Positions 1-64,000 of a stretch of DNA of 64,000 nt are shown in pieces. Position numbers and translations under genes: made by a program. The notes under the pieces are model-generated. The model made no database searches. It saw nothing but the letters and a program-made list of their open reading frames with translations, and was not told where the DNA came from. This DNA is from Fibrobacter sp. (GTDB taxonomy: Bacteria; Fibrobacterota; Fibrobacteria; Fibrobacterales; Fibrobacteraceae): positions 1-64,000 of the forward strand of contig JAFXLS010000095.1 in NCBI GenBank assembly GCA_017530965.1. Direction: 5' to 3'. Positions within the stretch are counted from its first letter, which is position 1; each line of letters starts with the position of its first letter.

Positions 1-67
1 CGAGCTGAATGGATTCGCTAACGGTCTTGTTCATCTTCCAGTTACCAGCGATGATATACTGACGCAT
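1..67 (-). CDS. tpiA: Triosephosphate isomerase, N-terminal fragment
   Basis: The first 22 codons of a minus-strand gene that runs off the left edge. The translation begins MRQYIIAGNWKMNKT, the near-invariant N-terminal strand of triosephosphate isomerase, whose Asn and Lys (AGNWKMN) sit in the active site. The enzyme interconverts dihydroxyacetone phosphate and glyceraldehyde 3-phosphate in glycolysis in the cytoplasm. A good ribosome binding site (AAGGAG) lies 7 bases upstream of the ATG at 65-67. Only the N terminus is visible, but this motif is diagnostic. Confidence 0.93.
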   Translation of the reverse strand, partial: MRQYIIAGNWKMNKTVSESIQL

Positions 68-110
68 AATTAACTCCTTGAGAGGTTTAAAATTTAACGC
101 GCCTAAATTT

Positions 111-147
111 AGTAAAAAAAGACCGCCCCCGGTAGTCCGAGGGCGTA
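111..147 (-). terminator. Rho-independent terminator of the BamE-like lipoprotein gene
   Basis: On the minus strand a 9-bp stem (CGCCCTCGG with CCGGGGGCG, one G-U pair) closes a 4-base loop and is followed by a run of seven T. It lies after the lipoprotein gene and before tpiA, so it separates the two minus-strand units. Confidence 0.8.
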
Positions 148-169
148 TCTTTTCGCATAAATCCTTTAT

Positions 170-194
170 GTCATTCCCGCGAAAGCGGGATTCA
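170..194. repeat. Short palindromic intergenic repeat (GTCATTCCCGC type)
   Basis: A small hairpin, TTCCCGC-GAAA-GCGGGAT, preceded by GTCA. It resembles the GTCAT-led palindromes seen elsewhere in this window (31902, 34124, 35466, 49053, 61228). It lies just past the stop codon of the minus-strand lipoprotein and could add to 3'-end structure. Membership of one family is inferred from the shared GTCAT lead and palindromic form. Confidence 0.55.
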
Positions 195-203
195 CTACCT
201 TAA

Positions 204-644
204 TTAGTAGTTAGAGGAATGCTTGGAGGTCGGAGCCGGAGATCCACCGTAGCGGTCGCCTTCGATCTTTTCCAGGATCCATTCTTCTTCGTAGCCCTTC
301 AAGCGAGCCTGGTCGGGGTGCTTCCAGAAAAGGCGGGTAATGAGTTCGCCTTCGCGGGTGTAGTATTCCCACACGCTCTGCTTTTCGGTAGTTCTTTCGT
401 GATCAGGGGGGCCCCACAAGAGGTTCACCATATCATTGGTCATGCCTTCTTCGATATAGCCCTGCTTGAACACGTCCTTCAGGCGCTTGTCGATACCCAT
501 GCTTTCCTTGACGGCAAAGTATTCGCGTTCGTATTCGTTGCGACCTTCGCCGCGTTCAATCAGGATGGGTGAGGAATAGCGGTTTGAGCAGGCCCAGAAC
601 ATCAGGGCGCTTATGCCAAGCACGCAAATATGAGAGAGCTTCAT
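204..644 (-). CDS. Putative lipoprotein with BamE/SmpA-like segment
   Basis: A 146-residue protein with a short hydrophobic signal and a lipobox-like Cys (LMFWAC, Cys19), so probably a lipoprotein. Residues about 65-105 contain the pattern E-G-M-T-x-D-x-V-x-x-L-W-G-x-P-D followed by W-E-Y-Y, which resembles the BamE/SmpA fold (typically GMTxxxVxxLLGxP then WxY). BamE proteins assist outer-membrane barrel assembly, but several unrelated families share this motif, so the role is only suggested. The start has a well-placed TAGGAG five bases upstream. The gene stands alone between its own terminator and a divergent exported protein at 724. Confidence 0.75.
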   Translation of the reverse strand: MKLSHICVLGISALMFWACSNRYSSPILIERGEGRNEYEREYFAVKESMGIDKRLKDVFKQGYIEEGMTNDMVNLLWGPPDHERTTEKQSVWEYYTREGELITRLFWKHPDQARLKGYEEEWILEKIEGDRYGGSPAPTSKHSSNY

Positions 645-723
645 AATGACTCCTATAAATTAATGCCTACAAAATAAGAATTTATGGCGCAAATGGGGAA
701 AATATTTTAAATTTTATTCCGAA

Positions 724-1701
724 ATGACTTATTTTAAGAAATTATTGGCCTTTTCTATAATTTTTTTTACTTGTAACGTCGCGTCTTTTGCCGATGGTTT
801 CAATGAAAATGCGAATTTTGGATTCCGCTATGGACCCAACCTCTCCTGGAGCTTGCTAGGGAATACGCCGTTCGTGTGGGGACAGTGGCTGCCTCAGGCT
901 ACCGGCATGCTCCATTACACCTGGCTTGAACCTCTCGATGAACTGGCGTATGGTGAACGCTTGGAAAGCCTGCCCTCTTACTTGCGCATGGATGCCGCCA
1001 TCGAAGTTTCTCCGTTCTATGCGGGTTATCTGGCGGGCATCGGTATTCGCCCTTTCAAGACCAATCCGCAAATCGAAGCGAATGTGGTCTACGAAAGCTA
1101 TCTCTACATGCGTTCGAACCTGGAAATGGTCACCGCCGAAGTGGAAGGCGAGGGACGTATTGCCGAAAGCTGGAATGCGGACTATGTAGTGGACAATATC
1201 TATAAGGATGATGCCGCCTTTGACTACACCCAGTTGATCGATATGGCCTTCAGTATGAGCTATTCCTTGCCTAGGGGCTCCGTTTTGGGATTGAAGTTCC
1301 ATTATATTTTGATGGACGTCAGTACCGATTTCGAGGGCAAAAGCTACGATTATCGCAGGAATATCCCCGTGTTTAACCGCGATTTCTTGCTAGCGTTGGA
1401 TGCCTACGGCCGAGTTCCCCTGACAAACCATTTTGCGGCCATTTTCGAATCTAATTTCTACAAGACCGGTTTCTTGCGCGAAAAGAATACTGTCCGAAAG
1501 GAATCCCTCGGTTACGGCAAGGCGATGCTTGGAGCCCATTTCTTCTGGAAAGATGGGTTGCAGAATATTATCTTGGAAGTGGGTGGCTGGAAGCGCACCG
1601 AAGAACGTTTCTACGGTGGATCACTCGCGCAGCAGTTCCTGGTTCAGCTTGAGTATCAGGGGTATTTTTCTTTCCCCTTTCACAGGAATTTTTCTGAATA
1701 A
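724..1701 (+). CDS. Exported, probably outer-membrane barrel protein, unknown function
   Basis: A 325-residue protein with an N-terminal signal peptide (about 23 residues, cleavage near ASFA-DG). The rest is rich in alternating aromatic and polar residues, with many Gly/Tyr/Trp segments such as GFRYGPNLSWSLL, and ends in a strand-like stretch (FLVQLEYQGYFSFPF). This is typical of an outer-membrane beta-barrel. I recognise no named family. No clear Shine-Dalgarno is visible before the ATG. The 3' end overlaps the convergent gene at 1621-2391 by 81 bases, so the last strand and tail are encoded opposite the partner's C terminus. Confidence 0.72.
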   Translation: MTYFKKLLAFSIIFFTCNVASFADGFNENANFGFRYGPNLSWSLLGNTPFVWGQWLPQATGMLHYTWLEPLDELAYGERLESLPSYLRMDAAIEVSPFYAGYLAGIGIRPFKTNPQIEANVVYESYLYMRSNLEMVTAEVEGEGRIAESWNADYVVDNIYKDDAAFDYTQLIDMAFSMSYSLPRGSVLGLKFHYILMDVSTDFEGKSYDYRRNIPVFNRDFLLALDAYGRVPLTNHFAAIFESNFYKTGFLREKNTVRKESLGYGKAMLGAHFFWKDGLQNIILEVGGWKRTEERFYGGSLAQQFLVQLEYQGYFSFPFHRNFSE

Positions 1702-2391
1702 ATCCGGCAGTGGCGGTTTCGGCTTGCCCTCGACGCTGTTTTTGAGCGGGTCGGCCTGCAGTGCCTGAATGGTGTAGGCGGAACGGATCCAGAGTTCGCC
1801 GCTGTATTTTTCGCTTTCCAGCTTGACCAGGGTTGGCAGCATTTCGCCGGAGTAGTTTTTCCACTGGCGAATCCAGAAGCTGCGCTTTTCTTTGCGGGCG
1901 CCGTTCATTGTCACCTTGGACGGTTGCGGCAGGCTGTCTGCCACAAGACTCCACCAGGCCATAGAGAAGGCGGTTGAAAGAATATTGGGTTTCTGGATGC
2001 TGGAATCCCTGCACAGGAACTGTCCGTTGGCCAGGAGTTCCATGTCGTCTAGTTTAAGCGGTGTTTCGCCGATGTTTTCTTTCAGGTGGTGGGTTCCCAG
2101 CTGGCGCTTGACCTTGATATCGGGAAATTCCATGTAGCGGTATTCACCTGCGGTCACGAAGTTGAATTTCGGAACGTCCGGCTGGTTTACGAAGAATGTA
2201 TCCAGGGCTTCGGGGTGGTGTCGCCATTCCACATCGAGACTCACTCGGGACATCTTCTCGTTCACGAAGAAGCCTTCAATGTTTACCACCATGGGGCTGC
2301 TCAGCAAAAAGTGCGGACAAGATGTCTGGGCTTGGCAGAATGCCGCCGCTCCAGCAATCGCTATCATCGCACTTCTTATTTTGTTGAACAT
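1621..2391 (-). CDS. Exported protein of unknown function
   Basis: A 256-residue protein when started at the ATG at 2389-2391, which gives a classical signal peptide (MFNKIRSAMIAIAGAAAFCQA). The frame stays open to an ATG at 2433, but that would put 14 extra hydrophobic residues ahead of the signal. No strong ribosome binding site is seen for either start. The mature part has no motif I recognise; it reads as a soluble secreted or periplasmic protein with mixed strands. The last 27 codons overlap the convergent barrel gene at 724-1701. No adjacent gene suggests a pathway. Confidence 0.68.
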   Translation of the reverse strand: MFNKIRSAMIAIAGAAAFCQAQTSCPHFLLSSPMVVNIEGFFVNEKMSRVSLDVEWRHHPEALDTFFVNQPDVPKFNFVTAGEYRYMEFPDIKVKRQLGTHHLKENIGETPLKLDDMELLANGQFLCRDSSIQKPNILSTAFSMAWWSLVADSLPQPSKVTMNGARKEKRSFWIRQWKNYSGEMLPTLVKLESEKYSGELWIRSAYTIQALQADPLKNSVEGKPKPPLPDLFRKIPVKGERKIPLILKLNQELLRE

Positions 2392-2492
2392 GATTATAAG
2401 ATAGAAAAAAAGGAAAACCCCGACCCATCCCAATGGCTAAAGGATAGGCCAGGGTTTGTTGCTCTTCAGGAAGAAAATGCTTGGATAGGGGA

Positions 2493-3593
2493 CTATGCGT
2501 CTTCGCTTACGCTGACTTCGCTGTCGTCGTCAGCTTCGATGGCGTCGCCTTCGTTCAGCTTGAACAACTCAACGTCCTTCATGCTTTCACGAATCTTGGC
2601 TTCGATTTCGTTGCAGAGTTCCACGTTGTCCTTCAGGAACAGGCGGGTGTTTTCACGACCCTGGCCAATGCGTTCGTTGTTGTAGCTGAACCAGGAACCG
2701 CTCTTCTGAATGATATCAAGTTCGGTAGCGAGGTCGAGGATAGAGGCTTCGCGAGAAATGCCGCAACCATAAAGGATATCGAATTCGCACTGGGTAAACG
2801 GAGCTGCCACCTTGTTCTTCACCACCTTCACGCGGGTGCGGTTGCCGATGACTTCTTCGCCGTCCTTGATGGCGGCAATGCGGCGAATGTCGATACGCTG
2901 GGTGGCGTAGAACTTCAGGGCGTTACCGCCGGTGGTGGTTTCGGGGTTGCCGAACATCACGCCAATCTTCATACGCAGCTGGTTGATGAACAGCATGCAG
3001 GTGTTGGACTTCGAAAGGATACCGGTGAGCTTACGCAGGGCCTGGCTCATGAGGCGGGCCTGCAGGCCGACGTGGTTGTCGCCCATTTCGCCGTTGATTT
3101 CGGCCTGGGGCACGAGGGCTGCCACGGAGTCAATCACGATGATGTCGATGGCACCGGAACGGACGAGAGTTTCGGCGATGTCGAGGGCCTGTTCACCAGT
3201 GTCCGGCTGGGAAACCAGGAGGGATTCGATGTCCACACCGAGCTTGCGGGCGTAAACTGCGTCAAAAGCGTGTTCTGCGTCGATGAAGGCTGCCACCCCG
3301 CCAAGCTTCTGGGCTTCGGCAATGGCGTGTAGGGTCAAAGTCGTCTTACCGGAAGATTCCGGTCCGTAAATTTCGATAATGCGGCCGCGAGGGAATCCGC
3401 CTACGCCAAGAGCCATGTCGAGCTGGATACAACCCGTAGGAATGACGGGAATGTCTTCGACGGGCTGCTGGCCGAGTGCCATGATGGAACCTTTACCATA
3501 ATTCTTTTCGATTTGGGCGATGGCGGCTTCTACTGCCTTGGCCTTGTCTGCGGAAAGGTTGCTAGTCGGGGTGTTTGTTGTTTTCTTAGCCAT
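2493..3593 (-). CDS. recA: Recombinase RecA
   Basis: A 366-residue DNA-dependent ATPase that forms filaments on single-stranded DNA, drives homologous recombination and stimulates LexA self-cleavage. The Walker A motif GPESSGKTT is at residues 77-85, preceded by the typical [20 protein letters not shown] stretch; the Walker B region ([14 protein letters not shown]) and loop segment [10 protein letters not shown] follow. The acidic C-terminal tail is usual. I start it at the ATG at 3593 because GGAG lies about 6 bases upstream; an in-frame ATG four codons earlier (3605) has no ribosome binding site. It follows cinA by 40 bases and has its own promoter overlapped by a LexA-like operator (3638-3651). 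Confidence 0.98.
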
Positions 3594-3623
3594 TTTGGAC
3601 TCCATTTTGTTTTTTCGTTTTTA

Positions 3624-3652
3624 AATATAACATTTAGTGTTCACTTGTGCAA
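3624..3652 (-). promoter_or_regulatory. recA promoter with overlapping LexA-type operator
   Basis: On the minus strand TTGCAC (3647-3652) and TATATT (3624-3629) are separated by exactly 17 bases, a good housekeeping promoter. The 14-base site at 3638-3651 reads TGCACAAGTGAACA in the recA direction. The LexA operator reported for Fibrobacter succinogenes, as I remember it, is TGCNC-N4-GTGCA, which this fits with one mismatch. The operator covers the -35 box, so LexA binding would block recA initiation. It lies inside the last codons of cinA. Confidence 0.72.
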
Positions 3653-4164
3653 GTGCTTTTTTGGTTATTCAGTAAAAAAAGTAGCTTGCCCAGTACACTA
3701 TACACGCTTTTTTCGCGCACCTCGGTACGATTTCCTTCGAAAATTTTACAAAAAGCCTCATTTTGCAAACTATTGGCGACAGCCATCCATACCGTACCGA
3801 CAGGTTTGCCGGGTTCTGCCCCGGTGGGGCCTGCGATTCCGGAAGTGGCTATTGCCCATTCGCAACCGAACTTTTTGCGGGCGCCTTCGGCCATGGCTTT
3901 AACCGTTTCAGCCGATACTGCCCCCTCTGTTTCGAGTACTTGGTGCGGGACACCGAGCAGGGATTCCTTGATCTCATTCTGGTAGGCGACAATGCCGCCG
4001 GCCAGAATGGCGGAACTCCCCGGGATATCTACAATGTGGCTTGCCACAAGGCCGCCCGTGAGCGATTCGGCGGTGGCAATCATTTCACCACGTTCCAAAA
4101 GCGCTTTCTGGATTGCTTGTGCAAGTGCCTTGGTGCTCATTTCGATATCCGTTTCGTGTGTCAT
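3634..4164 (-). CDS. CinA C-terminal-type nicotinamide-nucleotide amidase
   Basis: A 176-residue single-domain protein matching the CinA C-terminal (PncC) family, which deamidates nicotinamide mononucleotide in NAD recycling. Visible family motifs are TAESLTGGLVAS (about residues 31-42), the G-G-I-V-A-Y-Q-N segment, and ATSGIAGPTG with GKPVGTVW further on. It lacks the larger N-terminal MoeA-like domain of full CinA, the common short form. The start at 4164 has AAAGGA six to seven bases upstream. CinA is often next to recA, as here, and the recA promoter is embedded in its 3' end. Confidence 0.92.
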   Translation of the reverse strand: MTHETDIEMSTKALAQAIQKALLERGEMIATAESLTGGLVASHIVDIPGSSAILAGGIVAYQNEIKESLLGVPHQVLETEGAVSAETVKAMAEGARKKFGCEWAIATSGIAGPTGAEPGKPVGTVWMAVANSLQNEAFCKIFEGNRTEVREKSVYSVLGKLLFLLNNQKSTCTSEH

Positions 4165-4259
4165 ACTGTTTCCTTTACGTGTTCAAATATACATAAAGAT
4201 TGTGTCATATTTTGACAATAGAGCCAATCTGCTAAAAAAGTAGAAAAAAAGTGCGATTT

Positions 4260-4289
4260 CTTTCGTCTTTCGTCTCTCGTCTCTCGTCT
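4260..4289 (+). repeat. Heptameric tandem repeat (TTTCGTC/TCTCGTC)
   Basis: Four consecutive 7-base units, TTTCGTC TTTCGTC TCTCGTC TCTCGTC, ending in TAA. They lie about 20 bases before the start codon at 4310, in the 5' leader of that gene, which shows no ribosome binding site. A run of the same sequence lies inside the coding gene at 50382-51302. Confidence 0.8.
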
Positions 4290-4309
4290 AAATTCTATCT
4301 TTCCCTGCG

Positions 4310-5344
4310 ATGAAATTTCGGTCGTTTGTTCTAGGCGTTATTCTGTCGGTGCTGTTTGCAGTTCCGCTTTTTGCCGACGACAGTGTGGCCGAAAACGTTG
4401 TAGAACAGCCCGCGGAAGTCGGGGCTGTGCCCGATTCCGTAGTGGCGGCAGATCCGTTGCAAAAGGGTAAGACTGGCATTACCGCTATCGACACGCTCTC
4501 TGTAAACGAATGGGATATTCCCACCAAGCGTAATTCACTTGCCATGACCATGCTGTTCGCCATCTTTCCGGGTGGCGGTCAGTTTTATACGGAACATTAC
4601 GTACGTGGCGGCTTTATTACGGGTATAGAACTTTTGCTTCTGTACGAGGTTACGGCGAACAAGAGCTACCAGCATCGTCGTGTGCTCGAACAGGCTCAAC
4701 CCCTGCGTGATTCCGTGGCGTTCTATACCAATAAGGTCTTGCGCGAGAAAAACCGCGATAGTCTTGCGTACTATCACGAAAAAAGAACCGAGTTTATTGC
4801 CCGTGTTCACGAAAAGAGCGACAAGAAAATGGAACAGGAAGACCTGCGAAAGGCTGAAACCGCCTGGATGTATGGCCTTTACCTGTACAGCTTCTTTGAT
4901 GCCTTTGGAATCTGGTACAACAATAATTACCGCAGCGTTGAACTCAAGAGCATGAAGACGGCTTTGCTATGGTCCATTATCCCCGGCTTTGGACAGATGT
5001 ACAACCGTGAGTTCGGCAAGATGGGCCTATTGTACATGGCGTTCATCGGTTCTGCCACCAGTATCTGGACATCCCAGAACATGGTGGAATATTACTTGGA
5101 CCGAAAGCATATCGTGGAACAAGAAAGTACCACTTCCGAAGAATACGAACGTGTTGCTGAACGTGTGACTTATTACCGTAAGAACCGCAACCAGTATATT
5201 TGGGCAATTGCCTTACTTTATTTGTATTCCGTGGGTGATGCCGCTGTCGATGCTTTGCTCAGCGATTTCGATAACCCCATGCACCTGGCCGTTTTGCCGC
5301 GTCTCGAAGGCGGCGTCCAGGCCCTTATGACGTTTGACTTCTAG
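4310..5344 (+). CDS. Membrane protein with two DUF5683-like repeats
   Basis: A 344-residue protein with a signal peptide (ends LFAVPLFA-DD), a low-complexity acidic/Val-rich stretch to about residue 65, then two copies of a hydrophobic motif: FPGGGQFY near residue 85 and IPGFGQMYN near residue 225, each followed by a membrane-spanning stretch. The PGxGQxYN plus transmembrane pattern is that of the DUF5683 family common in Bacteroidota and Fibrobacterota. A charged helical segment (about residues 115-175) lies between them. Function is unknown. The leader carries a heptamer repeat and no evident ribosome binding site. It overlaps the convergent phosphatase gene by 4 bases. Confidence 0.8.
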   Translation: MKFRSFVLGVILSVLFAVPLFADDSVAENVVEQPAEVGAVPDSVVAADPLQKGKTGITAIDTLSVNEWDIPTKRNSLAMTMLFAIFPGGGQFYTEHYVRGGFITGIELLLLYEVTANKSYQHRRVLEQAQPLRDSVAFYTNKVLREKNRDSLAYYHEKRTEFIARVHEKSDKKMEQEDLRKAETAWMYGLYLYSFFDAFGIWYNNNYRSVELKSMKTALLWSIIPGFGQMYNREFGKMGLLYMAFIGSATSIWTSQNMVEYYLDRKHIVEQESTTSEEYERVAERVTYYRKNRNQYIWAIALLYLYSVGDAAVDALLSDFDNPMHLAVLPRLEGGVQALMTFDF

Positions 5345-5958
5345 CCAATCTTCAATGGCGCCATCTGGATGCCGTCATGAATCTTCGTAAACGTTCCGCG
5401 GTAATGTCCGTCTGCGTTACGCTTGAATTCAAAGCGAGTCACCATGGCGTAGCTGAATGCCCCTTCCACGAAATCTTTGTCGGGGAGCCCGCAGGCGAAG
5501 TGCTGCAAGGCTGCGATCACGCCCGCATGCGTAATCCACAAAAATTCGCCATTGTCATCGAGCGTGTCCAGCAAGGACTGCACACGGCGGTCGATGTCGT
5601 AAAAGCATTCGCCGTCCTTGAATTTATAGCCGCGTAAGTCGTGTGCCCATGCCGCCATTTCTTCACGGGGAACTTCCGTGAGCTTTTGACCTTCCCAAGA
5701 TCCGAAATTCATTTCGATGATTTCGTCGCGCTTTTCCATGGTAAGCCCGGTGGCCTTTTCTGCCTTTTCTGCCAGTCGCAGGCAGCGCTTGAGGGGGCTT
5801 GTGAACATGCGTGTGGGTCTTGCACCTGCGCCCTTTAGGGCTTTTAGGGCTCCGTCGCTTTCTTCTTCAAAAGTAGGGGAGACATCAAAGTCCAGTCTGC
5901 CGTAGCAGACGTCGTTCGGATTGTAGGGCTTGGTGTGGCGAATGGTCCAAAGAATCAT
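5341..5958 (-). CDS. Histidine phosphatase family protein (alpha-ribazole phosphatase-like)
   Basis: A 205-residue member of the phosphoglycerate mutase-like superfamily. The phosphate-accepting His is in RHTKP (residues 7-11) and is followed by CYGRLDFDV, the arrangement of CobC-type alpha-ribazole phosphatases; TSPLKRC, NFGSWEGQ and THAGVIAAL (second catalytic His) complete the signature. CobC enzymes remove the 5'-phosphate of alpha-ribazole phosphate late in cobalamin synthesis, but related enzymes hydrolyse other phosphoesters and no cobalamin gene is nearby. The gene sits downstream of the SRP RNA gene and its terminator. Confidence 0.85.
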   Translation of the reverse strand: MILWTIRHTKPYNPNDVCYGRLDFDVSPTFEEESDGALKALKGAGARPTRMFTSPLKRCLRLAEKAEKATGLTMEKRDEIIEMNFGSWEGQKLTEVPREEMAAWAHDLRGYKFKDGECFYDIDRRVQSLLDTLDDNGEFLWITHAGVIAALQHFACGLPDKDFVEGAFSYAMVTRFEFKRNADGHYRGTFTKIHDGIQMAPLKIG

Positions 5959-5970
5959 AAAATCTCAACA

Positions 5971-5997
5971 AAAAAAGCCCTGATAAGGGCAAAAAAA
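5971..5997. terminator. Bidirectional-looking terminator after the SRP RNA gene
   Basis: Stem GCCCT-GATA-AGGGC (5977-5990) flanked by seven-base A runs on both sides, so each strand ends the hairpin with a T run. On the minus strand it directly follows the SRP RNA and should stop that transcript before the phosphatase gene. Confidence 0.85.
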
Positions 5998-6001
5998 GAA
6001 A

Positions 6002-6095
6002 TCCTAGGCTACCTGAGCACATAAAAATCCGCAAGTCCGTTGCTGCTTTCGCCCTGGCGATTTGCCCGCAAATAGTCATTGCGCAGGGCCTAGGA
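6002..6095 (-). ncRNA. ffs: Bacterial small signal recognition particle RNA (4.5S-type)
   Basis: About 94 nt. The ends pair perfectly over 8 bp (TCCTAGGC with GCCTAGGA), and the centre of the minus strand carries the SRP helix 8 tip: CCAGG, GC, a GAAA tetraloop, GC, AGCA. The 5' CAGG and 3' AGCA strands are the asymmetric internal loop bound by the Ffh M domain. The RNA works with Ffh and FtsY to target nascent membrane proteins to the translocon. A promoter (6102-6131) places the transcription start at the first base of the stem and a terminator follows at 5971-5997. It is a compact hairpin without an Alu domain. The call rests on motif and fold, not on a covariance search. Confidence 0.88.
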
Positions 6096-6101
6096 ACCCG
6101 T

Positions 6102-6131
6102 AATTTAGCAATATATCGTGATTTTTGTCAA
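6102..6131 (-). promoter_or_regulatory. Promoter of the SRP RNA gene
   Basis: On the minus strand TTGACA (6126-6131), an 18-base spacer and TAAATT (6102-6107). The predicted start, 6 to 7 bases further on, coincides with the 5' end of the folded SRP RNA at about 6095. Confidence 0.8.
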
Positions 6132-6282
6132 GATAAAGTGGGTTAAACTGCAAAAATCCATGACTTTGGACATCCAATCCATGAAATTCGTCTAGAAATG
6201 TGAAAAAAAAGTAACCTATGTAAATAAAATTAATTATTTTTGAGGTTAGGAGTGCAAAACCTGTGGTTGCAGGGGGTAAATC

Positions 6283-9200
6283 ATGAAGAATGTAAGAAAA
6301 ATGTTAGATAAATTATGGGTAATTTTCGCCATGGTGGGGACTGTCTCCGCTATGGATATCGCGCCATTTTATTTTGAACATGCATCAGGATTGGATCCAG
6401 AATCCCAGGAAGCAGAATGGGACTACTTGATGAAGTACAAAATGTTCGGTGCTAGTCAAATCAATTTTAACAATACTTTAATTCGTGTCACGGATTCGGT
6501 GGGGTGGTTTGGAACCTCTCACGGAGATTTGAATTTATTGCATAATGGTCTTGATACCATTGGTGGCCCGATTTTGGTTGGTGGAGACCTCAATCTTCAT
6601 ATGGGTCCCGAAGTGTTTACGAATGGTCCCGTAAATGTGACAGGCAATATCACTGTTGATGCGGCAGTTGATTTTTCTAGTAAAGGAAACTTATTCAATG
6701 GAGAACAATGTGTTAAGGGAAGTGTACACTATTTGTATAACAACTTTGTGGCTCCTATAGGTAATGATCCTGATTCTGTTGCTGCACGCAATGCAAAAAT
6801 GCATTTTGGAGAAGATAACTATAAAGATTGTTTCGATGATTCTAAAGGACTTAAAGTTCCTGAAGTGAAGTCAGATTTGTTTATTCCGACGTTAAAAACA
6901 GAACCTGCAACGTATTCTACGACGTTGAGAACTCGTGTTCACAAGATTGAGGGCGGTGCACTTGTATTAGAGCAAGGCAAAACTGGTACTTTTGTTTGGG
7001 ATTCTCTTAATCCTAACAATCAGGTTCTGGAAGTTTATATCCCTTGGGGAGATTCTAAAGAATATTACGATATTTATTTGGACAGTATGAATTTCTCGAA
7101 TTCTGCAACTTTGTTGTTTAATATGCAACCGGGAGGCCGACTGACTCGAGTTTTCTTGAAGAAAGGCATTACGGGTTTTTCGTCGTTCTCAAATATCGCT
7201 GTTCAATATGCTGAATACGATGATGATGGAAATGTGAAAAAAGAATCCAATGGTGATACCACGTATGTAAGGCAGGCAAATGCCGATTATAACGGAACCT
7301 TGCTTTTCTATACACCCAAAGATATTGTGTTCCCGTCGTTTGCAGGAGGTTCTTCAATTCAAGGTTCGTTTATTTCTGCCGGCAAAATTACCATTGCTGA
7401 CCATATGATTCTTGCGGGTCAGTTGCTTGCAGATGTTATTAATATTAACGCAAACTTTGATGGCAAAAACTTCATTTTTGTTCCCTTTAATCCGGCTACA
7501 TTGGACTTTGACCCGACTGCCTTGGCCGAAGGCAAGTTCATCGAAAATAACCAGACGGTTCTTGTACCCATTAAGCTCGATACGCTTGCATCGGTGGATG
7601 TCAGCTTTAAATACTGCTTTGACATAAAGGATTCCAGCCTTACGGATCCGAATTCCAAGATTGCGTCTATTCAGGACTTTAACAATATCACTCCTGTTTG
7701 TGGGAAGGATACTGGTTCTGTAAAGATCCTGGCGGACGATACAATTCCCCGTGGTATTTATAATGTTTACATCAATGTGGCTATAGATACCCTCTTCGAA
7801 GGACAAGAAACTCTTCCTATGAAGGTGTTTAGTTTGGCCGGTGCCGTGTTGCCGGGCAACAAGCGTCAGGGCTCGTTCTCCCTCCCGATTATCGATGATC
7901 CGACTCCGGCATCTCTTAAGAAGATTGTCCTGGATTCCGTTCCCGAGAATTCGCCTGTCGGTACTCGCATCGATAGCCTGATTGCAATCCGTGGTGACAA
8001 ACTCTGCACCCATTGTAAATTCGCACTTGTCGATTCTACCGATTATGTGAATGTGTCTGAATCCGGCTTGGTGACTGTTAAGGATAGCTCTATTTTGGAC
8101 TACGAAACGATTACTGAAATCAAGATTCGTGTATTTGTGATAGATACCTTGTATCAAAAGACTTCTGATACCACGGTTACAATCCCTGTTCTCAATGTGA
8201 ACGAATCCCCGATTCTTGATGCTCAGGAATTTGATATTGCCGAACATATGCCGCCTAAAACTCGTGTTGATTCTATAAAGTGGAAGGAACATGATTCCAT
8301 ACCTGAATTTAGGCTGGATATTTTTGAAGCAATCGGTGGGGCTACAGATGTGTTCGCTGTTGATTCGACCGGTGTAATCACCACGAAGAAAGAACTGGAT
8401 TACGAAACCATGGAAACCACTTATATTTTGGTGGTCAAGTTGGTTGACAAGAATAATCCGGCACTCTTCGATATCGACACGATGACGATTCATGTGCATA
8501 ACGTGAACGAACCGCCGGTTATTACCACCGATACGTTGCATGTCACGGAAAACCCCAAGAAGGGTACGGACGTGGGTGTTGTTGAGGCGAAGGATCCTGA
8601 TGTGGGCGATACCTGGACCTTTACTCTGGTCAAGGATGATAGCGATTGCTTTGAATTGGCTCCGGACGGTTCTGTTACAGTCAAGAAGGACAACTGCCTG
8701 GATCGCGAAAAGACTCCGTTTGTTCAGATTACGGTGAAAGTCACGGATGTTGGCGGACTTTCTCATGTAAAGAATGTTACCGTCGTGGTTGACGATGTTC
8801 CGGGTCCGACCATTGATATTGTCGAGGCCAGCAACGAAGACACGACTTGGAAGTATCCTGAAGTCATCTATACGAACAAGGATTCTCTCAATGTATGCTG
8901 GGAAGTGAACAAGGTAAGACAGCCTTGCGCCGATACCACTCTGAAACCGGGCATAAACAGAATCTGCAAGGAAGTCTGTGATGTGGACGGCTTCGAGGGG
9001 TGCGCCCAGGATTGCTTCACCGCGTACTACAGCGATATTTCGCCGGTGGTTACGGTTTCTGCAGCAAACGATGCCAACTTGGCAAGCAACATCTATACGA
9101 TTGTGGAACGTCCTGCCGATTCCGATACCAATGTGTATGTCAAGGATACGGTGAGCCGTATTACGGTGACTATCACGGACAAGGATCCCATTGACGGCGA

Positions 9201-10845
9201 TACCACGTACAGCTTTACCATCCCTGTGGACTTGACCAAGAAGGTAAATGTTACGCAGACTACTTACGATGCTCTTTCCGCCGTGGCGAACCAGACGGTG
9301 GCCCTTGACGTGCTGCATGCCAATACGACAAGTACGCCGATCAATGGCAACAGCGTGCTGAATTCTTACCCCACGAAGGTTGCGGGCCTGGATGTGACTG
9401 TCAGCTATGTTACCGACAACAAGGGCAACGTGGTGAAGCAGGCTGTTGTAAATGAGAAGGGCAAGGTCGACTCCATTGAAGTTATTACCATCTCTTACGA
9501 GACGGTGATTGACGGCCAGACGGTGAAGATTTCTTACCAGGCTGATGCCGAAACCGGCAAGGCTCTCTACGTGGACGGCAATGGCGGCTTTATCGCTTCC
9601 AAGAACGCAGACCGCTCTAGCGGAATCTTCAAGGTCTCTTACGACTATGTGGACAAGGCTACGGGCAATTCTGTGGAACTGACCTATGTCGTAGACCGAA
9701 AGGGCAACATGGTCAAGAACCCGGATGGCGACCGAGGCTACCAGGTGTCTTACACCTATGTGGACAAGTATGGCAATGCTGCCAAGCAGGCCGTGTTCGT
9801 GGTACTAGACCAGACGCTTCCGGTGGTCGAAATCCTTTCTCCCACGAACAAGCAGGTTGTCCGCTCCAATTCTGTGAAGGTGGAATGGACTATCGACGGC
9901 GTGAAGCAGGATACCCTCGTGTTGCAGGGCCTTGAAAAGGGACCCAATGTAATCGTGCGCTTCTACAAGGATAAGGCCGGTAACGAGGCCTCTGACACCG
10001 TGTACGTGATCATGAAGGACAGCAAGGATATCGATATCTCGGTGGAACAACCTGTAACGGTTGTGACCAAGGATAAGGTTGATGAATACTATGCTGCTAA
10101 TCCGCCCAAGAAGGGCCAGACCTTTGCTGTAAGCATCAGAAACCCCTCTACCGAAGAAGAAGTGGAAACCTTGATCGGTGGCAGCTTCAAGACCCAGGAG
10201 GGTAGCGGCGAGACTCCGTACCCGGGAGTCAAGAGCTCCAAGCATTTGGGCCCGACTCTTGCTCTGGATGTCAAGTTGCCTACCGTAAGCGGCGTTGGTG
10301 GCCTTGCCACCCTTGACGACTTGATTCTTCCGAATGGAAAAATTTCGAATAAGGGTATCGGCGTTGATACGACGGGTCTTGACGAAGAAGCCAAGGCTGG
10401 CTACAAGGAATACACTGTCGAAGAATACGTATCGACCTTCTGCGAACCTGGAACCACTGTTCCCAGTGATCTGAGCCAGTTCAACCTGTACGATATCAAG
10501 CTGAAAACCAGGGTCTGGGTCTATACCTCGTTGGGCAACTACGTGAACGATATCGGATTTACCCAGGAACTGAACGATCCGAATTTCGCAAATGAGGCCG
10601 GCATGACGCAGATGTTCCTTGAACTGAAACCGGATAAGGATGGCTACGTACACGCCGGGAACAAGAAGCTTATGGCTACCGGTGCTTACGTATACAAGGT
10701 CGATGCGAAGTTGACCAACCACCTGCGTTGCTCCATTCCGCCCTTCGACGGCAACAACGCTAAGGTTGCTGGCGACACCTTCAGCTCCAACGACGAACTC
10801 CTGAAGCCCTTCGGCTACAAGCGCCCGTCCCATAAGAAGAAATAG
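6283..10845 (+). CDS. Giant secreted cadherin-repeat surface protein (1520 aa)
   Basis: A signal peptide (about residues 1-23, ending TVSA-MD) precedes a beta-rich region to about 410 with alternating 'GGPILVGGDLNL' and 'GPVNVTGNI' strands and a closing 'SFISAGKITI...GQLLADVI' segment, like the choice-of-anchor A module. Residues about 415-540 resemble a Calx-beta domain. Three cadherin repeats follow (545-837), each with the LDYE/LDRE signature and DVNEPP-type linkers that normally bind calcium. The last 680 residues are shared with the 2716-aa neighbour and end in a basic tail (KRPSHKKK). The ATG has AGGGGG 7 bases upstream. An adhesive surface role is inferred from architecture. The first 1.2 kb is visibly more AT-rich in codon choice than the rest. 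Confidence 0.85.
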   Translation: MKNVRKMLDKLWVIFAMVGTVSAMDIAPFYFEHASGLDPESQEAEWDYLMKYKMFGASQINFNNTLIRVTDSVGWFGTSHGDLNLLHNGLDTIGGPILVGGDLNLHMGPEVFTNGPVNVTGNITVDAAVDFSSKGNLFNGEQCVKGSVHYLYNNFVAPIGNDPDSVAARNAKMHFGEDNYKDCFDDSKGLKVPEVKSDLFIPTLKTEPATYSTTLRTRVHKIEGGALVLEQGKTGTFVWDSLNPNNQVLEVYIPWGDSKEYYDIYLDSMNFSNSATLLFNMQPGGRLTRVFLKKGITGFSSFSNIAVQYAEYDDDGNVKKESNGDTTYVRQANADYNGTLLFYTPKDIVFPSFAGGSSIQGSFISAGKITIADHMILAGQLLADVININANFDGKNFIFVPFNPATLDFDPTALAEGKFIENNQTVLVPIKLDTLASVDVSFKYCFDIKDSSLTDPNSKIASIQDFNNITPVCGKDTGSVKILADDTIPRGIYNVYINVAIDTLFEGQETLPMKVFSLAGAVLPGNKRQGSFSLPIIDDPTPASLKKIVLDSVPENSPVGTRIDSLIAIRGDKLCTHCKFALVDSTDYVNVSESGLVTVKDSSILDYETITEIKIRVFVIDTLYQKTSDTTVTIPVLNVNESPILDAQEFDIAEHMPPKTRVDSIKWKEHDSIPEFRLDIFEAIGGATDVFAVDSTGVITTKKELDYETMETTYILVVKLVDKNNPALFDIDTMTIHVHNVNEPPVITTDTLHVTENPKKGTDVGVVEAKDPDVGDTWTFTLVKDDSDCFELAPDGSVTVKKDNCLDREKTPFVQITVKVTDVGGLSHVKNVTVVVDDVPGPTIDIVEASNEDTTWKYPEVIYTNKDSLNVCWEVNKVRQPCADTTLKPGINRICKEVCDVDGFEGCAQDCFTAYYSDISPVVTVSAANDANLASNIYTIVERPADSDTNVYVKDTVSRITVTITDKDPIDGDTTYSFTIPVDLTKKVNVTQTTYDALSAVANQTVALDVLHANTTSTPINGNSVLNSYPTKVAGLDVTVSYVTDNKGNVVKQAVVNEKGKVDSIEVITISYETVIDGQTVKISYQADAETGKALYVDGNGGFIASKNADRSSGIFKVSYDYVDKATGNSVELTYVVDRKGNMVKNPDGDRGYQVSYTYVDKYGNAAKQAVFVVLDQTLPVVEILSPTNKQVVRSNSVKVEWTIDGVKQDTLVLQGLEKGPNVIVRFYKDKAGNEASDTVYVIMKDSKDIDISVEQPVTVVTKDKVDEYYAANPPKKGQTFAVSIRNPSTEEEVETLIGGSFKTQEGSGETPYPGVKSSKHLGPTLALDVKLPTVSGVGGLATLDDLILPNGKISNKGIGVDTTGLDEEAKAGYKEYTVEEYVSTFCEPGTTVPSDLSQFNLYDIKLKTRVWVYTSLGNYVNDIGFTQELNDPNFANEAGMTQMFLELKPDKDGYVHAGNKKLMATGAYVYKVDAKLTNHLRCSIPPFDGNNAKVAGDTFSSNDELLKPFGYKRPSHKKK

Positions 10846-10860
10846 TCCCTTATTTGAGGT

Positions 10861-10882
10861 GCCCGCTTAGGCGGGCTTCTTG
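10861..10882 (+). terminator. Terminator of the 1520-aa surface protein gene
   Basis: Perfect 6-bp stem GCCCGC-TTAG-GCGGGC followed by TTCTTG, 15 bases after the stop codon. The T tract is short, so termination may be partial. The 240 bases from here to the next gene are AT-rich, with no other feature beyond a likely promoter region for the neighbour. Confidence 0.7.
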
Positions 10883-11120
10883 AATTCAGACGAAAAACGG
10901 CGGTTTGTTTCCTTAACTTTACAAAATGACTGCCGAAAAAGCGTGTCTCTGGTCACGCAATTTTGCGCTTTTGATAAAATGTGAGTTTCTTGTGAATAAG
11001 TTGGAATAAATATGAATGCTTTTTCTATATTACTATTGTAATAATTATAAAAGTTTTGTATCTTTTATAATGGTAAAATATAGGGGTGTTTTATACACTT
11101 AAGCTTTTTAGGAGTTTATT

Positions 11121-14100
11121 ATGTGGTTTGGAAAGAACATAATGACAAAACTCGGCCTTGCACTGGCCATGGCGGTCCCCGCTTTTGCTGCGGACGAAGA
11201 AAATGAAGTTTTTACTCTTGCTCCATTGACATTTCCTGGCGTGAGCGGTGATGAGGCTCAGGAACTTTGGAGCGAGTTGATGAAGTACAAACTTTGGGCT
11301 ACAACTGGCTTCGAAGTTAATAATCGCCTAGAGGTAAAAGAAGAAAAGGGGTGGGTCGGTACATCTAAGGGTGATTTTGAGATTATTGGCCCGGGTGCAT
11401 TAGTGGGTGGGCCCGTTATTATTGGTGGCGACGTTAATCTGCGTGGCTCCGATCAAGCGAAACAGACTGAGTTCTTGACTGGGCCTCTCCGTGTTGAAAA
11501 AAGGCTGACGCTTAGTACAGAAAGCCATTTTTATGGGACTGTTTGTGTTCAGGGCGATACTGTAGCCCCTTCGGGTTTACCATGGAATAGTGAATTTATT
11601 GGTGGTGTATATCAAAATATTCATGGAGAAATGAGGGTTGGTGCTACTCCGGCAACAACGGGGACATGCTCCAACGATAAAGTTGCTTTTGTTGAAAAAA
11701 AGATGACGGTTCCTTCTTTGTCGGGTGTGACGTATAAAGATGGTAATCTTGTTGCGTCGGGAAAAGACTTTAAACTTAATGTTCCCGAAGGAGAGGGGGC
11801 TTATGACCGCTTTTATGAAAGTGTTACAATTAACAGTGATTCTAGGTTGAATATTAATATGCCCAAGGGCGGGCGTTTAACCCGAATTTTTACTAAAAGC
11901 ATAACGTTTAAGGATCAGGCTGAACTTCAAGTCATGTATGATGGAACTCTTTTGTCGAATGAAGAGTACAAAGGGTTACTGATGATATACGTGTCGGGGG
12001 ATATTTATTTTGAAAATACAAACGATAGAAATTTGCAGGGAACTTTTATTAGCTCGGGAACGATTCATACAAAATGCAATATGAAATTTGCTGGGCAGAT
12101 GATTGCTAATAAAATTATTATAGGAAATGAGATTCGAGGTGATGAAGCTTTTAGGTATGTTCCTGTTGTTCCTCCTGTTATAAAACCTACAGCATCTGCA
12201 ATGGGTGGGTTTGTTGAAAATAATACGACTGTGATTATTCCGATATCGTTAAATGCCGTAACAAAAAATGGTGTTAGCTTTAAGTACTGTTTTGATTTGT
12301 CTAACTCTACGGCAGAACTTGCTGACTTTAACGTGGCTCCTAAAAAAGATAAAAATGGAGTTGAATATCCGAAGTTCCCGGTGTGTGGATCTGGGGAAGG
12401 ATCTGTAGAGATTCCTCGAAATGCAACAGAACCGGATAAGAAGGTTTATCTTAATGTGTATCTTGATGATAATGGTGATGAAGAAACTGAAATTCTTAAG
12501 TTGAAAATTTATGATTTGGAAGGTGCTGTGCTGCCTAAAAATAGTGACGGCCTATTTGATTTGAACATTTTGAATGTTCCCTTATTTGATTTTGGTAAAG
12601 TTAAAGAAAACTATTACATTGAGGAAAACTCTGCTCTAGATGATATTGTCGCCGAAATTCCTATTGAGGGACAAGATTTTACGGATTTTGTTATCAGTAT
12701 GGTTGACAATGCTTCTGATACACATCCTGTCAAGCTTAATGATTTATTTAACATCTCTATTGATGAAACAAAAAAATTAGTTGTGATTACGGTTAAGAAT
12801 CATGATGAATTAAATTATGAAAGTGATAGAATAAAGAAGATGTATCAGGTTACATTGAGCCTTCAAGATAAGGGTGGCGTAGAGGGTTGTAAAACTGTAA
12901 CCGCACAAACAACCATTAATATTAAAGATATAAACGAACCTCCGTACTTCGTTAATTTTGGACCGTATGAGGTTAAAGAACATTCTCCTAAAGGAACGTC
13001 TGTTGGTTTTGTCTTAGCGGAAGATCCTGATGATGATCCTGCGTATAACACGCTTGTTTACACAATTCCTGTAAACGAAGATAACGATAAAACGAATGAT
13101 GTCCCGTTTGCCATTAATCCCAGCACGGGTGAAATTACTGTTGCTGAGCCCAATAAAGAAAAGTTTGACTATGAAACACATCCGTTACCTTATGTCTTTA
13201 ATGTTGAAGTGTTTGACAATCTAAACCGCGTTCCGCAAGAGATTGAAATCAGTTTGATTGATATCAACGAACCGCCAATCGTGATAGACACCACTCATGA
13301 TACTATCTCGGTTGCTGAAAATTCGCCGGTTGGTTTGACGAAGATGGCTTATTTTGAAGTTTCTGATCCTGATGCCGCAGATAAAGCCAACCTGTTGACT
13401 CAGATTGTTCCGACCATTACAGATAATGAAAAGAAGAGCGGAGTTGTCTCTGCGGAAGATTTGTTCGAAATGGTCATGGAAAAGGCGAAGGATAAAAATG
13501 GCGTGGACAAGTATTGGGCCGTGCTAAAAGTTAAAGCGGATCTTGACTTCGAAGCCATTATGGCTGCTCGTGGAGATTCTGTATTTGACGTAACCTTGAC
13601 CTTTACTGATCATGGTGGTACGGGGGCAGATGCCAAGGATACCTCGTTCGTCAAGAAAATAGCCGTAACCGACGTGAACGAACCGCCTTACTTTACGTAT
13701 GTTGGCCCGTTTGAAGTTAAGGAGAATTCTGATGAGGGAACTCCTATTGGTGAAGTGATAGCTGCTGATGATGATACAAAGTCTAAATTCAATACACTTT
13801 ATTATACGATTCCGGTGAACGAAGATGCCGATCCGGATAACGACGTCCCGTTTGCTATCGTAGATAAAAAGTCTGGCGTAATTACAGTTGCTAATAAAGA
13901 GGCCTTGGACTTTGAAGATCCCAGCATTCTTGAACACAAGTTTGAATTCAAGGTTCAGGTGACCGATGGAGAATTCCTGAGAGATTCCCTGGTGACAATA
14001 ACCTTGATTGATGACGACGAACCGCCGCATATCATTCCTGAATGCGAAGGTGAAAAGTGCATTGAAATCTGCAAGGGCGATAAGTGTGAAGTTTGCGAGG

Positions 14101-17100
14101 GTGAAAGCTGCCATGAAACTTGCATCGACCACTGCGATGAACCTCGTAATCCGGCTAAAGTCTTGACCGTGACCGTGGATGAAAATTCGCCGACGGGTTT
14201 TGAAATTATCAACTATGCTGTTAGTGATGAAGACCTTCTTGTCAACCATACCAAGTTGGAAGTAACTTTCGATAACACTAACAACTCGGACGCCAAATCC
14301 CTCTTTGTTGCCGAAATGAAGAAGGTGAGTGGTCAATGGCGACTGATTATTTCTGTGAAGGATGGCTCTGCGCTAGACTATGAAAAGATCAAAGAAACTC
14401 ATGAGTTGACAATTTACGTTAGAGATCCCGATGACCGGGAGGGCTTGCGAGACTCGCTCCTCCGTATCATCAAGGTTGTCGACATGAACGAAGCTCCGAA
14501 GATCACTGGCGTTGAAGACCTGAATAATGATATTAAGGCTACAGATAAGGAGGACAATACCTTCTATCCGAAGGAAAATCTCGTAGCTGGTGGCTCTGTG
14601 GGCTACGTCCATACGTATGATCCGGATACATTGCATAAGGATGAATTCGGCTATCGCGAATTCTCGCTCGATAATCCCAATAACTATCCGTTCGAAATGA
14701 AGGACTCTCTGCTGGTCCTGACGAAAAAGCTTGACTATGAGAATGATTCCAAGGAATACACATTCGATGTCATTGTAAATAACTGTGAACGAGCAAAGAA
14801 TAGTGCCGGCAAGTATGAAAAGATTAATCCGCCGAAGTGCACTGAACCAGTAAAGCAGACCGTAACTGTTAAGATTCAGGATGTCCCCGAACCGCCGCAT
14901 ATTATTCCTGAATGCGAAGGTGATAAGTGCATCGAAATCTGCAAGGACGATAATTGTGAAGTTTGCTCTGGAGAAAGCTGCCATGAAACTTGCACCGAAA
15001 ACTGCGATGAACCTCGTAATCCGGCTAAGGTCTTGACTGTGACGGTGAATGAAAATTCGCCGACGGGTTATGAAATCATTAACTATGCTGTTAGCGATGA
15101 GGATCTTCTTGTCAACCATACCAAGTTGGAAGCAACCTTTAGTAACACTAACAATTCGGACGCCAAATCCCTCTTTGTTGCCGAAATGAAGAAGGTGAGT
15201 GGTGAATGGCGACTGATTGTTTCTGTGAAGGATGGTTCTAAGCTTGACTACGAAAAGATCGAAGAAACTCATAATGTAACGATTTACGTAAGTGATCCCG
15301 ATGATCCGGATGGTATGTATGATTCGCTCCTCCGTGTCATCAAGGTTGTCGACGTGAACGAAGCTCCGACTGCCGAAGACGCTGACTTTAAGCCGGAAGA
15401 AAACCTGCCGGATAGCGCAATCGTGGGTGAGTTGAAGGTTGCTGAGCCGGATACCAAGCATGTTCCGGAATTTGGCCATCTGGAATATTCGATTATCGGT
15501 AAGGACGAAACCTTCGTATTTGCAATGGACTCCAATAGGGTTATTGTGAATGACCCGTCCAAGATGGATTATGAACTGCCTGTTCATTTCTACACCTTCG
15601 ATGTCTTGATTGCAAACTGCGAACTGAATTCGACCTCCGGCAAGTATGATGGCGCATGCCTCTATGACACCGCCAAGGTGACGGTCGATATCCAGGATGT
15701 CAACGAGAAGCCGGAAATCATCATTGACGGTCCTACTCCGGACGGTGGTGACGATTCTGAGCCGTTCTGCGTTGCCCATTGCGATACCACGGGTCGTGGT
15801 GTTTGGAAGGATTCTATCCTTACGGTAGGTGTCAAGGAAAATACCGACGATAGTTTGCTCTCTAAGACGGGTATGGTCTTGTTCCAGTACCATTACGTCG
15901 ACGAAGATACTGGCCATGTTGCTGGTGCCAAGGTTACCTGGTTCGATGCTGGCTCGACAATTTCGAGTGTGTCTACGAAGGGTTCCGACCTCTTTAAGAT
16001 TGAGGGCAAAAACGGTGTGATTACGGTGACCGTCAAGGACCAGAAGCTGCTCGATTACGAAAAGCTCAGAAACGCAACGTCTCGTGATGATCCTGATCCG
16101 GAATACACGATGGGCATTGTCGTGACAGACCCGAAGGGATTGAAGGATACTCTCTATCGTATAATCCGCGTGGTTGACGTGAACGAAAAGCCTCTCTATA
16201 CTGCTGAACCTTGTGTAGTTGTCGAAGGCAACCATCCTGGCGACTCTATTGGCCATGTGGAACACCCGAGCGATATCGACTCCTTGTCCAGGAATCCGGC
16301 CTTGTATGATAACCAGTTCAAGATGACTGGAGGCGATTTCGATCGCTTTGAACTGAGAAAGGATTCGACGGACTTGATGAGAGTCATGCTTGCCGCTCTT
16401 GATTCGATTGACTGCGAAGACGGAAGTTATATTTGCGGCGTGGATTCCGTCTATTGGGTTGAATTGACCTATGGTGACACCACACTCAAGACTGTTTATA
16501 ACAACATTAGAATACCGGTCAAGGTGCTCGACTTGAACGAACCTCCTGAGTTTAGGACCGATACCATCGGTGTCGCTGAAAATTCTCCGAAGGGTACCGT
16601 TGTCGATACCATCAAGTGGTTTGATTGGGACCGCTTCGATACTACAATGCACTTTGAAATTTCCAACGATCCGAGCGGTTGTTTCGATATCGACGAAAAG
16701 ACTGGTGTTGTAACGGTTAAGAAGGACAACTGTGCTGATCTTAACTATGAAAAGAACCCGACCCTAAAAATCGAAGTGGCTATTACGGACATGGTGGATG
16801 TCACGGATCGCAGCCTGATTTCTGGTGGTCCCAATACGGTCAAGAAGATTATTACGGTGAATGTCCACGATGTGAACGAACCGCCTTCTATTACGGATAA
16901 GACAATTACCGTCAAGGAAGATACCAAGCCGAAGACGGTTGTCGATACCGTACGTGCTACCGATCCGGATAAGAATCCGGAATATAGGGACCTGACCTAT
17001 ACGCTTATCGGTGGCGATACGGCTACGTTCAAGATTGAACCGAAGACAGGAGCCCTGATTCTGAAGGATACGCTTGACTACGAAACCAAGAGCAGCTACT

Positions 17101-19271
17101 ATGTGACTGTTCGCGTGGATGACGGTGAATTTGCTGATACCGCCAAGGTCAAGATCAATATCGGTAACGTTAAGGAATGGTCCAAGGTCAAGATTACCGA
17201 AGCTGAATCCAAGAGAAAGAATTGGGAAGATCCTGATGTGATTTACATCAACGAAACGATCCACAAGATCTGCTGGACTCAGGATGGCGATGAAGTTTGC
17301 AAGGAAGGTCTGAAGATTGCGAAGGATACCACGATTATCGTGGAATGGAGGAATCCGACCAAGGATTACGCCGGTCGCGATACGTTGCGGATCTACTACA
17401 GCAACTCTATCCCGTCTGTGACGGTTACGGGCAAGAAGACTCTGGTCGATGCCGACAACGTGTTCACCATTGTGGAAGACATGGGTGAGGCTGATACCAA
17501 TATCTATATCAACAAGTCCAGGGACTCTATCTGGGTGAAAATCAAGGACCCCGCAAGCAAGCTTGATACCGCTATTGGTATCGAAGTCAGCCTCGGACCT
17601 GTTGAGGCATCCAAGATTCAGGGATCTTTGGATAAGATGACCAAGGTTGCCGATAGCAAGATCATGCGCGACGAAACCGCAAAGAATGTGGTCGAAACGC
17701 TGGTGAACCGCAACCAGTACAAGTATACTTACAAGGAAATCGTTGGTAAGGATACGGTGAAGGTCTCTTACATGACCGATAAGGACGGTGAACCCATAAA
17801 GGTTCCGGTGATCAACGAAAAGGGCAAGGTTGATTCTGTTGAAGTCATCACGGTGACCTACACGACAACTATCGACGGCAAGGAAGTGGAAGTCTCTTAC
17901 CAGGCTGACGCCTTGACCGGTGAAGTCTTTGTGAAGGGCCCGGCAGGCGAACTGATGGAACAGGGTGCCTCCAAGAAGATCTACGGTTCCGACAAGAATT
18001 CCAAGTCCGGCAATAGCGTGACCGAAGGTATGTTCACCATTACTACGGGTGGCAAGGATATCCTCGGAAACGACAGGGTGATTTCTTACGCGGTCGACAA
18101 GAACGGCAAGATGGTCAAGAACACCGAAGGCGATGTCGGTTACTCTGTAATCTATTCCTACATGAACAAGTACGGCAACGTTGCTACGGAATCCGTGTTC
18201 ATTGTGGTTGACCAGGTTGGCCCGAAGGTCGAAATCCTGTCGCCGGTGAACAAGGAAGTGGTTCGTTCGAATTCTGTGAAGGTGGTATGGACGGTTGATG
18301 GTGTCGAACAGGATACGTTGAACCTCCAGGGACTTTCTAAGGGCCCGAACGTGATCGTGCGCTTCTACCGCGACAAGGCTGGCAACGAAGACTCTGCTGT
18401 GGTTTATGTTTACATGAAGGACAGCAAGGATGTTGAAATTTCTGTTGAACAGCCGGTGACCGAAATCTCGAAGGATAAGATTGAAGAGTACTATGCTGTG
18501 AACCCGCCTGAAAAGGGTGAAACCTTTGCTGTGAGCATCAGGAACCCGACTACGGGCGAAGAAGTGGAAACCTTGATCGGTGGCAGCTTCAAGACCAAGG
18601 AGGGTAGCGGTAAGGAACCCTATCCGGGCGTGTCTGGGTCTTCTCAGCACCTAGGCCCGACCCTTGCCATGGATATCAAGGTGCCTGTGATCGACGGTGT
18701 GGCTGGTCTCGCTACGTTGGATGACTTGATTACTCCGGATGGATTGATCGCTCTCGAACGTACGGATGCCAAGAAGGCTCACAAGATTACGGTTGAAGAA
18801 TACGTCCAGGAATTCTGCGAAGATGGCTTCAAGATTCCGAGCGATGTAAGCCAGGTGAACCTCTTCGACACCAAGCTGAAAGCCCAGATCTGGGTGTACA
18901 CGTCGCTGGGTAACTTTGTGGATTACTTCAGCTTCACTCAGGAACTGAATGATCCGAACTACACGGACGAAGCTGGTCTCTTGAAGATGTACTTCGAAAT
19001 GAAACCGGACAAGGACGGCTTTGTGAAGGCTGACAATGGCAAGCAATATGCTACGGGCGCCTTCGTTTACAAGGTCCAGGCTACAATCCATTCTAAGGCT
19101 CGTTGTACAATTCCGGATAATACCTACGACCCGGAAAACAAGAAGAACTGCGACGCCAAGGAACGTGACTGCGATGGCTACGGTGAAACGACGAAGCGTA
19201 AGGGCGACAACATCAAGAATAGCGATGAGCTCTTGAAGTCCTTCGGTTATCGTCGTCCGAAGAACAAATAA
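11121..19271 (+). CDS. Giant secreted cadherin-repeat surface protein (2716 aa)
   Basis: Paralogue of the 1520-aa protein with the same order of parts: signal peptide (ends VPAFA-AD), anchor-A-like N-terminal region to about 350, Calx-beta-like segment (355-490), about twelve cadherin-type repeats (490-2013) with LDYE/LDFE/LNYE signatures, and the shared C-terminal module (2014-2716) ending in a basic tail (RRPKNK). One unit, including a cysteine-rich linker (CEGEKCIEICKGDKCEVC), occurs twice with a period of 870 bases. AGGAG lies 7 bases before the ATG in a very AT-rich leader. The family suggests calcium-rigidified, cell-surface filaments for adhesion; the ligand is unknown. The minus-strand ORFs inside it are shadows. 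Confidence 0.86.
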   Translation: MWFGKNIMTKLGLALAMAVPAFAADEENEVFTLAPLTFPGVSGDEAQELWSELMKYKLWATTGFEVNNRLEVKEEKGWVGTSKGDFEIIGPGALVGGPVIIGGDVNLRGSDQAKQTEFLTGPLRVEKRLTLSTESHFYGTVCVQGDTVAPSGLPWNSEFIGGVYQNIHGEMRVGATPATTGTCSNDKVAFVEKKMTVPSLSGVTYKDGNLVASGKDFKLNVPEGEGAYDRFYESVTINSDSRLNINMPKGGRLTRIFTKSITFKDQAELQVMYDGTLLSNEEYKGLLMIYVSGDIYFENTNDRNLQGTFISSGTIHTKCNMKFAGQMIANKIIIGNEIRGDEAFRYVPVVPPVIKPTASAMGGFVENNTTVIIPISLNAVTKNGVSFKYCFDLSNSTAELADFNVAPKKDKNGVEYPKFPVCGSGEGSVEIPRNATEPDKKVYLNVYLDDNGDEETEILKLKIYDLEGAVLPKNSDGLFDLNILNVPLFDFGKVKENYYIEENSALDDIVAEIPIEGQDFTDFVISMVDNASDTHPVKLNDLFNISIDETKKLVVITVKNHDELNYESDRIKKMYQVTLSLQDKGGVEGCKTVTAQTTINIKDINEPPYFVNFGPYEVKEHSPKGTSVGFVLAEDPDDDPAYNTLVYTIPVNEDNDKTNDVPFAINPSTGEITVAEPNKEKFDYETHPLPYVFNVEVFDNLNRVPQEIEISLIDINEPPIVIDTTHDTISVAENSPVGLTKMAYFEVSDPDAADKANLLTQIVPTITDNEKKSGVVSAEDLFEMVMEKAKDKNGVDKYWAVLKVKADLDFEAIMAARGDSVFDVTLTFTDHGGTGADAKDTSFVKKIAVTDVNEPPYFTYVGPFEVKENSDEGTPIGEVIAADDDTKSKFNTLYYTIPVNEDADPDNDVPFAIVDKKSGVITVANKEALDFEDPSILEHKFEFKVQVTDGEFLRDSLVTITLIDDDEPPHIIPECEGEKCIEICKGDKCEVCEGESCHETCIDHCDEPRNPAKVLTVTVDENSPTGFEIINYAVSDEDLLVNHTKLEVTFDNTNNSDAKSLFVAEMKKVSGQWRLIISVKDGSALDYEKIKETHELTIYVRDPDDREGLRDSLLRIIKVVDMNEAPKITGVEDLNNDIKATDKEDNTFYPKENLVAGGSVGYVHTYDPDTLHKDEFGYREFSLDNPNNYPFEMKDSLLVLTKKLDYENDSKEYTFDVIVNNCERAKNSAGKYEKINPPKCTEPVKQTVTVKIQDVPEPPHIIPECEGDKCIEICKDDNCEVCSGESCHETCTENCDEPRNPAKVLTVTVNENSPTGYEIINYAVSDEDLLVNHTKLEATFSNTNNSDAKSLFVAEMKKVSGEWRLIVSVKDGSKLDYEKIEETHNVTIYVSDPDDPDGMYDSLLRVIKVVDVNEAPTAEDADFKPEENLPDSAIVGELKVAEPDTKHVPEFGHLEYSIIGKDETFVFAMDSNRVIVNDPSKMDYELPVHFYTFDVLIANCELNSTSGKYDGACLYDTAKVTVDIQDVNEKPEIIIDGPTPDGGDDSEPFCVAHCDTTGRGVWKDSILTVGVKENTDDSLLSKTGMVLFQYHYVDEDTGHVAGAKVTWFDAGSTISSVSTKGSDLFKIEGKNGVITVTVKDQKLLDYEKLRNATSRDDPDPEYTMGIVVTDPKGLKDTLYRIIRVVDVNEKPLYTAEPCVVVEGNHPGDSIGHVEHPSDIDSLSRNPALYDNQFKMTGGDFDRFELRKDSTDLMRVMLAALDSIDCEDGSYICGVDSVYWVELTYGDTTLKTVYNNIRIPVKVLDLNEPPEFRTDTIGVAENSPKGTVVDTIKWFDWDRFDTTMHFEISNDPSGCFDIDEKTGVVTVKKDNCADLNYEKNPTLKIEVAITDMVDVTDRSLISGGPNTVKKIITVNVHDVNEPPSITDKTITVKEDTKPKTVVDTVRATDPDKNPEYRDLTYTLIGGDTATFKIEPKTGALILKDTLDYETKSSYYVTVRVDDGEFADTAKVKINIGNVKEWSKVKITEAESKRKNWEDPDVIYINETIHKICWTQDGDEVCKEGLKIAKDTTIIVEWRNPTKDYAGRDTLRIYYSNSIPSVTVTGKKTLVDADNVFTIVEDMGEADTNIYINKSRDSIWVKIKDPASKLDTAIGIEVSLGPVEASKIQGSLDKMTKVADSKIMRDETAKNVVETLVNRNQYKYTYKEIVGKDTVKVSYMTDKDGEPIKVPVINEKGKVDSVEVITVTYTTTIDGKEVEVSYQADALTGEVFVKGPAGELMEQGASKKIYGSDKNSKSGNSVTEGMFTITTGGKDILGNDRVISYAVDKNGKMVKNTEGDVGYSVIYSYMNKYGNVATESVFIVVDQVGPKVEILSPVNKEVVRSNSVKVVWTVDGVEQDTLNLQGLSKGPNVIVRFYRDKAGNEDSAVVYVYMKDSKDVEISVEQPVTEISKDKIEEYYAVNPPEKGETFAVSIRNPTTGEEVETLIGGSFKTKEGSGKEPYPGVSGSSQHLGPTLAMDIKVPVIDGVAGLATLDDLITPDGLIALERTDAKKAHKITVEEYVQEFCEDGFKIPSDVSQVNLFDTKLKAQIWVYTSLGNFVDYFSFTQELNDPNYTDEAGLLKMYFEMKPDKDGFVKADNGKQYATGAFVYKVQATIHSKARCTIPDNTYDPENKKNCDAKERDCDGYGETTKRKGDNIKNSDELLKSFGYRRPKNK
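14019..15370 (+). repeat. Long internal direct repeat in the 2716-aa gene (period 870)
   Basis: Two near-identical blocks of roughly 480 bases, 14019-14500 and 14889-15370, offset by exactly 870 bases (290 codons). Each encodes the EPPHIIPECEG Cys-rich linker and the following cadherin repeat through VKDGS-LDYEKI. The high nucleotide identity compared with the other repeats points to a recent duplication. Confidence 0.85.
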
Positions 19272-19291
19272 GTCAAACCGTTGAAAATGTT

Positions 19292-19325
19292 GGAGATGTC
19301 ATGCCCGCACAGGCGGGCATCTCCT
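19292..19325 (+). terminator. Hairpin after the 2716-aa gene, probable terminator
   Basis: An 8-bp perfect stem ATGCCCGC-ACAG-GCGGGCAT starting 30 bases after the stop codon, extendable by GGAG/CTCC. It lacks a good T tract, so it may act mainly as a 3'-end stabiliser. Confidence 0.55.
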
Positions 19326-19355
19326 ATTTATAGGGAAAATTTCTAAGTTCTAAGT

Positions 19356-19685
19356 ATGAGTATTGAAGATCGTTCTACATTGGTATATTCGACGGCTCTA
19401 GGGGGCCGTGTAAAGCAAGAAAAGCCCAAGGCCGAGCGTCCCCAGGGCGATGGCGTTGTGCGCATCCAGTTAAAGCGTCTGGGTGGCGGAAAAATGGCCA
19501 GTGTAGTGACCGGCGTGCCCCTCGACGAGCCGGAACTCAAGGAATTGGGCCGCGAACTCAAGCAAAAATGCGGAGTTGGCGGCTCAGTCAAGGATTTTGT
19601 CATAGAAATCCAGGGTGACAAGCGAAATCTGCTTAAAACGGAGTTGGAAAAGCGCGGTTATACGGTAAAGTTGGCCGGTGGCTAA
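19356..19685 (+). CDS. SUI1/YciH-family translation initiation factor-like protein
   Basis: A 109-residue protein with the eIF1/SUI1 fold in its second half: VRIQLKRLGGGKMASVVTG, then LKQKCGVGGSVKDF and EIQGDKRNLL, the classical pattern (K-x-x-G-x-G-x-V, C-x-x-G-x-x-x-K, Q-G-D). Bacterial YciH proteins bind the small ribosomal subunit and influence start-codon selection in vitro. The basic, lower-complexity first 35 residues are typical of the bacterial form. It lies between the giant surface proteins and the FecR gene, probably without functional linkage. Confidence 0.9.
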   Translation: MSIEDRSTLVYSTALGGRVKQEKPKAERPQGDGVVRIQLKRLGGGKMASVVTGVPLDEPELKELGRELKQKCGVGGSVKDFVIEIQGDKRNLLKTELEKRGYTVKLAGG

Positions 19686-19788
19686 AAATTGCGGGAAGGG
19701 AGGCTTGATTTATATCACCAGATAAAAAAAGTCGGTGCTTTTTTCAAAAAAAAAGAATATTTTTTTGAGAGATAAAAGAGGGCTTACG

Positions 19789-21417
19789 ATGGTCAGATAT
19801 TCCGATTCAAGCAAAATGTTTTTACGCTCGTTGATGATTCTTGCCGTAGTGCCAGCAATGGTTTTTTCTGCTCCGGCAGTCGGTAAAGTTCGCATGGCAT
19901 CGGGCGATGTGGACCGCTGGAAGGCAAAACAGAGCACATGGAAGGCAATCGGTACCGGCGATAAGATTTATCAGTCCGACAAGGTGCGCACGGGCGTAGA
20001 ATCCGAAGTGGTATTCGGTCTCCCTGACGGTAGCTCTATCATGATCGGCGAAAAGACCATCGTCGAAATGGAAAGTCTTTTTGAACCCAACGACGAGGGC
20101 GGCTTCGAAACCAAGATTGACGTGGAAAAGGGGTTCTTGAACTTTGCCGTACACAAGCTCAAAAACAAGAAGTCGAAATTTATCTTTAAGACGGGAACTG
20201 CAACTGCATCGATTCGCGGTACCGAAGGTTATATCGGTGGCGAAGGGACTTTCTTTGCAGGCCTGAAGACGGGTAAGCTTGAAATTGAACCCGTTGGTTC
20301 TAACAAGTCTGTGATGATTGGTGCTGGCGAGACTACGTTTGGTAGGGATTCGCTGGTGGTGGTAAGGCTTGCGTCTTCGGGTGAAGCCCGCTTTGCAAAG
20401 CGCCTTATGCAGATTCTTGCAGACAAGTCCAAGTCCGTAAGAGAATTGCAGGCCGAAATGCAGAAGGCCGACAAGGAATTCCAGGAACAGCTGAAAGAAG
20501 AAGCCAAGCAGGCTGCCGCTACGGTACCTGAGAACGGCTTTGTCGTAAGTACCAGTTCTCCGGCAGAAATTTGCGAAGACGGTCTTATGGTTGACGGTTC
20601 TTACCGCACTTCCGACGAATCTGCTTCTCTCATCTTGAAGGTGGGGAACGGCTTTACCTCTAACAACCTGGTCCGTGCCGCTGATGGACAGATTCATTCC
20701 TTCTCTGAATCGGTGATAATCAACGACGAAAACGGTCTTTGGACTGCGGACAAGGCTACCTTGGAATTCAAGGGCGCCGGTCTGACTAGCACCAAGAACA
20801 TTGATTTGCAGGTGAACAAGGCTTGCTCTGGTGTCAACACGAAATCGCCGACGGTAACGATCGCCTCTTACGACTCCTTGCGCTGTGTTGCCAATGTGGT
20901 AGTGGGCGATATGCAAAACGATGCGGGCGTGCTGTCCTATGAATCGGACGGAAGCAGAGTCTCTGAAGAAACGGTGACCAAAAATTCTCAAAAGAGACTC
21001 AAACTGCAAAAGGGGCGTCACGAATATGTGGTGCGCGTCGAAGACCAGGCTTCGAACAAGGTCGAAGTTTCCAAGGTCATGGGGTGCTACCCGAACAAGA
21101 GGTTTACGGTAGAAGTCCTGGGGGGTGCTAAGGAAGTCTTGAGAGTTCCGCCTCCGCCCAATGATATTGCGGACCACATTTCCCAGACGCTTCAGTTTAG
21201 AATCCGAATTTCCGAAAACGACCCCGAATTTTTGTACAAGGTAACGGTTCGACAAAACGGCAAAGTTATCTTGCAGGAATCGCTTTCGCAAATCCACAAC
21301 TTGGATTACCAGATTCCAGTAACCCTTTCGCGTGACGTAAGAAATCATTTTGATATCGAGGTCGTTCACAAGAGTGGGTACACATCAAGAGCTAAGAAGG
21401 ACTACGAGGTGCGTTGA
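19789..21417 (+). CDS. FecR-domain exported protein
   Basis: A 542-residue protein started at the ATG at 19789, which has GAGGG 6 bases upstream; the frame is open 54 bases further but without a ribosome binding site. It has a signal peptide (ends MVFSA-PAVG) followed by a FecR-type domain (about residues 25-170: VRTGVESEVVFGLPDGSSIMIGEKT, then TATASIRGTEGYIGG), a short coiled region (QAEMQKADKEFQEQLKEEAKQ), then Ig-like/beta-rich segments. Free FecR domains occur in envelope proteins outside iron signalling, and no sigma factor or TonB receptor is nearby. Its stop overlaps the next start (TGATG), so it is translationally coupled to the beta-helix/barrel protein. Confidence 0.83.
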   Translation: MVRYSDSSKMFLRSLMILAVVPAMVFSAPAVGKVRMASGDVDRWKAKQSTWKAIGTGDKIYQSDKVRTGVESEVVFGLPDGSSIMIGEKTIVEMESLFEPNDEGGFETKIDVEKGFLNFAVHKLKNKKSKFIFKTGTATASIRGTEGYIGGEGTFFAGLKTGKLEIEPVGSNKSVMIGAGETTFGRDSLVVVRLASSGEARFAKRLMQILADKSKSVRELQAEMQKADKEFQEQLKEEAKQAAATVPENGFVVSTSSPAEICEDGLMVDGSYRTSDESASLILKVGNGFTSNNLVRAADGQIHSFSESVIINDENGLWTADKATLEFKGAGLTSTKNIDLQVNKACSGVNTKSPTVTIASYDSLRCVANVVVGDMQNDAGVLSYESDGSRVSEETVTKNSQKRLKLQKGRHEYVVRVEDQASNKVEVSKVMGCYPNKRFTVEVLGGAKEVLRVPPPPNDIADHISQTLQFRIRISENDPEFLYKVTVRQNGKVILQESLSQIHNLDYQIPVTLSRDVRNHFDIEVVHKSGYTSRAKKDYEVR

Positions 21418-24400
21418 TGAAACTTAGGGTTTGGATATCAACAGCAATATGTATGGCAGCACTCCATGTGAGTGCTTTTGCCGTTGATAAGGGGAGCCAG
21501 CCGGGGAGTATTATTGGGGGCGAAATTAGCGGTTTTTTGAAAAAAGACAGGTCGCCCTATTTGGTTCAAGAGACTTTGGTGGTGCCCGAAGGCAAGGCCT
21601 TGGTCGTAGAAGCGGGAACCGAGATTTTCTTTAACGAGGGAACTGGAATTGATGTCCGTGGAGGTTCCCTTGCCGTGATGGGTGAACACTACAATCAGGT
21701 GGTGATGACCTCTGCCGAAGGGGATAAACCCTGGAACGGCATTGCCGTTACGGGTGCGAAGCGTTCCGAAATGCAAGGAGTCTCGATTGAAAATGCCACC
21801 TTTGGCGTTGCAGTGGAAAGTGGTACCCTGGAAATTCGCGACGGTATCGTCAGGAATGCGTCTAGGGCGGCCGTCTATGTGCGTAATGGTGCTGTTTCTA
21901 TGCAGTGGTCCCAGGTAGAAGATTGCCCCAATATCGGTGTATGGGCCACTGCCAGTGCTGTGGTGGATATCGATGCCACATCTTTATCGAATAACCGGAT
22001 TGCCTTGGTTGCTGGTGAGGGATCTACGGTGAATTTGAAGCGTGCCCACCTGGATGTAAACGAGGTGGCTATTCTTGATTTTGGCGAAAACAACCTTAAA
22101 CAAAGAAGTTCCGTTATTGACGGGAATGAAATTGGCGTTGTGTCCAACGATATTCCCCCTGAAGATATTCGCCAGTCCCTGGAAAAAAACAAGACTATGT
22201 TTTCGAGGAATTCCGGGTATTACCAGAATACATTGGGCGAAGAACCGGTTAACCCTTATGCCGATGCGGTTAAGTATGCCATGGGTTATAATGAACCTCC
22301 TATGGATTCATCCTGGACTGTTTCGGGTAGCGTAGGCATTGAACTGGGCTACCACAAGGTGCTCACTCGTCACAATTCCACAGGTGAAGCCTACGTTTCT
22401 GACAAGGATACGGTGCAGCCGGGCGAGCGTTTTATCAATTATTTCCAGGTTCCCGGTTTCTTTACGAACTGGAATGCGAACTTGTCCATGAAATCTCCGT
22501 CGGGAGCCCTCCTGGAATTTACGGTTGACGCTTCCAGCGATTCCTGGGATAACCTTAAGCTGTATCAGCTGCAGGCAAGCTATACAGACGATATGCAGCG
22601 TTTGATTTTGGGTGATTTCTTTACGAATGGGGGTGAACTCTATTTGGCTGGAGTCAATGCCTTTGGTGGCATGTACGATTTGTCCCTGTTTAAGAATTCG
22701 GCCAATGATCCCATGTTTGTAGGTTCCGTATTTGCGGGTGAAATGAATGCCCCTAAACTGGTAGGTAACCGCAATTACGATGTGTATCAGGACTATATTG
22801 ACGATGGTGAAGCCGAGGCCCAGAGAATGGTGGTGGGCGGAAAAGTCCGCTGGAATATGCACCGCCGCTTTAATGGAACCTTGGGCTTTGTGGCAAGCAA
22901 GGATTATCTGGAAGATCCCTTCCTGAGAGATGGTGGGTTGCCCGAAACCAATACGTCGAGCCCGCTGATTTCATCGAGAACCTTCTTTGCTGACGGAAAC
23001 TGGCTCTTTTACCCGGGCGATGTCAAGTTGAACGGCCAGATTGCAGTGGGTGGAGCCGATACGGTGAATGCCGCCAAGATTCGGGCTGTCAACCAGGTGT
23101 TCTCGGACGCAGGACTTGATCCGTCGAATTTTGCGTTGCTGAACAAGTTGATGGGCAACGAGAATCAGGTGAATTCCTTGACCACCTCCCAGTTAGAATC
23201 GATCTTCGGTGAAAATTCCATGAAGACGCCTTCTGAAATGCGAGCTGAATTGAAGAAGCTGTTGGCGAAAGCTTCTAAGGTTGCAAAACAGACTTATGTG
23301 AATGACAGCAGGCCCACGGGCGGTGAATTCTGGGGCCATGAACATTGGGCTTTTGCCGGATCGTATCAGTGGTCTAATTCGACTACCTTTATCGAGGGCT
23401 TCTTGAGGTTTGTGGGTAGCGAGTATTATAGTGCCGGTTCCGAAGATTTGTTACAGAACACCCGCATGATTGGCGGTAACTTGAAACATCAGGTCTATGA
23501 TTTCTGGAATCTGGGTTTTGGCTATACCATGAATATTGAAAATGCGGCCGGTGAAGGCGACGACTACAACATATTCGGTATGGGCGAAGGTTCTCGCTGG
23601 GGCTTCTTTACCGGTGCCGATGATGATTGGCTTAAGGATCATGAGCAGGACCCGGTGCGTACAGTGTATATTCATGATGGTTACTTGAAGAACGACTTTG
23701 AGTTGAATGAACTAGTGGGCCTGACTTTCAAGTATGCCTTTAATTACAGGACTCGTAGCACGCCCCAGCGTTTGTATGCCAATTATTCGGCCACTTCGGG
23801 TGTCTATGATGATCCCTGGTTTAGCCCCAGGAGTGGACGTCCTACGTTGAAGGTGTTCAACGGCAAGGATTCCCTTGAAATCGATTCCATAAGTGCCGCA
23901 ATGTACTATGAGCTTGCTGACGAAGACTATTTGGCAACCCAGTTCGAAGAAAAGCTGATGAAACATACCCTTGAATTGGGATTCGCATTTAGGCTGCCCA
24001 AGAACGTGTTGAAGGTGGGTGCTGCTTTGGTGGCCTTTATGGATATGTCGGAATTCAAGCAAGATGAATTGCTGATCCCCTTTAATTTCAGGAACGAGAC
24101 CTATGGTGCTCTAGGGTATTATTTCCACGGCAGCGATTACCTGGAACAACGTTATCCGATGTCTTTGACGACAACACTGGATGGATTGAAAAATACGCTT
24201 TCGTTGATGCCCAGGTACAAGATTTATAACCGAAACGAGATGCGGGAATTTGAATGGAGTTTTGGGGACAATATGGAAATCGAACTGTCTCCTGAATTCA
24301 TGGAGCTTACGTTGTCGGGAGGCTTGCGCCAGAATTTCTTGTCATACGAAATCGATGACACCGATTACGATGAAATGGAACTGGATTTAGATGCTTCTGC

Positions 24401-24536
24401 AAAATTGCGGATACATCATTCCCGTTCCCTTTATTCAGACTGGACTTTGGGCTCGATTTTCAATTATCGACCGGATAATAAAGCCGACCAATATAAGGAT
24501 TTTTATATAATTGCTGCATTGAACTACGATTTTTAG
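21417..24536 (+). CDS. Beta-helix plus outer-membrane barrel protein
   Basis: A 1039-residue protein. I start it at the ATG at 21417, which overlaps the FecR stop by one base; the open frame includes a TTG one codon earlier. Signal peptide MKLRVWISTAICMAALHVSAFA. Residues about 35-265 form short repeated strands (VEAGTEIFF, LAVMGEHYNQVVMTS, VSIENATFGVAVESGTLEIRDGIVRNAS) typical of a right-handed parallel beta-helix; from about 290 to the C terminus there are long amphipathic strands with many aromatics, ending IAALNYDF with a terminal Phe, as expected for an outer-membrane barrel. Coupling to the FecR gene and proximity to the giant surface proteins suggest a shared envelope role, by inference only. 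Confidence 0.8.
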   Translation: MKLRVWISTAICMAALHVSAFAVDKGSQPGSIIGGEISGFLKKDRSPYLVQETLVVPEGKALVVEAGTEIFFNEGTGIDVRGGSLAVMGEHYNQVVMTSAEGDKPWNGIAVTGAKRSEMQGVSIENATFGVAVESGTLEIRDGIVRNASRAAVYVRNGAVSMQWSQVEDCPNIGVWATASAVVDIDATSLSNNRIALVAGEGSTVNLKRAHLDVNEVAILDFGENNLKQRSSVIDGNEIGVVSNDIPPEDIRQSLEKNKTMFSRNSGYYQNTLGEEPVNPYADAVKYAMGYNEPPMDSSWTVSGSVGIELGYHKVLTRHNSTGEAYVSDKDTVQPGERFINYFQVPGFFTNWNANLSMKSPSGALLEFTVDASSDSWDNLKLYQLQASYTDDMQRLILGDFFTNGGELYLAGVNAFGGMYDLSLFKNSANDPMFVGSVFAGEMNAPKLVGNRNYDVYQDYIDDGEAEAQRMVVGGKVRWNMHRRFNGTLGFVASKDYLEDPFLRDGGLPETNTSSPLISSRTFFADGNWLFYPGDVKLNGQIAVGGADTVNAAKIRAVNQVFSDAGLDPSNFALLNKLMGNENQVNSLTTSQLESIFGENSMKTPSEMRAELKKLLAKASKVAKQTYVNDSRPTGGEFWGHEHWAFAGSYQWSNSTTFIEGFLRFVGSEYYSAGSEDLLQNTRMIGGNLKHQVYDFWNLGFGYTMNIENAAGEGDDYNIFGMGEGSRWGFFTGADDDWLKDHEQDPVRTVYIHDGYLKNDFELNELVGLTFKYAFNYRTRSTPQRLYANYSATSGVYDDPWFSPRSGRPTLKVFNGKDSLEIDSISAAMYYELADEDYLATQFEEKLMKHTLELGFAFRLPKNVLKVGAALVAFMDMSEFKQDELLIPFNFRNETYGALGYYFHGSDYLEQRYPMSLTTTLDGLKNTLSLMPRYKIYNRNEMREFEWSFGDNMEIELSPEFMELTLSGGLRQNFLSYEIDDTDYDEMELDLDASAKLRIHHSRSLYSDWTLGSIFNYRPDNKADQYKDFYIIAALNYDF

Positions 24537-24587
24537 TCGGTTGCAACGGTAAACAGATTTGTAAACACAGGAACTTCGGAATTTCAC

Positions 24588-26360
24588 ATGAAAAGCTATT
24601 CTTGTAACATGAAGATTCCTGTTCGCTATAACCATGTCGGTTACGCTCCTGATTCTGCAAAGATTTTCTTTGTGAACCCCCAGGAGTTTATTCCTGCTTG
24701 TGAAAATGTGAATGATTACATTTTCCGCGTGGTGCGGCGTGTGCAGTGTATAGAACCGCCGACTGTATGGGAAGGCTCTCTTGTCGAGGGGACATTTGAG
24801 CATTCCGGTGTTTGCGAGTATACTGGAGAAACGCTTTGGTCCGGAGATTTCTCGGTAGTTCATGAAACGGGGATTTTCCTTATCCAAATCCTGCGAAAGG
24901 GTGGCGTTGAGAAGGAGACGCTCCTTTTTGAAACGGAACCTTTCGAAATATCGAACGACTGGCTTTTTCGCCAGCTGCTTGCAAACATCAAGTCTTTTTA
25001 TTACCAGCGTAGCGGGGTGGAGCTGCCGCCCGAATTTGCGGGGAAATGGGCACGGCCTGCTGCCCACTTGGATGATTGTATAGGGTTTCACCCTAGCATG
25101 CACCGCGAAGGGACCTGGAATGCCCATGGTGGCTGGTATGATGCCGGTGACTATGGCAAGTACATTGTGAATGGCGGCGTATCGGTGGCAACCCTCTTGC
25201 TTGCCTGCGAGATGGTTGACGGCTGCGAATGTGAAAGCTTGGTGAACCAGTCCATAAATGCGACGGAACCCTTTGTGGGCCCCGATGGGCTCAAGATGTA
25301 TAGCCTTAAAGACGAAGTCCGCTTTGAACTGGAATTCTTCTTGCGTATGCAAGATACAGATGGCGGTGTGTTTTTCAAGGTGACGCCGCAGCGTTGGGAC
25401 GGCTTTGTTTCTCCAAGCGATTCGGACTTGTTGCAAAAACGCATGATTTTAGGGAAGTCTACGACTTCGACCCTGAATTTTGCCGGTGCATTGGCGGCGG
25501 CTTCGCGCGTGTATCGCAATCGCGATACGGCGTTCGCAGAACGCTGCTTGCAATCCGCGGTATCGGCGTACAAGTGGGCGGTTTCGCGCCCCTTCGTAGA
25601 CTGGCCCCATAATACCGAAGGCAGTGGCGGTTACGGCGACGAACATGCGGAAGATGAATTTTTCTGGGCGCGCGCCATGCTATACCGCGAATTGCACGCC
25701 CGCGGCGAAGCCGTAGACGGTGTTTCTGCCGAAAGCTTGCGGCCGCTGCTTCTAGAAGACATGAAGGTGATTCCGCCTAAGTCGGGGCTGGACTGGCGCG
25801 ATACCCAGAACCTCGGCTGGATTGCCCTTGCCTTGCAGAACTTTGACAGGGAATTCCAGCTGTATGCCCGCACGACGCTTAATATGACTGCCCGCGAAAT
25901 CATTGACTTGCAGAATTGCGATGCTTACGGTGTCCCGATGCGCAAATTCATTTGGGGCAGTAATGGCGACATTGCAAACCATGCGTTGACGCTTGCTATT
26001 GTAAAGCGTTGGGCTCCCAGCCTAGGCGGAAATTCTTTGGATTTCTGGTGCCGTGAATTATTGAACTTTATTTATGGACGTAACCCGGTAGACGTGAGCT
26101 TTGTAACAGGTTCCGCCTGGAGTTCGCCTAAGGATCCGCATCATAGGTTAAGTCATTCCGATGGCGTGAAAGATCCGATTCCGGGACTTTTGGTAGGGGG
26201 CATCAACAGCGACCGCCAGGATATGCATCGTGCTCCCCATTACCCTGGAGAACTTTCCGGTTATTCATACACCGACGAACGCTGCTCCTTTGCGAGCAAC
26301 GAAACGGCCATTAATTGGAACGCCCCGTTGACGGCTGTACTTGCGTTACTTTGTTTCTAA
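24588..26360 (+). CDS. Glycoside hydrolase family 9 enzyme without a signal peptide
   Basis: A 590-residue protein with an N-terminal Ig-like (CelD_N type) domain to about 120 and a GH9 catalytic domain from about 125. The catalytic-base motif DAGDYGKY is at residues 185-192, HHRLSHSD follows near residue 515, and the general acid is Glu572 in SNETAINWNAPL at the extreme C terminus. GH9 enzymes cleave beta-1,4-glucans with inversion. No hydrophobic signal peptide is visible (starts MKSYSCNMKIPVRYNHVGY), so it may act in the cytoplasm on imported cellodextrins, or it may leave by another route. It overlaps the convergent YdcF-like gene by 15 bases. Confidence 0.93.
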   Translation: MKSYSCNMKIPVRYNHVGYAPDSAKIFFVNPQEFIPACENVNDYIFRVVRRVQCIEPPTVWEGSLVEGTFEHSGVCEYTGETLWSGDFSVVHETGIFLIQILRKGGVEKETLLFETEPFEISNDWLFRQLLANIKSFYYQRSGVELPPEFAGKWARPAAHLDDCIGFHPSMHREGTWNAHGGWYDAGDYGKYIVNGGVSVATLLLACEMVDGCECESLVNQSINATEPFVGPDGLKMYSLKDEVRFELEFFLRMQDTDGGVFFKVTPQRWDGFVSPSDSDLLQKRMILGKSTTSTLNFAGALAAASRVYRNRDTAFAERCLQSAVSAYKWAVSRPFVDWPHNTEGSGGYGDEHAEDEFFWARAMLYRELHARGEAVDGVSAESLRPLLLEDMKVIPPKSGLDWRDTQNLGWIALALQNFDREFQLYARTTLNMTAREIIDLQNCDAYGVPMRKFIWGSNGDIANHALTLAIVKRWAPSLGGNSLDFWCRELLNFIYGRNPVDVSFVTGSAWSSPKDPHHRLSHSDGVKDPIPGLLVGGINSDRQDMHRAPHYPGELSGYSYTDERCSFASNETAINWNAPLTAVLALLCF

Positions 26361-27182
26361 AGAATCTTTCTTTGTCGAATCCGAGACCGTTGTATCTTTT
26401 TTTACGGTGTCAACAGCGGTTTCTATAATCTTCTGCGGTTCTTTGGGCAATAGGGATTGCAAGTCTACAATGGGATTTTTTTCGGCTTCGTATTCCTTGG
26501 CCGAAATGATGGGCTTATAATAGAACGAATCTTCTGCGGTGAGGTTTCCTGCCCTGAACAAGTCGATGTAAGAAACGGCGAGGGCTGCCCAACCTCGGAG
26601 CCATTCCTTGCGGGATTCTCGGTTGGTGTACCATGAATCGGCGTTGTAGAAATAATGGTGCACGTCTTTGGTCAAGTAAACCGGAGTGTCGCCCGAAAGT
26701 TTAGAGAATATGCGCTTGACGCGGTAGGTGGATGAGGCTCCCGTCAGGATCAATACGGTGTCAATTTTACGCTTCTTTAGCCAGGGAATAATGGTGTATG
26801 CTTCGCCAATGGTAGAGGGGTCATCGTGGCGGGCGATATAGACTGCATTGCTGTCGAAATCCCCGAGACGCATGAAGTCTTCCAGGTACAATTCGGCGTT
26901 GCTCCTGTTGCGCAGAATACGGCGGCCGAGAATCAATACGGAGTCGACCTTTCCGCTGGCCATCAGTTCGGCGGCGAGATCTGTTCGTTCCATATCGGCC
27001 GATTGACCATCGAGGACAACGGCCCATTTTACATGTTCGAATTCGTCGTCGTCGATAAGCCAGTGGCCGCTCTGCGTCATAATTAGGTAGAATGCTATGA
27101 CTAGTAAAACGGCTGCGACCGCAACGATGCTCAAAATAATCTTCTTCTTTTGAATCTGTTTTTTGGTGGGTAGCTTAGTCAA
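26346..27182 (-). CDS. YdcF/DUF218-like membrane-anchored protein
   Basis: A 278-residue protein. The best start is a TTG at 27180-27182: AAGGAG lies 6 bases upstream and the codon overlaps the rimI stop (ATTGACTAA), giving translational coupling. The frame extends to an ATG at 27215 inside rimI, which I reject. A basic N terminus leads into one transmembrane helix (about residues 15-38). The rest resembles the DUF218/YdcF fold: AVVLDGQSADMERTDLAAELM, VLILGRR, a STIGEAYTI segment and VLILTGASSTYRVKRI. The C-terminal tail is charged and low in complexity. The exact function is unknown; relatives act on envelope polysaccharides or bind SAM. Confidence 0.75.
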   Translation of the reverse strand: MTKLPTKKQIQKKKIILSIVAVAAVLLVIAFYLIMTQSGHWLIDDDEFEHVKWAVVLDGQSADMERTDLAAELMASGKVDSVLILGRRILRNRSNAELYLEDFMRLGDFDSNAVYIARHDDPSTIGEAYTIIPWLKKRKIDTVLILTGASSTYRVKRIFSKLSGDTPVYLTKDVHHYFYNADSWYTNRESRKEWLRGWAALAVSYIDLFRAGNLTAEDSFYYKPIISAKEYEAEKNPIVDLQSLLPKEPQKIIETAVDTVKKDTTVSDSTKKDSLETK

Positions 27183-27618
27183 TTTTAGCTCCTTGGGTGC
27201 GGTACAGAGCCGCATTTTCGCCGTCGGCGTAATATTTTTTGCGGATTCCGAACAAGTTAAATCCGTGATTTTCGTAAAAGCGGCGCGCCTTGATGTTGTT
27301 TTCTCGGACTTCTAAAAAACAACAGTCTTCCTTGTCCAGGCTTAGTTGTACGAGTCCGGCTTGCAAAAGCTGAGAGCCGATTCCGCTGCGTTGAGCCGAT
27401 TCGCTGACGGCAATAGATAGCAGCTCGGAGTCTGCCCCCAGTAAGTGAAATACGGCATACCCTAAAATTCCGCTTTCGTTTTCGTAAACGACGGCGTAGG
27501 TGTAGGGGGCCTTGATTTCTTGCTCGTATTGTCGTTCGTTCCAGTCCTGAAAAGCAAGTTCGCCCTGAATTCTCAGTACGGCAGGAATGTCGGCGGAATT
27601 CATCTTGCGGATGGGCAT
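27175..27618 (-). CDS. rimI: Ribosomal protein S18-alanine N-acetyltransferase
   Basis: A 147-residue GNAT acetyltransferase. The acetyl-CoA pyrophosphate loop is visible in SESAQRSGIGSQLLQ (Q-R-x-G-I-G), after LLSIAVS, and the late GNAT motif FLEVRENNIKARRFYENHGF is characteristic of RimI. RimI acetylates the N-terminal alanine of S18. It follows tsaB by 11 bases and overlaps the next gene, an operon order (tsaB-rimI) that is common in bacteria. Confidence 0.9.
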   Translation of the reverse strand: MPIRKMNSADIPAVLRIQGELAFQDWNERQYEQEIKAPYTYAVVYENESGILGYAVFHLLGADSELLSIAVSESAQRSGIGSQLLQAGLVQLSLDKEDCCFLEVRENNIKARRFYENHGFNLFGIRKKYYADGENAALYRTQGAKID

Positions 27619-27629
27619 AGGACTTCCTA

Positions 27630-28265
27630 TCAGTGCAGTTTTTCGAAATAGGACGGCTGGATGTAGTTCGCTTCTTGCATGAGGCTCGGGGCAACTCTTT
27701 CGAATAGGCGGGCCCAGTCGCTCAGGGGCTTGCCCTTGTCGATAACAGTAGTGGCACCGATCTCGCTGAACAGAGCTTTTAAGGTTTCATCGGAAGCTGC
27801 ACTTTCGTCTACTACCACGTAGTTCACGTCGCTGGACTTGAGTGCCTTTACCACCTGCTCCGTTTCGATGAAACTTTCTTTTTCGTTTAGTCGCAGGTAC
27901 CAGTAGTCCTTGCGAGCGCGAATGACTACGGCTGCCTTGTCGGGCTCTGCTGCGAAGCAGGAGAGTGCCTGCAGTGTCGAAACGCCGTAGAGCTTACGTT
28001 TGCCGCTAAAGCTTAGGCCTTCGCAAAAGGCGACTCCCGTGCGCAGTCCGCTGAAAGAGCCGGGGCCAACAGTGACCATGACGCGCGTAATCTGGTCGAG
28101 GGTGGCACCTGTTTTTTCCAGAAGGGCATCCAGCATGGCTGAAGCGGTTTCGCCGCGGGCTGTTTCGTCGACGCTTTCTGTATAGCGGGGACGTGGCGCA
28201 TCTGATTCCAGAAGCGCCATGGAAATGCCTTTGCGCGAAGTGTCTACAAATAGGTCGAAGGTCAT
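27630..28265 (-). CDS. tsaB: tRNA t6A biosynthesis protein TsaB
   Basis: A 211-residue ASKHA-fold protein with the signature GPGSFSGLRTG near residue 68 and N-terminal FDLFVDTSRKGISMALL. TsaB forms the scaffold with TsaD and TsaE for threonylcarbamoyl transfer to A37 of ANN-decoding tRNAs. The C-terminal part is divergent, as is usual in this family. It lies 2 bases from ddl upstream and 11 bases from rimI downstream, so ddl-tsaB-rimI-ydcF-like form one transcription unit. Confidence 0.92.
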   Translation of the reverse strand: MTFDLFVDTSRKGISMALLESDAPRPRYTESVDETARGETASAMLDALLEKTGATLDQITRVMVTVGPGSFSGLRTGVAFCEGLSFSGKRKLYGVSTLQALSCFAAEPDKAAVVIRARKDYWYLRLNEKESFIETEQVVKALKSSDVNYVVVDESAASDETLKALFSEIGATTVIDKGKPLSDWARLFERVAPSLMQEANYIQPSYFEKLH

Positions 28266-28267
28266 GA

Positions 28268-29302
28268 TTAACGCTTGATGTAGAGGCTCTTGTCGATAAT
28301 CAGGTCAATCAGCTGGCTGTAGGTGATGCCGTTGCAGGCAGCCTGTTGCGGCAAGAGCGACGTGGGTGTCATGCCCGGCAGCGTGTTGGTTTCGATGGCG
28401 AACAGCTGCTTGTCCTTGGTGATGCGCACGTCGGTACGGCTGTAGCCTGCACCGCCGAGGGCGTAGTGTGCGTTCTTTACCAGTTCCTGGATGCGAGCCG
28501 TAAGGTCGGCATCGAATTCGGCCGGAGTGATTTCCTTGCATTCGCCGTTGTACTTAGCTTCGTAGTCAAAGTATTCGCGGGTGGTCATGCGCATTTCGGT
28601 GGGCGGCAGGGGCTTTTCGCCTTCGATGTAGCCGCAGCTGGCTTCTTCGCCGGCAATGAACTTTTCGCAGAGCAGACGGTTAGAATCCTTGAACAGGTCC
28701 TGGGCAATCTTGCCTGCTTCGTCCAGGTCCTTGGCAATACCGATACCGATAGAAGATCCGCCCAGCGGGTCCTTGATTACCAGCGGGAATCCCAGTTCGT
28801 CGGAGACGGACACCAGCGTGTCGCCCGTAAAGTCGTGCTTCCAGATAACGCGGTAAGGCGGAGTCGGAATACCGTTGGCCTTGTAAATTTCCTTGGATTT
28901 TACCTTGTCCATGGCGAGGGCCGAAGCCAAGAGGCCGCAACCGGTGTAGGGAATGCCCCAGTTTTCGAGCAAGGCCTGAATGTGACCATCTTCGCCCCAT
29001 TTGCCATGCAAGGCGAGGAAGGCAATGTCGGCGTCGGGAAGTTCAGAAAGGGCCGGGTTCTTTTTGCAGTTGGCGGCAGTACCTTCGAGGCCGCGGAAAT
29101 AGTTCACCGAGAAGTTGTCCTTCTGATAAGGAGACAGTTCGCGGGAAGACCAATGCCAGGTGCCGTCTTTGTCGATGAGCACCGGGTGAATGTTATAACG
29201 GTCCGGGTTCATGGCACGAACAACGCCGGTGCCACTGACAACGGAAACATCATGTTCGGTGGACGGGCCACCCATTAAAACCAATACGCGCATACGAGCC
29301 AT
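28268..29302 (-). CDS. ddl: D-alanine--D-alanine ligase
   Basis: A 344-residue ATP-grasp enzyme that joins two D-alanines for peptidoglycan precursor synthesis in the cytoplasm. It begins MARMRVLVLMGGPSTEHDVSVVSG, the standard Ddl N terminus, followed by HGKWGEDGHIQALLE, the ATP-grasp PLVIKDPLGGSSIG loop, and the metal/product segment AIETNTLPGMTPTSLLPQQA. AAGAGG lies 7 bases before the ATG. It heads a four-gene minus-strand unit and is divergent from the epimerase at 29421; the 118 bases between carry both leaders and are AT-rich. Confidence 0.96.
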   Translation of the reverse strand: MARMRVLVLMGGPSTEHDVSVVSGTGVVRAMNPDRYNIHPVLIDKDGTWHWSSRELSPYQKDNFSVNYFRGLEGTAANCKKNPALSELPDADIAFLALHGKWGEDGHIQALLENWGIPYTGCGLLASALAMDKVKSKEIYKANGIPTPPYRVIWKHDFTGDTLVSVSDELGFPLVIKDPLGGSSIGIGIAKDLDEAGKIAQDLFKDSNRLLCEKFIAGEEASCGYIEGEKPLPPTEMRMTTREYFDYEAKYNGECKEITPAEFDADLTARIQELVKNAHYALGGAGYSRTDVRITKDKQLFAIETNTLPGMTPTSLLPQQAACNGITYSQLIDLIIDKSLYIKR

Positions 29303-29420
29303 CGTAAACCTCTTTAGTAAAAATCTCTGTGAATAATGTAGTAATTTCTTTTTTTACTGATTGTTCACTTGCCCTAAATTAAAAAGGTTTGTATTTTGTA
29401 GGTATTAGAGAGGTATATGT

Positions 29421-30341
29421 ATGCGAGTATTCGTTACAGGTGGGACAGGGTTCATTGGTCATTATGTGGTTAAGGCTCTTTTGGAAAAAGGGCATGAAGT
29501 AGTGATTGCTACAAGGCATCCTAATAAGGTTCCGACACTTAAGGCGATGCCAAACGTTTCCTTTGTGGAATGCGCTTTGACAGATTTTGACCAGATGGCC
29601 GAAGGCCTCAAGGGTTGCGATGCGTGTATCCACATTGCTCTCGGTTGGGGCGATACTCCCAGCACCATGCTGACGAACGATACCCGCGCAACGGTAATGC
29701 TGCTTGAAAATGCTGCAAAGGCCGGTTGCAAAAAGTTCATCTATACTAGCAGTACTGCGGCAATGGGCCGTATGCGCCCTACCATGCGCGAAGTGACGAG
29801 CAATTTGCCCGTGGATCTTTACGGTGCTACCAAGGCCGCTGGCGAAGCTTTTGTACTGGGCTTTACCCACGGTTACGGAACTCATTTCCCCGAAGTCAAG
29901 ATGACTCGCAATATTATTCGCCCGGGTTATACGTTCGGTAACCCTGCTTGGCCTGATGGCTGTTCTCAGCCGGACCGCCGTTTCTTCTCGATGGCTCAGG
30001 CCGTCAAGGAAAACCGCGACATCAACATCATCAAGAATGATGGTACCCAGTTTATTCACGCCAGTCAGCAGGCTAAGCTCTACATGAGCGTTCTCGAATC
30101 AGACAAGAACGAAGAAATCTTCCTCGGCCTTGGCGAAGTCTGGATGAGCTGGAAAGAAATCGCTGAAATGATGGTCTCGATGAAGCCCGGCTGCAAGTCC
30201 AAAATCATCGAAACGGACCTCGGCTGGGGTGACGAGCCCATGCTCTTTGACGTGAGCAAAATCCAGGAACAGTTCGGGCTTGCCTTTGACGCCCACGAGT
30301 TCATGCTGGATCACGTCAAGTGGACATATAACCAGATTTAA
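29421..30341 (+). CDS. NAD-dependent epimerase/dehydratase family protein
   Basis: A 306-residue extended short-chain dehydrogenase. The Rossmann nucleotide-binding motif VTGGTGFIGHYVVKALL is at the N terminus, YTSSTAAMG marks the catalytic Ser/Thr strand, and LYGATKAAGEAF carries the YxxxK pair. The family covers nucleotide-sugar epimerases, dehydratases and reductases; substrate cannot be assigned. AGAGAGG precedes the ATG. It is monocistronic here and its stop codon overlaps the convergent purF end by 4 bases. Confidence 0.9.
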   Translation: MRVFVTGGTGFIGHYVVKALLEKGHEVVIATRHPNKVPTLKAMPNVSFVECALTDFDQMAEGLKGCDACIHIALGWGDTPSTMLTNDTRATVMLLENAAKAGCKKFIYTSSTAAMGRMRPTMREVTSNLPVDLYGATKAAGEAFVLGFTHGYGTHFPEVKMTRNIIRPGYTFGNPAWPDGCSQPDRRFFSMAQAVKENRDINIIKNDGTQFIHASQQAKLYMSVLESDKNEEIFLGLGEVWMSWKEIAEMMVSMKPGCKSKIIETDLGWGDEPMLFDVSKIQEQFGLAFDAHEFMLDHVKWTYNQI

Positions 30342-31723
30342 CCGCAGCGGGTCTTTGTCGTGTCTATTCCGATGTAGTCGGGGTAGTCGTTGTCAAAGCA
30401 GGCGGCGCAGTAGTTTTCACCTTCGCCGGTACATTCCTTCATGCCTTCGACACTCAGGTAACCGAGACTTTCGACGCCGAGCATCTTGGCGATTTCGGGC
30501 GGCGTCATGGAACTTGCGGCAAGTTCGCCCTGGCTCGGGAAATCCATGCCGAAGAAGCACGGGTGCGCTACAGGTGGCGATGCAATGCGAATGTGGACCT
30601 CGAGGGCGCCGGCATCGCGCAGCATCTTGGATAGAATCTTGAGCGTGGTGCCGCGCACAATAGAATCTTCGACCACGCAGACGCGCTTGTTCTTGAGCAC
30701 GCCCTCGATGGGGTTGAACTTGAGCTTGACTTTCTGTTCGCGCACGTTCTGCGTGGGGTCAATGAAGGTGCGGCCTACGTAGTGGTTACGGAGGAGCCCG
30801 ATTTCGAAGCGGATGCCGCTGGCCTGGGCGTAGCCGAGGGCTGCGGTAGTTGCGCTGTCGGGCACCGAGATGACGATGTCGGCATCGACCGGGCATTCCT
30901 TAGCTAGCTGCTTGCCCATTTTACGGCGGACCTTATCGCAGCTCTGTTCGAAAATCTTGGAATCAGGGCGGCTAAAGTAGATGTATTCGAAAATGCAGTG
31001 GGCGAGGCGATCCTTTTGCACGAAGCGTTCGGAATGCAGCCCGTTCTTGGTGATGGTCAGGAATTCGCCGGCCTGGATGTCGCGAATGTAGTGTGCGCCG
31101 AGCAAGTCGAAGGCGCAGGTTTCGCTGGCAACGCACCAGGCTTTTCCCATGCGGGCAAGCGACAGCGGGCGGAATCCGAATCCGTCGCGGGCGACGTACA
31201 TGGTGTCTTTACTGATGAAGACGAGGCAGAAACTGCCGGTAAATTTGGTGACGGCCTTCTTGATGGCTTCGCCTAAATCGGCAGCCTCGGTGCGTGCGAT
31301 TTCATGCAGGAGAATTTCGGAGTCGGACGTGGTCTGAAAAATATGGCCGTCGGCTTCCATTTCGGCACGGAGCTCGGCGGCGTTGGTGATATTACCATTG
31401 TGGGCGACTGCAATCTGGCCCCATTTGCAACTCACCAAAATCGGCTGCGCGTTGGCAAGCGTTGAGGCGCCTGTGGTGCTGTAACGCACGTGGCCAATGC
31501 CTGCAAAGCCGTCAAATTCATTAATGTCGTGTTCCCGGAGAAGAGTCGATACAAGTCCCATTGACTTGCGGACGCGAATCTTGTCTCCGTCGGTGACCGC
31601 AAATCCGGCACTTTCCTGCCCGCGGTGCTGCAGGGCGTAAAGCCCCATGGTAATATTCCTTACGACAGTGTCGCCATTGTAAATGCCGATCACGCCGCAT
31701 TCTTCGTGCAATTCGTCGAGCAT
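30338..31723 (-). CDS. purF: Amidophosphoribosyltransferase
   Basis: A 461-residue enzyme of the first committed step of purine synthesis, transferring glutamine amide to PRPP. The catalytic nucleophile is Cys9, after an eight-residue propeptide (MLDELHEE-CGVIGIY), as in the Bacillus subtilis class. Motifs HRGQESAGFA, the PRPP loop VCVVEDSIVRGTTLK, and a Cys set (CFFGMDF and CTGEGENYCAACF) typical of the 4Fe-4S form are present. A structured leader lies directly upstream (31744-31797) and probably regulates it. Confidence 0.97.
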   Translation of the reverse strand: MLDELHEECGVIGIYNGDTVVRNITMGLYALQHRGQESAGFAVTDGDKIRVRKSMGLVSTLLREHDINEFDGFAGIGHVRYSTTGASTLANAQPILVSCKWGQIAVAHNGNITNAAELRAEMEADGHIFQTTSDSEILLHEIARTEAADLGEAIKKAVTKFTGSFCLVFISKDTMYVARDGFGFRPLSLARMGKAWCVASETCAFDLLGAHYIRDIQAGEFLTITKNGLHSERFVQKDRLAHCIFEYIYFSRPDSKIFEQSCDKVRRKMGKQLAKECPVDADIVISVPDSATTAALGYAQASGIRFEIGLLRNHYVGRTFIDPTQNVREQKVKLKFNPIEGVLKNKRVCVVEDSIVRGTTLKILSKMLRDAGALEVHIRIASPPVAHPCFFGMDFPSQGELAASSMTPPEIAKMLGVESLGYLSVEGMKECTGEGENYCAACFDNDYPDYIGIDTTKTRCG

Positions 31724-31734
31724 AACGCCTCTTT

Positions 31735-31830
31735 GAAATGTATGTTCCCTCTACCTCGAAGGTCACAGCCCACCCAGACGGGTGCAAGCAAAGGAACGGC
31801 CGCCCTTGTTAAGCAAAAAATGTGCCTAAA
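31735..31830 (-). ncRNA. Structured leader of purF, probable Fibro-purF RNA motif
   Basis: Between the purF start and its upstream region, a closed fold is visible: an outer stem GTTCC (31744-31748) with GGAAC (31793-31797), and within it two hairpins, CACCC-AGAC-GGGTG (31771-31784, plus-strand sense) and ACCT-CGA-AGGT (31753-31763). This is a compact three-way junction 12-20 bases from purF. A conserved cis-regulatory RNA upstream of purF in Fibrobacter has been described as the Fibro-purF motif; position and lineage match. I have not aligned it to the published consensus, and the outer limits are approximate. Confidence 0.6.
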
Positions 31831-31901
31831 TGGCGTTTTTGAGTGAAAAATGCCGTTTTGGAGCGAAAATAAGGTGGATGGTTGGTTGCTAATGACGCAT
31901 T

Positions 31902-31934
31902 GTCATTGCAAGGAGCTTTGCGACGAAGCAATCC
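31902..31934. repeat. 33-nt palindromic repeat, intergenic copy
   Basis: Begins GTCATTGC and ends GAAGCAATCC, so ATTGC pairs with GCAAT, with a 15-base variable centre. It has the same length and the same arms as the copy inside the lipoprotein gene at 34124-34156. It lies between the purF leader and the end of the UbiA-family gene. Confidence 0.85.
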
Positions 31935-32008
31935 AACCCGTGTATTACATTTTATGGAATTTCAAAATATGTAAAAATTTACAGATTTTGTAAAGTAGGA
32001 GCCAGGTT

Positions 32009-32902
32009 CTAGCAACTCACGACGAGGGCGATAAGGCCTGCGAACATGGCGATTTTCACTAGTTTTTGAGCGTTTCGGTAGTTACGCTTGTTTGCAAAAA
32101 CGAGAATCGCGATGACGGCGGGGGTAAAGGCGATTCCGGTGATAATCAAGAAAAGCATGGGGTAGTAACCCTGCGCGACAGGCAGCGGTAAAATGGCCCA
32201 GGTGAAAAGACAAATAAGGCCGGCAAGTCGCCTTGCGGTGGGGGCGCCTGCAATCAGCGGGAACGTCATGATGCCAGCCTTGAGGTCGCCAGTTTCGTCT
32301 TCCAGGTCCTTGTAGATTTCGCGGGCGGTCGTGAGGAGTATTGCGAACAACATAGCGGGGTAGAGAAGCCCGATTTTGTTCGAAATGCCAAGCGTCGATT
32401 CGATGGATGCTTTGAGGCCCGTGGGGTAGAACAGACAGAGAATCAGGGGTGTTGCGCAAAGGAAGGCGACGGTCATGTTCTTTAAAAGCGGGATGTGCTT
32501 GAGCCACTTGTTGTAGGCGACCAGAAGCGCGCTGAGTAGCACAAAGAAAATGCAAGCCGTGAAGTTCGTCTTGGTCATCAGGCTGTCGGCAAGGCCCGCC
32601 GCAACTGTGAGCACAAGAAGAATAATCCACGCCCTCCGCGCCGCCGCCACCGAAACCTTTCCGCTCACCAGCGGACGCTCCGGGCGATTCAGGCGGTCGC
32701 TATCCAAGTCCCAAATGTCGTTCTGGATGTTTGCAAAAGCGATGGCGAATGCAAAACCGAGCGCCTGCAAAATAAGTGAAATCCATTCGATACCACCCGC
32801 TGTCGTGGGCAACGCCGAAAGCAGGTAGTAGCCGATTACGAGCGTGACCATCGCAATCACGATGTTCACCGGCCGGGACATTTTAACGAGGGCTAGGAGC
32901 AT
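32009..32902 (-). CDS. UbiA-family prenyltransferase
   Basis: A 297-residue integral membrane protein with about eight to nine hydrophobic helices. The first Asp-rich motif NDIWDLDSDRLNRPERPL is near residues 61-78 and the second, DLEDETGDLKAG, near residues 200-210; both bind magnesium-pyrophosphate of the prenyl donor. UbiA enzymes prenylate quinone precursors, haem or glycerophosphates; the NRPERPLVSG form is common in GGGP/DGGGP-synthase-like and bacterial menaquinone relatives. The neighbourhood does not decide the substrate. Confidence 0.88.
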   Translation of the reverse strand: MLLALVKMSRPVNIVIAMVTLVIGYYLLSALPTTAGGIEWISLILQALGFAFAIAFANIQNDIWDLDSDRLNRPERPLVSGKVSVAAARRAWIILLVLTVAAGLADSLMTKTNFTACIFFVLLSALLVAYNKWLKHIPLLKNMTVAFLCATPLILCLFYPTGLKASIESTLGISNKIGLLYPAMLFAILLTTAREIYKDLEDETGDLKAGIMTFPLIAGAPTARRLAGLICLFTWAILPLPVAQGYYPMLFLIITGIAFTPAVIAILVFANKRNYRNAQKLVKIAMFAGLIALVVSC

Positions 32903-33056
32903 GCTGTGAATATAGAAATATTTGATGAAATGAAAGGATGTTCTCCGGCCTGCTTGCTGTTTTGGAAATTTTACATGCGAAAATGGTATTCAAGTGGCCG
33001 AAAAAAGCGTGTTAGTAAAGAGGGAGTGAGCCTCAACTTAACACGAAAGGAAACAC

Positions 33057-33995
33057 ATGTCTGACAATACCAATCATTCTACAAAAAACTACATCGTCAC
33101 GAACGAACAGGGCGAAGAATTTCTGTTGCCCAAATACGCGGCGACATTCCGCATCCTGATGGATGACAAGGACACAATCCGCGACGTACTCAACAGCCTG
33201 CTCCAGCTGGACCGCGACCATGAAATTGTAGACCTCGAATATGAATTCGAGAAACCCATCGACATCTTTATGCCCGAAAACGACCCCGCGCGCCTCGACG
33301 TCTGGGTGCATACTAGGGACAACCGCTACTTGAATGTCGAAATGCAAAACAAGGTTCACGCTTTCTTTTTCGATCGTATGCAGCTTTACAATTCGTACCT
33401 CACGCTGCGCGGCAAGTACGAGTTCAACCGTTCGGATTATTTCATGGGCCTGCCGGAAGAGGAACGCAAGTACCGATACTACGAACTCCCGGAAACGGTA
33501 TCCATTTGGCTCTGTAACGATTCCGTTCTCAGGACGAAGGATATCTACAAGGATGTATGGTCCACTTACAGCGAACATGAGGTCAAGTCAGGGAACGCCC
33601 TTCCCATTTCGCGGAAAAATAGGTATATTATCGTTGATCTGCCTAATTTCGTGAAACTGCGCAAGGGCGTGAAAACCCGCGAGGATTTCTGGCTCAGGCT
33701 TATCTCCAGAGGACCGCTCCAGGTTCCCGAGACGGTGGATCCGATTTTTGCGAATGCGCTAGACCGCCTGCGCGTAAGTCGCGTGAACCCTGAACTCTTG
33801 AAAGCCTTGGAGGCAAACATGTTCGACCATCATGAATACGAAGTTCTCGAAGCCGAAGCCTACCTCAAGGGCCAAGCAAATGGCGCACGGCAGGAACGTG
33901 AAAAAAACGAAGCTCGCGACTCAAAACGGGCTGACTTCTTGCGTTCGCAGAATGTGCCTGACAACGTGATTGCGGCAATGCTAGCCTTGAAATAG
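33057..33995 (+). CDS. Rpn-family recombination-promoting nuclease / PD-(D/E)XK protein
   Basis: A 312-residue protein of the Rpn/PDDEXK_2 family. The core is near residues 75-105: the metal-binding Asp in RLDVWVHT and the ExQ-type pair in NVEMQNKVHAFF, followed by RMQLYNSYL and, further on, PETVSIWLCN and RYIIVDLPNF. A charged C-terminal tail (LKGQANGARQEREKNEARDSKR) is typical. Rpn proteins are DNA nucleases linked to RecA-independent recombination and occur in many copies in gut bacteria. AAAGGAAA precedes the ATG. It is monocistronic with a terminator at 34022-34047. Confidence 0.88.
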   Translation: MSDNTNHSTKNYIVTNEQGEEFLLPKYAATFRILMDDKDTIRDVLNSLLQLDRDHEIVDLEYEFEKPIDIFMPENDPARLDVWVHTRDNRYLNVEMQNKVHAFFFDRMQLYNSYLTLRGKYEFNRSDYFMGLPEEERKYRYYELPETVSIWLCNDSVLRTKDIYKDVWSTYSEHEVKSGNALPISRKNRYIIVDLPNFVKLRKGVKTREDFWLRLISRGPLQVPETVDPIFANALDRLRVSRVNPELLKALEANMFDHHEYEVLEAEAYLKGQANGARQEREKNEARDSKRADFLRSQNVPDNVIAAMLALK

Positions 33996-34021
33996 CATTT
34001 TTTTATAAGTCCGAAATTGGG

Positions 34022-34047
34022 AAGCCGATCCTTGGGGTCGGCTTTTT
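34022..34047 (+). terminator. Terminator of the Rpn-family gene
   Basis: A stem of about 9 bp with a bulged T (AAGCCGATCC with GGTCGGCTT) and a TTGG-type loop, followed directly by a run of T. It also insulates the downstream lipoprotein gene. Confidence 0.88.
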
Positions 34048-34105
34048 CAATTCCTGCGACATTTAACTAAATTTGTCAAAAACGATTGAGGTTACTGGAG
34101 GTTCT

Positions 34106-35290
34106 GTGAAGATTTTTAAAAGCGTCATTGCGAGCCCTGTAAGGGCGAAGCAATCCATTTTTGGTCGGTTAGTATTTGCGCTTGTCTTTGCGTGTATTTT
34201 CATTGCGTGTGGCGATGAGTCTGGTAGCTCCGCTCCCGATCCAATCGGTGAAATCTCGTCGAGTAGCAATGAGGACCTTGGTTCCAGTTCTTCAGTGGCG
34301 GAGAAAAATTCTTCTAGCTCTGTAAAGCCTGGAGATGATTCGCAGAAGAGTTCTAGTAGCAAAAAGAATAATTCCAGTAGTTCTAGCGGGGATGGAAACT
34401 CTTCATCTTCTAGTAGTACAGAAACTATATGTAACGATGGTGATTTGGATACGCTTTATTCTGGGCTATATATTATATACAGAAAATGTGAAAATGGAAC
34501 ATGGGTGAAGGATCATTATGATGTTTTGCCTGCTTCATCGTCCTCTTCCTCTGATGCTCATTACGATATGACGGAACAATTCTATTGCAATGGGTATCCA
34601 GAATGTGAATATGCGTCGGAAGATTTTACGGATCCAAGAGATAAGCAAGTGTACAAAACGCTAACGTATGTATTCCTTGATTCGGGTCATGTTTATCGTG
34701 TCTTTGCCGAAAATTTGAATTATGGTAAACAGATAACGAAAAATTCTCTAAATTTTGACGACAATGCCGTAGAAAAATATTGCTACAACGATGATGAATG
34801 GTATTGTGATAACGGCTTTGGTGGCATGTACACCTGGAGCGAGGCCATGGGACTCCCCAAGGCATGCGATTCGCTATTTGTGGATAGTAGCAGTGCTTGC
34901 AAGGATAGCTTTGTTCCGCCTGAGGGACATTCGGAAAAATTTGGTTTTTATGTTCAGCGTCAGGGAATTTGTCCTGAAGGCTGGCATGTAATGAATGGTC
35001 GAGAATGGTTGCGTTTAAATGATGTGTCCCATAGGGGTTTGAGCTCTCCGATTGTTTGGCATGGGTGGAATAGTCGTGGCTTTTCTGCGCTTCCTGTTGG
35101 TTATTTAAAGGATGGGGAGTTTGTTGATTTTGGTGGATGGGCTGTATTCTTTGAACCAGAAGAGTTTAATGCGGAAGGAGCGAAAAGCCATTATATATCG
35201 AAGCAAGCTCATCATGAAGCGAATGATTACAAAAATATCGCAGCATCCATTCGGTGTGTAGAAGACTACGAAGATACTCTTTGGGAGTAA
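34106..35290 (+). CDS. Lipoprotein with serine-rich linker and FISUMP domain
   Basis: A 394-residue protein started at the GTG at 34106, with GGAGG 4 bases upstream; the frame extends to a TTG at 34073. The signal has a lipobox (ACIFIAC). Residues about 40-105 are a serine-rich linker common in secreted Fibrobacter proteins. The C-terminal half matches the Fibrobacter major paralogous (FISUMP, TIGR02145) domain: FTDPRDKQVYKTLTYVF, FAENLNYG, YTWSEAMG and GICPEGWHVMNGREW. The function is unknown; such lipoproteins are numerous in the genus. A 33-nt palindromic repeat (34124-34156) is embedded in frame just after the start, encoding VIASPVRAKQS. Confidence 0.88.
   Translation: MKIFKSVIASPVRAKQSIFGRLVFALVFACIFIACGDESGSSAPDPIGEISSSSNEDLGSSSSVAEKNSSSSVKPGDDSQKSSSSKKNNSSSSSGDGNSSSSSSTETICNDGDLDTLYSGLYIIYRKCENGTWVKDHYDVLPASSSSSSDAHYDMTEQFYCNGYPECEYASEDFTDPRDKQVYKTLTYVFLDSGHVYRVFAENLNYGKQITKNSLNFDDNAVEKYCYNDDEWYCDNGFGGMYTWSEAMGLPKACDSLFVDSSSACKDSFVPPEGHSEKFGFYVQRQGICPEGWHVMNGREWLRLNDVSHRGLSSPIVWHGWNSRGFSALPVGYLKDGEFVDFGGWAVFFEPEEFNAEGAKSHYISKQAHHEANDYKNIAASIRCVEDYEDTLWE
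34124..34156 (+). repeat. 33-nt palindromic repeat inside the FISUMP lipoprotein signal
   Basis: GTCATTGC arm, inner hairpin GCCCT-GTA-AGGGC and GAAGCAATCC arm. Its length of 33 equals 11 codons, and it is read as VIASPVRAKQS between the first six residues and the hydrophobic core of the signal peptide. The same arms occur at 31902-31934. Confidence 0.85.
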
Positions 35291-35735
35291 TCCCTTAAAA
35301 TCACAAACCTAAAAATTAAAAAGAGTGTGCGCAGGGGTGCACTTTGAGAAATGCGGAGGCGAATGCCTGGCCGCAAAGCGAACATTCGTCGGGCGAAGCC
35401 CGAGGCCATGCGAGCGTGCGGAGCAGGCTGAGCCGGAGCGTTTTTTTTTCGGACATGAAAAGCTGATGCCGATTTCCATCGGCATGACGCGGCCGGGAAG
35501 ACAAGTAAGAAGAATAACGCTTGGCCAACCAAAAAAAGCGTCGGCCAAGGAAAGGGAGGGTGCAGGGAGGGAACCGTGCGGCCTTCGCAAAAGTGTGCAA
35601 GTGAGTGTCGCACAGGCAAGTTTACTTGCCTGTATGACTGAACGTAGCCACGGACGCATAGCGTCCACTCCGAGCTGGGTTCCCTCCCGCATTATCGGGA
35701 TCTTAAGGGCAGAGCCCTTTTACTATATTTGCGGT
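35291..35735. other. Non-coding stretch dense in inverted repeats
   Basis: 445 bases without a convincing gene; ORFs on both strands cross it but show no protein-like composition. It contains CGAATG/CATTCG (35360-35388), TCGGGC-GAA-GCCCGA (35389-35403), ATGCCGAT-TTCC-ATCGGCAT (35466-35485), CTTGGCC/GGCCAAG (35520-35549), GGGAGGGAACC (35565-35575) pairing with GGTTCCCTCCC (35678-35688) around ACAGGCAAGT/ACTTGCCTGT (35612-35633) and GGACGC-ATA-GCGTCC (35652-35666), then AAGGGC-AGA-GCCCTT followed by TT. It is GC-richer than its flanks. It could be a structured RNA or a cluster of repeat elements; no RNase P, tmRNA or 6S signature was found. Confidence 0.6.
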
Positions 35736-36020
35736 ATGCCGTTTTTTACCAAAAGCAATCTTGTGGACTTGCGGGCGGAAGCCGAGCAGCTTTCGATTTG
35801 CGTGGAGCATTTTCTGTATGCGTCGGAGCGCGTAGTCGAGGGCGACTACAAAACGAAGGGCTTTTACGACAATTGCATCGAAAAGTGCAATGGGCGCCTG
35901 AAGGCGATTCATTTCTTGATGGAGTCCATTCGCCAGAACAGGCCCGTTTCGGAAGAAGAACTGGAAGAAACTTTGCCGGATTTTCTAAATTGCCAAAAGA
36001 ACGCTAAAGACAAAAAGTGA
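35736..36020 (+). CDS. Small protein of unknown function
   Basis: A 94-residue soluble protein, mostly helical and charged (LVDLRAEAEQLSICVEHFLYASERVVEG, YDNCIEKCNGRLKAIHFLMESI, PVSEEELEETLPDFL). I recognise no family. The ATG at 35736 has no clear ribosome binding site; TACTAT and TATATT about 8-15 bases upstream could be a -10 element of a leaderless transcript. Its TGA overlaps the rsgA ATG (TGATG), so it is translationally coupled to rsgA. An open frame reaches 35325 but crosses the repeat-dense stretch and is not credible as protein. Confidence 0.7.
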   Translation: MPFFTKSNLVDLRAEAEQLSICVEHFLYASERVVEGDYKTKGFYDNCIEKCNGRLKAIHFLMESIRQNRPVSEEELEETLPDFLNCQKNAKDKK

Positions 36021-37177
36021 TGCTTGATAGCGATTTCGAAGATGAACGCGAACCTAGACGCGTAAGGCCGACCCGCCGCGATCACCGCAGCAGGCGTATC
36101 GATGTGATGCGCGAAATGGAGTCTGGCGTTGTTGACGAGCGCCCGGTCAAGGAGCGTTTCAGTCGCGAATTCAAGAATCCCCGGATCAAGAAAATCAAGG
36201 ACCCGCTCGAAAAGATCGACGAGAAGGATTGCGTCGAGGGCTTGGTGGTCGAAGTGCATCGCCGCACTTGCGAAGTGCGCTTGCCGGAAGAAGGGACTGT
36301 CACGGCCATGTACCGTGCGACGACTTCGAAGGCGCTGGGGGAATTCCCGGCGGTGGGTGACCGCGTGCTTTTGGGGCAGGTGAACGAAGACGAAGATTCT
36401 GGCGAAGGCGTGGGCTCGCAGAAGTATTGCGTGGTGCGTGTGCTCCCGCGAAAGAGCGAACTCAAGCGCCCCGGCCCCCGCGATAGCTTTAGGCGTAAAC
36501 TCACCCTGGCGGCGAACATTGACCAGGTGGTGATTGTCGCAAGCGTGACTCAGCCGGAATTCAACTACGGGTTCATGGACCGCTTCTTGCTGGCAGCGAA
36601 CCTGAATAACTTGCCGTTTGTGCTGGTGCTGACCAAGATGGATTTGCTGCCGAATGGCGAAGCCGATCTGAACGACGATATCCGCGACTTCATGAGTATC
36701 GTGGACAAGGTGATTCCCGTGAGCGTGAAGTCGGGGGTCGGCCTTGAACGCCTGCGCGAAGAACTCCTGGGCAAGTCGTCTGTGTTCAGCGGGCAGAGCG
36801 GCGTGGGCAAGTCGACGCTGGTGAACGCCCTGGTACCGGGTGCCGAACTCGAAACCGGTGCCGTGCGAGAACGCGACGGAAAGGGTCGGCATACGACGAC
36901 TTCTTCGAGCCTGTTCGATTTCCCGGGTGGCGGCTACGTGATCGATACGCCGGGCATTAGGAGCATTGGCCTTGCCGACGGTGACGATGATATGGACGGC
37001 GAGACCTTGGCGAAGATTTTCCCGGGATTTTTCGAGGGTGACTTGTTTACCTGCAAGTACAGCAACTGCAAGCACCTGAAGGAACCGGGCTGCTCGGTGC
37101 GCGAAGCGGTAGAATCGGGCAAGCTTTCGCGGGCCCGCTATGCGAGTTATTTGAGAATTTTGAATTCTAGGAACTAG
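36020..37177 (+). CDS. rsgA: Small ribosomal subunit biogenesis GTPase RsgA
   Basis: A 385-residue circularly permuted GTPase: the G4 motif TKMD precedes G1 (GQSGVGKST) and G3 (DTPG), with RHTTTSSSLF as the switch region. An N-terminal OB-fold and a C-terminal zinc knuckle (FTCKYSNCKHLKEPGC) frame it. RsgA checks 30S maturation. The ATG at 36020 overlaps the upstream stop; a GTG one codon earlier is possible but unneeded. The N-terminal 60 residues are longer and more basic than usual (RRVRPTRRDHRSRR), perhaps contacting rRNA. Confidence 0.95.
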   Translation: MLDSDFEDEREPRRVRPTRRDHRSRRIDVMREMESGVVDERPVKERFSREFKNPRIKKIKDPLEKIDEKDCVEGLVVEVHRRTCEVRLPEEGTVTAMYRATTSKALGEFPAVGDRVLLGQVNEDEDSGEGVGSQKYCVVRVLPRKSELKRPGPRDSFRRKLTLAANIDQVVIVASVTQPEFNYGFMDRFLLAANLNNLPFVLVLTKMDLLPNGEADLNDDIRDFMSIVDKVIPVSVKSGVGLERLREELLGKSSVFSGQSGVGKSTLVNALVPGAELETGAVRERDGKGRHTTTSSSLFDFPGGGYVIDTPGIRSIGLADGDDDMDGETLAKIFPGFFEGDLFTCKYSNCKHLKEPGCSVREAVESGKLSRARYASYLRILNSRN

Positions 37178-37182
37178 TTTTG

Positions 37183-37590
37183 ATGGATATTGCTGTAAAA
37201 ATTACCTTGGTGGCGTCGATTGTGCTGGTGGGTTACAACCTGCACCAGTTGGTGACGAGTTACGAGGCAATTTGCGAAAAGGTCAAGGAATTCAAGGCGA
37301 TGGCGCTGGAAAACGATTCGGACGAGAGTGCCGTGCGCCGCTCGAATTTTGTGCTGACGGGAACCCTTTCGCTTTTGTTTATTGTACTGACGTACCTTTC
37401 GGACTTTGCTTATTGGGTGGTGGGCGCCGTATTCTTGAAGCTTGCCGTATCTATGTACTTGTCGCATTTGGAAATTTCGCAGATTTTTAAGGAAGATTCT
37501 ATCCGCCCGAAGTTCTTCAAGATGACCAAGGTCGATGCCGCGGTGAATGTCTTGATGGGGCTTGGGGTGGCGGTGATTTCTGTGTCGTGA
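37183..37590 (+). CDS. Small membrane protein, unknown function
   Basis: A 135-residue protein with about four hydrophobic segments (around residues 5-25, 57-72, 75-95 and 118-135) and a charged loop (EKVKEFKAMALENDSDESAVRRSN). The ATG at 37183 follows the rsgA stop by 5 bases; a TTG one codon earlier is less likely. No family is recognised. It lies between rsgA and an outer-membrane-type protein in a same-strand run. Confidence 0.75.
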   Translation: MDIAVKITLVASIVLVGYNLHQLVTSYEAICEKVKEFKAMALENDSDESAVRRSNFVLTGTLSLLFIVLTYLSDFAYWVVGAVFLKLAVSMYLSHLEISQIFKEDSIRPKFFKMTKVDAAVNVLMGLGVAVISVS

Positions 37591-37597
37591 GGAGCCT

Positions 37598-38209
37598 ATG
37601 AAAAAGATAATCGCCTTGCTCGTGTTTGCGCTGTTTGCCTGCGTTCCGTCTTGGTCCCAGGATGCTATGTCTATGGAACCGATGGGTACTGGTGGCGCAA
37701 GTTCGCAGTCTGCAGGACCGTTGCTTAACGGAATTCGTACGCCCTTGATTTTGGGCGGAGCCCTTGGCTTTGGCTCGGGCACGGGCGTGGGTTCTGACCG
37801 AGGAATCGGACTTTACCAGATTGAACCCATGATTGGTATATGGTACCCGGGACTTGGCGTGTTCCGTGTGGGTTACGGCATGTTCTGCTACGACGAAGAT
37901 ATGGAAAACGGTGATGAATACGACGTGGACCATTCTGAATTTGATTTTGAACTGGGTATCCATTTGCTGGGTGAAGTTTACTTGATGGGTAGCTATTCTC
38001 GTGTCAAGGAATTGAGTGATTTGGGCGATGTCGCCTGGAATGAATGGGGCGTGAGCTTTGGTTCGCTGTTCTCCATATTCTCGAAGACCCTGCTCTTTGC
38101 CGAAGTGGGTTACCGCTGGGTGTTGACCCATTATGACCCGTTTAAGGACAAGAAGGTTCATGGTGGGCGCCTGCAGTTGAATGTGGGTTTTGCCTCTTAC
38201 GTGTTCTAG
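37598..38209 (+). CDS. Exported outer-membrane barrel-like protein
   Basis: A 203-residue protein with a signal peptide (ends VPSWS-QD) and a strand-rich mature part with Gly/aromatic alternation (IGIWYPGLGVFRVGYGMF, FELGIHLLGEVYLMGSYSRV), ending NVGFASYVF with a terminal Phe, as in eight- to ten-stranded outer-membrane barrels. GAGGAG precedes the ATG. The function is unknown. Confidence 0.78.
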   Translation: MKKIIALLVFALFACVPSWSQDAMSMEPMGTGGASSQSAGPLLNGIRTPLILGGALGFGSGTGVGSDRGIGLYQIEPMIGIWYPGLGVFRVGYGMFCYDEDMENGDEYDVDHSEFDFELGIHLLGEVYLMGSYSRVKELSDLGDVAWNEWGVSFGSLFSIFSKTLLFAEVGYRWVLTHYDPFKDKKVHGGRLQLNVGFASYVF

Positions 38210-38269
38210 TTTTTTTGCGGGACCCTTTAGGGTTTGAAGCAATCTGTGTTTGATTTCTGAGGATTTAAG

Positions 38270-38905
38270 TTGTCTGAGTTTAAGAAGAATGTTGCTGTTT
38301 TAGGGGGGGCGTTCGATCCGGTTCATTTGGACCATATTAGGGTAGCAAAGACTTGTCTGCAAAAAGGATTTTGCGACGAGGTGTGGTTTATGCCGAGTCC
38401 TGACCGCTGGGACAAAAAGCTGAATGCGAGCCCCGAAGACCGCTTTGCCATGCTGGAACTCGCCATGGAAGGCGACCCGCGGCTGATTCTTTCGGATTTG
38501 GAAATACAACAGGGTGATTTTCGCGGTTCGTACGTGTTCTTGTGCGGACTCAAGGAAAAATTCCCGGAGATTAACTTTCGCTTGTTGACGGGTGCCGATA
38601 CCTATGACGGTATTCCGCATTGGCGCGACCCGATGACGTTCTTTGGTACGAATTACAACGGACACTTGTTGTTGCGTGACATTGAACTGATTGTATTTGC
38701 CCGTAACGGTTACCCGAAGCCGGACATGGAGGCTCACAAGGCGAAGGGCTATGCGGACTTGTTGTGGCTAGGACCGGAGCAGGGCTTTGAAGGCGTGTAT
38801 TCGAGTACCGCGATTCGCAAGGCGTTGCTGTGTGGCGAAGAGCCCAAGGGATTGCACCCGAAGGTGTACGAGTATATTAAGCAGCATAATCTGTATAGAG
38901 AATAG
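38270..38905 (+). CDS. nadD: Nicotinate-nucleotide adenylyltransferase
   Basis: A 211-residue nucleotidyltransferase that adenylates nicotinate mononucleotide in NAD synthesis. The HxGH-type motif appears as GGAFDPVHLDH near residue 12 and the second nucleotide loop as YSSTAIRKAL near residue 183. The only in-frame start upstream of the essential N-terminal strand is TTG at 38270, with AGGA about 8 bases upstream. The third position of the first motif (LDH rather than xGH) is unusual but the His pair is kept. NadD and the short CinA/PncC at 3634 both serve NAD metabolism. Confidence 0.88.
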   Translation: MSEFKKNVAVLGGAFDPVHLDHIRVAKTCLQKGFCDEVWFMPSPDRWDKKLNASPEDRFAMLELAMEGDPRLILSDLEIQQGDFRGSYVFLCGLKEKFPEINFRLLTGADTYDGIPHWRDPMTFFGTNYNGHLLLRDIELIVFARNGYPKPDMEAHKAKGYADLLWLGPEQGFEGVYSSTAIRKALLCGEEPKGLHPKVYEYIKQHNLYRE

Positions 38906-38910
38906 ATGGA

Positions 38911-38986
38911 TGGTGTGTAATGTGAAGTGTGAAATGAATAATGACTAATCACACTTCTCACATCCCACATCCCACATCCCACATTT
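38911..38986. repeat. Heptameric tandem repeat with inverted arms
   Basis: The stretch reads in 7-base units, TGTGAAG/TGTGAAA-like on the left and three CCCACAT units followed by CCCACATT on the right. The left arm (TGTGAAGTGTGA) is complementary to the right (TCACACTTCTCACA), so it can fold. It fills the gap between nadD and the RluA-family gene. Confidence 0.8.
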
Positions 38987-39010
38987 GAATCCTGTAACCC
39001 GATTTTTCTT

Positions 39011-40030
39011 ATGCCAGTACCTTCAGATATGTACTTTGAGAGTGTGGTGCAGCCGGAGCATGAAGGCTGGCTGTTGCTCGATTCGCTCTGCAAGCGCTTT
39101 ACTTACCACAGTCGTGAACTGTGGGGCGAAAAGATTGTGAACGGCTTTGTGGCGGTGAATGGAGAAGTCGCTAATTTGGAGACTGTAGCGCACCGTGGCG
39201 ATAAGGTGGTTTACCACGTAACGAACTACACCGAGCCCGATGTTCCGACGGATTTTAAGGTCGTGTTTGAAGACGACGAATTCATGCTGGTGGCAAAGCC
39301 TGCGGGCGTGCCGGTACACCATACCGGCCATATATTCTACAATACCTTTACGGCGATTGTGCGTCGCGGAACTGACTACGAGACCGCGACCCCCATGCAT
39401 CGCCTGGACCGCGATACGGGCGGACTCATGCTGTTTGCGAAGTATGCGGAGTCGGCGGCAAGATTCCAGAAGAATCTGGACCGCATTTTGCTGAAGAAAT
39501 TTTATATGGCGGTCGTGCGCGGGGACTTCCCGTCTGAACCGGTAGATTGCACGATGCCTTTGCGCGAAGACCCCGCAGACCGCTTGCGGCTCCGCATGCA
39601 CCACTTTGCCGATGGCAAACCCTGCCACACGCGCTTTAGGAAGGTGGGTGTGGGCGAGTTATCGCAACCGGTGGGCGGCGAGACGAAATATTCCGTAGTC
39701 GAGGCCGAACTTTTGACGGGCCGCAAGCACCAGATTCGTGCACATCTCGCCGAGCTCGGATTCCCGATTCTGGGTGACCGCCTGTACAGCTTCGATGGCG
39801 TCTACTATGAGAAGATGTCCCGCTCCTGGTCTCGGGATTCCTCTGTCGACAATTCCGAAGAAGGCCTTACCGCCGAAGACCTCGCGGCCCTCGGCGGCAA
39901 GTCCCAGATGCTGTATGCGTACAAGGTGGAAATTCAGTTGCCTTATTGGAAAGAATCCCGCGTTTTCGACTGCGCTGACTATCCGGCAGACATGGCGGCG
40001 CTTGTCCAAAACGCTAAAAAGAATGCTTGA
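39011..40030 (+). CDS. RluA-family pseudouridine synthase
   Basis: A 339-residue enzyme converting uridine to pseudouridine in RNA. An S4-like N-terminal segment (LLLDSLCKRFTYHSRELWGEKI to about 80) precedes the catalytic domain; HRLDRDTGGL (about residue 130) holds the catalytic Asp, and ELLTGRKHQIRAHLAELGFPILGD is the second family signature. The RNA target (23S site or tRNA) cannot be told from sequence alone. The start at 39011 has no strong ribosome binding site, and Met7 is an alternative. Confidence 0.9.
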   Translation: MPVPSDMYFESVVQPEHEGWLLLDSLCKRFTYHSRELWGEKIVNGFVAVNGEVANLETVAHRGDKVVYHVTNYTEPDVPTDFKVVFEDDEFMLVAKPAGVPVHHTGHIFYNTFTAIVRRGTDYETATPMHRLDRDTGGLMLFAKYAESAARFQKNLDRILLKKFYMAVVRGDFPSEPVDCTMPLREDPADRLRLRMHHFADGKPCHTRFRKVGVGELSQPVGGETKYSVVEAELLTGRKHQIRAHLAELGFPILGDRLYSFDGVYYEKMSRSWSRDSSVDNSEEGLTAEDLAALGGKSQMLYAYKVEIQLPYWKESRVFDCADYPADMAALVQNAKKNA

Positions 40031-40094
40031 ATTGCGAAAAAGCTGACGAAAATGATTTTTTTTCAAAAAAACGCAAAAAAATCGCCCTTACCCC

Positions 40095-40122
40095 TTGACG
40101 AAATATTCTGAATATCTATATT
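40095..40122 (+). promoter_or_regulatory. Promoter of the tRNA-Asn gene
   Basis: TTGACG (40095-40100), 16-base spacer, TATATT (40117-40122), about 50 bases before the mature tRNA 5' end. Confidence 0.7.
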
Positions 40123-40172
40123 TGGTGCCGTCGATGAGAGCAATCTCAAAGACAAAAGTCTAACGACTAGAT

Positions 40173-40245
40173 TGCTTCATAGCTCAGTTGGTAGAGCCCG
40201 CGACTGTTAATCGCGTTGTCCTTGGTTCGAGTCCAAGTGAAGCAG
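40173..40245 (+). tRNA. tRNA-Asn (anticodon GTT)
   Basis: Full cloverleaf: acceptor TGCTTCA with TGAAGCA (7 perfect pairs), D arm GCTC/GAGC, anticodon stem CGCGA/TCGCG around loop CTGTTAA (GTT, reading AAC/AAU), five-base variable loop, T arm CTTGG-TTCGAGT-CCAAG, discriminator G. CCA is not encoded. The open frame that begins inside it is an artefact. Confidence 0.97.
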
Positions 40246-40247
40246 TG

Positions 40248-40281
40248 AAAAAGGTTCCGATGAAAGTCGGGACCTTTTTCT
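40248..40281 (+). terminator. Terminator of the tRNA-Asn gene
   Basis: AAAGGTTCC pairs with GGGACCTTT (one G-U) around a ten-base loop, followed by T runs (TTTTTCTTTTT), starting 3 bases after the tRNA. Confidence 0.88.
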
Positions 40282-40370
40282 TTTTCGGGGTCTCCAGATG
40301 GTTTGTGCCTAGGAAATGGAAGAAATATTTCTATTTTTTAACAAATCAGTTCTGTTTGGAGAATAGCACC

Positions 40371-41603
40371 ATGCGTTTCCTAAAAACTTTCCTCTTTTTA
40401 ATTTTGTGGGTGGGGATTCCCTCGGTGTCTTTTGCTGACGTCGACCTGTGGGGAGATGATAGCGAACAGGGCAGTTCAAATGCCGGAAACGATCTGTGGG
40501 AGACACCCGCTCCCGCGCCGAAGCCTGTTGAAAAAGCGCCTGCTGCAAAACCTGCCGCTAAACCAGCTGCGAAGCCTGCCGAAAAGCCTGTGGCTAAACC
40601 GGCCGAAAAGCCTGTGACTAAACCAAAGCCTGCAGAGCAACCCGTTGCGCAACCTGTAACACAACCTGTTGCCCAGCCGGTCGCCGAGCCAGCTCCGGAA
40701 CCGATTATTCGCCGTGGTGATCCGCTGCCTCAACAGAATGAACCTGTTGTCAGCGATACCGCTCCTGTTGTTGCTAAACCTGTGCAAGAAGAGCCGGTCG
40801 CACCTGTAGCCGCAGAGCCTGATTCGGCTTCTACGGAATTCGGTACGGCGATGCTTTCCGAATCGGCGGAATCGGTTGTGGATTCAAATGCCGTTGTAGA
40901 TTCGTTGCAGACCGATTCTTCCAAGACCGATTCGGTGGCTACGCCTGTGGCTGCTGTTGATTCCGCCGCTAAAGATACGGTGGCGGCAAAGCCTGATTCT
41001 GCCGCAGCCGCTGTGGTTGATGGCTATGCTTTGTACGATTCTCTCCATGCGAATCAAAAGGACTCTCTGCGCTTCTGGGGAATGGGACTTGTGGTAGATG
41101 GTTCCTATGGACTGTTTAATCAAAAGTTGATGTCCAATTCCTTTATGGTTCCGAGTGCTGGTGCCGGTATTACGGCTATGATTGGCTATTCGCATTTTGC
41201 CTTGCGCCTTGAAGGTCTTTTCAAATACGAGAGAATTTATGTGAGCGAAGAGGTGGGTACTGTTAATGAAGGCTTTTGGCGTTTGGGCGGCGGAGCCTTT
41301 GCCCGCTTTATGTCTGGACTGGAATGCGGCTTTGTTGCGGAAGTGGGCGCTTCGATCTATTCGTCCTTAACCAATGACATCGTGCTTTACGATGACCAGA
41401 AAACAGTGTGGACGTTAAAGTCCTCGACTGAAATTCCCCTTGAAGTTGCGGTTGGTTATAAAATTCCTGTAAAGCCTGTATCTTTTGAATTTGCGGCCTT
41501 TTTCGATTATGAATTGACTAAATCCATGAATTTTGCCTTTGGCGGTGACTATAAGGCTACTGCCTGGCATGCCGGAATTCGTGCCATTGCGTGGTTGTTC
41601 TAA
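40371..41603 (+). CDS. Exported Pro/Ala/Lys-rich protein with C-terminal barrel domain
   Basis: A 410-residue protein started at the ATG at 40371 (GGAG 9 bases upstream), which gives the signal peptide ending VSFA-DV. Residues about 35-125 are a repetitive Pro/Ala/Lys/Val linker (units like KPAAKPAEKPVAKPAEKP, then QPVAQPV), likely an extended spacer across peptidoglycan. A Ser/Asp/Val-rich linker follows to about 215. The last 175 residues are strand-rich and end IRAIAWLF, like a small outer-membrane barrel. The function is unknown. Confidence 0.82.
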   Translation: MRFLKTFLFLILWVGIPSVSFADVDLWGDDSEQGSSNAGNDLWETPAPAPKPVEKAPAAKPAAKPAAKPAEKPVAKPAEKPVTKPKPAEQPVAQPVTQPVAQPVAEPAPEPIIRRGDPLPQQNEPVVSDTAPVVAKPVQEEPVAPVAAEPDSASTEFGTAMLSESAESVVDSNAVVDSLQTDSSKTDSVATPVAAVDSAAKDTVAAKPDSAAAAVVDGYALYDSLHANQKDSLRFWGMGLVVDGSYGLFNQKLMSNSFMVPSAGAGITAMIGYSHFALRLEGLFKYERIYVSEEVGTVNEGFWRLGGGAFARFMSGLECGFVAEVGASIYSSLTNDIVLYDDQKTVWTLKSSTEIPLEVAVGYKIPVKPVSFEFAAFFDYELTKSMNFAFGGDYKATAWHAGIRAIAWLF

Positions 41604-41618
41604 GGCGGGCTTGAAAAC

Positions 41619-43277
41619 ATGTTCTATTTAGGAAAAAAATATTGGACCGTTGCCACATTGTTTGTGTTGGCTTTTTGTGGTTGCGAATCTACGGATATTA
41701 CGACTTTGATTGAAATGGAAAACGCCAATAAGCCTATGGAGGTGAAGTCGGTACAGGATATATCTTACCTGGATGATTGTGATGGTTCGCAGGAAGGGCA
41801 AATCGTATATGTAAAGACCGATGACAATTTGGTTGTATGCAGCAATGGAGACTGGGTTAAATCCGACAGTTCCGTATTGCGGACCTCTGTTCCGACAAAA
41901 GACTCTGTTGTAAATCCCTCGGAACCTTCTAAAAATGAAACGGGACTAAAATCTAGTTGCCCGGTTAACAAGCGCTCTTCTTCAAATTTCTGCTTTGACG
42001 TGGTTATTCGAGATTTCCAGGCGAATCATCCTGACTTCGAAAATTTCGTAGAAGAATATGCCGGTGTTACCGGAAAAGGTGAAATCAAGAGGGATGCTAT
42101 TTATGCGTCGGGTTATTCCGGATATGATGGATTATGGTATAGTAATGACTATTATCACCTGACTTGCGGAAACAAGACTACTCTTGCAGGAATGGCTATC
42201 GGTACGGATGGACTGCCTCTATTTGCGAATCCTTATTTGCCCGCGTATCTTCAGCAAGTTTCTACTCAGCCCTCTTTGACTTATGGGGAATGTGAAGAGG
42301 GTGGTCGTATTCGGAGAGGCTTCTACAATAATTACATAAGCAACCCGGATATGTTGGCGAAGTCTTGTCTGTCTTCCAGGATGTCTTGGTCGGACGAAGT
42401 GTACTATACACCTGGCATGGTTGCATATGGCTTGTCTTTTGTTCCGAACAATGATGGTGAATATGACATGCTGGAGGGTGCCCGAATTGCAAAAGCGGCG
42501 GAACTCTGCGATAACCAGTATTTTGATCAGTGGTTCACGGATGTTGCCGGCGTTAATAAACGGTCCAATACGACGCTTAATCTTGAACGTGTCGATGGCG
42601 AATTAGGCAACTTTGTTGTCGATTACGATTACAACAATGGCGGTTTCTTCCCGTTGGATTCCATTGATCCTGTTTCGGATATGTGGGTTTCCTCAAAGTC
42701 TTGTGAGGGTTGCGATCAGTATGGGCCTCAGAGTCTTTCTATTTACTGTCCTCCATACAATTATGAGTATGCATCGACTCAAAGCGACCGTTTTGGCTAT
42801 AATACCCGAGATCTTTGCTCTAGCTGGCTTTCATTTGGCGGCCCCCGTGCTGTCGAATCGGATTTCGGTTATAGCGCTGCATGGAATGCCGCTGCCGCTG
42901 CAGGAAATCTGGGCCTTCGGCATTTGCGCAATTATCATTTTACGGTACAGGCTTATGCTCAGTTTGTGTATAAGGCTGAAGATGAAGGCTATCTGCAATT
43001 CATGTCTATTGATGACATGTGGGTCTATGTGGATGGTGTACTCGTTCATGATGGCGGTGGTGACCACCAGCCGGTTCCGTCTCCGCAGATTAGCCTGAAT
43101 AAGCTGGCGGAAAACAATCACGGTTGCCATGATGGGGAACCTCTTAAGTCGAAGATGACTGATGAAGGCGCGTGTAATGAATACACATGGGTCGATGGAT
43201 CCGTTCATCGCATCTGGGTTTTCTATGCAAACCGTCAAACAGATGGCTCTACGTTCTTTATTCGTGCAAAAATCTAG
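41619..43277 (+). CDS. Fibro-slime domain lipoprotein
   Basis: A 552-residue protein with a lipobox-like signal (LAFCGC). After a Ser/Thr-rich spacer, CFDVVIRDFQANHPDFENF (near residue 125) begins the fibro-slime (TIGR02148) domain; its hallmark C-terminal part is HFTVQAYAQFVYKAED, then SIDDMWVYVDGVLVHDGGG and GSVHRIWVFYANRQTDGSTFFI. The latter is a PA14-like beta-sandwich that often binds carbohydrate. Fibro-slime proteins were found associated with cellulose-grown Fibrobacter and are suspected in adhesion. Many Cys residues (CEGCDQYG, CPPYNYEY) suggest disulfides. Confidence 0.92.
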   Translation: MFYLGKKYWTVATLFVLAFCGCESTDITTLIEMENANKPMEVKSVQDISYLDDCDGSQEGQIVYVKTDDNLVVCSNGDWVKSDSSVLRTSVPTKDSVVNPSEPSKNETGLKSSCPVNKRSSSNFCFDVVIRDFQANHPDFENFVEEYAGVTGKGEIKRDAIYASGYSGYDGLWYSNDYYHLTCGNKTTLAGMAIGTDGLPLFANPYLPAYLQQVSTQPSLTYGECEEGGRIRRGFYNNYISNPDMLAKSCLSSRMSWSDEVYYTPGMVAYGLSFVPNNDGEYDMLEGARIAKAAELCDNQYFDQWFTDVAGVNKRSNTTLNLERVDGELGNFVVDYDYNNGGFFPLDSIDPVSDMWVSSKSCEGCDQYGPQSLSIYCPPYNYEYASTQSDRFGYNTRDLCSSWLSFGGPRAVESDFGYSAAWNAAAAAGNLGLRHLRNYHFTVQAYAQFVYKAEDEGYLQFMSIDDMWVYVDGVLVHDGGGDHQPVPSPQISLNKLAENNHGCHDGEPLKSKMTDEGACNEYTWVDGSVHRIWVFYANRQTDGSTFFIRAKI

Positions 43278-43322
43278 CCTTGGTGTGGGATAGTTTTTGT
43301 ATATTGTCCATAGGGAGACTTT

Positions 43323-43721
43323 ATGCTTAAGAAGTTATTGATTGTCTTGTTTGCCTTTGCTGTTTTCGCCGTGGCAGATCCTATATCTATCGAAGGCCGC
43401 TTGACCGAGATTCCGGGCAAGATGCCGAGCAACGACCTGTATAGCTACGTGTACGTGTTCAAGTACAAGGTGCTCAAGGTGGAATTTGGCAAATTGGATG
43501 CCAAGGATGTGCTGGTGGGGGTCTACAACCCGCTGATCGCTCGCGGCAAGGTGAAAGACAAGATGGCGGACAAGTCCAAGGGCAATGTGGGCGAGTTCAA
43601 GGCCAAGGCCAAGCATAAGCTTAAACTGGTGCCACTCGAAGGCAACTGGGATGGCGCTGTGGAAGACGAGTACTTTGACGACGAGTCTCCGCGTTACTTG
43701 GCTATCGAAGTGAACGAGTAG
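43323..43721 (+). CDS. Small exported protein, unknown function
   Basis: A 132-residue protein with a signal peptide (ends FAVFAVA-DP). The mature part is Lys-rich and beta-like (SIEGRLTEIPGKMPSNDLYSYVYVFKYKVLKVEFG). No family is recognised. AGGGAG lies 6 bases before the ATG. Its stop is 3 bases from the GTG start of the MBOAT gene, so the two are probably co-transcribed, and it may be an accessory to surface polymer acylation. That link is inferred from position only. Confidence 0.75.
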   Translation: MLKKLLIVLFAFAVFAVADPISIEGRLTEIPGKMPSNDLYSYVYVFKYKVLKVEFGKLDAKDVLVGVYNPLIARGKVKDKMADKSKGNVGEFKAKAKHKLKLVPLEGNWDGAVEDEYFDDESPRYLAIEVNE

Positions 43722-43724
43722 TTC

Positions 43725-45143
43725 GTGGTTTTTTCTTCTCAGCTGTTTTTGTTCTACTTCTTGCCGACTTTCTTGGTCGGCTATTTCGTGCTGTATAAGT
43801 TGCACGCGAAGCATTCGTTGTTGAATTTTTTCATCACGGTTTTCAGCTACATTTTTTACGGTTGGCTTGAACCGTGGCTTGTTTTCTTGATGTTCAGCTG
43901 CACCCTGGTGGTGTATGTGGCGGGCCGCTTTATTTCGGCTTCTGGAGCATCTAAATTACAGAGAAATTTGGCGCTGGGGATTGCCGTTGCGGTGAATCTT
44001 GGAGCCTTGGGCTTCTTTAAGTATTACATGTTTGGCATGGGGGTGCTGAACGATGTGGTTACGAAGCTTGGCTGTGAGCCTTTCTCGGTGATGACGGTGC
44101 TTTTGCCGGTGGGTATTTCGTTCTATTCGTTCCAGTCCATGAGTTATGCCATTGATGTGTGGCGTGGAACGGCTCCTCCGGTAAAGGATTTTGCCACTTT
44201 TGCTTGTTACGTGGCGCTTTTCCCGCAGTTGGTAGCGGGACCCATTGTTCGCTACAATACGGTGGCCGAGGAACTGGCGACCCGTGAGCATACGCTTGAA
44301 AATTTTGTGCGAGGCATGGTATTTTTCTGCTTCGGCTTTGCCGAAAAGATTTTCCTTGCGAACCAGGTGGGGATTATTGCAGACCGTGTGTTTGCCGCCG
44401 ACGCTCCTGGCGTGCTCAACAGTTGGTGGGGCGCCTTGGCGTACATGTTCCAGATTTACTTTGACTTTTCGGCGTATTCCAATATGGCCATTGGTCTTGG
44501 CCTTATGCTTGGGTTCCATTTCCCGCGTAACTTCAATGGCCCTTACCGTTCCAAGAGCATTACGGAATTCTGGAAACGCTGGCATATTTCGCTAACGAGC
44601 TGGTTCCGCGATTACCTCTATATTCCCATGGGTGGAAACCGCGTAGGTACGGCGCGCCTGTATTTTAACCTGTTCATGGTGATGTTCGTGAGCGGCGTTT
44701 GGCACGGGGCTAACTGGACTTTCGTGTGCTGGGGCCTGTACCATGCCTTCTTCATGATTCTGGAACGGGCAAACAACAAGCAGGCGCTTTACTACAAGTT
44801 GCCTCTGGTTGTGCAGCTTATGATTACCCAGGTGATAGTGCTCTTTGGTTGGGTGCTGTTCCGCGCCGACAATATCGGTGAAGCATGGCGTATGTGGAAG
44901 TGCATGCTGGGAATGAATGCGGTGAGCTCCGCCGATGCGATTCTATCGGCTGAAATCTTTACGCCTAGTTGCCTGTTCTTTATGGCGCTGGCCTTTATGC
45001 TTTCGTTCTGGCGATTCCGCAGTTATGACTGGTGCGACAAGGTGTCTCCCTACCGAGTGGCGGTTGCCTTTGTCATCTTTGTGGTGGCTGTCCTTGCGCT
45101 GTTTACCCAGAGCTATAATCCGTTCCTTTATTTCCAATTCTAA
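43725..45143 (+). CDS. MBOAT-family O-acyltransferase
   Basis: A 472-residue polytopic membrane enzyme of the AlgI/DltB type. The first codon is GTG (MVFSSQLFLFYFLPTFLVGYF). Family signatures include VGISFYSFQSMSYAIDV, LFPQLVAGPIVRY, FDFSAYSNMAIGLGLMLGF, the FWKRWHISLTSWFRDYLYIPMGG stretch and SGVWHGANWTF with the catalytic His. These enzymes move acetyl groups across the membrane for O-acetylation of exported polysaccharides, with AlgX/AlgJ-like SGNH partners. Such a partner (52748) lies 7.6 kb away. Confidence 0.93.
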   Translation: MVFSSQLFLFYFLPTFLVGYFVLYKLHAKHSLLNFFITVFSYIFYGWLEPWLVFLMFSCTLVVYVAGRFISASGASKLQRNLALGIAVAVNLGALGFFKYYMFGMGVLNDVVTKLGCEPFSVMTVLLPVGISFYSFQSMSYAIDVWRGTAPPVKDFATFACYVALFPQLVAGPIVRYNTVAEELATREHTLENFVRGMVFFCFGFAEKIFLANQVGIIADRVFAADAPGVLNSWWGALAYMFQIYFDFSAYSNMAIGLGLMLGFHFPRNFNGPYRSKSITEFWKRWHISLTSWFRDYLYIPMGGNRVGTARLYFNLFMVMFVSGVWHGANWTFVCWGLYHAFFMILERANNKQALYYKLPLVVQLMITQVIVLFGWVLFRADNIGEAWRMWKCMLGMNAVSSADAILSAEIFTPSCLFFMALAFMLSFWRFRSYDWCDKVSPYRVAVAFVIFVVAVLALFTQSYNPFLYFQF

Positions 45144-45230
45144 CGACGAGTTGGGAAAAAGAGTTCTATTAAAGTAAAAGAATGTTTGTAGAGTGGGCGT
45201 CAAGCTGCGTTTTTTCTAAATTTACGCCCG

Positions 45231-46055
45231 ATGAATTATTTATTTCGTTCTTTGCTGACTTTGTGTGCATGCTCGTTTATTTGCCTGACGGGCTGCGATG
45301 TTCCATTTTCCAAGGAAGACCCGGTGGTGGTCTCGGTGGGAGAGTCTAAGCTTCGCGAATCCGAAGTTTACCGTCTTGTCCCTGAATGGGATTACATGAC
45401 GGATCGTGAAAAGCTGACTTTCTTGGAACATTGGATTGATGAAGAAACCATTTACCAGGAAGCCATTGCCAAGGGCTTCTGGAAGGATCCTGCCTTGCAG
45501 GAACAGATTAAGCGTACTGAACGCAAGATAACGGTGGATTTTTATTTGCAGACCTTTGCCGATACCATGATGGTCGGTGACGCCGAAAAGCTGGATTATT
45601 ATCATGCCCATCCGGAATTTTTCGTGCGCGGCCGCAACTTGGTGACGGGTGCAATCCTCTACTTTAAGGATTGGCAGATGGCTGACATGTATTACAAGAG
45701 CCATAAGAAGTTGACCTATGAAACTTACCCGGCTGCCAACTGGATGGTGAAACGTATTGAAACCTTTGATACGGTTTCGGTTAGCCCCGACAGTTGCATG
45801 ATTCCGTCTCTTGCAGACGCTGAACTGGGAACGCTTTCGACCATCAAGGTTTGCGGTGGTGCAATCAAGATGGCTGTGGTGGTGTCTAGGCTTGACTCCG
45901 CCGATGTGCTGCCCTATGCCGAGGTTGCCGAAGATGTGGCTGCCCGCGCTTGGGTAGAACACCAGAAGACGGTTCTTTCTCGCCTTAAGAAGGAATGGAA
46001 AAAGGCCCGCCCGATTTTCTCGCAGATGAATGTTTTTAGTGAAAAGGAAAAGTAA
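45231..46055 (+). CDS. PrsA/SurA-like foldase lipoprotein
   Basis: A 274-residue protein with lipobox LTGC (Cys22). Residues 30-125 resemble the SurA/PrsA N-terminal chaperone core (VVSVGESKLRESEVYRL, DREKLTFLEHWIDEETIYQEAIAKGF). The C-terminal half is helical and lacks a clear parvulin active-site motif, so I read it as a chaperone-like relative rather than a proven isomerase. Its TAA overlaps the ATG of the two-domain foldase (TAATG), a tight operon. Confidence 0.78.
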   Translation: MNYLFRSLLTLCACSFICLTGCDVPFSKEDPVVVSVGESKLRESEVYRLVPEWDYMTDREKLTFLEHWIDEETIYQEAIAKGFWKDPALQEQIKRTERKITVDFYLQTFADTMMVGDAEKLDYYHAHPEFFVRGRNLVTGAILYFKDWQMADMYYKSHKKLTYETYPAANWMVKRIETFDTVSVSPDSCMIPSLADAELGTLSTIKVCGGAIKMAVVVSRLDSADVLPYAEVAEDVAARAWVEHQKTVLSRLKKEWKKARPIFSQMNVFSEKEK

Positions 46056-47344
46056 TGAAGTTTCCTGGTCGTTTGGTTTTTGCTTTGTGCATTCTCGGGA
46101 TATCTTTTGCCGAGGCTGAACCAGCATTGATGGAAGGAATTGCTGCGGTTGTTGACGGTAAACCGATTATGCGTTCGGAGTATTTGAATAGCCTGTATCG
46201 CTTTCAAGAAACTCCCGAAGGAAACGCCATGTCGGAAGCGGATCAGCGCAAGTATGTGCTGGACCAGTTGATTGAGGAAAAGGTCCTGCTCAGCCGTATT
46301 GACCGCGATTCCATCGTGATTACCGATACCGAAGTGGATCAGCGCGTGAACGCCCACTTGTCTCAGCTTGCTGCAAGCCAGAATACGGATTTGGCGACTC
46401 TTGAAAAGGCTATTCGTGCTCAGCTTGGCATTAGCATGGCTCAATACCGCGACCAGCTGTCTAAGCAGATTCGTGGTCACATTGAAATGGCCCGCGTACG
46501 CCAGCGACATGTTGGTTCGATTACGCCCACCAAAAAAGAGGTGGATGCCTTTTTTGCGAATTACAAGGATTCGATTCCGCAGCAGTTCAACTGCGTTCTG
46601 TTGAGCCATATTCAATTGCCCATTTTGCCTGATTCCATGATTGTGGATTCAGTGAAGCGCATTGCCGATGCCTTGATTGATACGCTTAACCTGGGCATGA
46701 GCTTTGAACTGTTGGCCAAGGCCCATTCGCAGGATACTTCTGCTGCCAAGGGCGGTGACCTGGGTTATTTCAAGCGCGGCCAGTTGGATCCGGCTTTTGA
46801 ACGTGCTCTGGACGCCTTGAAGAACGGTCAGTACTCTTCGAACCCGGTGAAGACGAAGCTGGGATGGCACATTGCCCGTGTGCTTGGTCGTAAAGAAGAT
46901 GGTGTTCGTTCTGCCCAGATTTTGCTCCGTACGATTCCGACCGCAAAGGATACCGCTGCTGTGATAGCTCTTGCGGATTCTCTTCAGAAGAACATCAAGT
47001 CTACGGAAGCCTTTGCTGCCGCCGCGAGAAAGTATAGCGAAGACAAGTCCAGCAACTTTGCCGGTGGCCGCCTCGGTTGGTTCCAACGTAATGAAATGGA
47101 ACCGGCTTATGTGGAACCTGTTGCGAATTTGAATGTAGGCGAAATTTCGGAACCGGTTTTGATTGATGGCGCTTACCACTTGTTCCGTCTGGATGATTCT
47201 CGCCAGACCCGCGATTTGAATTTGGAAGAGGATTACGGTAAGATTGAACAGATGGCTGCAACCCATCTTGAAAATCAGAAACTTGAAGCGCTGGTGAAAA
47301 AGTGGCGCGAAGAAGTGCATATCGAAATCCGCATGACGGAATAA
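46055..47344 (+). CDS. SurA-type periplasmic peptidyl-prolyl isomerase
   Basis: A 429-residue exported foldase. Signal peptide ends SFA-EA; a SurA N-terminal domain (IAAVVDGKPIMRSEYLNSLYRFQET, LDQLIEEKVLLSRIDRDSI) is followed by two parvulin domains (about 175-275 with AHSQDTSAAKGGDLGYFKRGQLDPAFERAL, and 285-390 with YSEDKSSNFAGGRLGWFQRNEMEPAY). Such proteins carry unfolded outer-membrane proteins across the periplasm. The start overlaps the upstream foldase stop. The product likely serves the many barrel proteins of this region. Confidence 0.9.
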   Translation: MKFPGRLVFALCILGISFAEAEPALMEGIAAVVDGKPIMRSEYLNSLYRFQETPEGNAMSEADQRKYVLDQLIEEKVLLSRIDRDSIVITDTEVDQRVNAHLSQLAASQNTDLATLEKAIRAQLGISMAQYRDQLSKQIRGHIEMARVRQRHVGSITPTKKEVDAFFANYKDSIPQQFNCVLLSHIQLPILPDSMIVDSVKRIADALIDTLNLGMSFELLAKAHSQDTSAAKGGDLGYFKRGQLDPAFERALDALKNGQYSSNPVKTKLGWHIARVLGRKEDGVRSAQILLRTIPTAKDTAAVIALADSLQKNIKSTEAFAAAARKYSEDKSSNFAGGRLGWFQRNEMEPAYVEPVANLNVGEISEPVLIDGAYHLFRLDDSRQTRDLNLEEDYGKIEQMAATHLENQKLEALVKKWREEVHIEIRMTE

Positions 47345-47379
47345 TTTATTTTTCGTTAAAACAATAAGTCGCGAGCCTT

Positions 47380-48069
47380 ATGATTCATTTTAACCACGTC
47401 ACTAAATCTTACGAGGATAATTGGAAGGCTCTTTCCAACGTGACGTTGCGTATTCATAAGGGTGAATTCGTGTTCTTGACGGGGCATTCCGGTGCCGGTA
47501 AATCGACGCTATTGAAGTTGATTTACATGGACGAACGACCGGACGAGGAACGCGGCGGCCAGGTGATGGTGAAGTTTACGGGTGACTGCCTGTATGACAG
47601 CAAGAATACGCCGGACAACAAGATTCAGGCGCTCCGCCGCAAGATGGGTATTATTTTCCAGGACTTTAAGCTACTACCGGATCGCAATGTTTTTGAAAAT
47701 GTAGCCCTCGCTCTCCGCATTGTGGGAACCCCCAGCAAGTTGATCAATGCTGCGGTGTTTGATGCTTTGGCCTTGGTGGGCATTAGCCAGAAACGCTTTG
47801 CCATGCCTTATACGCTTTCTGGTGGTGAACAGCAGCGTGTGGCGATTGCGCGCGCCATGGTGCACAATCCGTATCTTCTCTTGGCTGACGAACCGACGGG
47901 TAACTTGGACCCGAAAAACGCTGAAGAAGTTTTCAGAATTTTCAAGGAAATCAATGCCCGTGGTACAACCGTCGTGATGGCAACGCATAACCCGGACTTT
48001 TACTTGAATAGCCCTTTCCGCCGCCTGGTTCTTGACCACGGCGAACTCTTGAACAGAGATTTGATTTAA
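47380..48069 (+). CDS. ftsE: Cell-division ABC transporter ATP-binding protein FtsE
   Basis: A 229-residue ABC ATPase: Walker [10 protein letters not shown] (residues 35-43), signature [15 protein letters not shown], Walker [14 protein letters not shown]-loop in [10 protein letters not shown]. Opening [21 protein letters not shown] and the Q-loop region ([26 protein letters not shown]) are FtsE-type. It normally pairs with FtsX to activate septal amidases. No ftsX is adjacent: the next gene is an exported protein. Confidence 0.92.
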
Positions 48070-48095
48070 TCTATTTAGAATACAGAGGGGCGGGA

Positions 48096-48719
48096 TTGGG
48101 TTCTTTGGTTAAGAGCATTGTTTGCTTGCTACTTGTTACCTTGTCTGTATTTGCCTCTGAAGAAGATTCAGAGCACGAGTATAGGCGGGAAGATAAAAGC
48201 CATAATGTGGCTTATTTTGGAGCCGATGTCTCTGCATGGTCCGATCATGTTGATTGCAATATGGTGGTTGAAGGGGGATCTCCCATTTTGAATCGCCTTT
48301 ATTTGACGGCTGATTTGTTGAATGTCCATATTATGTCTGACAAGGACAGGGAAGATTCTGATTCGACTGCAAGAATAACGGGCATGAGTGGCCTTGTGTC
48401 GCTGGGATTTTTTCCGCTTGTTTTTGTTGGCTATATGCCTGAAAATATTTGGTATGGGGTGCTGGCCCTGATGAATCCAACTTTGGAGTATTATTTTTGG
48501 GAAGGTCTTACGACCGTATCGGTTGGAGTAGGTTATAAGACGGATTGGTTTGCTTTTAGTCCCGGCCGTGAGTTTTATTTTAGACCCCATGCAGATGTAA
48601 ACTTGAATGTATTCTTGATTAGGATTTCTGCATCGTATGCCTATGTGGTCAAGGATACCTATGACCTGAAAAAAGGTTCCCGGTTTTATCTAAGAATTTA
48701 TATGGGGAATTGGTATTAA
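48096..48719 (+). CDS. Exported barrel-like protein, TTG start
   Basis: A 207-residue protein. The only good start is TTG at 48096 with GAGGGG 5-6 bases upstream; it gives a signal peptide (ends LSVFA-SE). The mature part is beta-rich with aromatic strands (YLTADLLNVHIM, GLTTVSVGVGYKTDWFAF) and ends YLRIYMGNWY, a terminal aromatic. The function is unknown. It abuts the convergent RsuA-type gene with one base between them. Confidence 0.72.
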   Translation: MGSLVKSIVCLLLVTLSVFASEEDSEHEYRREDKSHNVAYFGADVSAWSDHVDCNMVVEGGSPILNRLYLTADLLNVHIMSDKDREDSDSTARITGMSGLVSLGFFPLVFVGYMPENIWYGVLALMNPTLEYYFWEGLTTVSVGVGYKTDWFAFSPGREFYFRPHADVNLNVFLIRISASYAYVVKDTYDLKKGSRFYLRIYMGNWY

Positions 48720-48720
48720 G

Positions 48721-49560
48721 CTAGGTCTGGATGACCTTGATTTCGCCGGGCTTTAAATCGCCGAGGACGTATTTGTCGAATTGGATGCGCATGAGACGCA
48801 TGACTTCGTAGCCTAAGTGGGCGAGCATGCGGCGGATTTCGCGGTTCTTGCCTTCGGAAAGGGTGAATTCGAGCCAGCAGTTCTTTTCGCCTTCGCTTAC
48901 GAGCGTGACGCGGTCGGCGTGCATGAATTCTTGTTTTTCTCCGAAGACGCGGGCCGCGACGTTGAAGCCGGCTTCCATTTTCGCAAGGTCGTCAGCGGTG
49001 GGGTGGCCTTTGACCTGCACACGGTAGATTTTGAGGTGTTGAGTCAAGCCTAGATCCTGCTCCTTCGAACCTAACTCGACTAAGGGGCTGAAGCCCCTAG
49101 TCTTGTTTATCGACTTCGCTGGCGCTCCGCTCAGGATGACATCTGCCCATTGCGTGTCATTGGTAAACAGCAGCAAGCCTTCGCTTGCGGCGTCGAGGCG
49201 GCCTACGGGAGCGATGTGCGGCATGGGCTTGCCGGGGTAAATTTTGTTGTATTGTTCGCGGAATAAATCCATCACGGTCTTGCGGCCTTTTTCGTCGCTT
49301 GCGGTGGTGACGATTCCGCGAGGCTTGTTCATGGCGAAGTAGACGAATTCGCTTGCGGTAACGGGGGTGCCGTCAACGAGAATTTCGTCGTTTTCGTAGG
49401 CGGGCGATTCGGGGTCGCGTACGGGTTTGCCTCGGAGAATCACGTGGCCTTCACGTACTAGTTTTTCGGCCTGGCTGCGGCTGCAGTAGCCGCGTTTGGA
49501 AATTATGCGGGCAACGCCGTGGGCGCCTTGCTTTTGAGGTTTGCGGTTATTGAATGCCAT
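48721..49560 (-). CDS. RsuA/RluB-family pseudouridine synthase with embedded repeat
   Basis: A 279-residue enzyme with an N-terminal S4 RNA-binding domain (IISKRGYCSRSQAEKLVREGHVILRGK) and the catalytic Asp in PVGRLDAASEGLLLF; GKNREIRRMLAHLGYEVMRLMRIQF is the second signature. Between TNDTQWAD and IYRVQVKG, where relatives have about 13 residues, there are 37 (from VILSGAPAKSINK to LGLTQHLK). They are encoded by an 88-base structured repeat (49053-49140) read in frame. Catalytic residues lie outside it, so the enzyme may still work. The target (16S or 23S) is not determined. It overlaps the next gene upstream by 14 bases. Confidence 0.9.
   Translation of the reverse strand: MAFNNRKPQKQGAHGVARIISKRGYCSRSQAEKLVREGHVILRGKPVRDPESPAYENDEILVDGTPVTASEFVYFAMNKPRGIVTTASDEKGRKTVMDLFREQYNKIYPGKPMPHIAPVGRLDAASEGLLLFTNDTQWADVILSGAPAKSINKTRGFSPLVELGSKEQDLGLTQHLKIYRVQVKGHPTADDLAKMEAGFNVAARVFGEKQEFMHADRVTLVSEGEKNCWLEFTLSEGKNREIRRMLAHLGYEVMRLMRIQFDKYVLGDLKPGEIKVIQT
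49053..49140 (-). repeat. 88-nt palindromic element inside the pseudouridine synthase gene
   Basis: Starts GTCATCCTGAGCGGAGCG on the minus strand and contains a strong hairpin at 49078-49102 (GACTAAGGGGCT with AGCCCCTAGTC around GA). It resembles GTCATCCTGAGCG elements dispersed in many bacterial genomes. The element is translated in frame, beginning with GTC as Val, and corresponds to the extra residues of the protein. Confidence 0.8.
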
Positions 49561-50338
49561 GGAGCCCCGTGAGCATGCGGAAAAGCTTCTCGTTTAGTGC
49601 GTTGTTGAGGGCGTCAGCTGCGGCGGTGTCTTCGAATCCCATGTCGCGGGCGCGTTCCCCGCAAATATCGATGCCTAAAATTTTTCGGTTCTGTGCGAGG
49701 TGTGTAAGCGTGGCGGTGAGTTGCTCAAACGTGAGCGAGCCTTGATCCCAGTTGGTGGCTGCCTCGGCTGTAGAGAGGGCATCCTTGTCGATAGAAAGGT
49801 AGATGTTAGACGAGAGATTTTCTGGATGTTTCTTCAGTTCGCTTTCTTTCACGAATTGCACACGGTCCAGGATTTCGGTGGCGTTTGCTTGGGTGAGATC
49901 TTCGCGGATTTCTTCAACCAGGTGGTCGGCGACTCCGATAACAGTTACATTCTGCACGAACTTGTTGTGGTCTAGAACTTCTTTAATCCAGCCTCCGCAA
50001 CTCAAGATTCCCTCGAATCTAGGCGGTTGCATATCGGGGTGGTGGTCGAATACCACAAGGTCAAAAGGCTCTTGAACGCAGTCCGTCCAGAGTTTGCTCA
50101 TGTAGTGGTAATTGCCGTTGTCGAAGAAATGAATGCCGATCGTATTATTACCAACGCTTTCGATTTGTTGGCCGAGAATCGCTTGTGCTTCGTCGTCGCA
50201 GTAGCAGTCGGAGCCGTCAATTTGAGTGCAATCAAACCAGCGGATTTCGCCGTCGGCAGTAGTAGACCTCCGCAGCTCTTGCATAAAGGGCTGCTCGGCG
50301 TAAACGCCTGTGAAATCTTGTATCGTAACCTTGATCAT
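49547..50338 (-). CDS. Arginase/UPF0489-fold-like protein
   Basis: A 263-residue protein with ureohydrolase-like metal motifs: VVFDHHPDMQ near residue 105, GIHFFDNGNYHYM before it, and IYLSIDKDAL near residue 185. These recall arginase/agmatinase-type DxHxD and SxDxD sites. I start it at ATG 50338 (MIKVTIQDFTGVYAEQ) because the longer frame to 50563 overlaps the upstream radical SAM gene; a strong ribosome binding site is not seen. The substrate is unknown. It sits between a radical SAM protein and an RNA synthase. Confidence 0.7.
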   Translation of the reverse strand: MIKVTIQDFTGVYAEQPFMQELRRSTTADGEIRWFDCTQIDGSDCYCDDEAQAILGQQIESVGNNTIGIHFFDNGNYHYMSKLWTDCVQEPFDLVVFDHHPDMQPPRFEGILSCGGWIKEVLDHNKFVQNVTVIGVADHLVEEIREDLTQANATEILDRVQFVKESELKKHPENLSSNIYLSIDKDALSTAEAATNWDQGSLTFEQLTATLTHLAQNRKILGIDICGERARDMGFEDTAAADALNNALNEKLFRMLTGLHGIQ

Positions 50339-50381
50339 TTCGCTAGAGATTGCCGCGCTATGGCCTTCATAAAATATAAAC

Positions 50382-51302
50382 TTATTTCCCGAAACGCTTG
50401 CAGAAGGTGCAACTTTGACAAAGCGGGTGGCGTAATTCGTGCTTTTCGAATCCTTCGCGGAGACTCTTGGCGGTAGGCGTTTCGAGAATTTCGGCAAGGC
50501 TTTGGTCTTCAATGTGCCCGAGCGTGATTTGCCCGCTATGGTCAAGGCAACAAGCGACAACACGACCGTCGTGCAGAATCGCTACATGCGTATCGAGGGC
50601 GCGGCATGTTCCTGTTGCGTTTCTCTCGTCTCTCGTCTTTCGTCTCTCGTCTAATATAGGCCATTCAAAGCGGGAATCTTGATGCAGGTAAATTCTTCCG
50701 ACAACGGGAAAACTCTTGTGCCGACTGCAGAAATGTTCCAACGAAATTTGCGCGCTAGGTTCGGCGCTGCTTGACGTGCTACTGAAAGCCTCATTTACTT
50801 TAGTGAGCATGGAGCGATTCCATGCGTCGCTAGCCGCATCGCCTACGTTCCAGAGCCTTAAATTAATGTAGAGATCTGGGCGAATGGCATTGGCCATCTT
50901 GCAAAAGTCGAGTACATCTTGGAGGTGGCGCGTGGCTATCTCTGGCGGAAGTTCGGCGTAGGCATGCGTTGAAAAATTCACCTGTCGCACGGCGGGGGAG
51001 GCAAGAATCAACTTGCCGGTGCGTGTAATGGTGGTGCCGTTTGTGGTCAAGTTCAGCTTTAGCGGAGTGGTTCCCAGTTTTTTCAGGAATAGGCCGAATC
51101 CCGGATGCAACGTGGGTTCGCCAAGCACATGAAAGTAGACGTTTTCGGCTACGGTTGTCGATTCGACAATACAACGCTCGAATAGTTCCGAACTCATGAA
51201 ATCACGCTTGCCATGCGGATTATCAGAAGAATCCTTTCCGCAAGGACAAAAGCTGCAATTCAAATTGCAAACATTCGTGATTTCGATGTAGACCGCGTTC
51301 AT
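50382..51302 (-). CDS. Radical SAM/SPASM domain protein
   Basis: A 306-residue protein. The N-terminal CNLNCSFC motif (Cys residues 12, 16 and 19) binds the SAM-coordinating 4Fe-4S cluster; EPTLHPGFGLF, NLTTNGTTI and FSTHAYAELPPEI follow. A C-terminal SPASM-like Cys set (TGTCRAL, VVACCLDHSGQ, HPLCQSCTFCKRF) would hold auxiliary clusters, as in enzymes that modify peptides or other large substrates. No precursor peptide was found nearby. The segment LDERRKTRDERN is encoded by a heptamer repeat (50623-50652), probably an insertion in a loop before the SPASM region. Confidence 0.87.
   Translation of the reverse strand: MNAVYIEITNVCNLNCSFCPCGKDSSDNPHGKRDFMSSELFERCIVESTTVAENVYFHVLGEPTLHPGFGLFLKKLGTTPLKLNLTTNGTTITRTGKLILASPAVRQVNFSTHAYAELPPEIATRHLQDVLDFCKMANAIRPDLYINLRLWNVGDAASDAWNRSMLTKVNEAFSSTSSSAEPSAQISLEHFCSRHKSFPVVGRIYLHQDSRFEWPILDERRKTRDERNATGTCRALDTHVAILHDGRVVACCLDHSGQITLGHIEDQSLAEILETPTAKSLREGFEKHELRHPLCQSCTFCKRFGK
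50623..50652 (-). repeat. Heptameric repeat inside the radical SAM gene
   Basis: Four 7-base units (TCTCGTC TCTCGTC TTTCGTC TCTCGTC) then TAA, as in the leader copy at 4260-4289. Here it is translated in the reverse sense as DERRKTRDER. Confidence 0.82.
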
Positions 51303-51305
51303 GTT

Positions 51306-52679
51306 TTATTTGAGTCTCAGTTTTTTCTGGGCGTAAATGCTTTGCCCGCCGTTGCAAATGAATGCGAATACGCATACGATAAAGAACGCGGGCAAGGTGT
51401 CGAATCCAAAAATTTCGGCTCCGATAAAGATGGGTGCCAAGAGCGTGTTGGTTGCTCCGCCAAAGACGGCAGCATAACCGAGGGCTGCTGCGAGCGGCAG
51501 GGGAACACCCACCATGGCGGCAATCCAAGCGCCGAAGGTTGCGCCGATGGCGAACAACGGCGTGACTTCGCCGCCCTTGAACCCGACGGCAATCGTTGCA
51601 ATCGTGAGTGCAAATTTCAGAATCCAGTCGCAGGCAAAAACCGTCGTGCCAACGGCGGCCCCGTTTGCAAAGCAATAATCAATCAGGTTCGTGCCCAGGC
51701 CCGCGTAGCGGCCCTGCCAGAATAACAGCAAAAGAAGGCTGATGGCGATGCCGACAAAGGCGATGCGCTTGACTGCATTCGGCAACTTGTTCGCGGCGAG
51801 TTTCTTGGCGAGCGAAAGCAACTTGGCAAAACCGCCACCGACGATGCCGAAAAGCACTCCGAGCAATGCAAGCTTCAGCACAAATTGAATATTCAATCCA
51901 GTTTCGTTCCACAGGAGTCCGGCCACATTCCAATCCGGGAACAGGGCGCTCAAATTCACAGAGAACTTTTCAAGTCCGAGCATTTCGGAAACCTTGTAGG
52001 CTGTAAATGCGGCGACTGTGGCGGGGAGTAATGCCGACAGATTCAAGTAGCCCACAAGCAAAACTTCGAGCGCAAGCGCAATGGCGGCGAGCGGCGTCTG
52101 GAAAAGCCCGGCAAAGCCTGCGGCCATGCCTGCAATCAGCAAAATCTTGCTTGCGTTTTCGATATGAATCTTTTTGCTGATGTTGTGCCCGAGAGTCGCG
52201 CCAATCTGAATCGCGACGCCTTCGCGGCCGGCGCTACCGCCGAACAAATGCGTAAGCCATGTGCTTACTGCAACCATCGGGATCATGCGCAGTGGAATTT
52301 CGCCTTCTTTGCCAAGGGCGACCCCGAAAACCATGTCCATGCCGCGTTCGGTGCCTTTGCCAAATTTTTTGTAACCAAGAACAATTGCAACACCAATCAA
52401 GGCGAGCCCCGGAATCCAGTAAAGTGGGTTGGCGTCGCGCACCGTGCTCACAGCCAAGAGTACCTGACCAAAGAAAGCCGTAAGTGCCCCCACAATTGCG
52501 CCTAATAGAACGGCGACAATCGTCAAAATCGGGAGGGAAAGCCATTTTTGAACAAATGCGCTGATTCTTGCCTTCATTTGTTCCTTCGCCATGCGCATCA
52601 TCTGTTCCTTCATTTCGGGAGACATGCCGGCGAATTGTTCCTTGAACTGGTTGTATTTGCCAAAATCTCTAAAATTCAT
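51306..52679 (-). CDS. ClC-family chloride channel/transporter
   Basis: A 457-residue protein with about ten hydrophobic helices. The selectivity signature GSAGREGVAIQIGA (near residue 147, with the gating Glu in GREG) and AAGFAGLFQTPLAAIALALEV match ClC channels; GGEVTPLFAIGATFGA and the C-terminal VFGGATNTLLAPIFIGAE are further family motifs. An N-terminal Met/Glu/Lys-rich helix (about 40 residues, MSPEMKEQMMRMAKEQMKAR) is unusual. Bacterial members are often fluoride or chloride exchangers. It is the outermost gene of a minus-strand run. Confidence 0.92.
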   Translation of the reverse strand: MNFRDFGKYNQFKEQFAGMSPEMKEQMMRMAKEQMKARISAFVQKWLSLPILTIVAVLLGAIVGALTAFFGQVLLAVSTVRDANPLYWIPGLALIGVAIVLGYKKFGKGTERGMDMVFGVALGKEGEIPLRMIPMVAVSTWLTHLFGGSAGREGVAIQIGATLGHNISKKIHIENASKILLIAGMAAGFAGLFQTPLAAIALALEVLLVGYLNLSALLPATVAAFTAYKVSEMLGLEKFSVNLSALFPDWNVAGLLWNETGLNIQFVLKLALLGVLFGIVGGGFAKLLSLAKKLAANKLPNAVKRIAFVGIAISLLLLLFWQGRYAGLGTNLIDYCFANGAAVGTTVFACDWILKFALTIATIAVGFKGGEVTPLFAIGATFGAWIAAMVGVPLPLAAALGYAAVFGGATNTLLAPIFIGAEIFGFDTLPAFFIVCVFAFICNGGQSIYAQKKLRLK

Positions 52680-52747
52680 GGATAATCCTTGATTGCGGCG
52701 TAAATTTAGAAATTTAGATAGAAAAACAGATTTAGTATATTTTAATT

Positions 52748-54721
52748 ATGAAATTGGATTCCCGCTCTAAAAAATCTTTAGTTAAAGTTTCTTTGGCGAT
52801 GTTGATGTCGTCACTCTTGGTGGCAGGACTTTCTTCATGCGCCTCGAATAAGCCGGATGCAAATTCGCCCGCGACCGAAAACGTGTCTGCGGAACGCCCG
52901 GCGGCACTCCCGCCTCAGCCTTCGACGCCTGTGACGGTGTTCGAGATGCGTTTTATCAATGCAGATAAGCAAGTGCGTGTGGTCAATAAGCCCACTCTTG
53001 CGGCGCTTGATTTCGCGGCGTATTTCAATAACCCGATTCGTTTGGCGGGCAAAGAAGAGAAACCCGAAAATTATACGGGCAAAATGGCATCGGCAAAGCT
53101 TGCGGATTATCCGTTCCCGATGCTGGATTCCCTTTCGGAATACGAACCTGCCGCTGTTGCGGGCCGCCAGCCTTTGGCATGGGAACCGCTTGCGAAGATT
53201 CTTTATGCTCAGACTGGAAACGATTCCCTTTCGCAGGTGTTGAATGCCGTTGAAGCGGTGAAGTGGGATGAACCCGATGTGTTCAGAGCCTTCCAGACGG
53301 TAACCCGTATGTGGGGTGTTCCCCTGAGCGATGGTTCGGTAGACTGGTGGGTCGAAGTGATGCCCGCCATGTGGACGGAACGTTCTGTGTTCTACGGAAA
53401 ACTGAAGCTGTCTTCGAAGGGTGAAACCGCAGAAATCCTGAATTATTACTTGACCGGCGAAATGAACATTGACGATGTCATGAACTGGGCTCGTACTTTG
53501 TCGTCTTACTGGTATCCGACTTTGAATACCGACTTGGAACCGCATACGGCCGGAGCCCCGTGGGAAGGTGACAAGAATAGGCCTTTTGCCGTGATGCGCG
53601 GAAACCCGATGGGAACTCCTATGTGGATTGCCTTTGAAGTACCTGCATTCCGCATGAATGATGAAGCCTTGCGCGCCAAGCGTACCGCGGATTCTTTGGC
53701 AGAGGCGGGCGAGGTGGTTCCGGTGAATCGTATACTTGATACGAATTCCGCATTCAGGCTTGAAACGCTTGCTTCGCTCGAAGGTTCCTGCCCTGAAAAT
53801 GCAGCGACGAAAAAGTTTCGTGATGCGCTCTCGAAAAAGCTTAAAAATCTGCCTAAGGAACAGAACGCTTGGGCTGGTGGCGACATGCTTTGGTTTAGAC
53901 GCAACGCTAACTACCTGCTTGCAGATAAAATAACCGGTCAGGATAGCTTGCATAATCCGCTCCCGCGCCTGCTGGAACTCAAAAAGTATCTGGATTCTCT
54001 GAATGTGCAACTTTTGGTGGTGCCGGTTCCTGTGAAAGAAGAAATTTATGGCGAACGCTTGGTCGAAGGCACCGCTGCGGACCTTTGCGTGAACCCCGCC
54101 GGTCGTGAATTTACCCGCGAAATGCTTGCGGCAGGGCTCGATGTGCTTGACCTTTACCCGGCCCTGATGGCGGCCAAGTCAGGGGATGAACCTCCTCATT
54201 ACAGCTACCAGCGTTACGATACTCATTGGGCTTTGCCCGGCATGATTGCGGCCATGGAATTGCTGGCTTCTCGCGTGACGCAGTACTCTTGGTACGCCGA
54301 ATCGGGCGCACAGCCAGGTTCCTTGAATCTTCAGGAAACTAAGACGCTTAGAGAAGGTGATTTGGTGGCTCATTTGCCCGATGCCGAAAAGTCCAAGTAT
54401 CCGGCAGATACCTTGCCGGTTATGAAGGTCTTCAAGGGCACCGAAGCTTATAAGGGTGGCAAGAATTCGCCGATTCTTCTGATGGGAGATTCCTTTACGG
54501 GCGTATTTGAATCCGTCGATCAAAAGAGCGGCGGCCCGGGCTCGCTTTTGGCTTATGCGACAGGGCTCGATGTACAGGTGCTTACCAGCTGGGGTGGCGG
54601 CCCGGGCGTGTACCACCGCATGATGAAAATGAAGAAGGACATGCAGAGCAAACGCCTCGTAATCTACATGATGACTGCTCGTGACTTCTGGCAATCTCCC
54701 ATGGAATGGGACGGTCTTTAG
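52748..54721 (+). CDS. AlgX/AlgJ-like SGNH lipoprotein
   Basis: A 657-residue protein with a lipobox (LSSC). The N-terminal half (residues 40-360) is an unrecognised envelope region with a predicted spacer. The C-terminal half resembles AlgX/AlgJ acetyl-transfer domains: an LLVVPVPVKEEIYG strand, YDTHWALPGM with the His (about residue 490) and LLMGDSFTGVF with the Ser near residue 579 as in SGNH hydrolases, ending in an ARDFWQSP motif. Homologues O-acetylate exopolysaccharide using MBOAT-supplied acetyl groups. It heads the five-gene operon ending at 62424. Confidence 0.8.
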   Translation: MKLDSRSKKSLVKVSLAMLMSSLLVAGLSSCASNKPDANSPATENVSAERPAALPPQPSTPVTVFEMRFINADKQVRVVNKPTLAALDFAAYFNNPIRLAGKEEKPENYTGKMASAKLADYPFPMLDSLSEYEPAAVAGRQPLAWEPLAKILYAQTGNDSLSQVLNAVEAVKWDEPDVFRAFQTVTRMWGVPLSDGSVDWWVEVMPAMWTERSVFYGKLKLSSKGETAEILNYYLTGEMNIDDVMNWARTLSSYWYPTLNTDLEPHTAGAPWEGDKNRPFAVMRGNPMGTPMWIAFEVPAFRMNDEALRAKRTADSLAEAGEVVPVNRILDTNSAFRLETLASLEGSCPENAATKKFRDALSKKLKNLPKEQNAWAGGDMLWFRRNANYLLADKITGQDSLHNPLPRLLELKKYLDSLNVQLLVVPVPVKEEIYGERLVEGTAADLCVNPAGREFTREMLAAGLDVLDLYPALMAAKSGDEPPHYSYQRYDTHWALPGMIAAMELLASRVTQYSWYAESGAQPGSLNLQETKTLREGDLVAHLPDAEKSKYPADTLPVMKVFKGTEAYKGGKNSPILLMGDSFTGVFESVDQKSGGPGSLLAYATGLDVQVLTSWGGGPGVYHRMMKMKKDMQSKRLVIYMMTARDFWQSPMEWDGL

Positions 54722-54726
54722 TCTCT

Positions 54727-55470
54727 ATGCTTGCTCGTCTTTCTGCTCTCGCTAAGCGATTCTTTTGGCCGATGCTGATTGTTGTTTTTGCAGCATCATT
54801 GGCGTTGGTGCTTTGGAGCGGACAAACTGAGAGAATGAGCTTTAGAGATGCAGCCTGTTCTTTTGAAGACAAGTTGCCCGGTTGCTTGGATGCTGTTTCG
54901 GAGTGGAATAGTGGCCTTGCTTTTTACGACAGTGCTTTGAAGGCAACCGGTGATACGTTGCAGAGCTTGAAAGCGTTGCTTTGGGAATACTGGAATTTGA
55001 AATTTGCCGGAGCGGGGGAGCCTGCGGTGGCGCAAAATTCCATATTGCCTTTGCGCGTTCTTGAAACCCGAAAATCCGGTTGCATGGGCCTTTCGTGGCT
55101 TGCCATGATGGTGGCAGAATCTAGGCAGATACCCCTTGCGGTTATCATGCTGCCGGGTCATGTGTTCTTGCGTTATGGGGACTCTGCGAATAGCGTGAAT
55201 TTGGAACCCAATCGAGAGGGCTATTCTTACACCGATGGCGAATATCGAGAAAAGTATAAAAAAGGCCCTTGGACGGGTCTTGAATTTAAGCCTTTGACCC
55301 CCACTCAATTTGTGGGACTAGCCGCCTTTAACATGGGTAATTTATATTTGGATAGTGATTTGCGCCGGGCTTTAACCTGGTACCGTATGGCCGAGGAATT
55401 TTTTTCGGAATATCCGGGCATTAAGGCGAATCAGGAAATTGCCAAAAGCCGCCTACCAGACCATTTGTAG
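54727..55470 (+). CDS. Transglutaminase-like (SirB1/core2-type) membrane-anchored protein
   Basis: A 247-residue protein with an N-terminal membrane anchor (KRFFWPMLIVVFAASLALVLWSG). It contains SGCMGLSWLAMMVAESRQIP with the Cys, LPGHVFLRYG with the His and NLEPNREG as acidic partner, the arrangement of transglutaminase-core proteins, plus a TPR-like tail (GLAAFNMGNLYLDSDLRRALTWYRM). It follows the SGNH lipoprotein by 5 bases; an upstream start at 54706 overlapping that gene is possible. The substrate is unknown; the family includes proteases and isopeptide-forming enzymes of the envelope. Confidence 0.78.
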   Translation: MLARLSALAKRFFWPMLIVVFAASLALVLWSGQTERMSFRDAACSFEDKLPGCLDAVSEWNSGLAFYDSALKATGDTLQSLKALLWEYWNLKFAGAGEPAVAQNSILPLRVLETRKSGCMGLSWLAMMVAESRQIPLAVIMLPGHVFLRYGDSANSVNLEPNREGYSYTDGEYREKYKKGPWTGLEFKPLTPTQFVGLAAFNMGNLYLDSDLRRALTWYRMAEEFFSEYPGIKANQEIAKSRLPDHL

Positions 55471-55505
55471 GCAGGCTTAGTGGCTGAATTTGCTATTTTT
55501 AGTAA

Positions 55506-58247
55506 ATGCGGCTATTTATTTATATTGCAGTTGTTTTGTTGCTTTGCGCCTGCTCTAATTCGGAGGGTGTTCCTGCTTCTCCGCAAAGTTCGCCGGTTGA
55601 TGTCGTTGACGATTCCCTTGCGGGAATGGTACGTGTCAATTCGATAGATGCAATAGCTGTTTTAGGAACCACGGACAATGATGCTCGTGCTAATGAACAG
55701 CCTGAAATGAAGGTGAAATTCAGTTATGATTTCTCTATTGGTCAGCATGAGGTGACTTGTGGGGAATTTGATTCCCTGATGAAATCGGCTTTCGGATTGG
55801 TTCTGAATTGTGCAAACGACCAATTTCCGGCTACAAATGTGACCTACTACGATGCTGTTCTGTATGCAAATGAACGCAGCAAGGCCGAAGGTTTTGATAC
55901 GGCCTATACCTATACTTCCGCAGATTTTGACTTTGAAAAGCACTGCACTAATCTAGAAGGCTTTGCATATCGCTCCGAGGCGAAGGCCTATCGTTTGCCG
56001 ACTGAGGCGGAGTGGGTTCTTGTTTCCAGTCAAAATTGGAATAATCGAAATGGATGGAATGCTGAAAATTCGGATTACAAACTGCATCCGGTTTGCAGCA
56101 AGCTGAATGCCGACGATAAATTTTGCGATCTGATTGGCAATGCCATGGAGTGGATGAATGACTGGCTTGGTGATTTCCGCGATACGACTCTAGAAAATTA
56201 TGTGGGTGCTCCCGATGGGGGAGCACTAGGCCAGCGTATTGTGAAGGGAGGTAGCTACCGCAATACGGCTGAATCTATCAAATGGTATAGTCGAGGCGAT
56301 ATTTATACGGTTACTTCATCTACCCGAGCCGATTATGTAGGCTTCCGCTTGGCATTCGGTGCCATTCCCGAGGCCGTATGGATGGGAAACGACGGTCGTG
56401 CGAATGATTCTCGAATAGTTTCGTTGGTGAATTCTGCGACAATTCGTTCTCTTGTTGGCACATACAAGGCGAAACTCGCTTTTAGAAACGACCTTTCTGG
56501 GAATCTTGCCTACGTCGATTACTCTGGCGGAATTCTTTCTGTTGTGGAAATTGTTGATACGATTGAAGTGTTCCATCCGGAGATATCTCCTGATGGCAGG
56601 CGTGTGGCTTTCTGTACGGGACTTGAAGGAGTGTCGGGTTCATCTTCTCTCTATGTTCGTGACTTGAATGCTGAAGGCTCAAATCTCGTGAAGCTCAATG
56701 TGGAAAGTGCCGTAATTCCCCGCTGGCGAGTTCTTGAAAACGGCGATACGGTAATAGTCTATGTGACTGATGCTGGTAACAACAAGGATGAATCCTCTTT
56801 CAAGTCGGCTTCAACCTGGCAGGTGAAATTCGCAAATGGCAAGTTTGACGTTCCTCAAAAACTTTTTGACGGGGCTTATCACGGCGGTATCAGCGAAGAC
56901 AATGCTCTGGCTATTACGGGGGCTCGCCTCCTTCGTGCCCGCGTTTCAGGGCGTGATACGGTATGGTACGATGGTGAACAAGCCTGCAATGCATCCCTTT
57001 CAAAAGATGGCAGTGAACGAATACTGTTCCTTGATTTCGGTGGAAAGACGGGACAAGCCTTTGTCGGGACAAACTATGGTACTCACGAACGCTTGTTGGT
57101 TACAGACAGCAGTGGAAAATTGATACAGTCCGTGGGGGCTCCAACCGGTTTTTCTTTTGACCATAGCGAATGGGCTAAGGCGTCTGGCAATCTTGTGGTT
57201 GCGACTTTGACGAATTCGAATGGCGCCCATCAGAAAATTGTACTTGTAAATCTTGCCGATAGTTCGATTGTTGCTCTTATTGAAGGTGATGAACTCTGGC
57301 ATCCCTGTCTTTGGGCGGCAGAAAATTCTTTTGTCAACGATGATACTTCGCTAGATCTGGATAGCGCCGGAATTTATTTTAATAATTTGGGTGGAGAAGC
57401 GGCAATAGTTCTTCGCTACAAAATGGAACTCTTGTGGGATTATAGGGATTCTGCTAATGTCGTGGTGGTAGGGTCGTCGCGGCCGCTTAATGGCATCAAC
57501 CCCATGGAACTGGGTGAGCCTTTTTTTGCGATAAATCTTTCTAATATCCCCAATATGATGGTTACTTCTGAATACCTGTTGCTGAATTATGTGTTCCCTC
57601 ACGTAAAAAATTTAAAATACGTAGTTGTTTCTCTTGATATTGATTTGTGGTACCATAGTGAATCGGAAAGCTATAACGTTTTCTATCAGGAATATCTGAA
57701 TTATCCTGGCTATGTTTATGACATGAATCATAACTATTGGAAATATGGTTTTCCTGAACAATTAAGCCGCTTGACTAAAGAGTCCCTTGGGGCGGAGTAT
57801 TATCAGAATCTTCTGGTAAAATCTCGCGGCAGTGTCTACGAAGAGTCGAATTCGTGGGAGGATAATCCTTCTTTGGATAATGACAGTACATGGAGAGATG
57901 AGCTTTTTTATAATTACGAAGCGAGTTTAAACCACTTGAAAAATATATTACGTGAATCGGAAAGAACCGGTGTCTATGTAATTGGAATTGTATTCCCACA
58001 GAGTCCGAATTTTAAGAAAACAGGTTCGTTCGGAAGATATGGTATTCGAAGAAGTGAAGCCCCTGCGTTGTTGGATAATCTGAAAAAACTTGAAAAAGAA
58101 TATCCTCATTTTGTTTTCTGGGATGAAAACAAAATGGGCTCGCATGATTATAAGGATGAAATGGCTATGAATAGGGATCATTTGAGTGTCCTTGGTGCAT
58201 CGAAGCTGACATCACGCCTGGATTCCCTTTTGAGGACGTTGAAATGA
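55506..58247 (+). CDS. TIGR02171-family lipoprotein, first copy
   Basis: A 913-residue lipoprotein (lipobox LLLCAC). Residues about 50-290 are an FGE-sulfatase-type (SUMF1-like) domain: YDFSIGQHEVTCGEFDSLM, RLPTEAEWVLV, GNAMEWMNDWLG, GGSYRN and GFRLA. Residues about 300-610 read as TolB-like propeller blades (HPEISPDGRRVAFCTG, VIPRWRVLENGDT). The last 270 residues look SGNH-like: VVVVGSSRPLNGI near 654 and NRDHLSVLGASKL near 890. This is the Fibrobacter paralogous family I know as TIGR02171, of unknown function. Its stop overlaps the next start (ATGA). Confidence 0.9.
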   Translation: MRLFIYIAVVLLLCACSNSEGVPASPQSSPVDVVDDSLAGMVRVNSIDAIAVLGTTDNDARANEQPEMKVKFSYDFSIGQHEVTCGEFDSLMKSAFGLVLNCANDQFPATNVTYYDAVLYANERSKAEGFDTAYTYTSADFDFEKHCTNLEGFAYRSEAKAYRLPTEAEWVLVSSQNWNNRNGWNAENSDYKLHPVCSKLNADDKFCDLIGNAMEWMNDWLGDFRDTTLENYVGAPDGGALGQRIVKGGSYRNTAESIKWYSRGDIYTVTSSTRADYVGFRLAFGAIPEAVWMGNDGRANDSRIVSLVNSATIRSLVGTYKAKLAFRNDLSGNLAYVDYSGGILSVVEIVDTIEVFHPEISPDGRRVAFCTGLEGVSGSSSLYVRDLNAEGSNLVKLNVESAVIPRWRVLENGDTVIVYVTDAGNNKDESSFKSASTWQVKFANGKFDVPQKLFDGAYHGGISEDNALAITGARLLRARVSGRDTVWYDGEQACNASLSKDGSERILFLDFGGKTGQAFVGTNYGTHERLLVTDSSGKLIQSVGAPTGFSFDHSEWAKASGNLVVATLTNSNGAHQKIVLVNLADSSIVALIEGDELWHPCLWAAENSFVNDDTSLDLDSAGIYFNNLGGEAAIVLRYKMELLWDYRDSANVVVVGSSRPLNGINPMELGEPFFAINLSNIPNMMVTSEYLLLNYVFPHVKNLKYVVVSLDIDLWYHSESESYNVFYQEYLNYPGYVYDMNHNYWKYGFPEQLSRLTKESLGAEYYQNLLVKSRGSVYEESNSWEDNPSLDNDSTWRDELFYNYEASLNHLKNILRESERTGVYVIGIVFPQSPNFKKTGSFGRYGIRRSEAPALLDNLKKLEKEYPHFVFWDENKMGSHDYKDEMAMNRDHLSVLGASKLTSRLDSLLRTLK

Positions 58248-60958
58248 TGAAATTGTTTTTCGTTTTGCTTGTTTTTTGGCTTTGTTCCTGTTCGAATTCG
58301 GACTCGGTCTCTGTATATCCGCAAAACACATCTTTGGAAATCGCAGAAGATTCCCTTGTTGGGATGTTCCGCGTCAGGACCGCCGAATCTGTTGCCATCT
58401 TGGGAACGGACTTGGAAAAGGCGAAGGCCAATGAAACACCTGCGATGGAGGTGAAATTTGATTATGATTTTTCAATTGGCAAGCATGAGGTTACATGTGG
58501 CGAATTTAATTCTCTGATGAAGCCTTTGACGGGGCATTCACTGGACTGTGAGGGCGATAGTCTCCCTGCCACAAATTTGACATACTATGATGCGGTTCTT
58601 TATGCGAACGAACGCAGCAAAGCCGAAGGTTTCGATACGGCCTATACCTATATTTCGGTGAGTTTCGACACGGAAAAGCATTGCACAAATTTGGCTGGGC
58701 TTGTCTTTCGTCCCGAGGTAAATGCGTATCGTTTGCCGACTGAAGCGGAGTGGAATCTGGTGGCTGCTTCGAACTGGAAAAAAGGTTGGACGGCCGATAA
58801 TGCAAAACAAAAATTGCATAATGTTTGTAGCCGCGATACGGCTGCAAGAATCTGTGACATGGTCGGAAATGCGATGGAATGGGTGAACGATTGGCTCGGA
58901 AACTTACGCGATACGACTATCGTAAATTATGTGGGGGCTCCCGATGGCGGAGCCTTGGGACAACGCGTGGTAAAGGGCGGTAGTTATCGTAATGCCTCTA
59001 AATCCATCAACATCTATAGCCGTGGTGACGTGTATACGGTCACGTCTTCGACCAGGGCTGATTATGTCGGGTTTCGTCTTGCTTATGGGGCTATTCCCAA
59101 TCCCATTTGGATGAATGCGAAAGGAACTGCGGCAACAAGCCGTATCCTTCCTTTGGCGACTCCAGCGACAATGCGTTCTTTGACGGGAACCTACAAGGTA
59201 AAACTGGCGTTTCGTAATGACTTGACGGGGAACCTCGCTTTTATCAATTATGGCAGTGGTTCTTTGTCGGTTATTGAAATTGAGGATTCCCTTGCTGTTT
59301 ACCATCCTGAAATTTCTCCGGATGGACAGTGGGTTGCCTTCTGTACAAAACTTGAAGGCGTATCTGGAACATCGACGGTCTTTGTGCGTCGCTTGAATGC
59401 GGATGGTTCCGATTTAGTAAAGTTGAATGTCGAAAGTGCTGTAATTCCCCGTTGGCAGGTTCTTGAAAATGGCGATACGGTTGTCGTTTATGTGACTGAT
59501 GCGGGGAATAATAAAAACGATGCTTCTTTTAAGGCCTCATCGACTTGGCAAGTGAAATTTGCAAATGGCAAGTTTGGAACTCCGCAGAAGCTTTTCGACG
59601 GGGCCTATCATGGGGGCTTTAGCGAAGACCGTTCCTTGGCCGTGACGGGAGCGCGTCTGCTTCGTGCCCGCGTTTTGGGGCGTGATACGGTATGGTACGG
59701 CGGCGAACAGGCCTGCAATGCGTCCCTTTCGAAAGACGGTTCAAAGCGCACCCTGTTCCTTGATTTTGGCGGAACGACCGGTCAAAAGTTTGTTGGTGAA
59801 AAATATGGGACGCATGAACAGTTGCTGATTGCTGATTCTCTTGGAAAACTAATACAGTCAATACCTGCTCCGGCGGGCTATTCCTTTGACCATAGCGAAT
59901 GGGTCTTTGGATCGGATAATCTTGTGGTGGCGACGCTTTCGAATGATGATGGGGCCCATACGAAAATAGTGTCGGTCAATTTGCAGGACAGTTCTATTGT
60001 TGATATCCTTGAAGGCGATGAAGTTTGGCATCCGAGTCTATGGGCCAATCCCAATGTGATTCCGTCGAATGAATTCTTGCTTGATTTGGACAGTGCGGGA
60101 ATGTATTTCATTGAAGGTGGATCTGATAGGTCAAAGATTTTGCGGTACCGCATGGAAATGATGTGGAAGTACAGGGATTCTGCAGAACTGGTGGTGCTTG
60201 GATCTTCGCGTGCGGCAAATGGAATAGATGCTTCTATAATTGGAGTGACCTCGGTTAATTTGTCTTATTTCCCGAACTCCTTCTTTGATGTATGTCATAT
60301 GTATGAACGTTATGTTGAAAAAGGTTTCAAGAAATTAAAATATATCGTTGTCTCGATTGATATTGATTTTTGGAATTTTTCACCTCAGTTTAGTTTCTTC
60401 AGCTCGGAATACGAACAATTCCCGGGATACGTTTACGACCAAAATCATAATTATTGGTTAGATGAAGATTGTAGTGCAATTTACGCAGCTACGCAAAATG
60501 CCCCTGGCCTAGATACGTATAAAGGAATGTTTCTAGGTCTAAGAAGTTCCGAATTTGCAACTTCCCAGGGATGGGGCGTATCTGAATATGAAGATAGCAC
60601 TTGGATGGACAAACAGAGGGCTGCTTATGAAGAAACTTACGTTGCCTTCGTGGATTTTTTGAAAGTTACTCAGCAAAAGGGGTTGACCGTAGTAGGGATT
60701 GTTTTCCCGCAATCTCCGGCTTATCGCAATTCGGGCATCTGGGGGCGACATGGCTTGCGTCGTAGTGAGGCGGTCGAAATCCTAGACAGTCTGGCAAGAT
60801 TGCAAAAGAAATATCCCCATTTCATTTTTATGGATGAAAATAAAATGGGATACCACGATTATGATGACTCCATGGCTCAGGATTGTGATCACATGAATGC
60901 ACGCGGTGCAGAACAGCTGACGGTTCGTTTGGATTCGTTGATTAAAACTTTGAAATGA
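58244..60958 (+). CDS. TIGR02171-family lipoprotein, second copy
   Basis: A 904-residue paralogue of the preceding protein over its full length, with the same order: lipobox (LCSC), FGE-like domain (YDFSIGKHEVTCGEFNSLM, RLPTEAEWNLV, GNAMEWVNDWLG, GGSYRN), propeller segment, and C-terminal VVLGSSRAANGID with DCDHMNARGAEQLT. The FGE and propeller parts are close to the first copy; the SGNH-like parts differ more. The ATG overlaps the upstream stop, and its own stop overlaps the membrane protein start. The pair may act on different substrates or as a heterodimer. Confidence 0.9.
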   Translation: MMKLFFVLLVFWLCSCSNSDSVSVYPQNTSLEIAEDSLVGMFRVRTAESVAILGTDLEKAKANETPAMEVKFDYDFSIGKHEVTCGEFNSLMKPLTGHSLDCEGDSLPATNLTYYDAVLYANERSKAEGFDTAYTYISVSFDTEKHCTNLAGLVFRPEVNAYRLPTEAEWNLVAASNWKKGWTADNAKQKLHNVCSRDTAARICDMVGNAMEWVNDWLGNLRDTTIVNYVGAPDGGALGQRVVKGGSYRNASKSINIYSRGDVYTVTSSTRADYVGFRLAYGAIPNPIWMNAKGTAATSRILPLATPATMRSLTGTYKVKLAFRNDLTGNLAFINYGSGSLSVIEIEDSLAVYHPEISPDGQWVAFCTKLEGVSGTSTVFVRRLNADGSDLVKLNVESAVIPRWQVLENGDTVVVYVTDAGNNKNDASFKASSTWQVKFANGKFGTPQKLFDGAYHGGFSEDRSLAVTGARLLRARVLGRDTVWYGGEQACNASLSKDGSKRTLFLDFGGTTGQKFVGEKYGTHEQLLIADSLGKLIQSIPAPAGYSFDHSEWVFGSDNLVVATLSNDDGAHTKIVSVNLQDSSIVDILEGDEVWHPSLWANPNVIPSNEFLLDLDSAGMYFIEGGSDRSKILRYRMEMMWKYRDSAELVVLGSSRAANGIDASIIGVTSVNLSYFPNSFFDVCHMYERYVEKGFKKLKYIVVSIDIDFWNFSPQFSFFSSEYEQFPGYVYDQNHNYWLDEDCSAIYAATQNAPGLDTYKGMFLGLRSSEFATSQGWGVSEYEDSTWMDKQRAAYEETYVAFVDFLKVTQQKGLTVVGIVFPQSPAYRNSGIWGRHGLRRSEAVEILDSLARLQKKYPHFIFMDENKMGYHDYDDSMAQDCDHMNARGAEQLTVRLDSLIKTLK

Positions 60959-62424
60959 TAATAGCGGTTTTTGTCATCCTGTTCGCGATTTTCCCGCTGA
61001 CCGATACCGATATCTGGTGGCATTTGGCGTGTGCTCGCGAGTGGGTGATTACGTGGACGCCTGTCCGTGCGCCCGTTGTGAATGTGCATGAATATTTTCA
61101 GCTAGTTGTAGGCTTTGTCTATGGCTTGGGTGGAACTCCACTTTTGGTGGCTTTCAAGGCGGTGTTGTGGGGCGTGGTCTTCGCACTGTTTGGATGTGGG
61201 AGAAGTCATGGTGCCCCCCCTAAGAACGTCATTGCTAGCCCCGCAGGAGGGCCTGCCACGAGCGTAGCGTGGTGGTGGCAATCTTTAGTAGTCGTATTTG
61301 TCCTTTTTGTTTTCCGTTACCATTTCGAAATGCGCCCGGTGCTTTTTTCGCTTCTGTTTCTTGGAATATACTGGAATGCGATTCCGTGGCTTGTAAAAAA
61401 ATACAGAGAGTCCCGGCTAGATGTAAAACAGGTTGCATGCGCTGCGCTGATTCTTGCTCTTCAGTGGTTTTGGTGCAAGTGTCAGGGGCTTTATATCTTG
61501 GGCCCGATTTTTGCAACTTTGGTGTTGTGCGTCAGTTTACTTGAATCAAAAAAACAGGGCCGATTTTCCGCAAAATACATTGTTCCGCAAGTTGTTTTTG
61601 TTCTACTCCTCTGGGCAATGCCGTTCTTGCATCGCGAAGGTTTGGCTTTGTTCCTGTATCCGTTTGGGTTGCTGGATCGCCTGCTTGGCCTTACTCTTTC
61701 TGCCGCGGTATTTGCAAGTCAAATTTCCGAGAACCGTTCTCCTATAACGCTTTTAATGGCGGGGGAGAATATACTGGAAAGCGTGCTGATGGTTTTGCTC
61801 TGCATGGCAGGAATTTTTGTGAGTATAAAAAGAATCTTTAGAAGTGTTGTTCCGAATGGGGCTCTTTTTGTGACAGCGATTCTCGCCCTTGTTGCCGAAC
61901 GTAACTTTGTGCTGTTCTTGCCGGTACTTTTAGCGACTTTGCCTAATTTCCCATTTCACACTCCACATTTCACATCGTGCCGCCTACTGTCTACGGTCTA
62001 CTTTCTACTTACTTTCTTCATCTTGGGTCTTTGGACCCGCTCACTTTCCGCTTACGATTTTTCGATGGTTGCTTATCAGCGTGTTCCCGTAGATGCTGCC
62101 CGATGGATGCAGGAACATCCGCACCAGGGACGGCTCTTCAATGATGACCGTGCGGGCGGTTACCTTGCCTTTGTAAATCCTGCCGATTCTATTTATATCG
62201 ACGGACGATTTATCTTAAAGACGGCGGATTTCTTTGAATGGTATCTGAATTACGCCAAGGATCCCGCCTTGTTTATGCATGACGCCGATTCTTTAGGCAT
62301 CGACCGTGCCTTATTCCCGTTGCTGTATTACGCCCGCTGGGATGAACTAATGTTTGCCCTTAATCAAGATTCCCGTTGGCACCAGGTTTACCGCGACAAA
62401 TACTTCGCCGTGTTCGATAAATAA
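60955..62424 (+). CDS. Polytopic membrane protein with embedded repeats
   Basis: A 489-residue protein with about ten hydrophobic helices and a periplasmic C-terminal domain of about 110 residues (WMQEHPHQGRLFNDDRAGGYLAFVNPADSIYIDGRFI). The start TDTDIWWHLACAREWV resembles GT-C-type glycosyltransferase-like membrane proteins whose Asp motif sits in the first loop, so a lipid-linked-sugar transferase is possible but unproven. It overlaps the upstream stop (ATGA). Two repeat elements are translated inside it (61228-61283 and 61950-62020). It is the last gene of the operon. Confidence 0.78.
   Translation: MIIAVFVILFAIFPLTDTDIWWHLACAREWVITWTPVRAPVVNVHEYFQLVVGFVYGLGGTPLLVAFKAVLWGVVFALFGCGRSHGAPPKNVIASPAGGPATSVAWWWQSLVVVFVLFVFRYHFEMRPVLFSLLFLGIYWNAIPWLVKKYRESRLDVKQVACAALILALQWFWCKCQGLYILGPIFATLVLCVSLLESKKQGRFSAKYIVPQVVFVLLLWAMPFLHREGLALFLYPFGLLDRLLGLTLSAAVFASQISENRSPITLLMAGENILESVLMVLLCMAGIFVSIKRIFRSVVPNGALFVTAILALVAERNFVLFLPVLLATLPNFPFHTPHFTSCRLLSTVYFLLTFFILGLWTRSLSAYDFSMVAYQRVPVDAARWMQEHPHQGRLFNDDRAGGYLAFVNPADSIYIDGRFILKTADFFEWYLNYAKDPALFMHDADSLGIDRALFPLLYYARWDELMFALNQDSRWHQVYRDKYFAVFDK
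61228..61283 (+). repeat. 56-nt palindromic repeat inside the membrane protein gene
   Basis: Begins GTCATTGCTAGCCCC and ends GGCAATC, with ATTGC/GCAAT arms and two inner hairpins, GCAGG-AGGG-CCTGC and CCACG-AGCGTAG-CGTGG. It is read as VIASPAGG...VAWWWQS, in the same frame (GTC as Val) as the copy in the lipoprotein gene at 34124. Confidence 0.82.
61950..62020 (+). repeat. Heptameric repeats inside the membrane protein gene
   Basis: Two heptamer types in sequence: TTTCACA/CTCCACA units (61953-61978) and CTACTGT, CTACGGT, CTACTTT, CTACTTA units (61984-62011). They are translated as PFHTPHFTSCRLLSTVYFLL at the edge of a membrane helix. Confidence 0.75.
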
Positions 62425-62458
62425 TAAAAAAGGTCCGACCCGTAGGTCGGACCCCTTT
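62425..62458. terminator. Strong bidirectional terminator between the operon and the GH5 gene
   Basis: A perfect 9-bp stem GGTCCGACC-CGTA-GGTCGGACC (62432-62453) with an A run before it and a T-rich tract after it, so it can end both convergent transcripts. Confidence 0.92.
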
Positions 62459-62489
62459 CTCTCTCGTTGGTAAAATGAAATTCAATAGT

Positions 62490-63830
62490 CTACTTGATCT
62501 TGAATGCACGAACCATATTGGTTGCGTTTCCGTGAACTCGTGCAAAGTACTTGCCTGCAGGGAGCTTGGTGAGCGAAAGCGTGCCGTTCACGTTATCTAT
62601 TGCCATAAGCTTGTCTCCCTTCAAACTGAAGATTTCGACAGTCATAGGAGAGCCTGCGATGTGTAAGGCGTTGTCTGAGAAGGTTACGTTGGAATTCTGC
62701 TCGGCCTTTACAAAAATTGGGGTGTCGTTGCCGCCGTTCGGGCATTTGGTGTAGCTAGTGGGGTTGGTGGCGAGGTAACCTTTTACGAGGTTGCCGGAGG
62801 TCGTGTACTGGAGCGAAGTCTTGGTTGAAGAACCTTCAAATGCGGCGGTACCTTCGCTGATTTTGGAGGCAGACCAGTTTGCCCAAGAAAGCTTGTGCTT
62901 GTTGATGTATTCCTGCCAACTCTGGTTACGGCTCTGGTCCGGATTTCCGCCACCGCTAGCATCAGCCGTGCCCCATTCCGAAACAAATACGGAAAGGCCT
63001 GCGTTAATTGCTTGTTCGCCGTTGGAGCCTTCGCAGGATCCGCCCCAGTCGTAGGTGCCGCTCCAGCAGTGGCTATTGGCGTAGTAGTGCAAGGTGTAAG
63101 CGGTATTCTTCTTGGGGTCGTTGACTTCGTTTCCGATTGCTGCTTGCGGGTTCTGATCCCACTTGGGGGTTCCCACGAGAATCAGGTTGTCGGAATATTC
63201 GCGGATGACTGGAATGACTTGGTCGGCGTAGGTTTTAATGTCGCTCCAAGAAATATCTTCGGGTTCGTTGAACAGTTCGAAAATGACGTGGTCGTATTTG
63301 CCGTAGGTCTGAGCCATTTCTTTGAAGAAATTCTTGGCAGCATCCGTTTGTTGTGTGGCTTTATGAGAATGCCAGTCGATAATCACGTAAATGTCGTTCT
63401 TGATGGCGGCTTCGACGACCGTTTTCATGAATTGCTTTTGGTTGGTTGGGTCGACTGCATAACCTTTGAGCTGGATTCCGTTGTATTCACCGGACCAGTT
63501 TTCGTCTCCGGTTGCCATGGCTGCGCGCACAATCTGGATGTTCATGTCGCGAACCATGGTGGAAACGCCTTCTTCGCTCCAGAATTCAACAGCCTGCGGC
63601 ATCAGGCTCCAGTAAAGGCTCATGCCACGCACCTGCACTTCGGCGCCGTCCTTGACGCCTTCGCAGCTGCCGTAAATGCGGCCCTGTCCCTGCGAGTTTT
63701 TGCCTGTCATTAGCTGCCCGTATTGGCTAACAGGACCCACGCGGGTGGGGGTGATGTTTTGGGCGAGGGCAAAGGAACTGCCCAGAGCTATTGCAGACAA
63801 AAGTGCGATTTTTGATAAATGTTTCATCAT
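62490..63830 (-). CDS. Glycoside hydrolase family 5 endoglucanase
   Basis: A 446-residue secreted cellulase. Signal peptide MMKHLSKIALLSAIALGSSFALA. The catalytic barrel shows the acid/base Glu189 in FELFNEPED and the nucleophile Glu285 in VFVSEWGTAD, with RGMSLYWS, VIIDWHSH and HYYANSH strands, close to GH5 subfamily 2. Residues about 375-446 are a beta-rich C-terminal module (MTVEIFSLKGDKL, LPAGKYFARVHG) resembling a type IX secretion sorting domain. I start it at ATG 63830, 6 bases after AGGG; an ATG at 63836 would sit on the ribosome binding site. The 164 bases beyond it hold only its AT-rich leader and nothing else I can name. Confidence 0.94.
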   Translation of the reverse strand: MMKHLSKIALLSAIALGSSFALAQNITPTRVGPVSQYGQLMTGKNSQGQGRIYGSCEGVKDGAEVQVRGMSLYWSLMPQAVEFWSEEGVSTMVRDMNIQIVRAAMATGDENWSGEYNGIQLKGYAVDPTNQKQFMKTVVEAAIKNDIYVIIDWHSHKATQQTDAAKNFFKEMAQTYGKYDHVIFELFNEPEDISWSDIKTYADQVIPVIREYSDNLILVGTPKWDQNPQAAIGNEVNDPKKNTAYTLHYYANSHCWSGTYDWGGSCEGSNGEQAINAGLSVFVSEWGTADASGGGNPDQSRNQSWQEYINKHKLSWANWSASKISEGTAAFEGSSTKTSLQYTTSGNLVKGYLATNPTSYTKCPNGGNDTPIFVKAEQNSNVTFSDNALHIAGSPMTVEIFSLKGDKLMAIDNVNGTLSLTKLPAGKYFARVHGNATNMVRAFKIK

Positions 63831-64000
63831 GAACATCCCTTTTTTTATTGAAAATAGGTTTTCTGCGCCAAAAATGGAAAAAAAAGAACTTCTTTTTTGT
63901 TTACATGTGTGTAATTTGTGAGCGTAATCAAGTTTTTGGGGCTTTGGGTGCCGTTTTTAGGCGGTTTTTGGGGTGGAAATTACTAGATTGCTGGGCATGA

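Follow-up and report, generated by a model that had tools for sequence, protein, structure and literature searches.

It has long been asked how Fibrobacter, which has no cellulosome, grips cellulose. Among large bacterial adhesins, the SprB-type giant T9SS adhesins of Flavobacterium combine repeats with a sorting region at the C terminus and have outer-membrane neighbours. Fibrillar adhesins, as described in the available portions of two papers (PMC9210967, PMC8286594), carry an adhesive-type tip on a repeat stalk with a conserved anchor end, and their tips evolve fast; in the Csh/PAD adhesins a tip domain has been moved between adhesins (PMC10952558, in part). In F. succinogenes, the T9SS type A cargo (TIGR04183, BTD/Fpm-1) consists of secreted envelope proteins with a C-terminal domain, SprA is present, and the BTD and Fpm-1 ends have been proposed as T9SS signals (accessible sections of PMC6851124). 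The Fibrobacter literature that we searched, for the most part papers outside subscription, gave no account of a shared C-terminal domain or of head exchange.

We analysed a 64,000-nucleotide stretch of a Fibrobacter sp. genome (the window; GCA_017530965.1, contig JAFXLS010000095.1, positions 1 to 64,000), in which two neighbouring genes, here called CAD1 and CAD2, encode giant cadherin-repeat proteins (Table 1). We computed their architecture, a predicted head fold, a C-terminal family shared with other large proteins, the presence of SprA and the exchange of heads between strains. Our reading, to which we give a probability of about 0.6, is that both proteins are surface adhesins of the fibrillar type, whose tips recombine and whose C-terminal sorting or anchoring domain is a Fibrobacter one, probably linked to the T9SS. 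They resemble the described fibrillar adhesins in tip, stalk, conserved end and fast-evolving tip, but differ from what the available portions of those papers describe in the ice-binding-fold tip with its Calx-beta domain, in the Fibrobacter-type C-terminal domain and in the replacement of whole heads between sister strains. Compared with the Csh/PAD case, as far as the accessible text goes, the fold is another one, and heads are for the most part exchanged between alleles of a single locus, with breakpoints visible at the DNA level.

Table 1. Features of the cadherin locus and its neighbours (window positions)
Feature	Position	Strand	Basis
CAD1, 1520-aa secreted-type protein: head, Calx-beta, 3 cadherin repeats, C-terminal module	6283..10845	+	
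CAD1 signal peptide, aa 1-23	6283..6351	+	Read from sequence
CAD1 exchange tract, DNA 94-100% identical to G133; downstream 59-73%	6283..8142	+	Sliding identity
CAD1 head, predicted ice-binding-like (DUF3494) beta-solenoid, strain-exchangeable	6352..7482	+	AlphaFold model, VIA-align, exchange data
CAD1 Calx-beta domain, aa about 403-542	7489..7908	+	Foldseek, VIA-align
CAD1 cadherin repeats	7915..8802	+	Pfam PF00028, 3 stretches
CAD1 C-terminal module, aa 841-1520	8803..10842	+	Alignment to CAD2 module; structure model
CAD1 last beta-rich region, module residues 408-680	10024..10842	+	Model, profiles
CAD1 final 119 aa, core common to GH9 giants and fibro-slime proteins; FGYKRP close to end	from 10486	+	
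CAD2, 2716-aa secreted-type protein, CAD1 plan with longer stalk	11121..19271	+	
CAD2 head and Calx-beta, aa 24-490	11190..12590	+	Alignment to CAD1 head
CAD2 cadherin stalk	12591..17177	+	Pfam PF00028, 7 stretches
Cys-rich insert 1, CAD2 stalk, 8 Cys in 31 aa	14043..14135	+	
Cys-rich insert 2, CAD2 stalk, 8 Cys in 31 aa	14913..15005	+	
CAD2 C-terminal module, aa 2020-2716	17178..19268	+	Alignment to CAD1 module
FecR-domain secreted-type protein, conserved neighbour	19735..21417	+	PF04773, 2e-10
Beta-helix protein, probable outer-membrane barrel, 1040 aa, Phe end	21414..24536	+	PF13229, 9e-8; synteny; barrel inferred from sequence only

Two tandem proteins of one plan

The original prediction placed here two tandem genes for proteins of the same plan, and both were confirmed with the lengths and boundaries of Table 1. 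Each protein has a signal-peptide-like start, a head of ~380 aa, a Calx-beta domain, cadherin repeats and a C-terminal module of ~680-700 aa. The predicted conservation of this module is borne out by 53% identity between the two copies over 724 alignment columns, and the predicted basic tail by final residues rich in lysine and arginine. BLASTP between the two gives E = 0.0 across the C-terminal half and 4e-63 across the N-terminal part. With apparent secretion, an adhesive-type domain at the presumed tip, a repeat stalk and a conserved module at the opposite end, the layout is that of a fibrillar adhesin. Just 5' of CAD1 lies a small signal recognition particle RNA (5999-6095, - strand; RF00169, 42.4 bits, gathering 40).

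Pfam Cadherin (PF00028, cut-off 28.8 bits) matches CAD1 with 81.9 bits (4.5e-23) in three stretches and CAD2 with 192.8 bits (1.2e-57) in seven. The expected count of three repeats thus holds for CAD1; for CAD2, about 12 repeats had been predicted, which is not the count of the HMM, though the stalk (aa 491-2019, ~1530 aa) has space for 12-14 repeats of ~110 aa. Nine DxNEP-like motifs occur along it, and the two Cys-rich inserts sit in a duplicated stretch of ~290 aa. A related locus (L039) has a Cys-rich insert that resembles these two. In cadherins, calcium stiffens the stalk.

Counterparts of both proteins are likely to exist in strain S85, judging by adjacency, name, size and pI. FSU_2931 and FSU_2932 are cadherin-domain proteins of its cell envelope proteome, the latter of 317.9 kDa and pI 4.69 (PMC4619616, accessible part). 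In five genomes whose genes are of similar length, the CAD2 proteins have masses of 315.6-320.3 kDa and pI values of 4.59-4.74, and the identity of FSU_2932 is likely because it fits both ranges. The mass printed for FSU_2931 in the same accessible part is 22.06 kDa, which misfits the CAD1 proteins (201.8-217.1 kDa in four of these five genomes) and may be a misprint.

Predicted fold of the heads

Neither head gave a Pfam match above cut-off, PF11999 reaching 12.4 bits against a curated cut-off of 28.7, and a search of both heads against NCBIfam, including the choice-of-anchor A models, gave none at E <= 10 with HMMER filters that drop weak matches. The N terminus had been called anchor-A-like; this reading found no support in NCBIfam, and the predicted fold is instead the beta-solenoid of ice-binding proteins (DUF3494). 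The AlphaFold model of the CAD1 head (pLDDT 76, pTM 0.79, built with 12 sequences) superimposes by VIA-align on ice-binding proteins with Z up to 14.9 over 202 residues at 3.0 A, and the predicted model matches more than 20 ice-binding entries at Z 13.8-14.9 over ~200 residues. The pilin ComZ follows at Z 13.8 and tapirins at Z 12.2, 11.6 and 11.0 (PDB 4wa0, 6n2b, 6n2c). Foldseek was less even for this fold (0.99 for 6eio, 0.92 for 6bg8, 0.51 for a tapirin, with no match at E <= 0.001). In the model, then, the head is an ice-binding-type beta-solenoid. Its second domain matches Calx-beta (CALX-CBD1, Z 10.4 over 108 residues; Foldseek probability 1.00), in agreement with the Calx-beta-like segment predicted at first. 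The tapirins of Caldicellulosiruptor share the solenoid with the CAD1 head, but sequence identity over the aligned part is just 11-19%. To our knowledge they have neither a cadherin stalk nor the Fibrobacter C-terminal domain.

Heads are exchanged between strains

To compare heads and modules we read 78 open reading frames of more than 1200 aa, dropped 19 that lacked the end motif (mostly antisense frames) and kept 59 proteins with a complete end, in which median identity is 32% for the head and 54% for the module. In 18 genomes, chosen by availability rather than at random, both genes are complete in the fetched stretch. There, the identity matrices of the module halves correlate with each other at 0.96 and 0.92 and those of module 1 and module 2 at 0.94, while head and C-terminal module half correlate at 0.53 and 0.64. 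Single-link clustering at 70% splits the heads of the two slots into 10 and 16 clusters and the modules into 4 and 4. Six genome pairs have modules at least 90% identical; their heads are at most 52% identical in 4/6 for the first slot and at most 45% in 5/6 for the second.

Sister strains illustrate this most directly. Between G103 and G100 the modules are 99% and 99% identical and the heads 33% and 34%; for G098 and G063 the figures are 96% and 98% against 33% and 45%. At the DNA level G103 and G100 are 86-100% identical across module, FecR gene, barrel gene and GH9 gene, fall to 47-61% in both heads and are also lowered in part of the second stalk. G136 differs from G135 almost exclusively in the first head. 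The opposite arrangement occurs in the window, where CAD1 shares 97% of its head and 60% of its module with G133, identity breaking near position 8140, after the head and the first part of the cadherin region. The CAD2 head is 77% identical to that of G097 and 32-39% identical to those of genomes with closer modules. In 32/36 cases a head has its nearest neighbour in the same slot, so exchange is mostly allelic. A search for silent head cassettes in the source genome (82.6% complete) returned only the two matches that are CAD1 and CAD2 themselves. Spare heads in the 3.5 kb between CAD2 and the FecR gene of some relatives were also considered and rejected, because the stretch holds a transporter/acyltransferase-like gene instead; at two loci (L041 13276-16728, L050 4876-8328) it reads as a 1150-aa transporter/acyltransferase/acyl-CoA-ligase-like gene.

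On these identities, heads are swapped as cassettes between strains and species while modules are kept. The simplest mechanism would be homologous recombination, with the conserved start (signal peptide and upstream region) as one flank and the cadherin repeats as the other, so that one locus would display many tips on a constant anchor.

These proteins had been predicted to be cellulose adhesins. The adhesin-type layout stands, but cellulose is unproven as a ligand because hypervariable heads that strains swap with one another would be odd in a protein that binds a chemically constant substrate; the fold match leaves the ligand unnamed. The tips may bind the plant cell wall, other cells or both. 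Heads that bind variable partners such as other cells, hemicellulose decorations or host glycans, or that vary against phages, protozoa or host antibodies, and do not bind cellulose, are a serious contender at only somewhat less than an even chance: replacement among near-identical strains would be unusual for constant cellulose, the ice-binding fold serves several ligands and is found in pilin ComZ too, and FSU_2931 was recorded on glucose (4) as well as on AS cellulose (2) in the accessible data of PMC4619616. Against it, the tapirins with which the heads share their fold are surface proteins that attach to plant material (PMC9933333, in the text available), a GH9 gene lies downstream of the pair in the window and in 9/38 related stretches (many of the 38 stop short of this position), and microcrystalline cellulose is the only substrate on which FSU_2932 appears, its entry in the peptide column being 2 (PMC4619616, same data). 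With cellulose constant and the tips variable, we therefore weigh recognition or evasion nearly as high as plain cellulose binding. Head exchange suggests a driver other than constant cellulose, and might underlie differences among rumen strains in niche, partner or phage specificity.

A C-terminal domain shared with GH9 giants and fibro-slime proteins

The C-terminal module had been described as matching no familiar family, and Pfam and NCBIfam scans agree, since no curated family covers it; a sequence search of the PDB also gave nothing useful. The profile search and structure prediction proposed as checks mapped its distribution across the phylum and yielded the head fold, but the model of the CAD1 module (pLDDT 80, pTM 0.58) had no confident match in the PDB, only generic beta-sandwiches with a best Z of 6.4. 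The last 343 aa of CAD1 match 109/167 genomes of the phylum at E <= 0.001. All 80 Fibrobacter genomes are included, with strong matches in 78 and weak ones in G065 and G130 (1e-4, 4e-4), at 1-6 module copies per genome; tandem pairs are common, and G086 has four in a row. The module was expected to be Fibrobacter-specific: within the phylum searched, strong E-values are confined to the Fibrobacteraceae, but other genera of the family match strongly too. At the DNA level, the pattern FGY-x-R-P occurs at three places in the source genome (CAD1, CAD2 and one on contig C52), against one for the backwards control.

A profile of 41 cadherin ends (A2) matches 10 proteins of the source genome at E <= 10. 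CAD1 and CAD2 score below 1e-60, four more between 7e-11 and 6e-4, and the last four weakly, at 0.04 to 0.4. Besides the cadherin pair, the matches comprise six fibro-slime proteins, each above the TIGR02148 cut-off, and a tandem of giant GH9 cellulases of 2002 and 2145 aa; a G-x-[KR]-R motif stands at the end of all eight. Profile-profile comparison with hhalign gave 99.3% for cadherin against GH9 ends, 97.8% for cadherin against fibro-slime and 99.1% for GH9 against fibro-slime, in a set chosen insofar as the GH9 and fibro-slime rows had been picked with the cadherin profile, and 99.65% across 219 columns for cadherin against GH9 with longer ends; six unrelated controls reached at most 0.53%. 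The 15 fibro-slime rows are presumed to be such by likeness to the six tested proteins; 3/30 TIGR04183 loci and 2/20 fibro-slime-type loci had no readable end and were left out, and three loci were set apart as 'outer'. By these comparisons the last 120-220 residues of the module are homologous to the ends of the GH9 giants and fibro-slime proteins, and the module is therefore not restricted to cadherin adhesins. A joint profile (A6), some rows of which come from the source genome, finds the domain in 143/167 genomes of the phylum and at 13 places in the source genome, 10 of which we identified. One domain that marks cadherin proteins, the largest GH9 cellulases and fibro-slime proteins is a single testable handle on the attachment machinery.

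A distant relationship of the domain to the FlgD_ig-type Ig-like group is probable, because FlgD_ig (PF13860) is matched by some outer relatives of the family, 3/43 A6 members (best E 7.9e-4), and one of the 43 grazes PF18962 (E 0.05); none of 17 members of a second set (A3), which holds both window ends, matches FlgD_ig. In a termite-gut genome, a fibro-slime protein with a 'flgD' domain was read as a possible flagellar link (PMC4704652, available part), for which the shared domain would offer a simpler explanation. A 552-aa protein in the window (41619-43277) narrowly passes the fibro-slime cut-off with 45.4 against 45 bits; its fibro-slime domain runs to the very end of the protein and leaves no space for the shared C-terminal domain.

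Relation to the type IX secretion system

The shared domain suggests, from its sequence distribution, a common export or anchoring tag. In the source genome TIGR04183 matches 62 places at E <= 1, and 42 of these exceed the cut-off; it has matches in 13/14 control genomes and is over cut-off in one. The ends of CAD1 and CAD2 have no match to TIGR04183 over cut-off, and hhalign against it gave 0.8-6% over all three sets (cadherin, GH9, fibro-slime), with 1% for the cadherin ends; nor did PF18962 or CHU_C match the C-terminal domain over cut-off. Judged by profile, the cadherin, GH9 and fibro-slime ends are thus a family distinct from the TIGR04183 (BTD/Fpm-1) cargo, and T9SS export of this family is no more than probable. 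The adhesins also resemble the SprB type in being very large repeat proteins with a putative C-terminal sorting region and outer-membrane neighbours, but the family scans reported no type B sorting domain (TIGR04131/PF13585, which we take to be that domain). SprA_N (PF14349) is present in the source genome, in 76/80 genomes of the genus and in 40/40 of good quality, and in 0/14 controls; PorV is weak, being over cut-off in 3/31 genomes. In the part of the list available from PMC6851124, FSU_0809 (GH9) stands with neither BTD nor Fpm-1 annotated; from numbering, family and a mass of 233 kDa (PMC4619616, accessible part), FSU_0809 and FSU_0810 look like the tandem GH9 giants.

That the domain is a mere structural Ig-like cap, with export by another route and another anchor, we hold to be unlikely. 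Its sequence matches none of the known T9SS sorting domains, and type II/III secretion has been proposed for the cellulases (PMC4668043, as excerpted), both of which speak for a cap; but it is C-terminal in every member read, where it ends otherwise unrelated large proteins, and 43/43 A6 rows have the Gly and the Arg of the G-x-x-R motif at the end. The attachment or export role first proposed for the module is compatible with a conserved end that fits sorting or anchoring, a role that we infer. For surface adhesins with a sorting or anchoring domain, export would begin with Sec, and all later steps are proposals: the SprA-type T9SS translocon encoded by the genus would be the most likely route across the outer membrane, guided by the C-terminal domain; the module would then lie on the side of the cell, with the final 120-220 residues serving as sorting or anchoring tag, and the calcium-stiffened cadherin stalk would hold out the solenoid tip and Calx-beta domain at the surface. 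More tentatively, and at clearly less than even odds, a second sorting class other than TIGR04183 may deliver cadherin adhesins, GH9 giants and fibro-slime proteins alike, with the cadherin locus as a recombining display for recognition or evasion rather than a fixed cellulose binder.

Downstream neighbours and other window proteins

A dedicated exporter or anchor of both adhesins, as SprF is for SprB, might be encoded by the FecR/beta-helix-barrel pair downstream. Of 38 related stretches, 26 have a FecR homologue, in most cases followed by the barrel gene. We nevertheless consider such a partnership quite improbable: the other 12 stretches have no FecR match (some end early or hold a split-off copy), among them a locus with both cadherin genes and ~6 kb read downstream (L048), a terminator-like stem separates CAD2 from the FecR gene, the GH9 giants have the shared domain and, as far as the stretch was read, such a pair neither lies between them nor follows directly, and a paralogous pair elsewhere has no cadherin gene in the stretch read. 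A barrel gene serving all shared-end proteins was dropped on these last two grounds. The paralogous barrel gene (L191, G000:C85) is 39% identical, and the end of the gene upstream of it resembles that of the FecR-domain protein.

Further along the window, two tandem TIGR02171 lipoproteins (55506-58247, 58244-60958) might be T9SS-ring-like parts, because the second weakly matches GldK/PorK (2e-4) and PorE (0.003). A 448-aa protein on the - strand (62490-63836) has a TIGR04183 tail below threshold (17.6 bits, cut-off 23).

Follow-up and report, generated by a model that had tools for sequence, protein, structure and literature searches.

The FISUMP lipoprotein gene and its leader

The DNA analysed here (hereafter the window) is a stretch of 64,000 nucleotides from a Fibrobacter sp. 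(contig JAFXLS010000095.1). It carries a gene encoding a FISUMP-domain lipoprotein, and a short repetitive extragenic palindrome-like element (REP) lies in frame within the signal peptide. Genomes, contigs and loci are designated below by G, C and L numbers, the window belonging to G000. The features of the locus are the following:

33057-33995, + strand: PD-(D/E)XK (PDDEXK_2/Rpn-like) gene (PF12784, E = 2.9e-13), with a 3' end in synteny with G003 L357 and G030 L037
34021-34125, + strand: upstream leader shared with the empty G003 paralogue L354 (blastn, 105/105 nt identical), the divergence starting exactly at the REP
34097-34101, + strand: Shine-Dalgarno sequence GGAGG of the FISUMP gene, read from the sequence, four bases ahead of the GTG
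34106-35290, + strand: FISUMP-domain lipoprotein gene, GTG start, 394 aa (TIGR02145, E = 2.2e-21; PF09603, E = 6.9e-14)
34123-34157, + strand: CGTC-tagged REP, revealed by folding (CGTC tag, stem ATTGC/GCAAT, GA/GAA internal loop, stem GCCCT/AGGGC, loop GTA, CCA tail)
34124-34156, + strand: 11 REP-encoded codons, VIASPVRAKQS, in the n-region of the signal peptide (translation)
34157-34210, + strand: hydrophobic core and lipobox, IFGRLVFALVFACIFIA-C, with Cys35 at 34208-34210 (translation)

In the frame of the GTG at 34106, positions 34124-34156 (GTCATTGCGAGCCCTGTAAGGGCGAAGCAATCC) are translated as VIASPVRAKQS. These residues are codons 7-17, between VKIFKS and the hydrophobic core. The original prediction, that the repeat separates the start from the core and adds positive charge to the n-region, is borne out, the added basic residues being Arg13 and Lys15. 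With its basic n-region, hydrophobic core and FIA-C lipobox, the product is predicted to be a bacterial lipoprotein. The lipobox cysteine is intact, as had been proposed (Cys35, FIA-C-GDE); another cysteine is found at position 30, and a Ser-rich linker stands behind Cys35.

A start codon downstream of the hairpin would place the repeat in a 5' untranslated region, and many N-terminal REPs may indeed be extragenic owing to misannotated starts (Di Nocera 2013, PMC3733652). For the FISUMP gene, this is very improbable. From the hairpin to the lipobox, the window sequence offers no ATG, GTG or TTG in frame, which places the start ahead of the hairpin; without an upstream start, the n-region would be missing. 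Moreover, a Shine-Dalgarno sequence upstream of GTG or ATG is conserved among FISUMP paralogues, and the combination SD-GTG-AAG-ATT is also kept in the REP-free ones. We thus infer that the REP-encoded peptide is made.

Past the FISUMP gene, pieces of the non-coding stretch at 35320-35735 recur elsewhere in the genome: 35531-35590 has an identical counterpart on C32, and 35320-35387 matches at 94% a sequence behind the FISUMP paralogue on contig C115. The same stretch carries long inverted segments (GGGAGGGAACC/GGTTCCCTCCC).

Structure and classification of the element

The full element at 34123-34157 (CGTCATTGCGAGCCCTGTAAGGGCGAAGCAATCCA) is 35 nt long and folds as ....(((((..(((((...)))))...)))))... 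with a free energy of -13.4 kcal/mol (z = -2.70); the hairpin also forms when the sequence is folded as DNA. The stem is made of 5+5 bp, opens with complementary AT and leaves the CGTC and CCA ends unpaired. In a set of 31 distinct, equally long copies, pairing of the inner stem survives changes on both sides: columns 13-19 are paired in 27 of these copies, against 13.5 expected, and columns 11-21 in 12, against 5.7 expected. Copies of further length classes are present in our survey of 148 REP copies, taken from stretches of 12 Fibrobacter genomes. In this survey, the tag is CGTC in 99 copies and TGTC in 49, and the most frequent tails are CCA, as in the window (49 copies), CTC (45) and CTA (31).

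REPs with a CGTC tag have been reported from Proteobacteria, Chlorobi, Bacteroidetes, Spirochaetes and Thermotogae (Di Nocera 2013, PMC3733652). This superfamily is recognised by an unpaired CGTC, TGTC or CCTC at one end, a stem opening with AT and a short unpaired tail that is mostly CCA; the window element has these features and belongs to it. An Rfam search gave no match at the REP. The families CGTC-1 to CGTC-4 have stems of 8-9 bp and loops of 4-5 nt, whereas in the Fibrobacter element the stem is interrupted by an internal loop (5+5 bp) and the terminal loop has 3 nt; because of these different lengths, we file it under the superfamily only. The published CGTC-tagged REPs share with it not only the unpaired end, the leading AT and a CCA-like tail of 3 nt, but also dispersed, partly intragenic copies and the lack of an associated transposase. 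The same study noted intragenic copies and found no dedicated transposase; Fibrobacter is absent from it and a signal-peptide bias is not reported there.

The Fibrobacter element is in keeping with this expectation of no dedicated transposase, as far as PF01797 (RAYT-like) is concerned. A search of its own genome with this profile found no match. The domain is present in 20 of 61 genomes of the genus, and a REP is nearby at none of 20 such loci. We therefore rejected mobilisation by a RAYT. REPs of the GTAG type, which are mobilised by RAYT (IS200/IS605-like) transposases, are likewise short dispersed palindromes, but the Fibrobacter REP lacks the GTAG tag and is absent from the surroundings of the 20 PF01797 loci.

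Copy number and distribution

We counted 27 REP copies in the genome of the window, with exact arms and with middles that vary in length and sequence, while the reversed control pattern gave none. Across the genus, copies are found in 56 of 61 genomes (1 to about 50 in each; control 0 throughout), and across the phylum, in a patchy manner, in 92 of 167. Beyond the phylum, the pattern is widespread among the matches listed, mostly in Alphaproteobacteria, Spirochaetes and Bacteroidetes, and these matches include at least one contig of a Rickettsia endosymbiont with the core pattern. An inverted-repeat search with default settings did not report a hairpin at 34123-34157, which folding and copy counting revealed; taken alone, this result would suit a palindrome formed by chance in coding sequence. 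The copy counts in the genome and in the genus refute such an origin, whose probability we regard as virtually nil, and they confirm that a palindromic repeat lies in the lipoprotein signal peptide.

Two other REP sequences were observed in the window. A degenerate copy (GTCATTGCAAGGAGCTTTGCGACGAAGCAATCC) occupies 31902-31934, between the Fibro-purF RNA of purF (RF02974, 31727-31801) and the next gene. A composite REP at 61227-61285 is in frame within a predicted membrane-protein gene (60955-62424) and encodes NVIASPAGGPATSVAWWWQSLV; a similar composite, NVIARFVAKPAMSGAWWWQSLV, makes up the n-region of a lipoprotein of G020 (L119). In three genomes, in-frame REPs are present in genes starting with MDGKQLKNSILQWAIQGKLVPQNPKDEPAQKLLE that look like type I restriction specificity subunits (L188, L199, L254).

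Probable insertion and recombination at the FISUMP locus

The same locus was found in G003, another Fibrobacter species (L357), where the adjoining PD-(D/E)XK gene has a similar end (NVPDSVIAAMLALK vs. NVPDNVIAAMLALK). There, the leader matches the window at 89.6% as far as 34125 and continues with VKIFKSVLALSVLLTMLVACGDE, without the repeat. Since this syntenic leader matches up to the hairpin and is then empty, sequence comparison identifies the REP of the FISUMP leader as a probable insertion. Empty FISUMP paralogues (L354, L365 and L366) and REP-free orthologues of other exported proteins (see below) also support the in-frame insertion that the original prediction had proposed. Filled leaders with a loop of the window type are found in G000, G030, G057 (three genes) and G067 (two genes). 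Among the leaders read, we saw no orthologue having the same amino acids without the repeat arms.

The event itself is less simple than had been supposed. An orthologous version lacking exactly the 33 bases had been named as a check, and none of the fetched FISUMP leaders corresponds to the window leader minus these 33 nt: the hydrophobic core, too, differs between the filled and the known empty leaders. A clean insertion of 33 nt into the window leader is thus one candidate event, and the 33 nt denote a frame-preserving footprint of the insert. The predicted size of exactly 11 codons holds for this footprint (34124-34156) and not for the natural element, which has 35 nt instead of 33. For the window gene, a leader swap is as likely as a clean insertion.

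We then compared the window gene with its syntenic counterpart in G030. Both flanks of the gene can be aligned (86% and 97%). At the DNA level, identity is 97% over the first 60 aligned codons (dS = 0.05) and 52% over the rest of the gene (dS = 2.4). The body of the window gene finds its match elsewhere, in a paralogue on contig C115. These comparisons suggest that leader and body of FISUMP genes recombine and that the REP travels with the leader. The window gene has therefore probably received its REP through a shared leader cassette, and the in-frame insertion need not have been its own event. In such mosaics (34106-35290, L037, L066), the leader hardly differs between species at a syntenic locus and the body is nearer to another paralogue, which resembles an arrangement of constant leader and variable body.

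The REP and the core may also have been acquired together, as a single block, through recombination with another lipoprotein gene in which the REP had inserted earlier; we place this tenable reading somewhat short of probable. It would account for the sharp drop in identity behind the leader, for the different cores of filled and empty leaders, and for the different FISUMP bodies at the syntenic locus. However, it merely shifts the original insertion to the donor leader, and at least one independent acquisition is found among FISUMP genes themselves, the leader of L075 having a different REP loop (MNYVIASVTKQSIFL). Block acquisition is compatible with the explanation that we favour, an insertion into a FISUMP leader, the difference being where the insertion happened. 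Other palindromes or inserts occupy the same leader position in the FISUMP genes L042/L373, L074 and L069.

Recurrence in unrelated exported proteins

The REP recurs in the signal peptides of unrelated exported proteins, for which empty orthologues are also available. A single-copy ExbB-like protein, present in 80 out of 80 genomes, is filled in G024, G056, G025 and G057 (MKNCFKSLRATRSNRSIF..., in a second frame, in G024; MYKHVIASVAKQSRTAL... in G057) and empty in G058, which is 90% identical to G024, and in G041. A lipoprotein starting with MNLFK has the REP in G000 and G071 and a different palindrome, GGTCCCTGAGCCTGTCGAAGGGCC, in G020 and G057; it is empty in G060, G067, G033 and G001, in proteins 94-97% identical to the query. 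Finally, a small lipoprotein reads MKNVIARAAKQSTVALFLF in G000, MKNVIASATKQSTVAFFLL in G003 and MKNVIALFLL in G049. In G049, the 5' arm is retained and 27 nt (9 codons) are absent; this deletion was read by eye (ATGAAAAACGTCATTGCG followed by CTTTTT), as the MAFFT alignment misplaces the gap.

A search for a start codon followed by the repeat yielded 30 matches, distributed over 19 of 80 genomes (control 0). Among the matches on the forward strand, which were translated, several are true leaders and others are out of frame or not genes. In addition, other repeat types (CATCCTGAG...GGATC palindromes, LETRDER-like repeats and GGTCCCTGAGCCTGTCGAAGGGCC) fill n-regions in L277, L278, L283, L287, L297, L074 and L069, that is, in signal peptides of orthologues or paralogues of REP-bearing genes.

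Bias of intragenic REPs towards n-regions

To locate the 148 surveyed copies relative to genes, we used a home-made gene caller based on codon usage and blind to the repeat itself. Only 58 copies are intragenic, although coding sequence makes up 85% of the DNA surveyed. Of these 58, twelve lie at most 60 nt from a start (5.2% expected; P = 3.6e-5), although this number includes orthologous copies and stands for about nine independent protein families. All 12 are on the coding strand and 11 are in the VIA frame. Relative to the average, REP density is 6.07 in the n-regions of signal-peptide-like genes (hydrophobic N-terminus), 4.63 in intergenic DNA and 0.37 in other coding DNA; n-regions thus exceed other coding DNA about 16-fold. 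A filter for n-region cases retained 11 among 147 Fibrobacter copies (one of them, L176, probably with an internal start), against a single doubtful case among 149 copies on 80 contigs of other taxa, a comparison in which Bacteroidetes cases may be missed because the filter demands a Shine-Dalgarno sequence.

Farther from starts, the phases of intragenic REPs (survey loci L009-L263) are same1 18, same0 11, opp1 9, same2 5, opp0 2 and opp2 1; here too, the Cys-rich frame (RHCE/CHCE) is avoided, as are two of the antisense frames.

Origin and retention of the REP

It is likely, in our view, that a REP entered the n-region of a FISUMP leader, was kept by tolerance and was then spread by recombination of leaders. 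REPs would scatter over the chromosome and land everywhere, most of the copies landing in genes being purged. N-regions, for which shortness and basic charge would be enough, would accept a REP whenever its length and frame fit. In this way, a CGTC-tagged hairpin would have come to lie in the n-region of a FISUMP lipoprotein. The VIA frame (VIA-x-KQS) provides a Lys, often an Arg, and no stop, so that the signal peptide should keep working. The REP would have been retained because it is, in this frame, a multiple of three, stop-free and basic, and the tolerance of n-regions for short basic in-frame inserts would bring the repeat density to about the intergenic level. The REP-bearing leader would then have spread among paralogues and species. 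Retention would accordingly be neutral, with no positive selection involved.

Tolerance by itself, however, hardly accounts for a REP density that is slightly higher in n-regions than in intergenic DNA despite the in-frame requirement. This excess, the single frame of 11 out of 12 start-proximal copies and the repeated presence of several palindrome families at one spot in orthologues speak for a co-opted element, kept as a useful basic n-region or as an mRNA hairpin behind the start that tunes initiation. We consider such co-option unlikely: the whole leader (34066-34200) folds no better than shuffled sequences (z = -0.43), empty orthologues are common and equally intact, and the frame bias is expected anyway if only the VIA frame is tolerated. 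The repeat may have an adaptive or regulatory role, acting on expression or targeting. A broader version, in which REP hairpins are mobile n-region modules, repeatedly recruited and selected to build or retune signal peptides, possibly affecting expression through an mRNA hairpin near the start codon, and further spread by recombination of leader cassettes, seems to us unlikely as well.

Relation to known repeats and significance

Palindromic elements inserted in frame in protein-coding genes are reportedly known from Rickettsia (Ogata, Claverie), and the original prediction had drawn this comparison. It is apt, as RPE-4 and RPE-6 of R. conorii have been placed among the CGTC-tagged REPs (PMC3733652). 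Like these in-frame palindromes, the Fibrobacter REPs occur within genes, but the Rickettsia elements are spread along many kinds of proteins whereas a marked share of the Fibrobacter REPs is found in signal-peptide n-regions. In Yersinia, the RU-2/YPAL MITE forms part of the predicted signal peptide of YPO1552 (Delihas 2007, PMC2759123); this is an isolated example and concerns a 168-bp MITE of another element family. Our search of the open-access literature turned up no description of such repeats in Fibrobacter, in agreement with the original prediction, and none of signal-peptide n-regions as a recurrent site of repeats. The class of element and the phenomenon are thus already known, while the n-region niche and the phylum appear to be undescribed.

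Within a single genus, Fibrobacter, repeat DNA appears to have become protein many times over, at a defined and functional position, the n-region. This suggests that repeats are tolerated where they land at the start of an export signal, and so come to encode protein. Orthologues that are filled, empty or differently filled offer a direct measure of the origin of signal peptides and of neutral versus selected inserts. Moreover, the range of the CGTC-tagged REPs, for which no transposase is known, now includes a genus in which their movements could be followed.

Follow-up and report, generated by a model that had tools for sequence, protein, structure and literature searches.

Relationship to described systems

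The closest described counterparts of the gene set analyzed here are the alginate AlgI-AlgJ-AlgX(-AlgF) system, the PatA-PatB and DltB-DltX-DltD systems, and the Arn pathway (ArnA-ArnC-ArnT), which modifies lipid A. With the alginate system our set shares an MBOAT protein, a membrane-anchored SGNH protein and an AlgX-type SGNH protein, the permuted D-x-H...S triads of the latter two (D174/H176/S269 in AlgX and D190/H192/S288 in AlgJ; PMC4148444), and the adjacency of the genes, which in our set is seen in its more distant members. Unlike that system, it has about 390 extra N-terminal residues in the AlgX-type protein and adds GT-C, transglutaminase-like, propeller and TIGR02171 parts, and no alginate polymerase or export genes (Alg8, Alg44, AlgK, AlgE) were noticed in the flanks of the loci examined. 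In PatA the acyl group is borne by the tyrosine of an FXYXXF motif (PMC12148441); this C-terminal MBOAT tyrosine is common to PatA-PatB, DltB-DltX-DltD and our set, and the candidate SGNH domain of our TIGR02171 proteins is weakly DltD-like. Those systems have one SGNH acceptor, whereas ours has several putative acceptors of two types, and we identified no DltX microprotein; the small protein encoded next to our MBOAT gene is a secreted one, for which Pfam gives no match. Finally, our set resembles the Arn pathway in its putative UDP-keto-pentose/xylose synthase, putative polyprenyl-phosphate-sugar GT2 and predicted GT-C transferase, but no ArnB or formyltransferase part was seen, and the likeness of our GT-C protein to ArnT is one of fold only.

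In the herbivore gut, Fibrobacter is a principal degrader of cellulose and must make contact with its substrate. To our knowledge, its surface glycans and their synthesis are hardly known at the gene level. Literature searches (TIGR02171; Fibrobacter with MBOAT; Fibrobacter with AlgX) returned no description of the set, nor is it discussed in the accessible portions of the papers on the genome, transcriptome and proteome of S85.

A five-gene operon in Fibrobacter

The window, which is the whole 64,000-nucleotide stretch of a Fibrobacter sp. contig (JAFXLS010000095.1:1-64000), contains five long co-directional open reading frames in 52748-62424, followed by a stem-loop:

52748-54721 (+), A, AlgX-type SGNH lipoprotein of 657 amino acids (PF16822 ALGX, 3.6e-18)
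54706-55470 (+), or starting at 54727, T, membrane-anchored transglutaminase-like protein (PF13369 Transglut_core2, 2.1e-9)
55506-58247 (+), F1, TIGR02171 lipoprotein of 913 amino acids (1319 bits)
58244-60958 (+), F2, TIGR02171 lipoprotein of 904 amino acids, 61% identical to F1 (1240 bits)
60955-62424 (+), M, GT-C-fold glycosyltransferase-like membrane protein of 489 amino acids (AlphaFold2 and Foldseek)
62432-62453, stem-loop, probable (bidirectional) terminator between M and a convergent cellulase gene (folding energy)

The preliminary description of this region had given spacings of 5 and 35 bases and overlaps of 4, and these match the coordinates above: T and F1 are 35 bases apart, F1-F2 and F2-M each overlap by 4 bases, and the A-T gap is 5 bases if T starts at the ATG at 54727. 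The block is real and forms one operon, as had been claimed; its reading frames are confirmed, and its order and tight gaps recur across the genus. In the Fibrobacter loci examined, one to six F genes stand between T and M (A-T-F(n)-M), and the median gaps across the genus are 6 (A-T), 35 (T-F), 1.5 (F-F) and 0 (F-M) bases, 91-98% of them being 100 bases or less; no scattered order was found inside the genus. The stem-loop is also real (dG -17.9 kcal/mol, z = -3.2). Its T-run suits the minus strand, that of the convergent cellulase gene, better than the plus strand, so that an operon ending at this single terminator is plausible rather than proven. Sigma-70-type promoter matches in the region show no excess (13, against 12.9 in shuffles). 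The convergent gene (62490-63836, minus strand) encodes a GH5 cellulase (7e-53) and sits between M and the propeller gene described below.

In a sister genus (G144 and relatives) the order is A-T-M-F-F, and therefore the tandem lipoproteins are an insertion into, or beside, an A-T-M core. The ancestral core lacked TIGR02171 genes between T and M, and these are a lineage-specific tandem expansion put into it. A Fibrobacter-type F-F-M arrangement also occurs on a contig titled Bacteroidales (Tb.RUG.44; locus L173), which is probably a binning error.

The wider operon in Fibrobacterota

Elsewhere in the phylum the genes are found, whole or in part, in the order [UDP-pentose synthase-GT2-epimerase]-s-MBOAT-SGNH2-A-T-M-propeller. 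Besides A, T and M, three of these parts lie partly or wholly in our window:

43323-43721 (+), s, small secreted protein of 132 amino acids, directly upstream of the MBOAT gene (open reading frame; no Pfam family matched)
43725-45143 (+), B, MBOAT O-acyltransferase, AlgI/DltB/PatA-like (PF03062, 3.9e-22; DltB structures, 2.3e-26)
63973-64000 in the window and to 65202 on the contig (+), G, TolB-like PD40 propeller of 409 amino acids

MBOAT-SGNH2-A-T-M-G is contiguous in loci L092, L097 and L104, and most of it is present in L093, L095, L105, L106, L111 and L114; the arrangement is s-B-S-A-T-M-G in L097 and L104 (S being SGNH2), B-S-A-T-M-G-...-F in L092, and s-B-S-A with G in L095 and L111. 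The MBOAT gene adjoins that of SGNH2 in all of these loci and is preceded by an s homologue in all except L092, and EPI1-GT2-EPI2, of which EPI2 is the epimerase-like member, lies immediately upstream in L095, L104, L106 and L111. Within Fibrobacter the MBOAT and SGNH2 genes are unlinked and stand outside the A-T-F-M operon. In the present genome the s-MBOAT pair (43323-45143) is in the same window as A-T-F-F-M, an overlapping EPI1-GT2 gene pair is on contig C5, and SGNH2 is on contig C129. The five genes are thus not a complete system, as they had been taken to be; that count missed the MBOAT gene with s and the propeller gene at 63973, as well as the unlinked SGNH2 and polyprenyl-phosphate-sugar transferase. 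We also rejected an operon exclusive to the genus Fibrobacter, since at least eight Fibrobacterota families carry the core.

Directly upstream of s-MBOAT in the window is a gene for a fibro-slime domain protein (41619-43277, plus strand; TIGR02148, 45.4 bits against a cut-off of 45); in F. succinogenes such proteins have been connected with adhesion to cellulose. The MBOAT gene is followed by two genes for peptidyl-prolyl isomerases of the SurA/PpiC type (45231-47344, plus strand), the first only weakly so by family.

Co-inheritance of seven families

We scored A, T, M, SGNH2, MBOAT, G and GT2 in 168 Fibrobacterota genomes from search tables transcribed by hand, with cut-offs placed where the matches showed an evident gap (A <1e-50 and, in addition, one split copy; SGNH2 <1e-30; MBOAT <1e-100; G <1e-29; GT2 <1e-40; F, counted separately, <1e-100; for T and M the listed matches were taken, minus G019 for T). 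All seven families are present in 87 of the 168 genomes and none in 63. Genome incompleteness is not the cause of this pattern, because it persists in the 77 genomes that are at least 95% complete (all seven in 53, none in 19). At the genus level every pair tested is associated, with p from 5e-12 to 6e-6 (Fisher; counted before GT2 was added); these values are descriptive and not probabilities in the strict sense, because the genomes are not independent. Presence and absence both occur within the same families (for example g14 versus g15; g18, g22 and g27 versus g19, g21 and g28). This distribution points to a unit that was lost or gained repeatedly. Fibrobacter genomes without the set retain an MBOAT paralogue (about 1e-53), and what they lack is therefore this particular MBOAT. 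Of the 103 genomes in which four or more core families are present, 94 encode full-length TIGR02171 proteins, as do 5 of the 65 others; these five have F without most of the set, nine genomes have the set without F, and F is therefore accessory.

The putative acyl-transfer proteins and T

The C-terminus of the MBOAT protein reads FLYFQF, an instance of the FXYXXF acyl-shuttle motif, which like H327 is invariant in 13 homologues; H287 is invariant as well. Both A and SGNH2 carry D-T-H-W and G-D-S in the AlgX/AlgJ arrangement; the triad of A (D491/H493/S582) is invariant, and that of SGNH2 (D337/H339/S427) is invariant or nearly so. SGNH2 matches the AlgJ structure 4o8v (7.6e-10) and also AlgX. 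A search of PDB sequences with A gave no match; this protein opens with the lipobox LSSC, and Pfam gives no match to its N-terminal part of roughly 390 residues. In T, C126, H152 and E167 are invariant, so that the third triad position is Glu, versus the Asp of a Cys-His-Asp triad.

The TIGR02171 lipoproteins

F1 and F2 are full-length members of TIGR02171, an NCBIfam family without an assigned function, to which domain anatomy and genomic partners are added here; they cover profile positions 4-912 and 5-912, respectively, of 912, with scores far above the cut-off of 544 bits. The lipobox of F1 is LCAC, and C16 is invariant among the F proteins. An AlphaFold2 model (mean pLDDT 89.6) divides the protein into an FGE-like domain (about residues 40-285), a TolB-like propeller (about 290-605) and an alpha/beta domain (about 622-913). 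The first of these matches FGE-sulfatase (PF03781) at about 1e-24 in both F1 and F2, and its closest structure is Treponema TvpA, followed by FGE (Foldseek/structure comparison). At the position of the first active-site cysteine of FGE, 58 F proteins have the consensus KGGSYRN. With the catalytic cysteine absent, we rejected the reading of F as formylglycine-generating enzymes, and ligand recognition is therefore the likely role of this domain.

In the model the C-terminal third alternates between strands and helices, and it has an invariant G-x-S (G35/S37) and D-H-L (D270/H271). Its matches to DltD, DUF1574, SGNH and GDSL families are sub-threshold; no Pfam cut-off was reached, and a profile search of PDB sequences gave no related match. 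Of the three SGNH-like modules originally proposed, that of A is certain, and the evidence for those of F1 and F2 is indirect.

M and the putative lipid-linked sugar genes

M has no Pfam or NCBIfam match, and because a PDB sequence search gave nothing it was identified through structure prediction. Foldseek with its AlphaFold2 model (mean pLDDT 90.8) gave twelve PDB matches at E<=0.001, all of them GT-C transferases or complexes containing one; DPY19, STT3, AglB, ArnT and PglB are each matched with probability 1.00. In the first extracytoplasmic loop D19, W22 and H23 are invariant and D17 nearly so. By its predicted fold, then, M is a GT-C glycosyltransferase, which refines its earlier designation as a polytopic membrane protein. 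EPI1 resembles ArnA-type UDP-4-keto-pentose/UDP-xylose synthases, scoring 319 and 307 bits in two distant members (cut-off 294); the EPI1 of the window's own genome reaches 240 bits, below that cut-off. GT2 is AglJ/PpgS/ArnC-like, of the polyprenyl-phosphate-sugar type, its ArnC match being weak. Four tandem proteins remotely like M (GT-C-like) are encoded on a delta-proteobacterial metagenome contig (L191).

Proposed function and alternatives

The order of the genes and their co-inheritance, the folds, the intactness of the catalytic residues and the shuttle motif are all computed results; from them we infer a set of reactions, with their donors, acceptors and topology, in which T, G and s would also have roles. 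We consider it somewhat more probable than not that the set is an extracytoplasmic glycan-decoration machine of Fibrobacterota, of which the five genes are the main surviving block in this genome. EPI1 and GT2 would load a sugar, probably a pentose, onto polyprenyl phosphate, and M would transfer this sugar to an acceptor beyond the inner membrane. With acyl-CoA as the donor, the MBOAT protein would move an acyl group, most likely acetyl, to the tyrosine of its own FLYFQF and hand it to the AlgJ-like SGNH2, anchored in the inner membrane, to the AlgX-like A and to the C-terminal domains of the F proteins, which would then O-acylate a polymer en route to, or at, the outer membrane. The F proteins, tandemly multiplied in Fibrobacteraceae, may recognise different acceptors, with the FGE-like domain and the propeller as the parts that bind them. 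On this proposal the transfer of a lipid-linked sugar by EPI1, GT2 and M and the MBOAT-SGNH acyl transfer by B, SGNH2, A and F would each finish on the outer side of the inner membrane, and the simplest joint function would be one surface polymer that receives both sugar and O-acyl groups. No polymerase or acceptor gene could be tied to the set. Modification of a surface polymer or glycan, suggested in the preliminary description, stands as the best reading of one conserved operon, without the specificity to Fibrobacter attached to it there.

An unlikely but substantial alternative is that M is an oligosaccharyl- or C-mannosyl-type enzyme acting on secreted, for example cellulose-binding, proteins, and that the acyltransferases decorate the resulting glycan. 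Foldseek places DPY19, STT3 and AglB above ArnT for M, GT2 resembles the AglJ of archaeal N-glycosylation, and a reference on succinogenes given in PMC6851124 is a further point in its favour; but TM-scores of 0.4-0.55 do not separate the GT-C subfamilies, a lone polyprenyl-phosphate-sugar synthase is a better fit to the transfer of single sugars than to an oligosaccharyltransferase, and no Wzx/flippase or glycan-assembly cluster was seen beside the genes. Less probable still is a pair of independent machines, in which MBOAT-AlgJ/AlgX acylation would be separate from a T-F-M-G scaffold whose TIGR02171 proteins act like GldK/PorK of type IX secretion. The FGE-like domains of F do match PorK/GldK structures, the propellers are TolB-like, and F copies are more numerous than any other part. 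The best FGE-like match is nevertheless TvpA and not PorK, and in distant families A, T and M stand in one operon with MBOAT and SGNH2, with losses that take all of them at once. The same strict linkage and co-inheritance with an FXYXXF MBOAT and a GT-C enzyme makes it very improbable that the SGNH proteins are esterases whose role is to deacetylate plant xylan or the cell's own polymers. The rumen plant-cell-wall setting, the adjoining GH5 cellulase and the frequency of esterases among SGNH folds would suit such hydrolases; A and SGNH2, however, are of the AlgX/AlgJ transferase type, and phylum members from bog, fen and sediment also carry the set.

It is conceivable, though we hold it doubtful, that the set belongs to a kind of envelope machinery not described before, its GT2 and GT-C sugar transfer obligately coupled to MBOAT-SGNH acylation, with the diversifying FGE-propeller-SGNH lipoproteins of TIGR02171 as interchangeable outer-membrane acyltransferases that choose the acceptor. 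The set suggests a role for this highly duplicated family without an assigned function, and seven families that are kept or lost together, with a fold for a previously unnamed membrane protein, make up a testable pathway. Close relatives within the genus that lack the whole set (G065, G073, G074, G085, G087, G106, G107, G109, G114, G115, G124 and G127, among others) provide a natural comparison.
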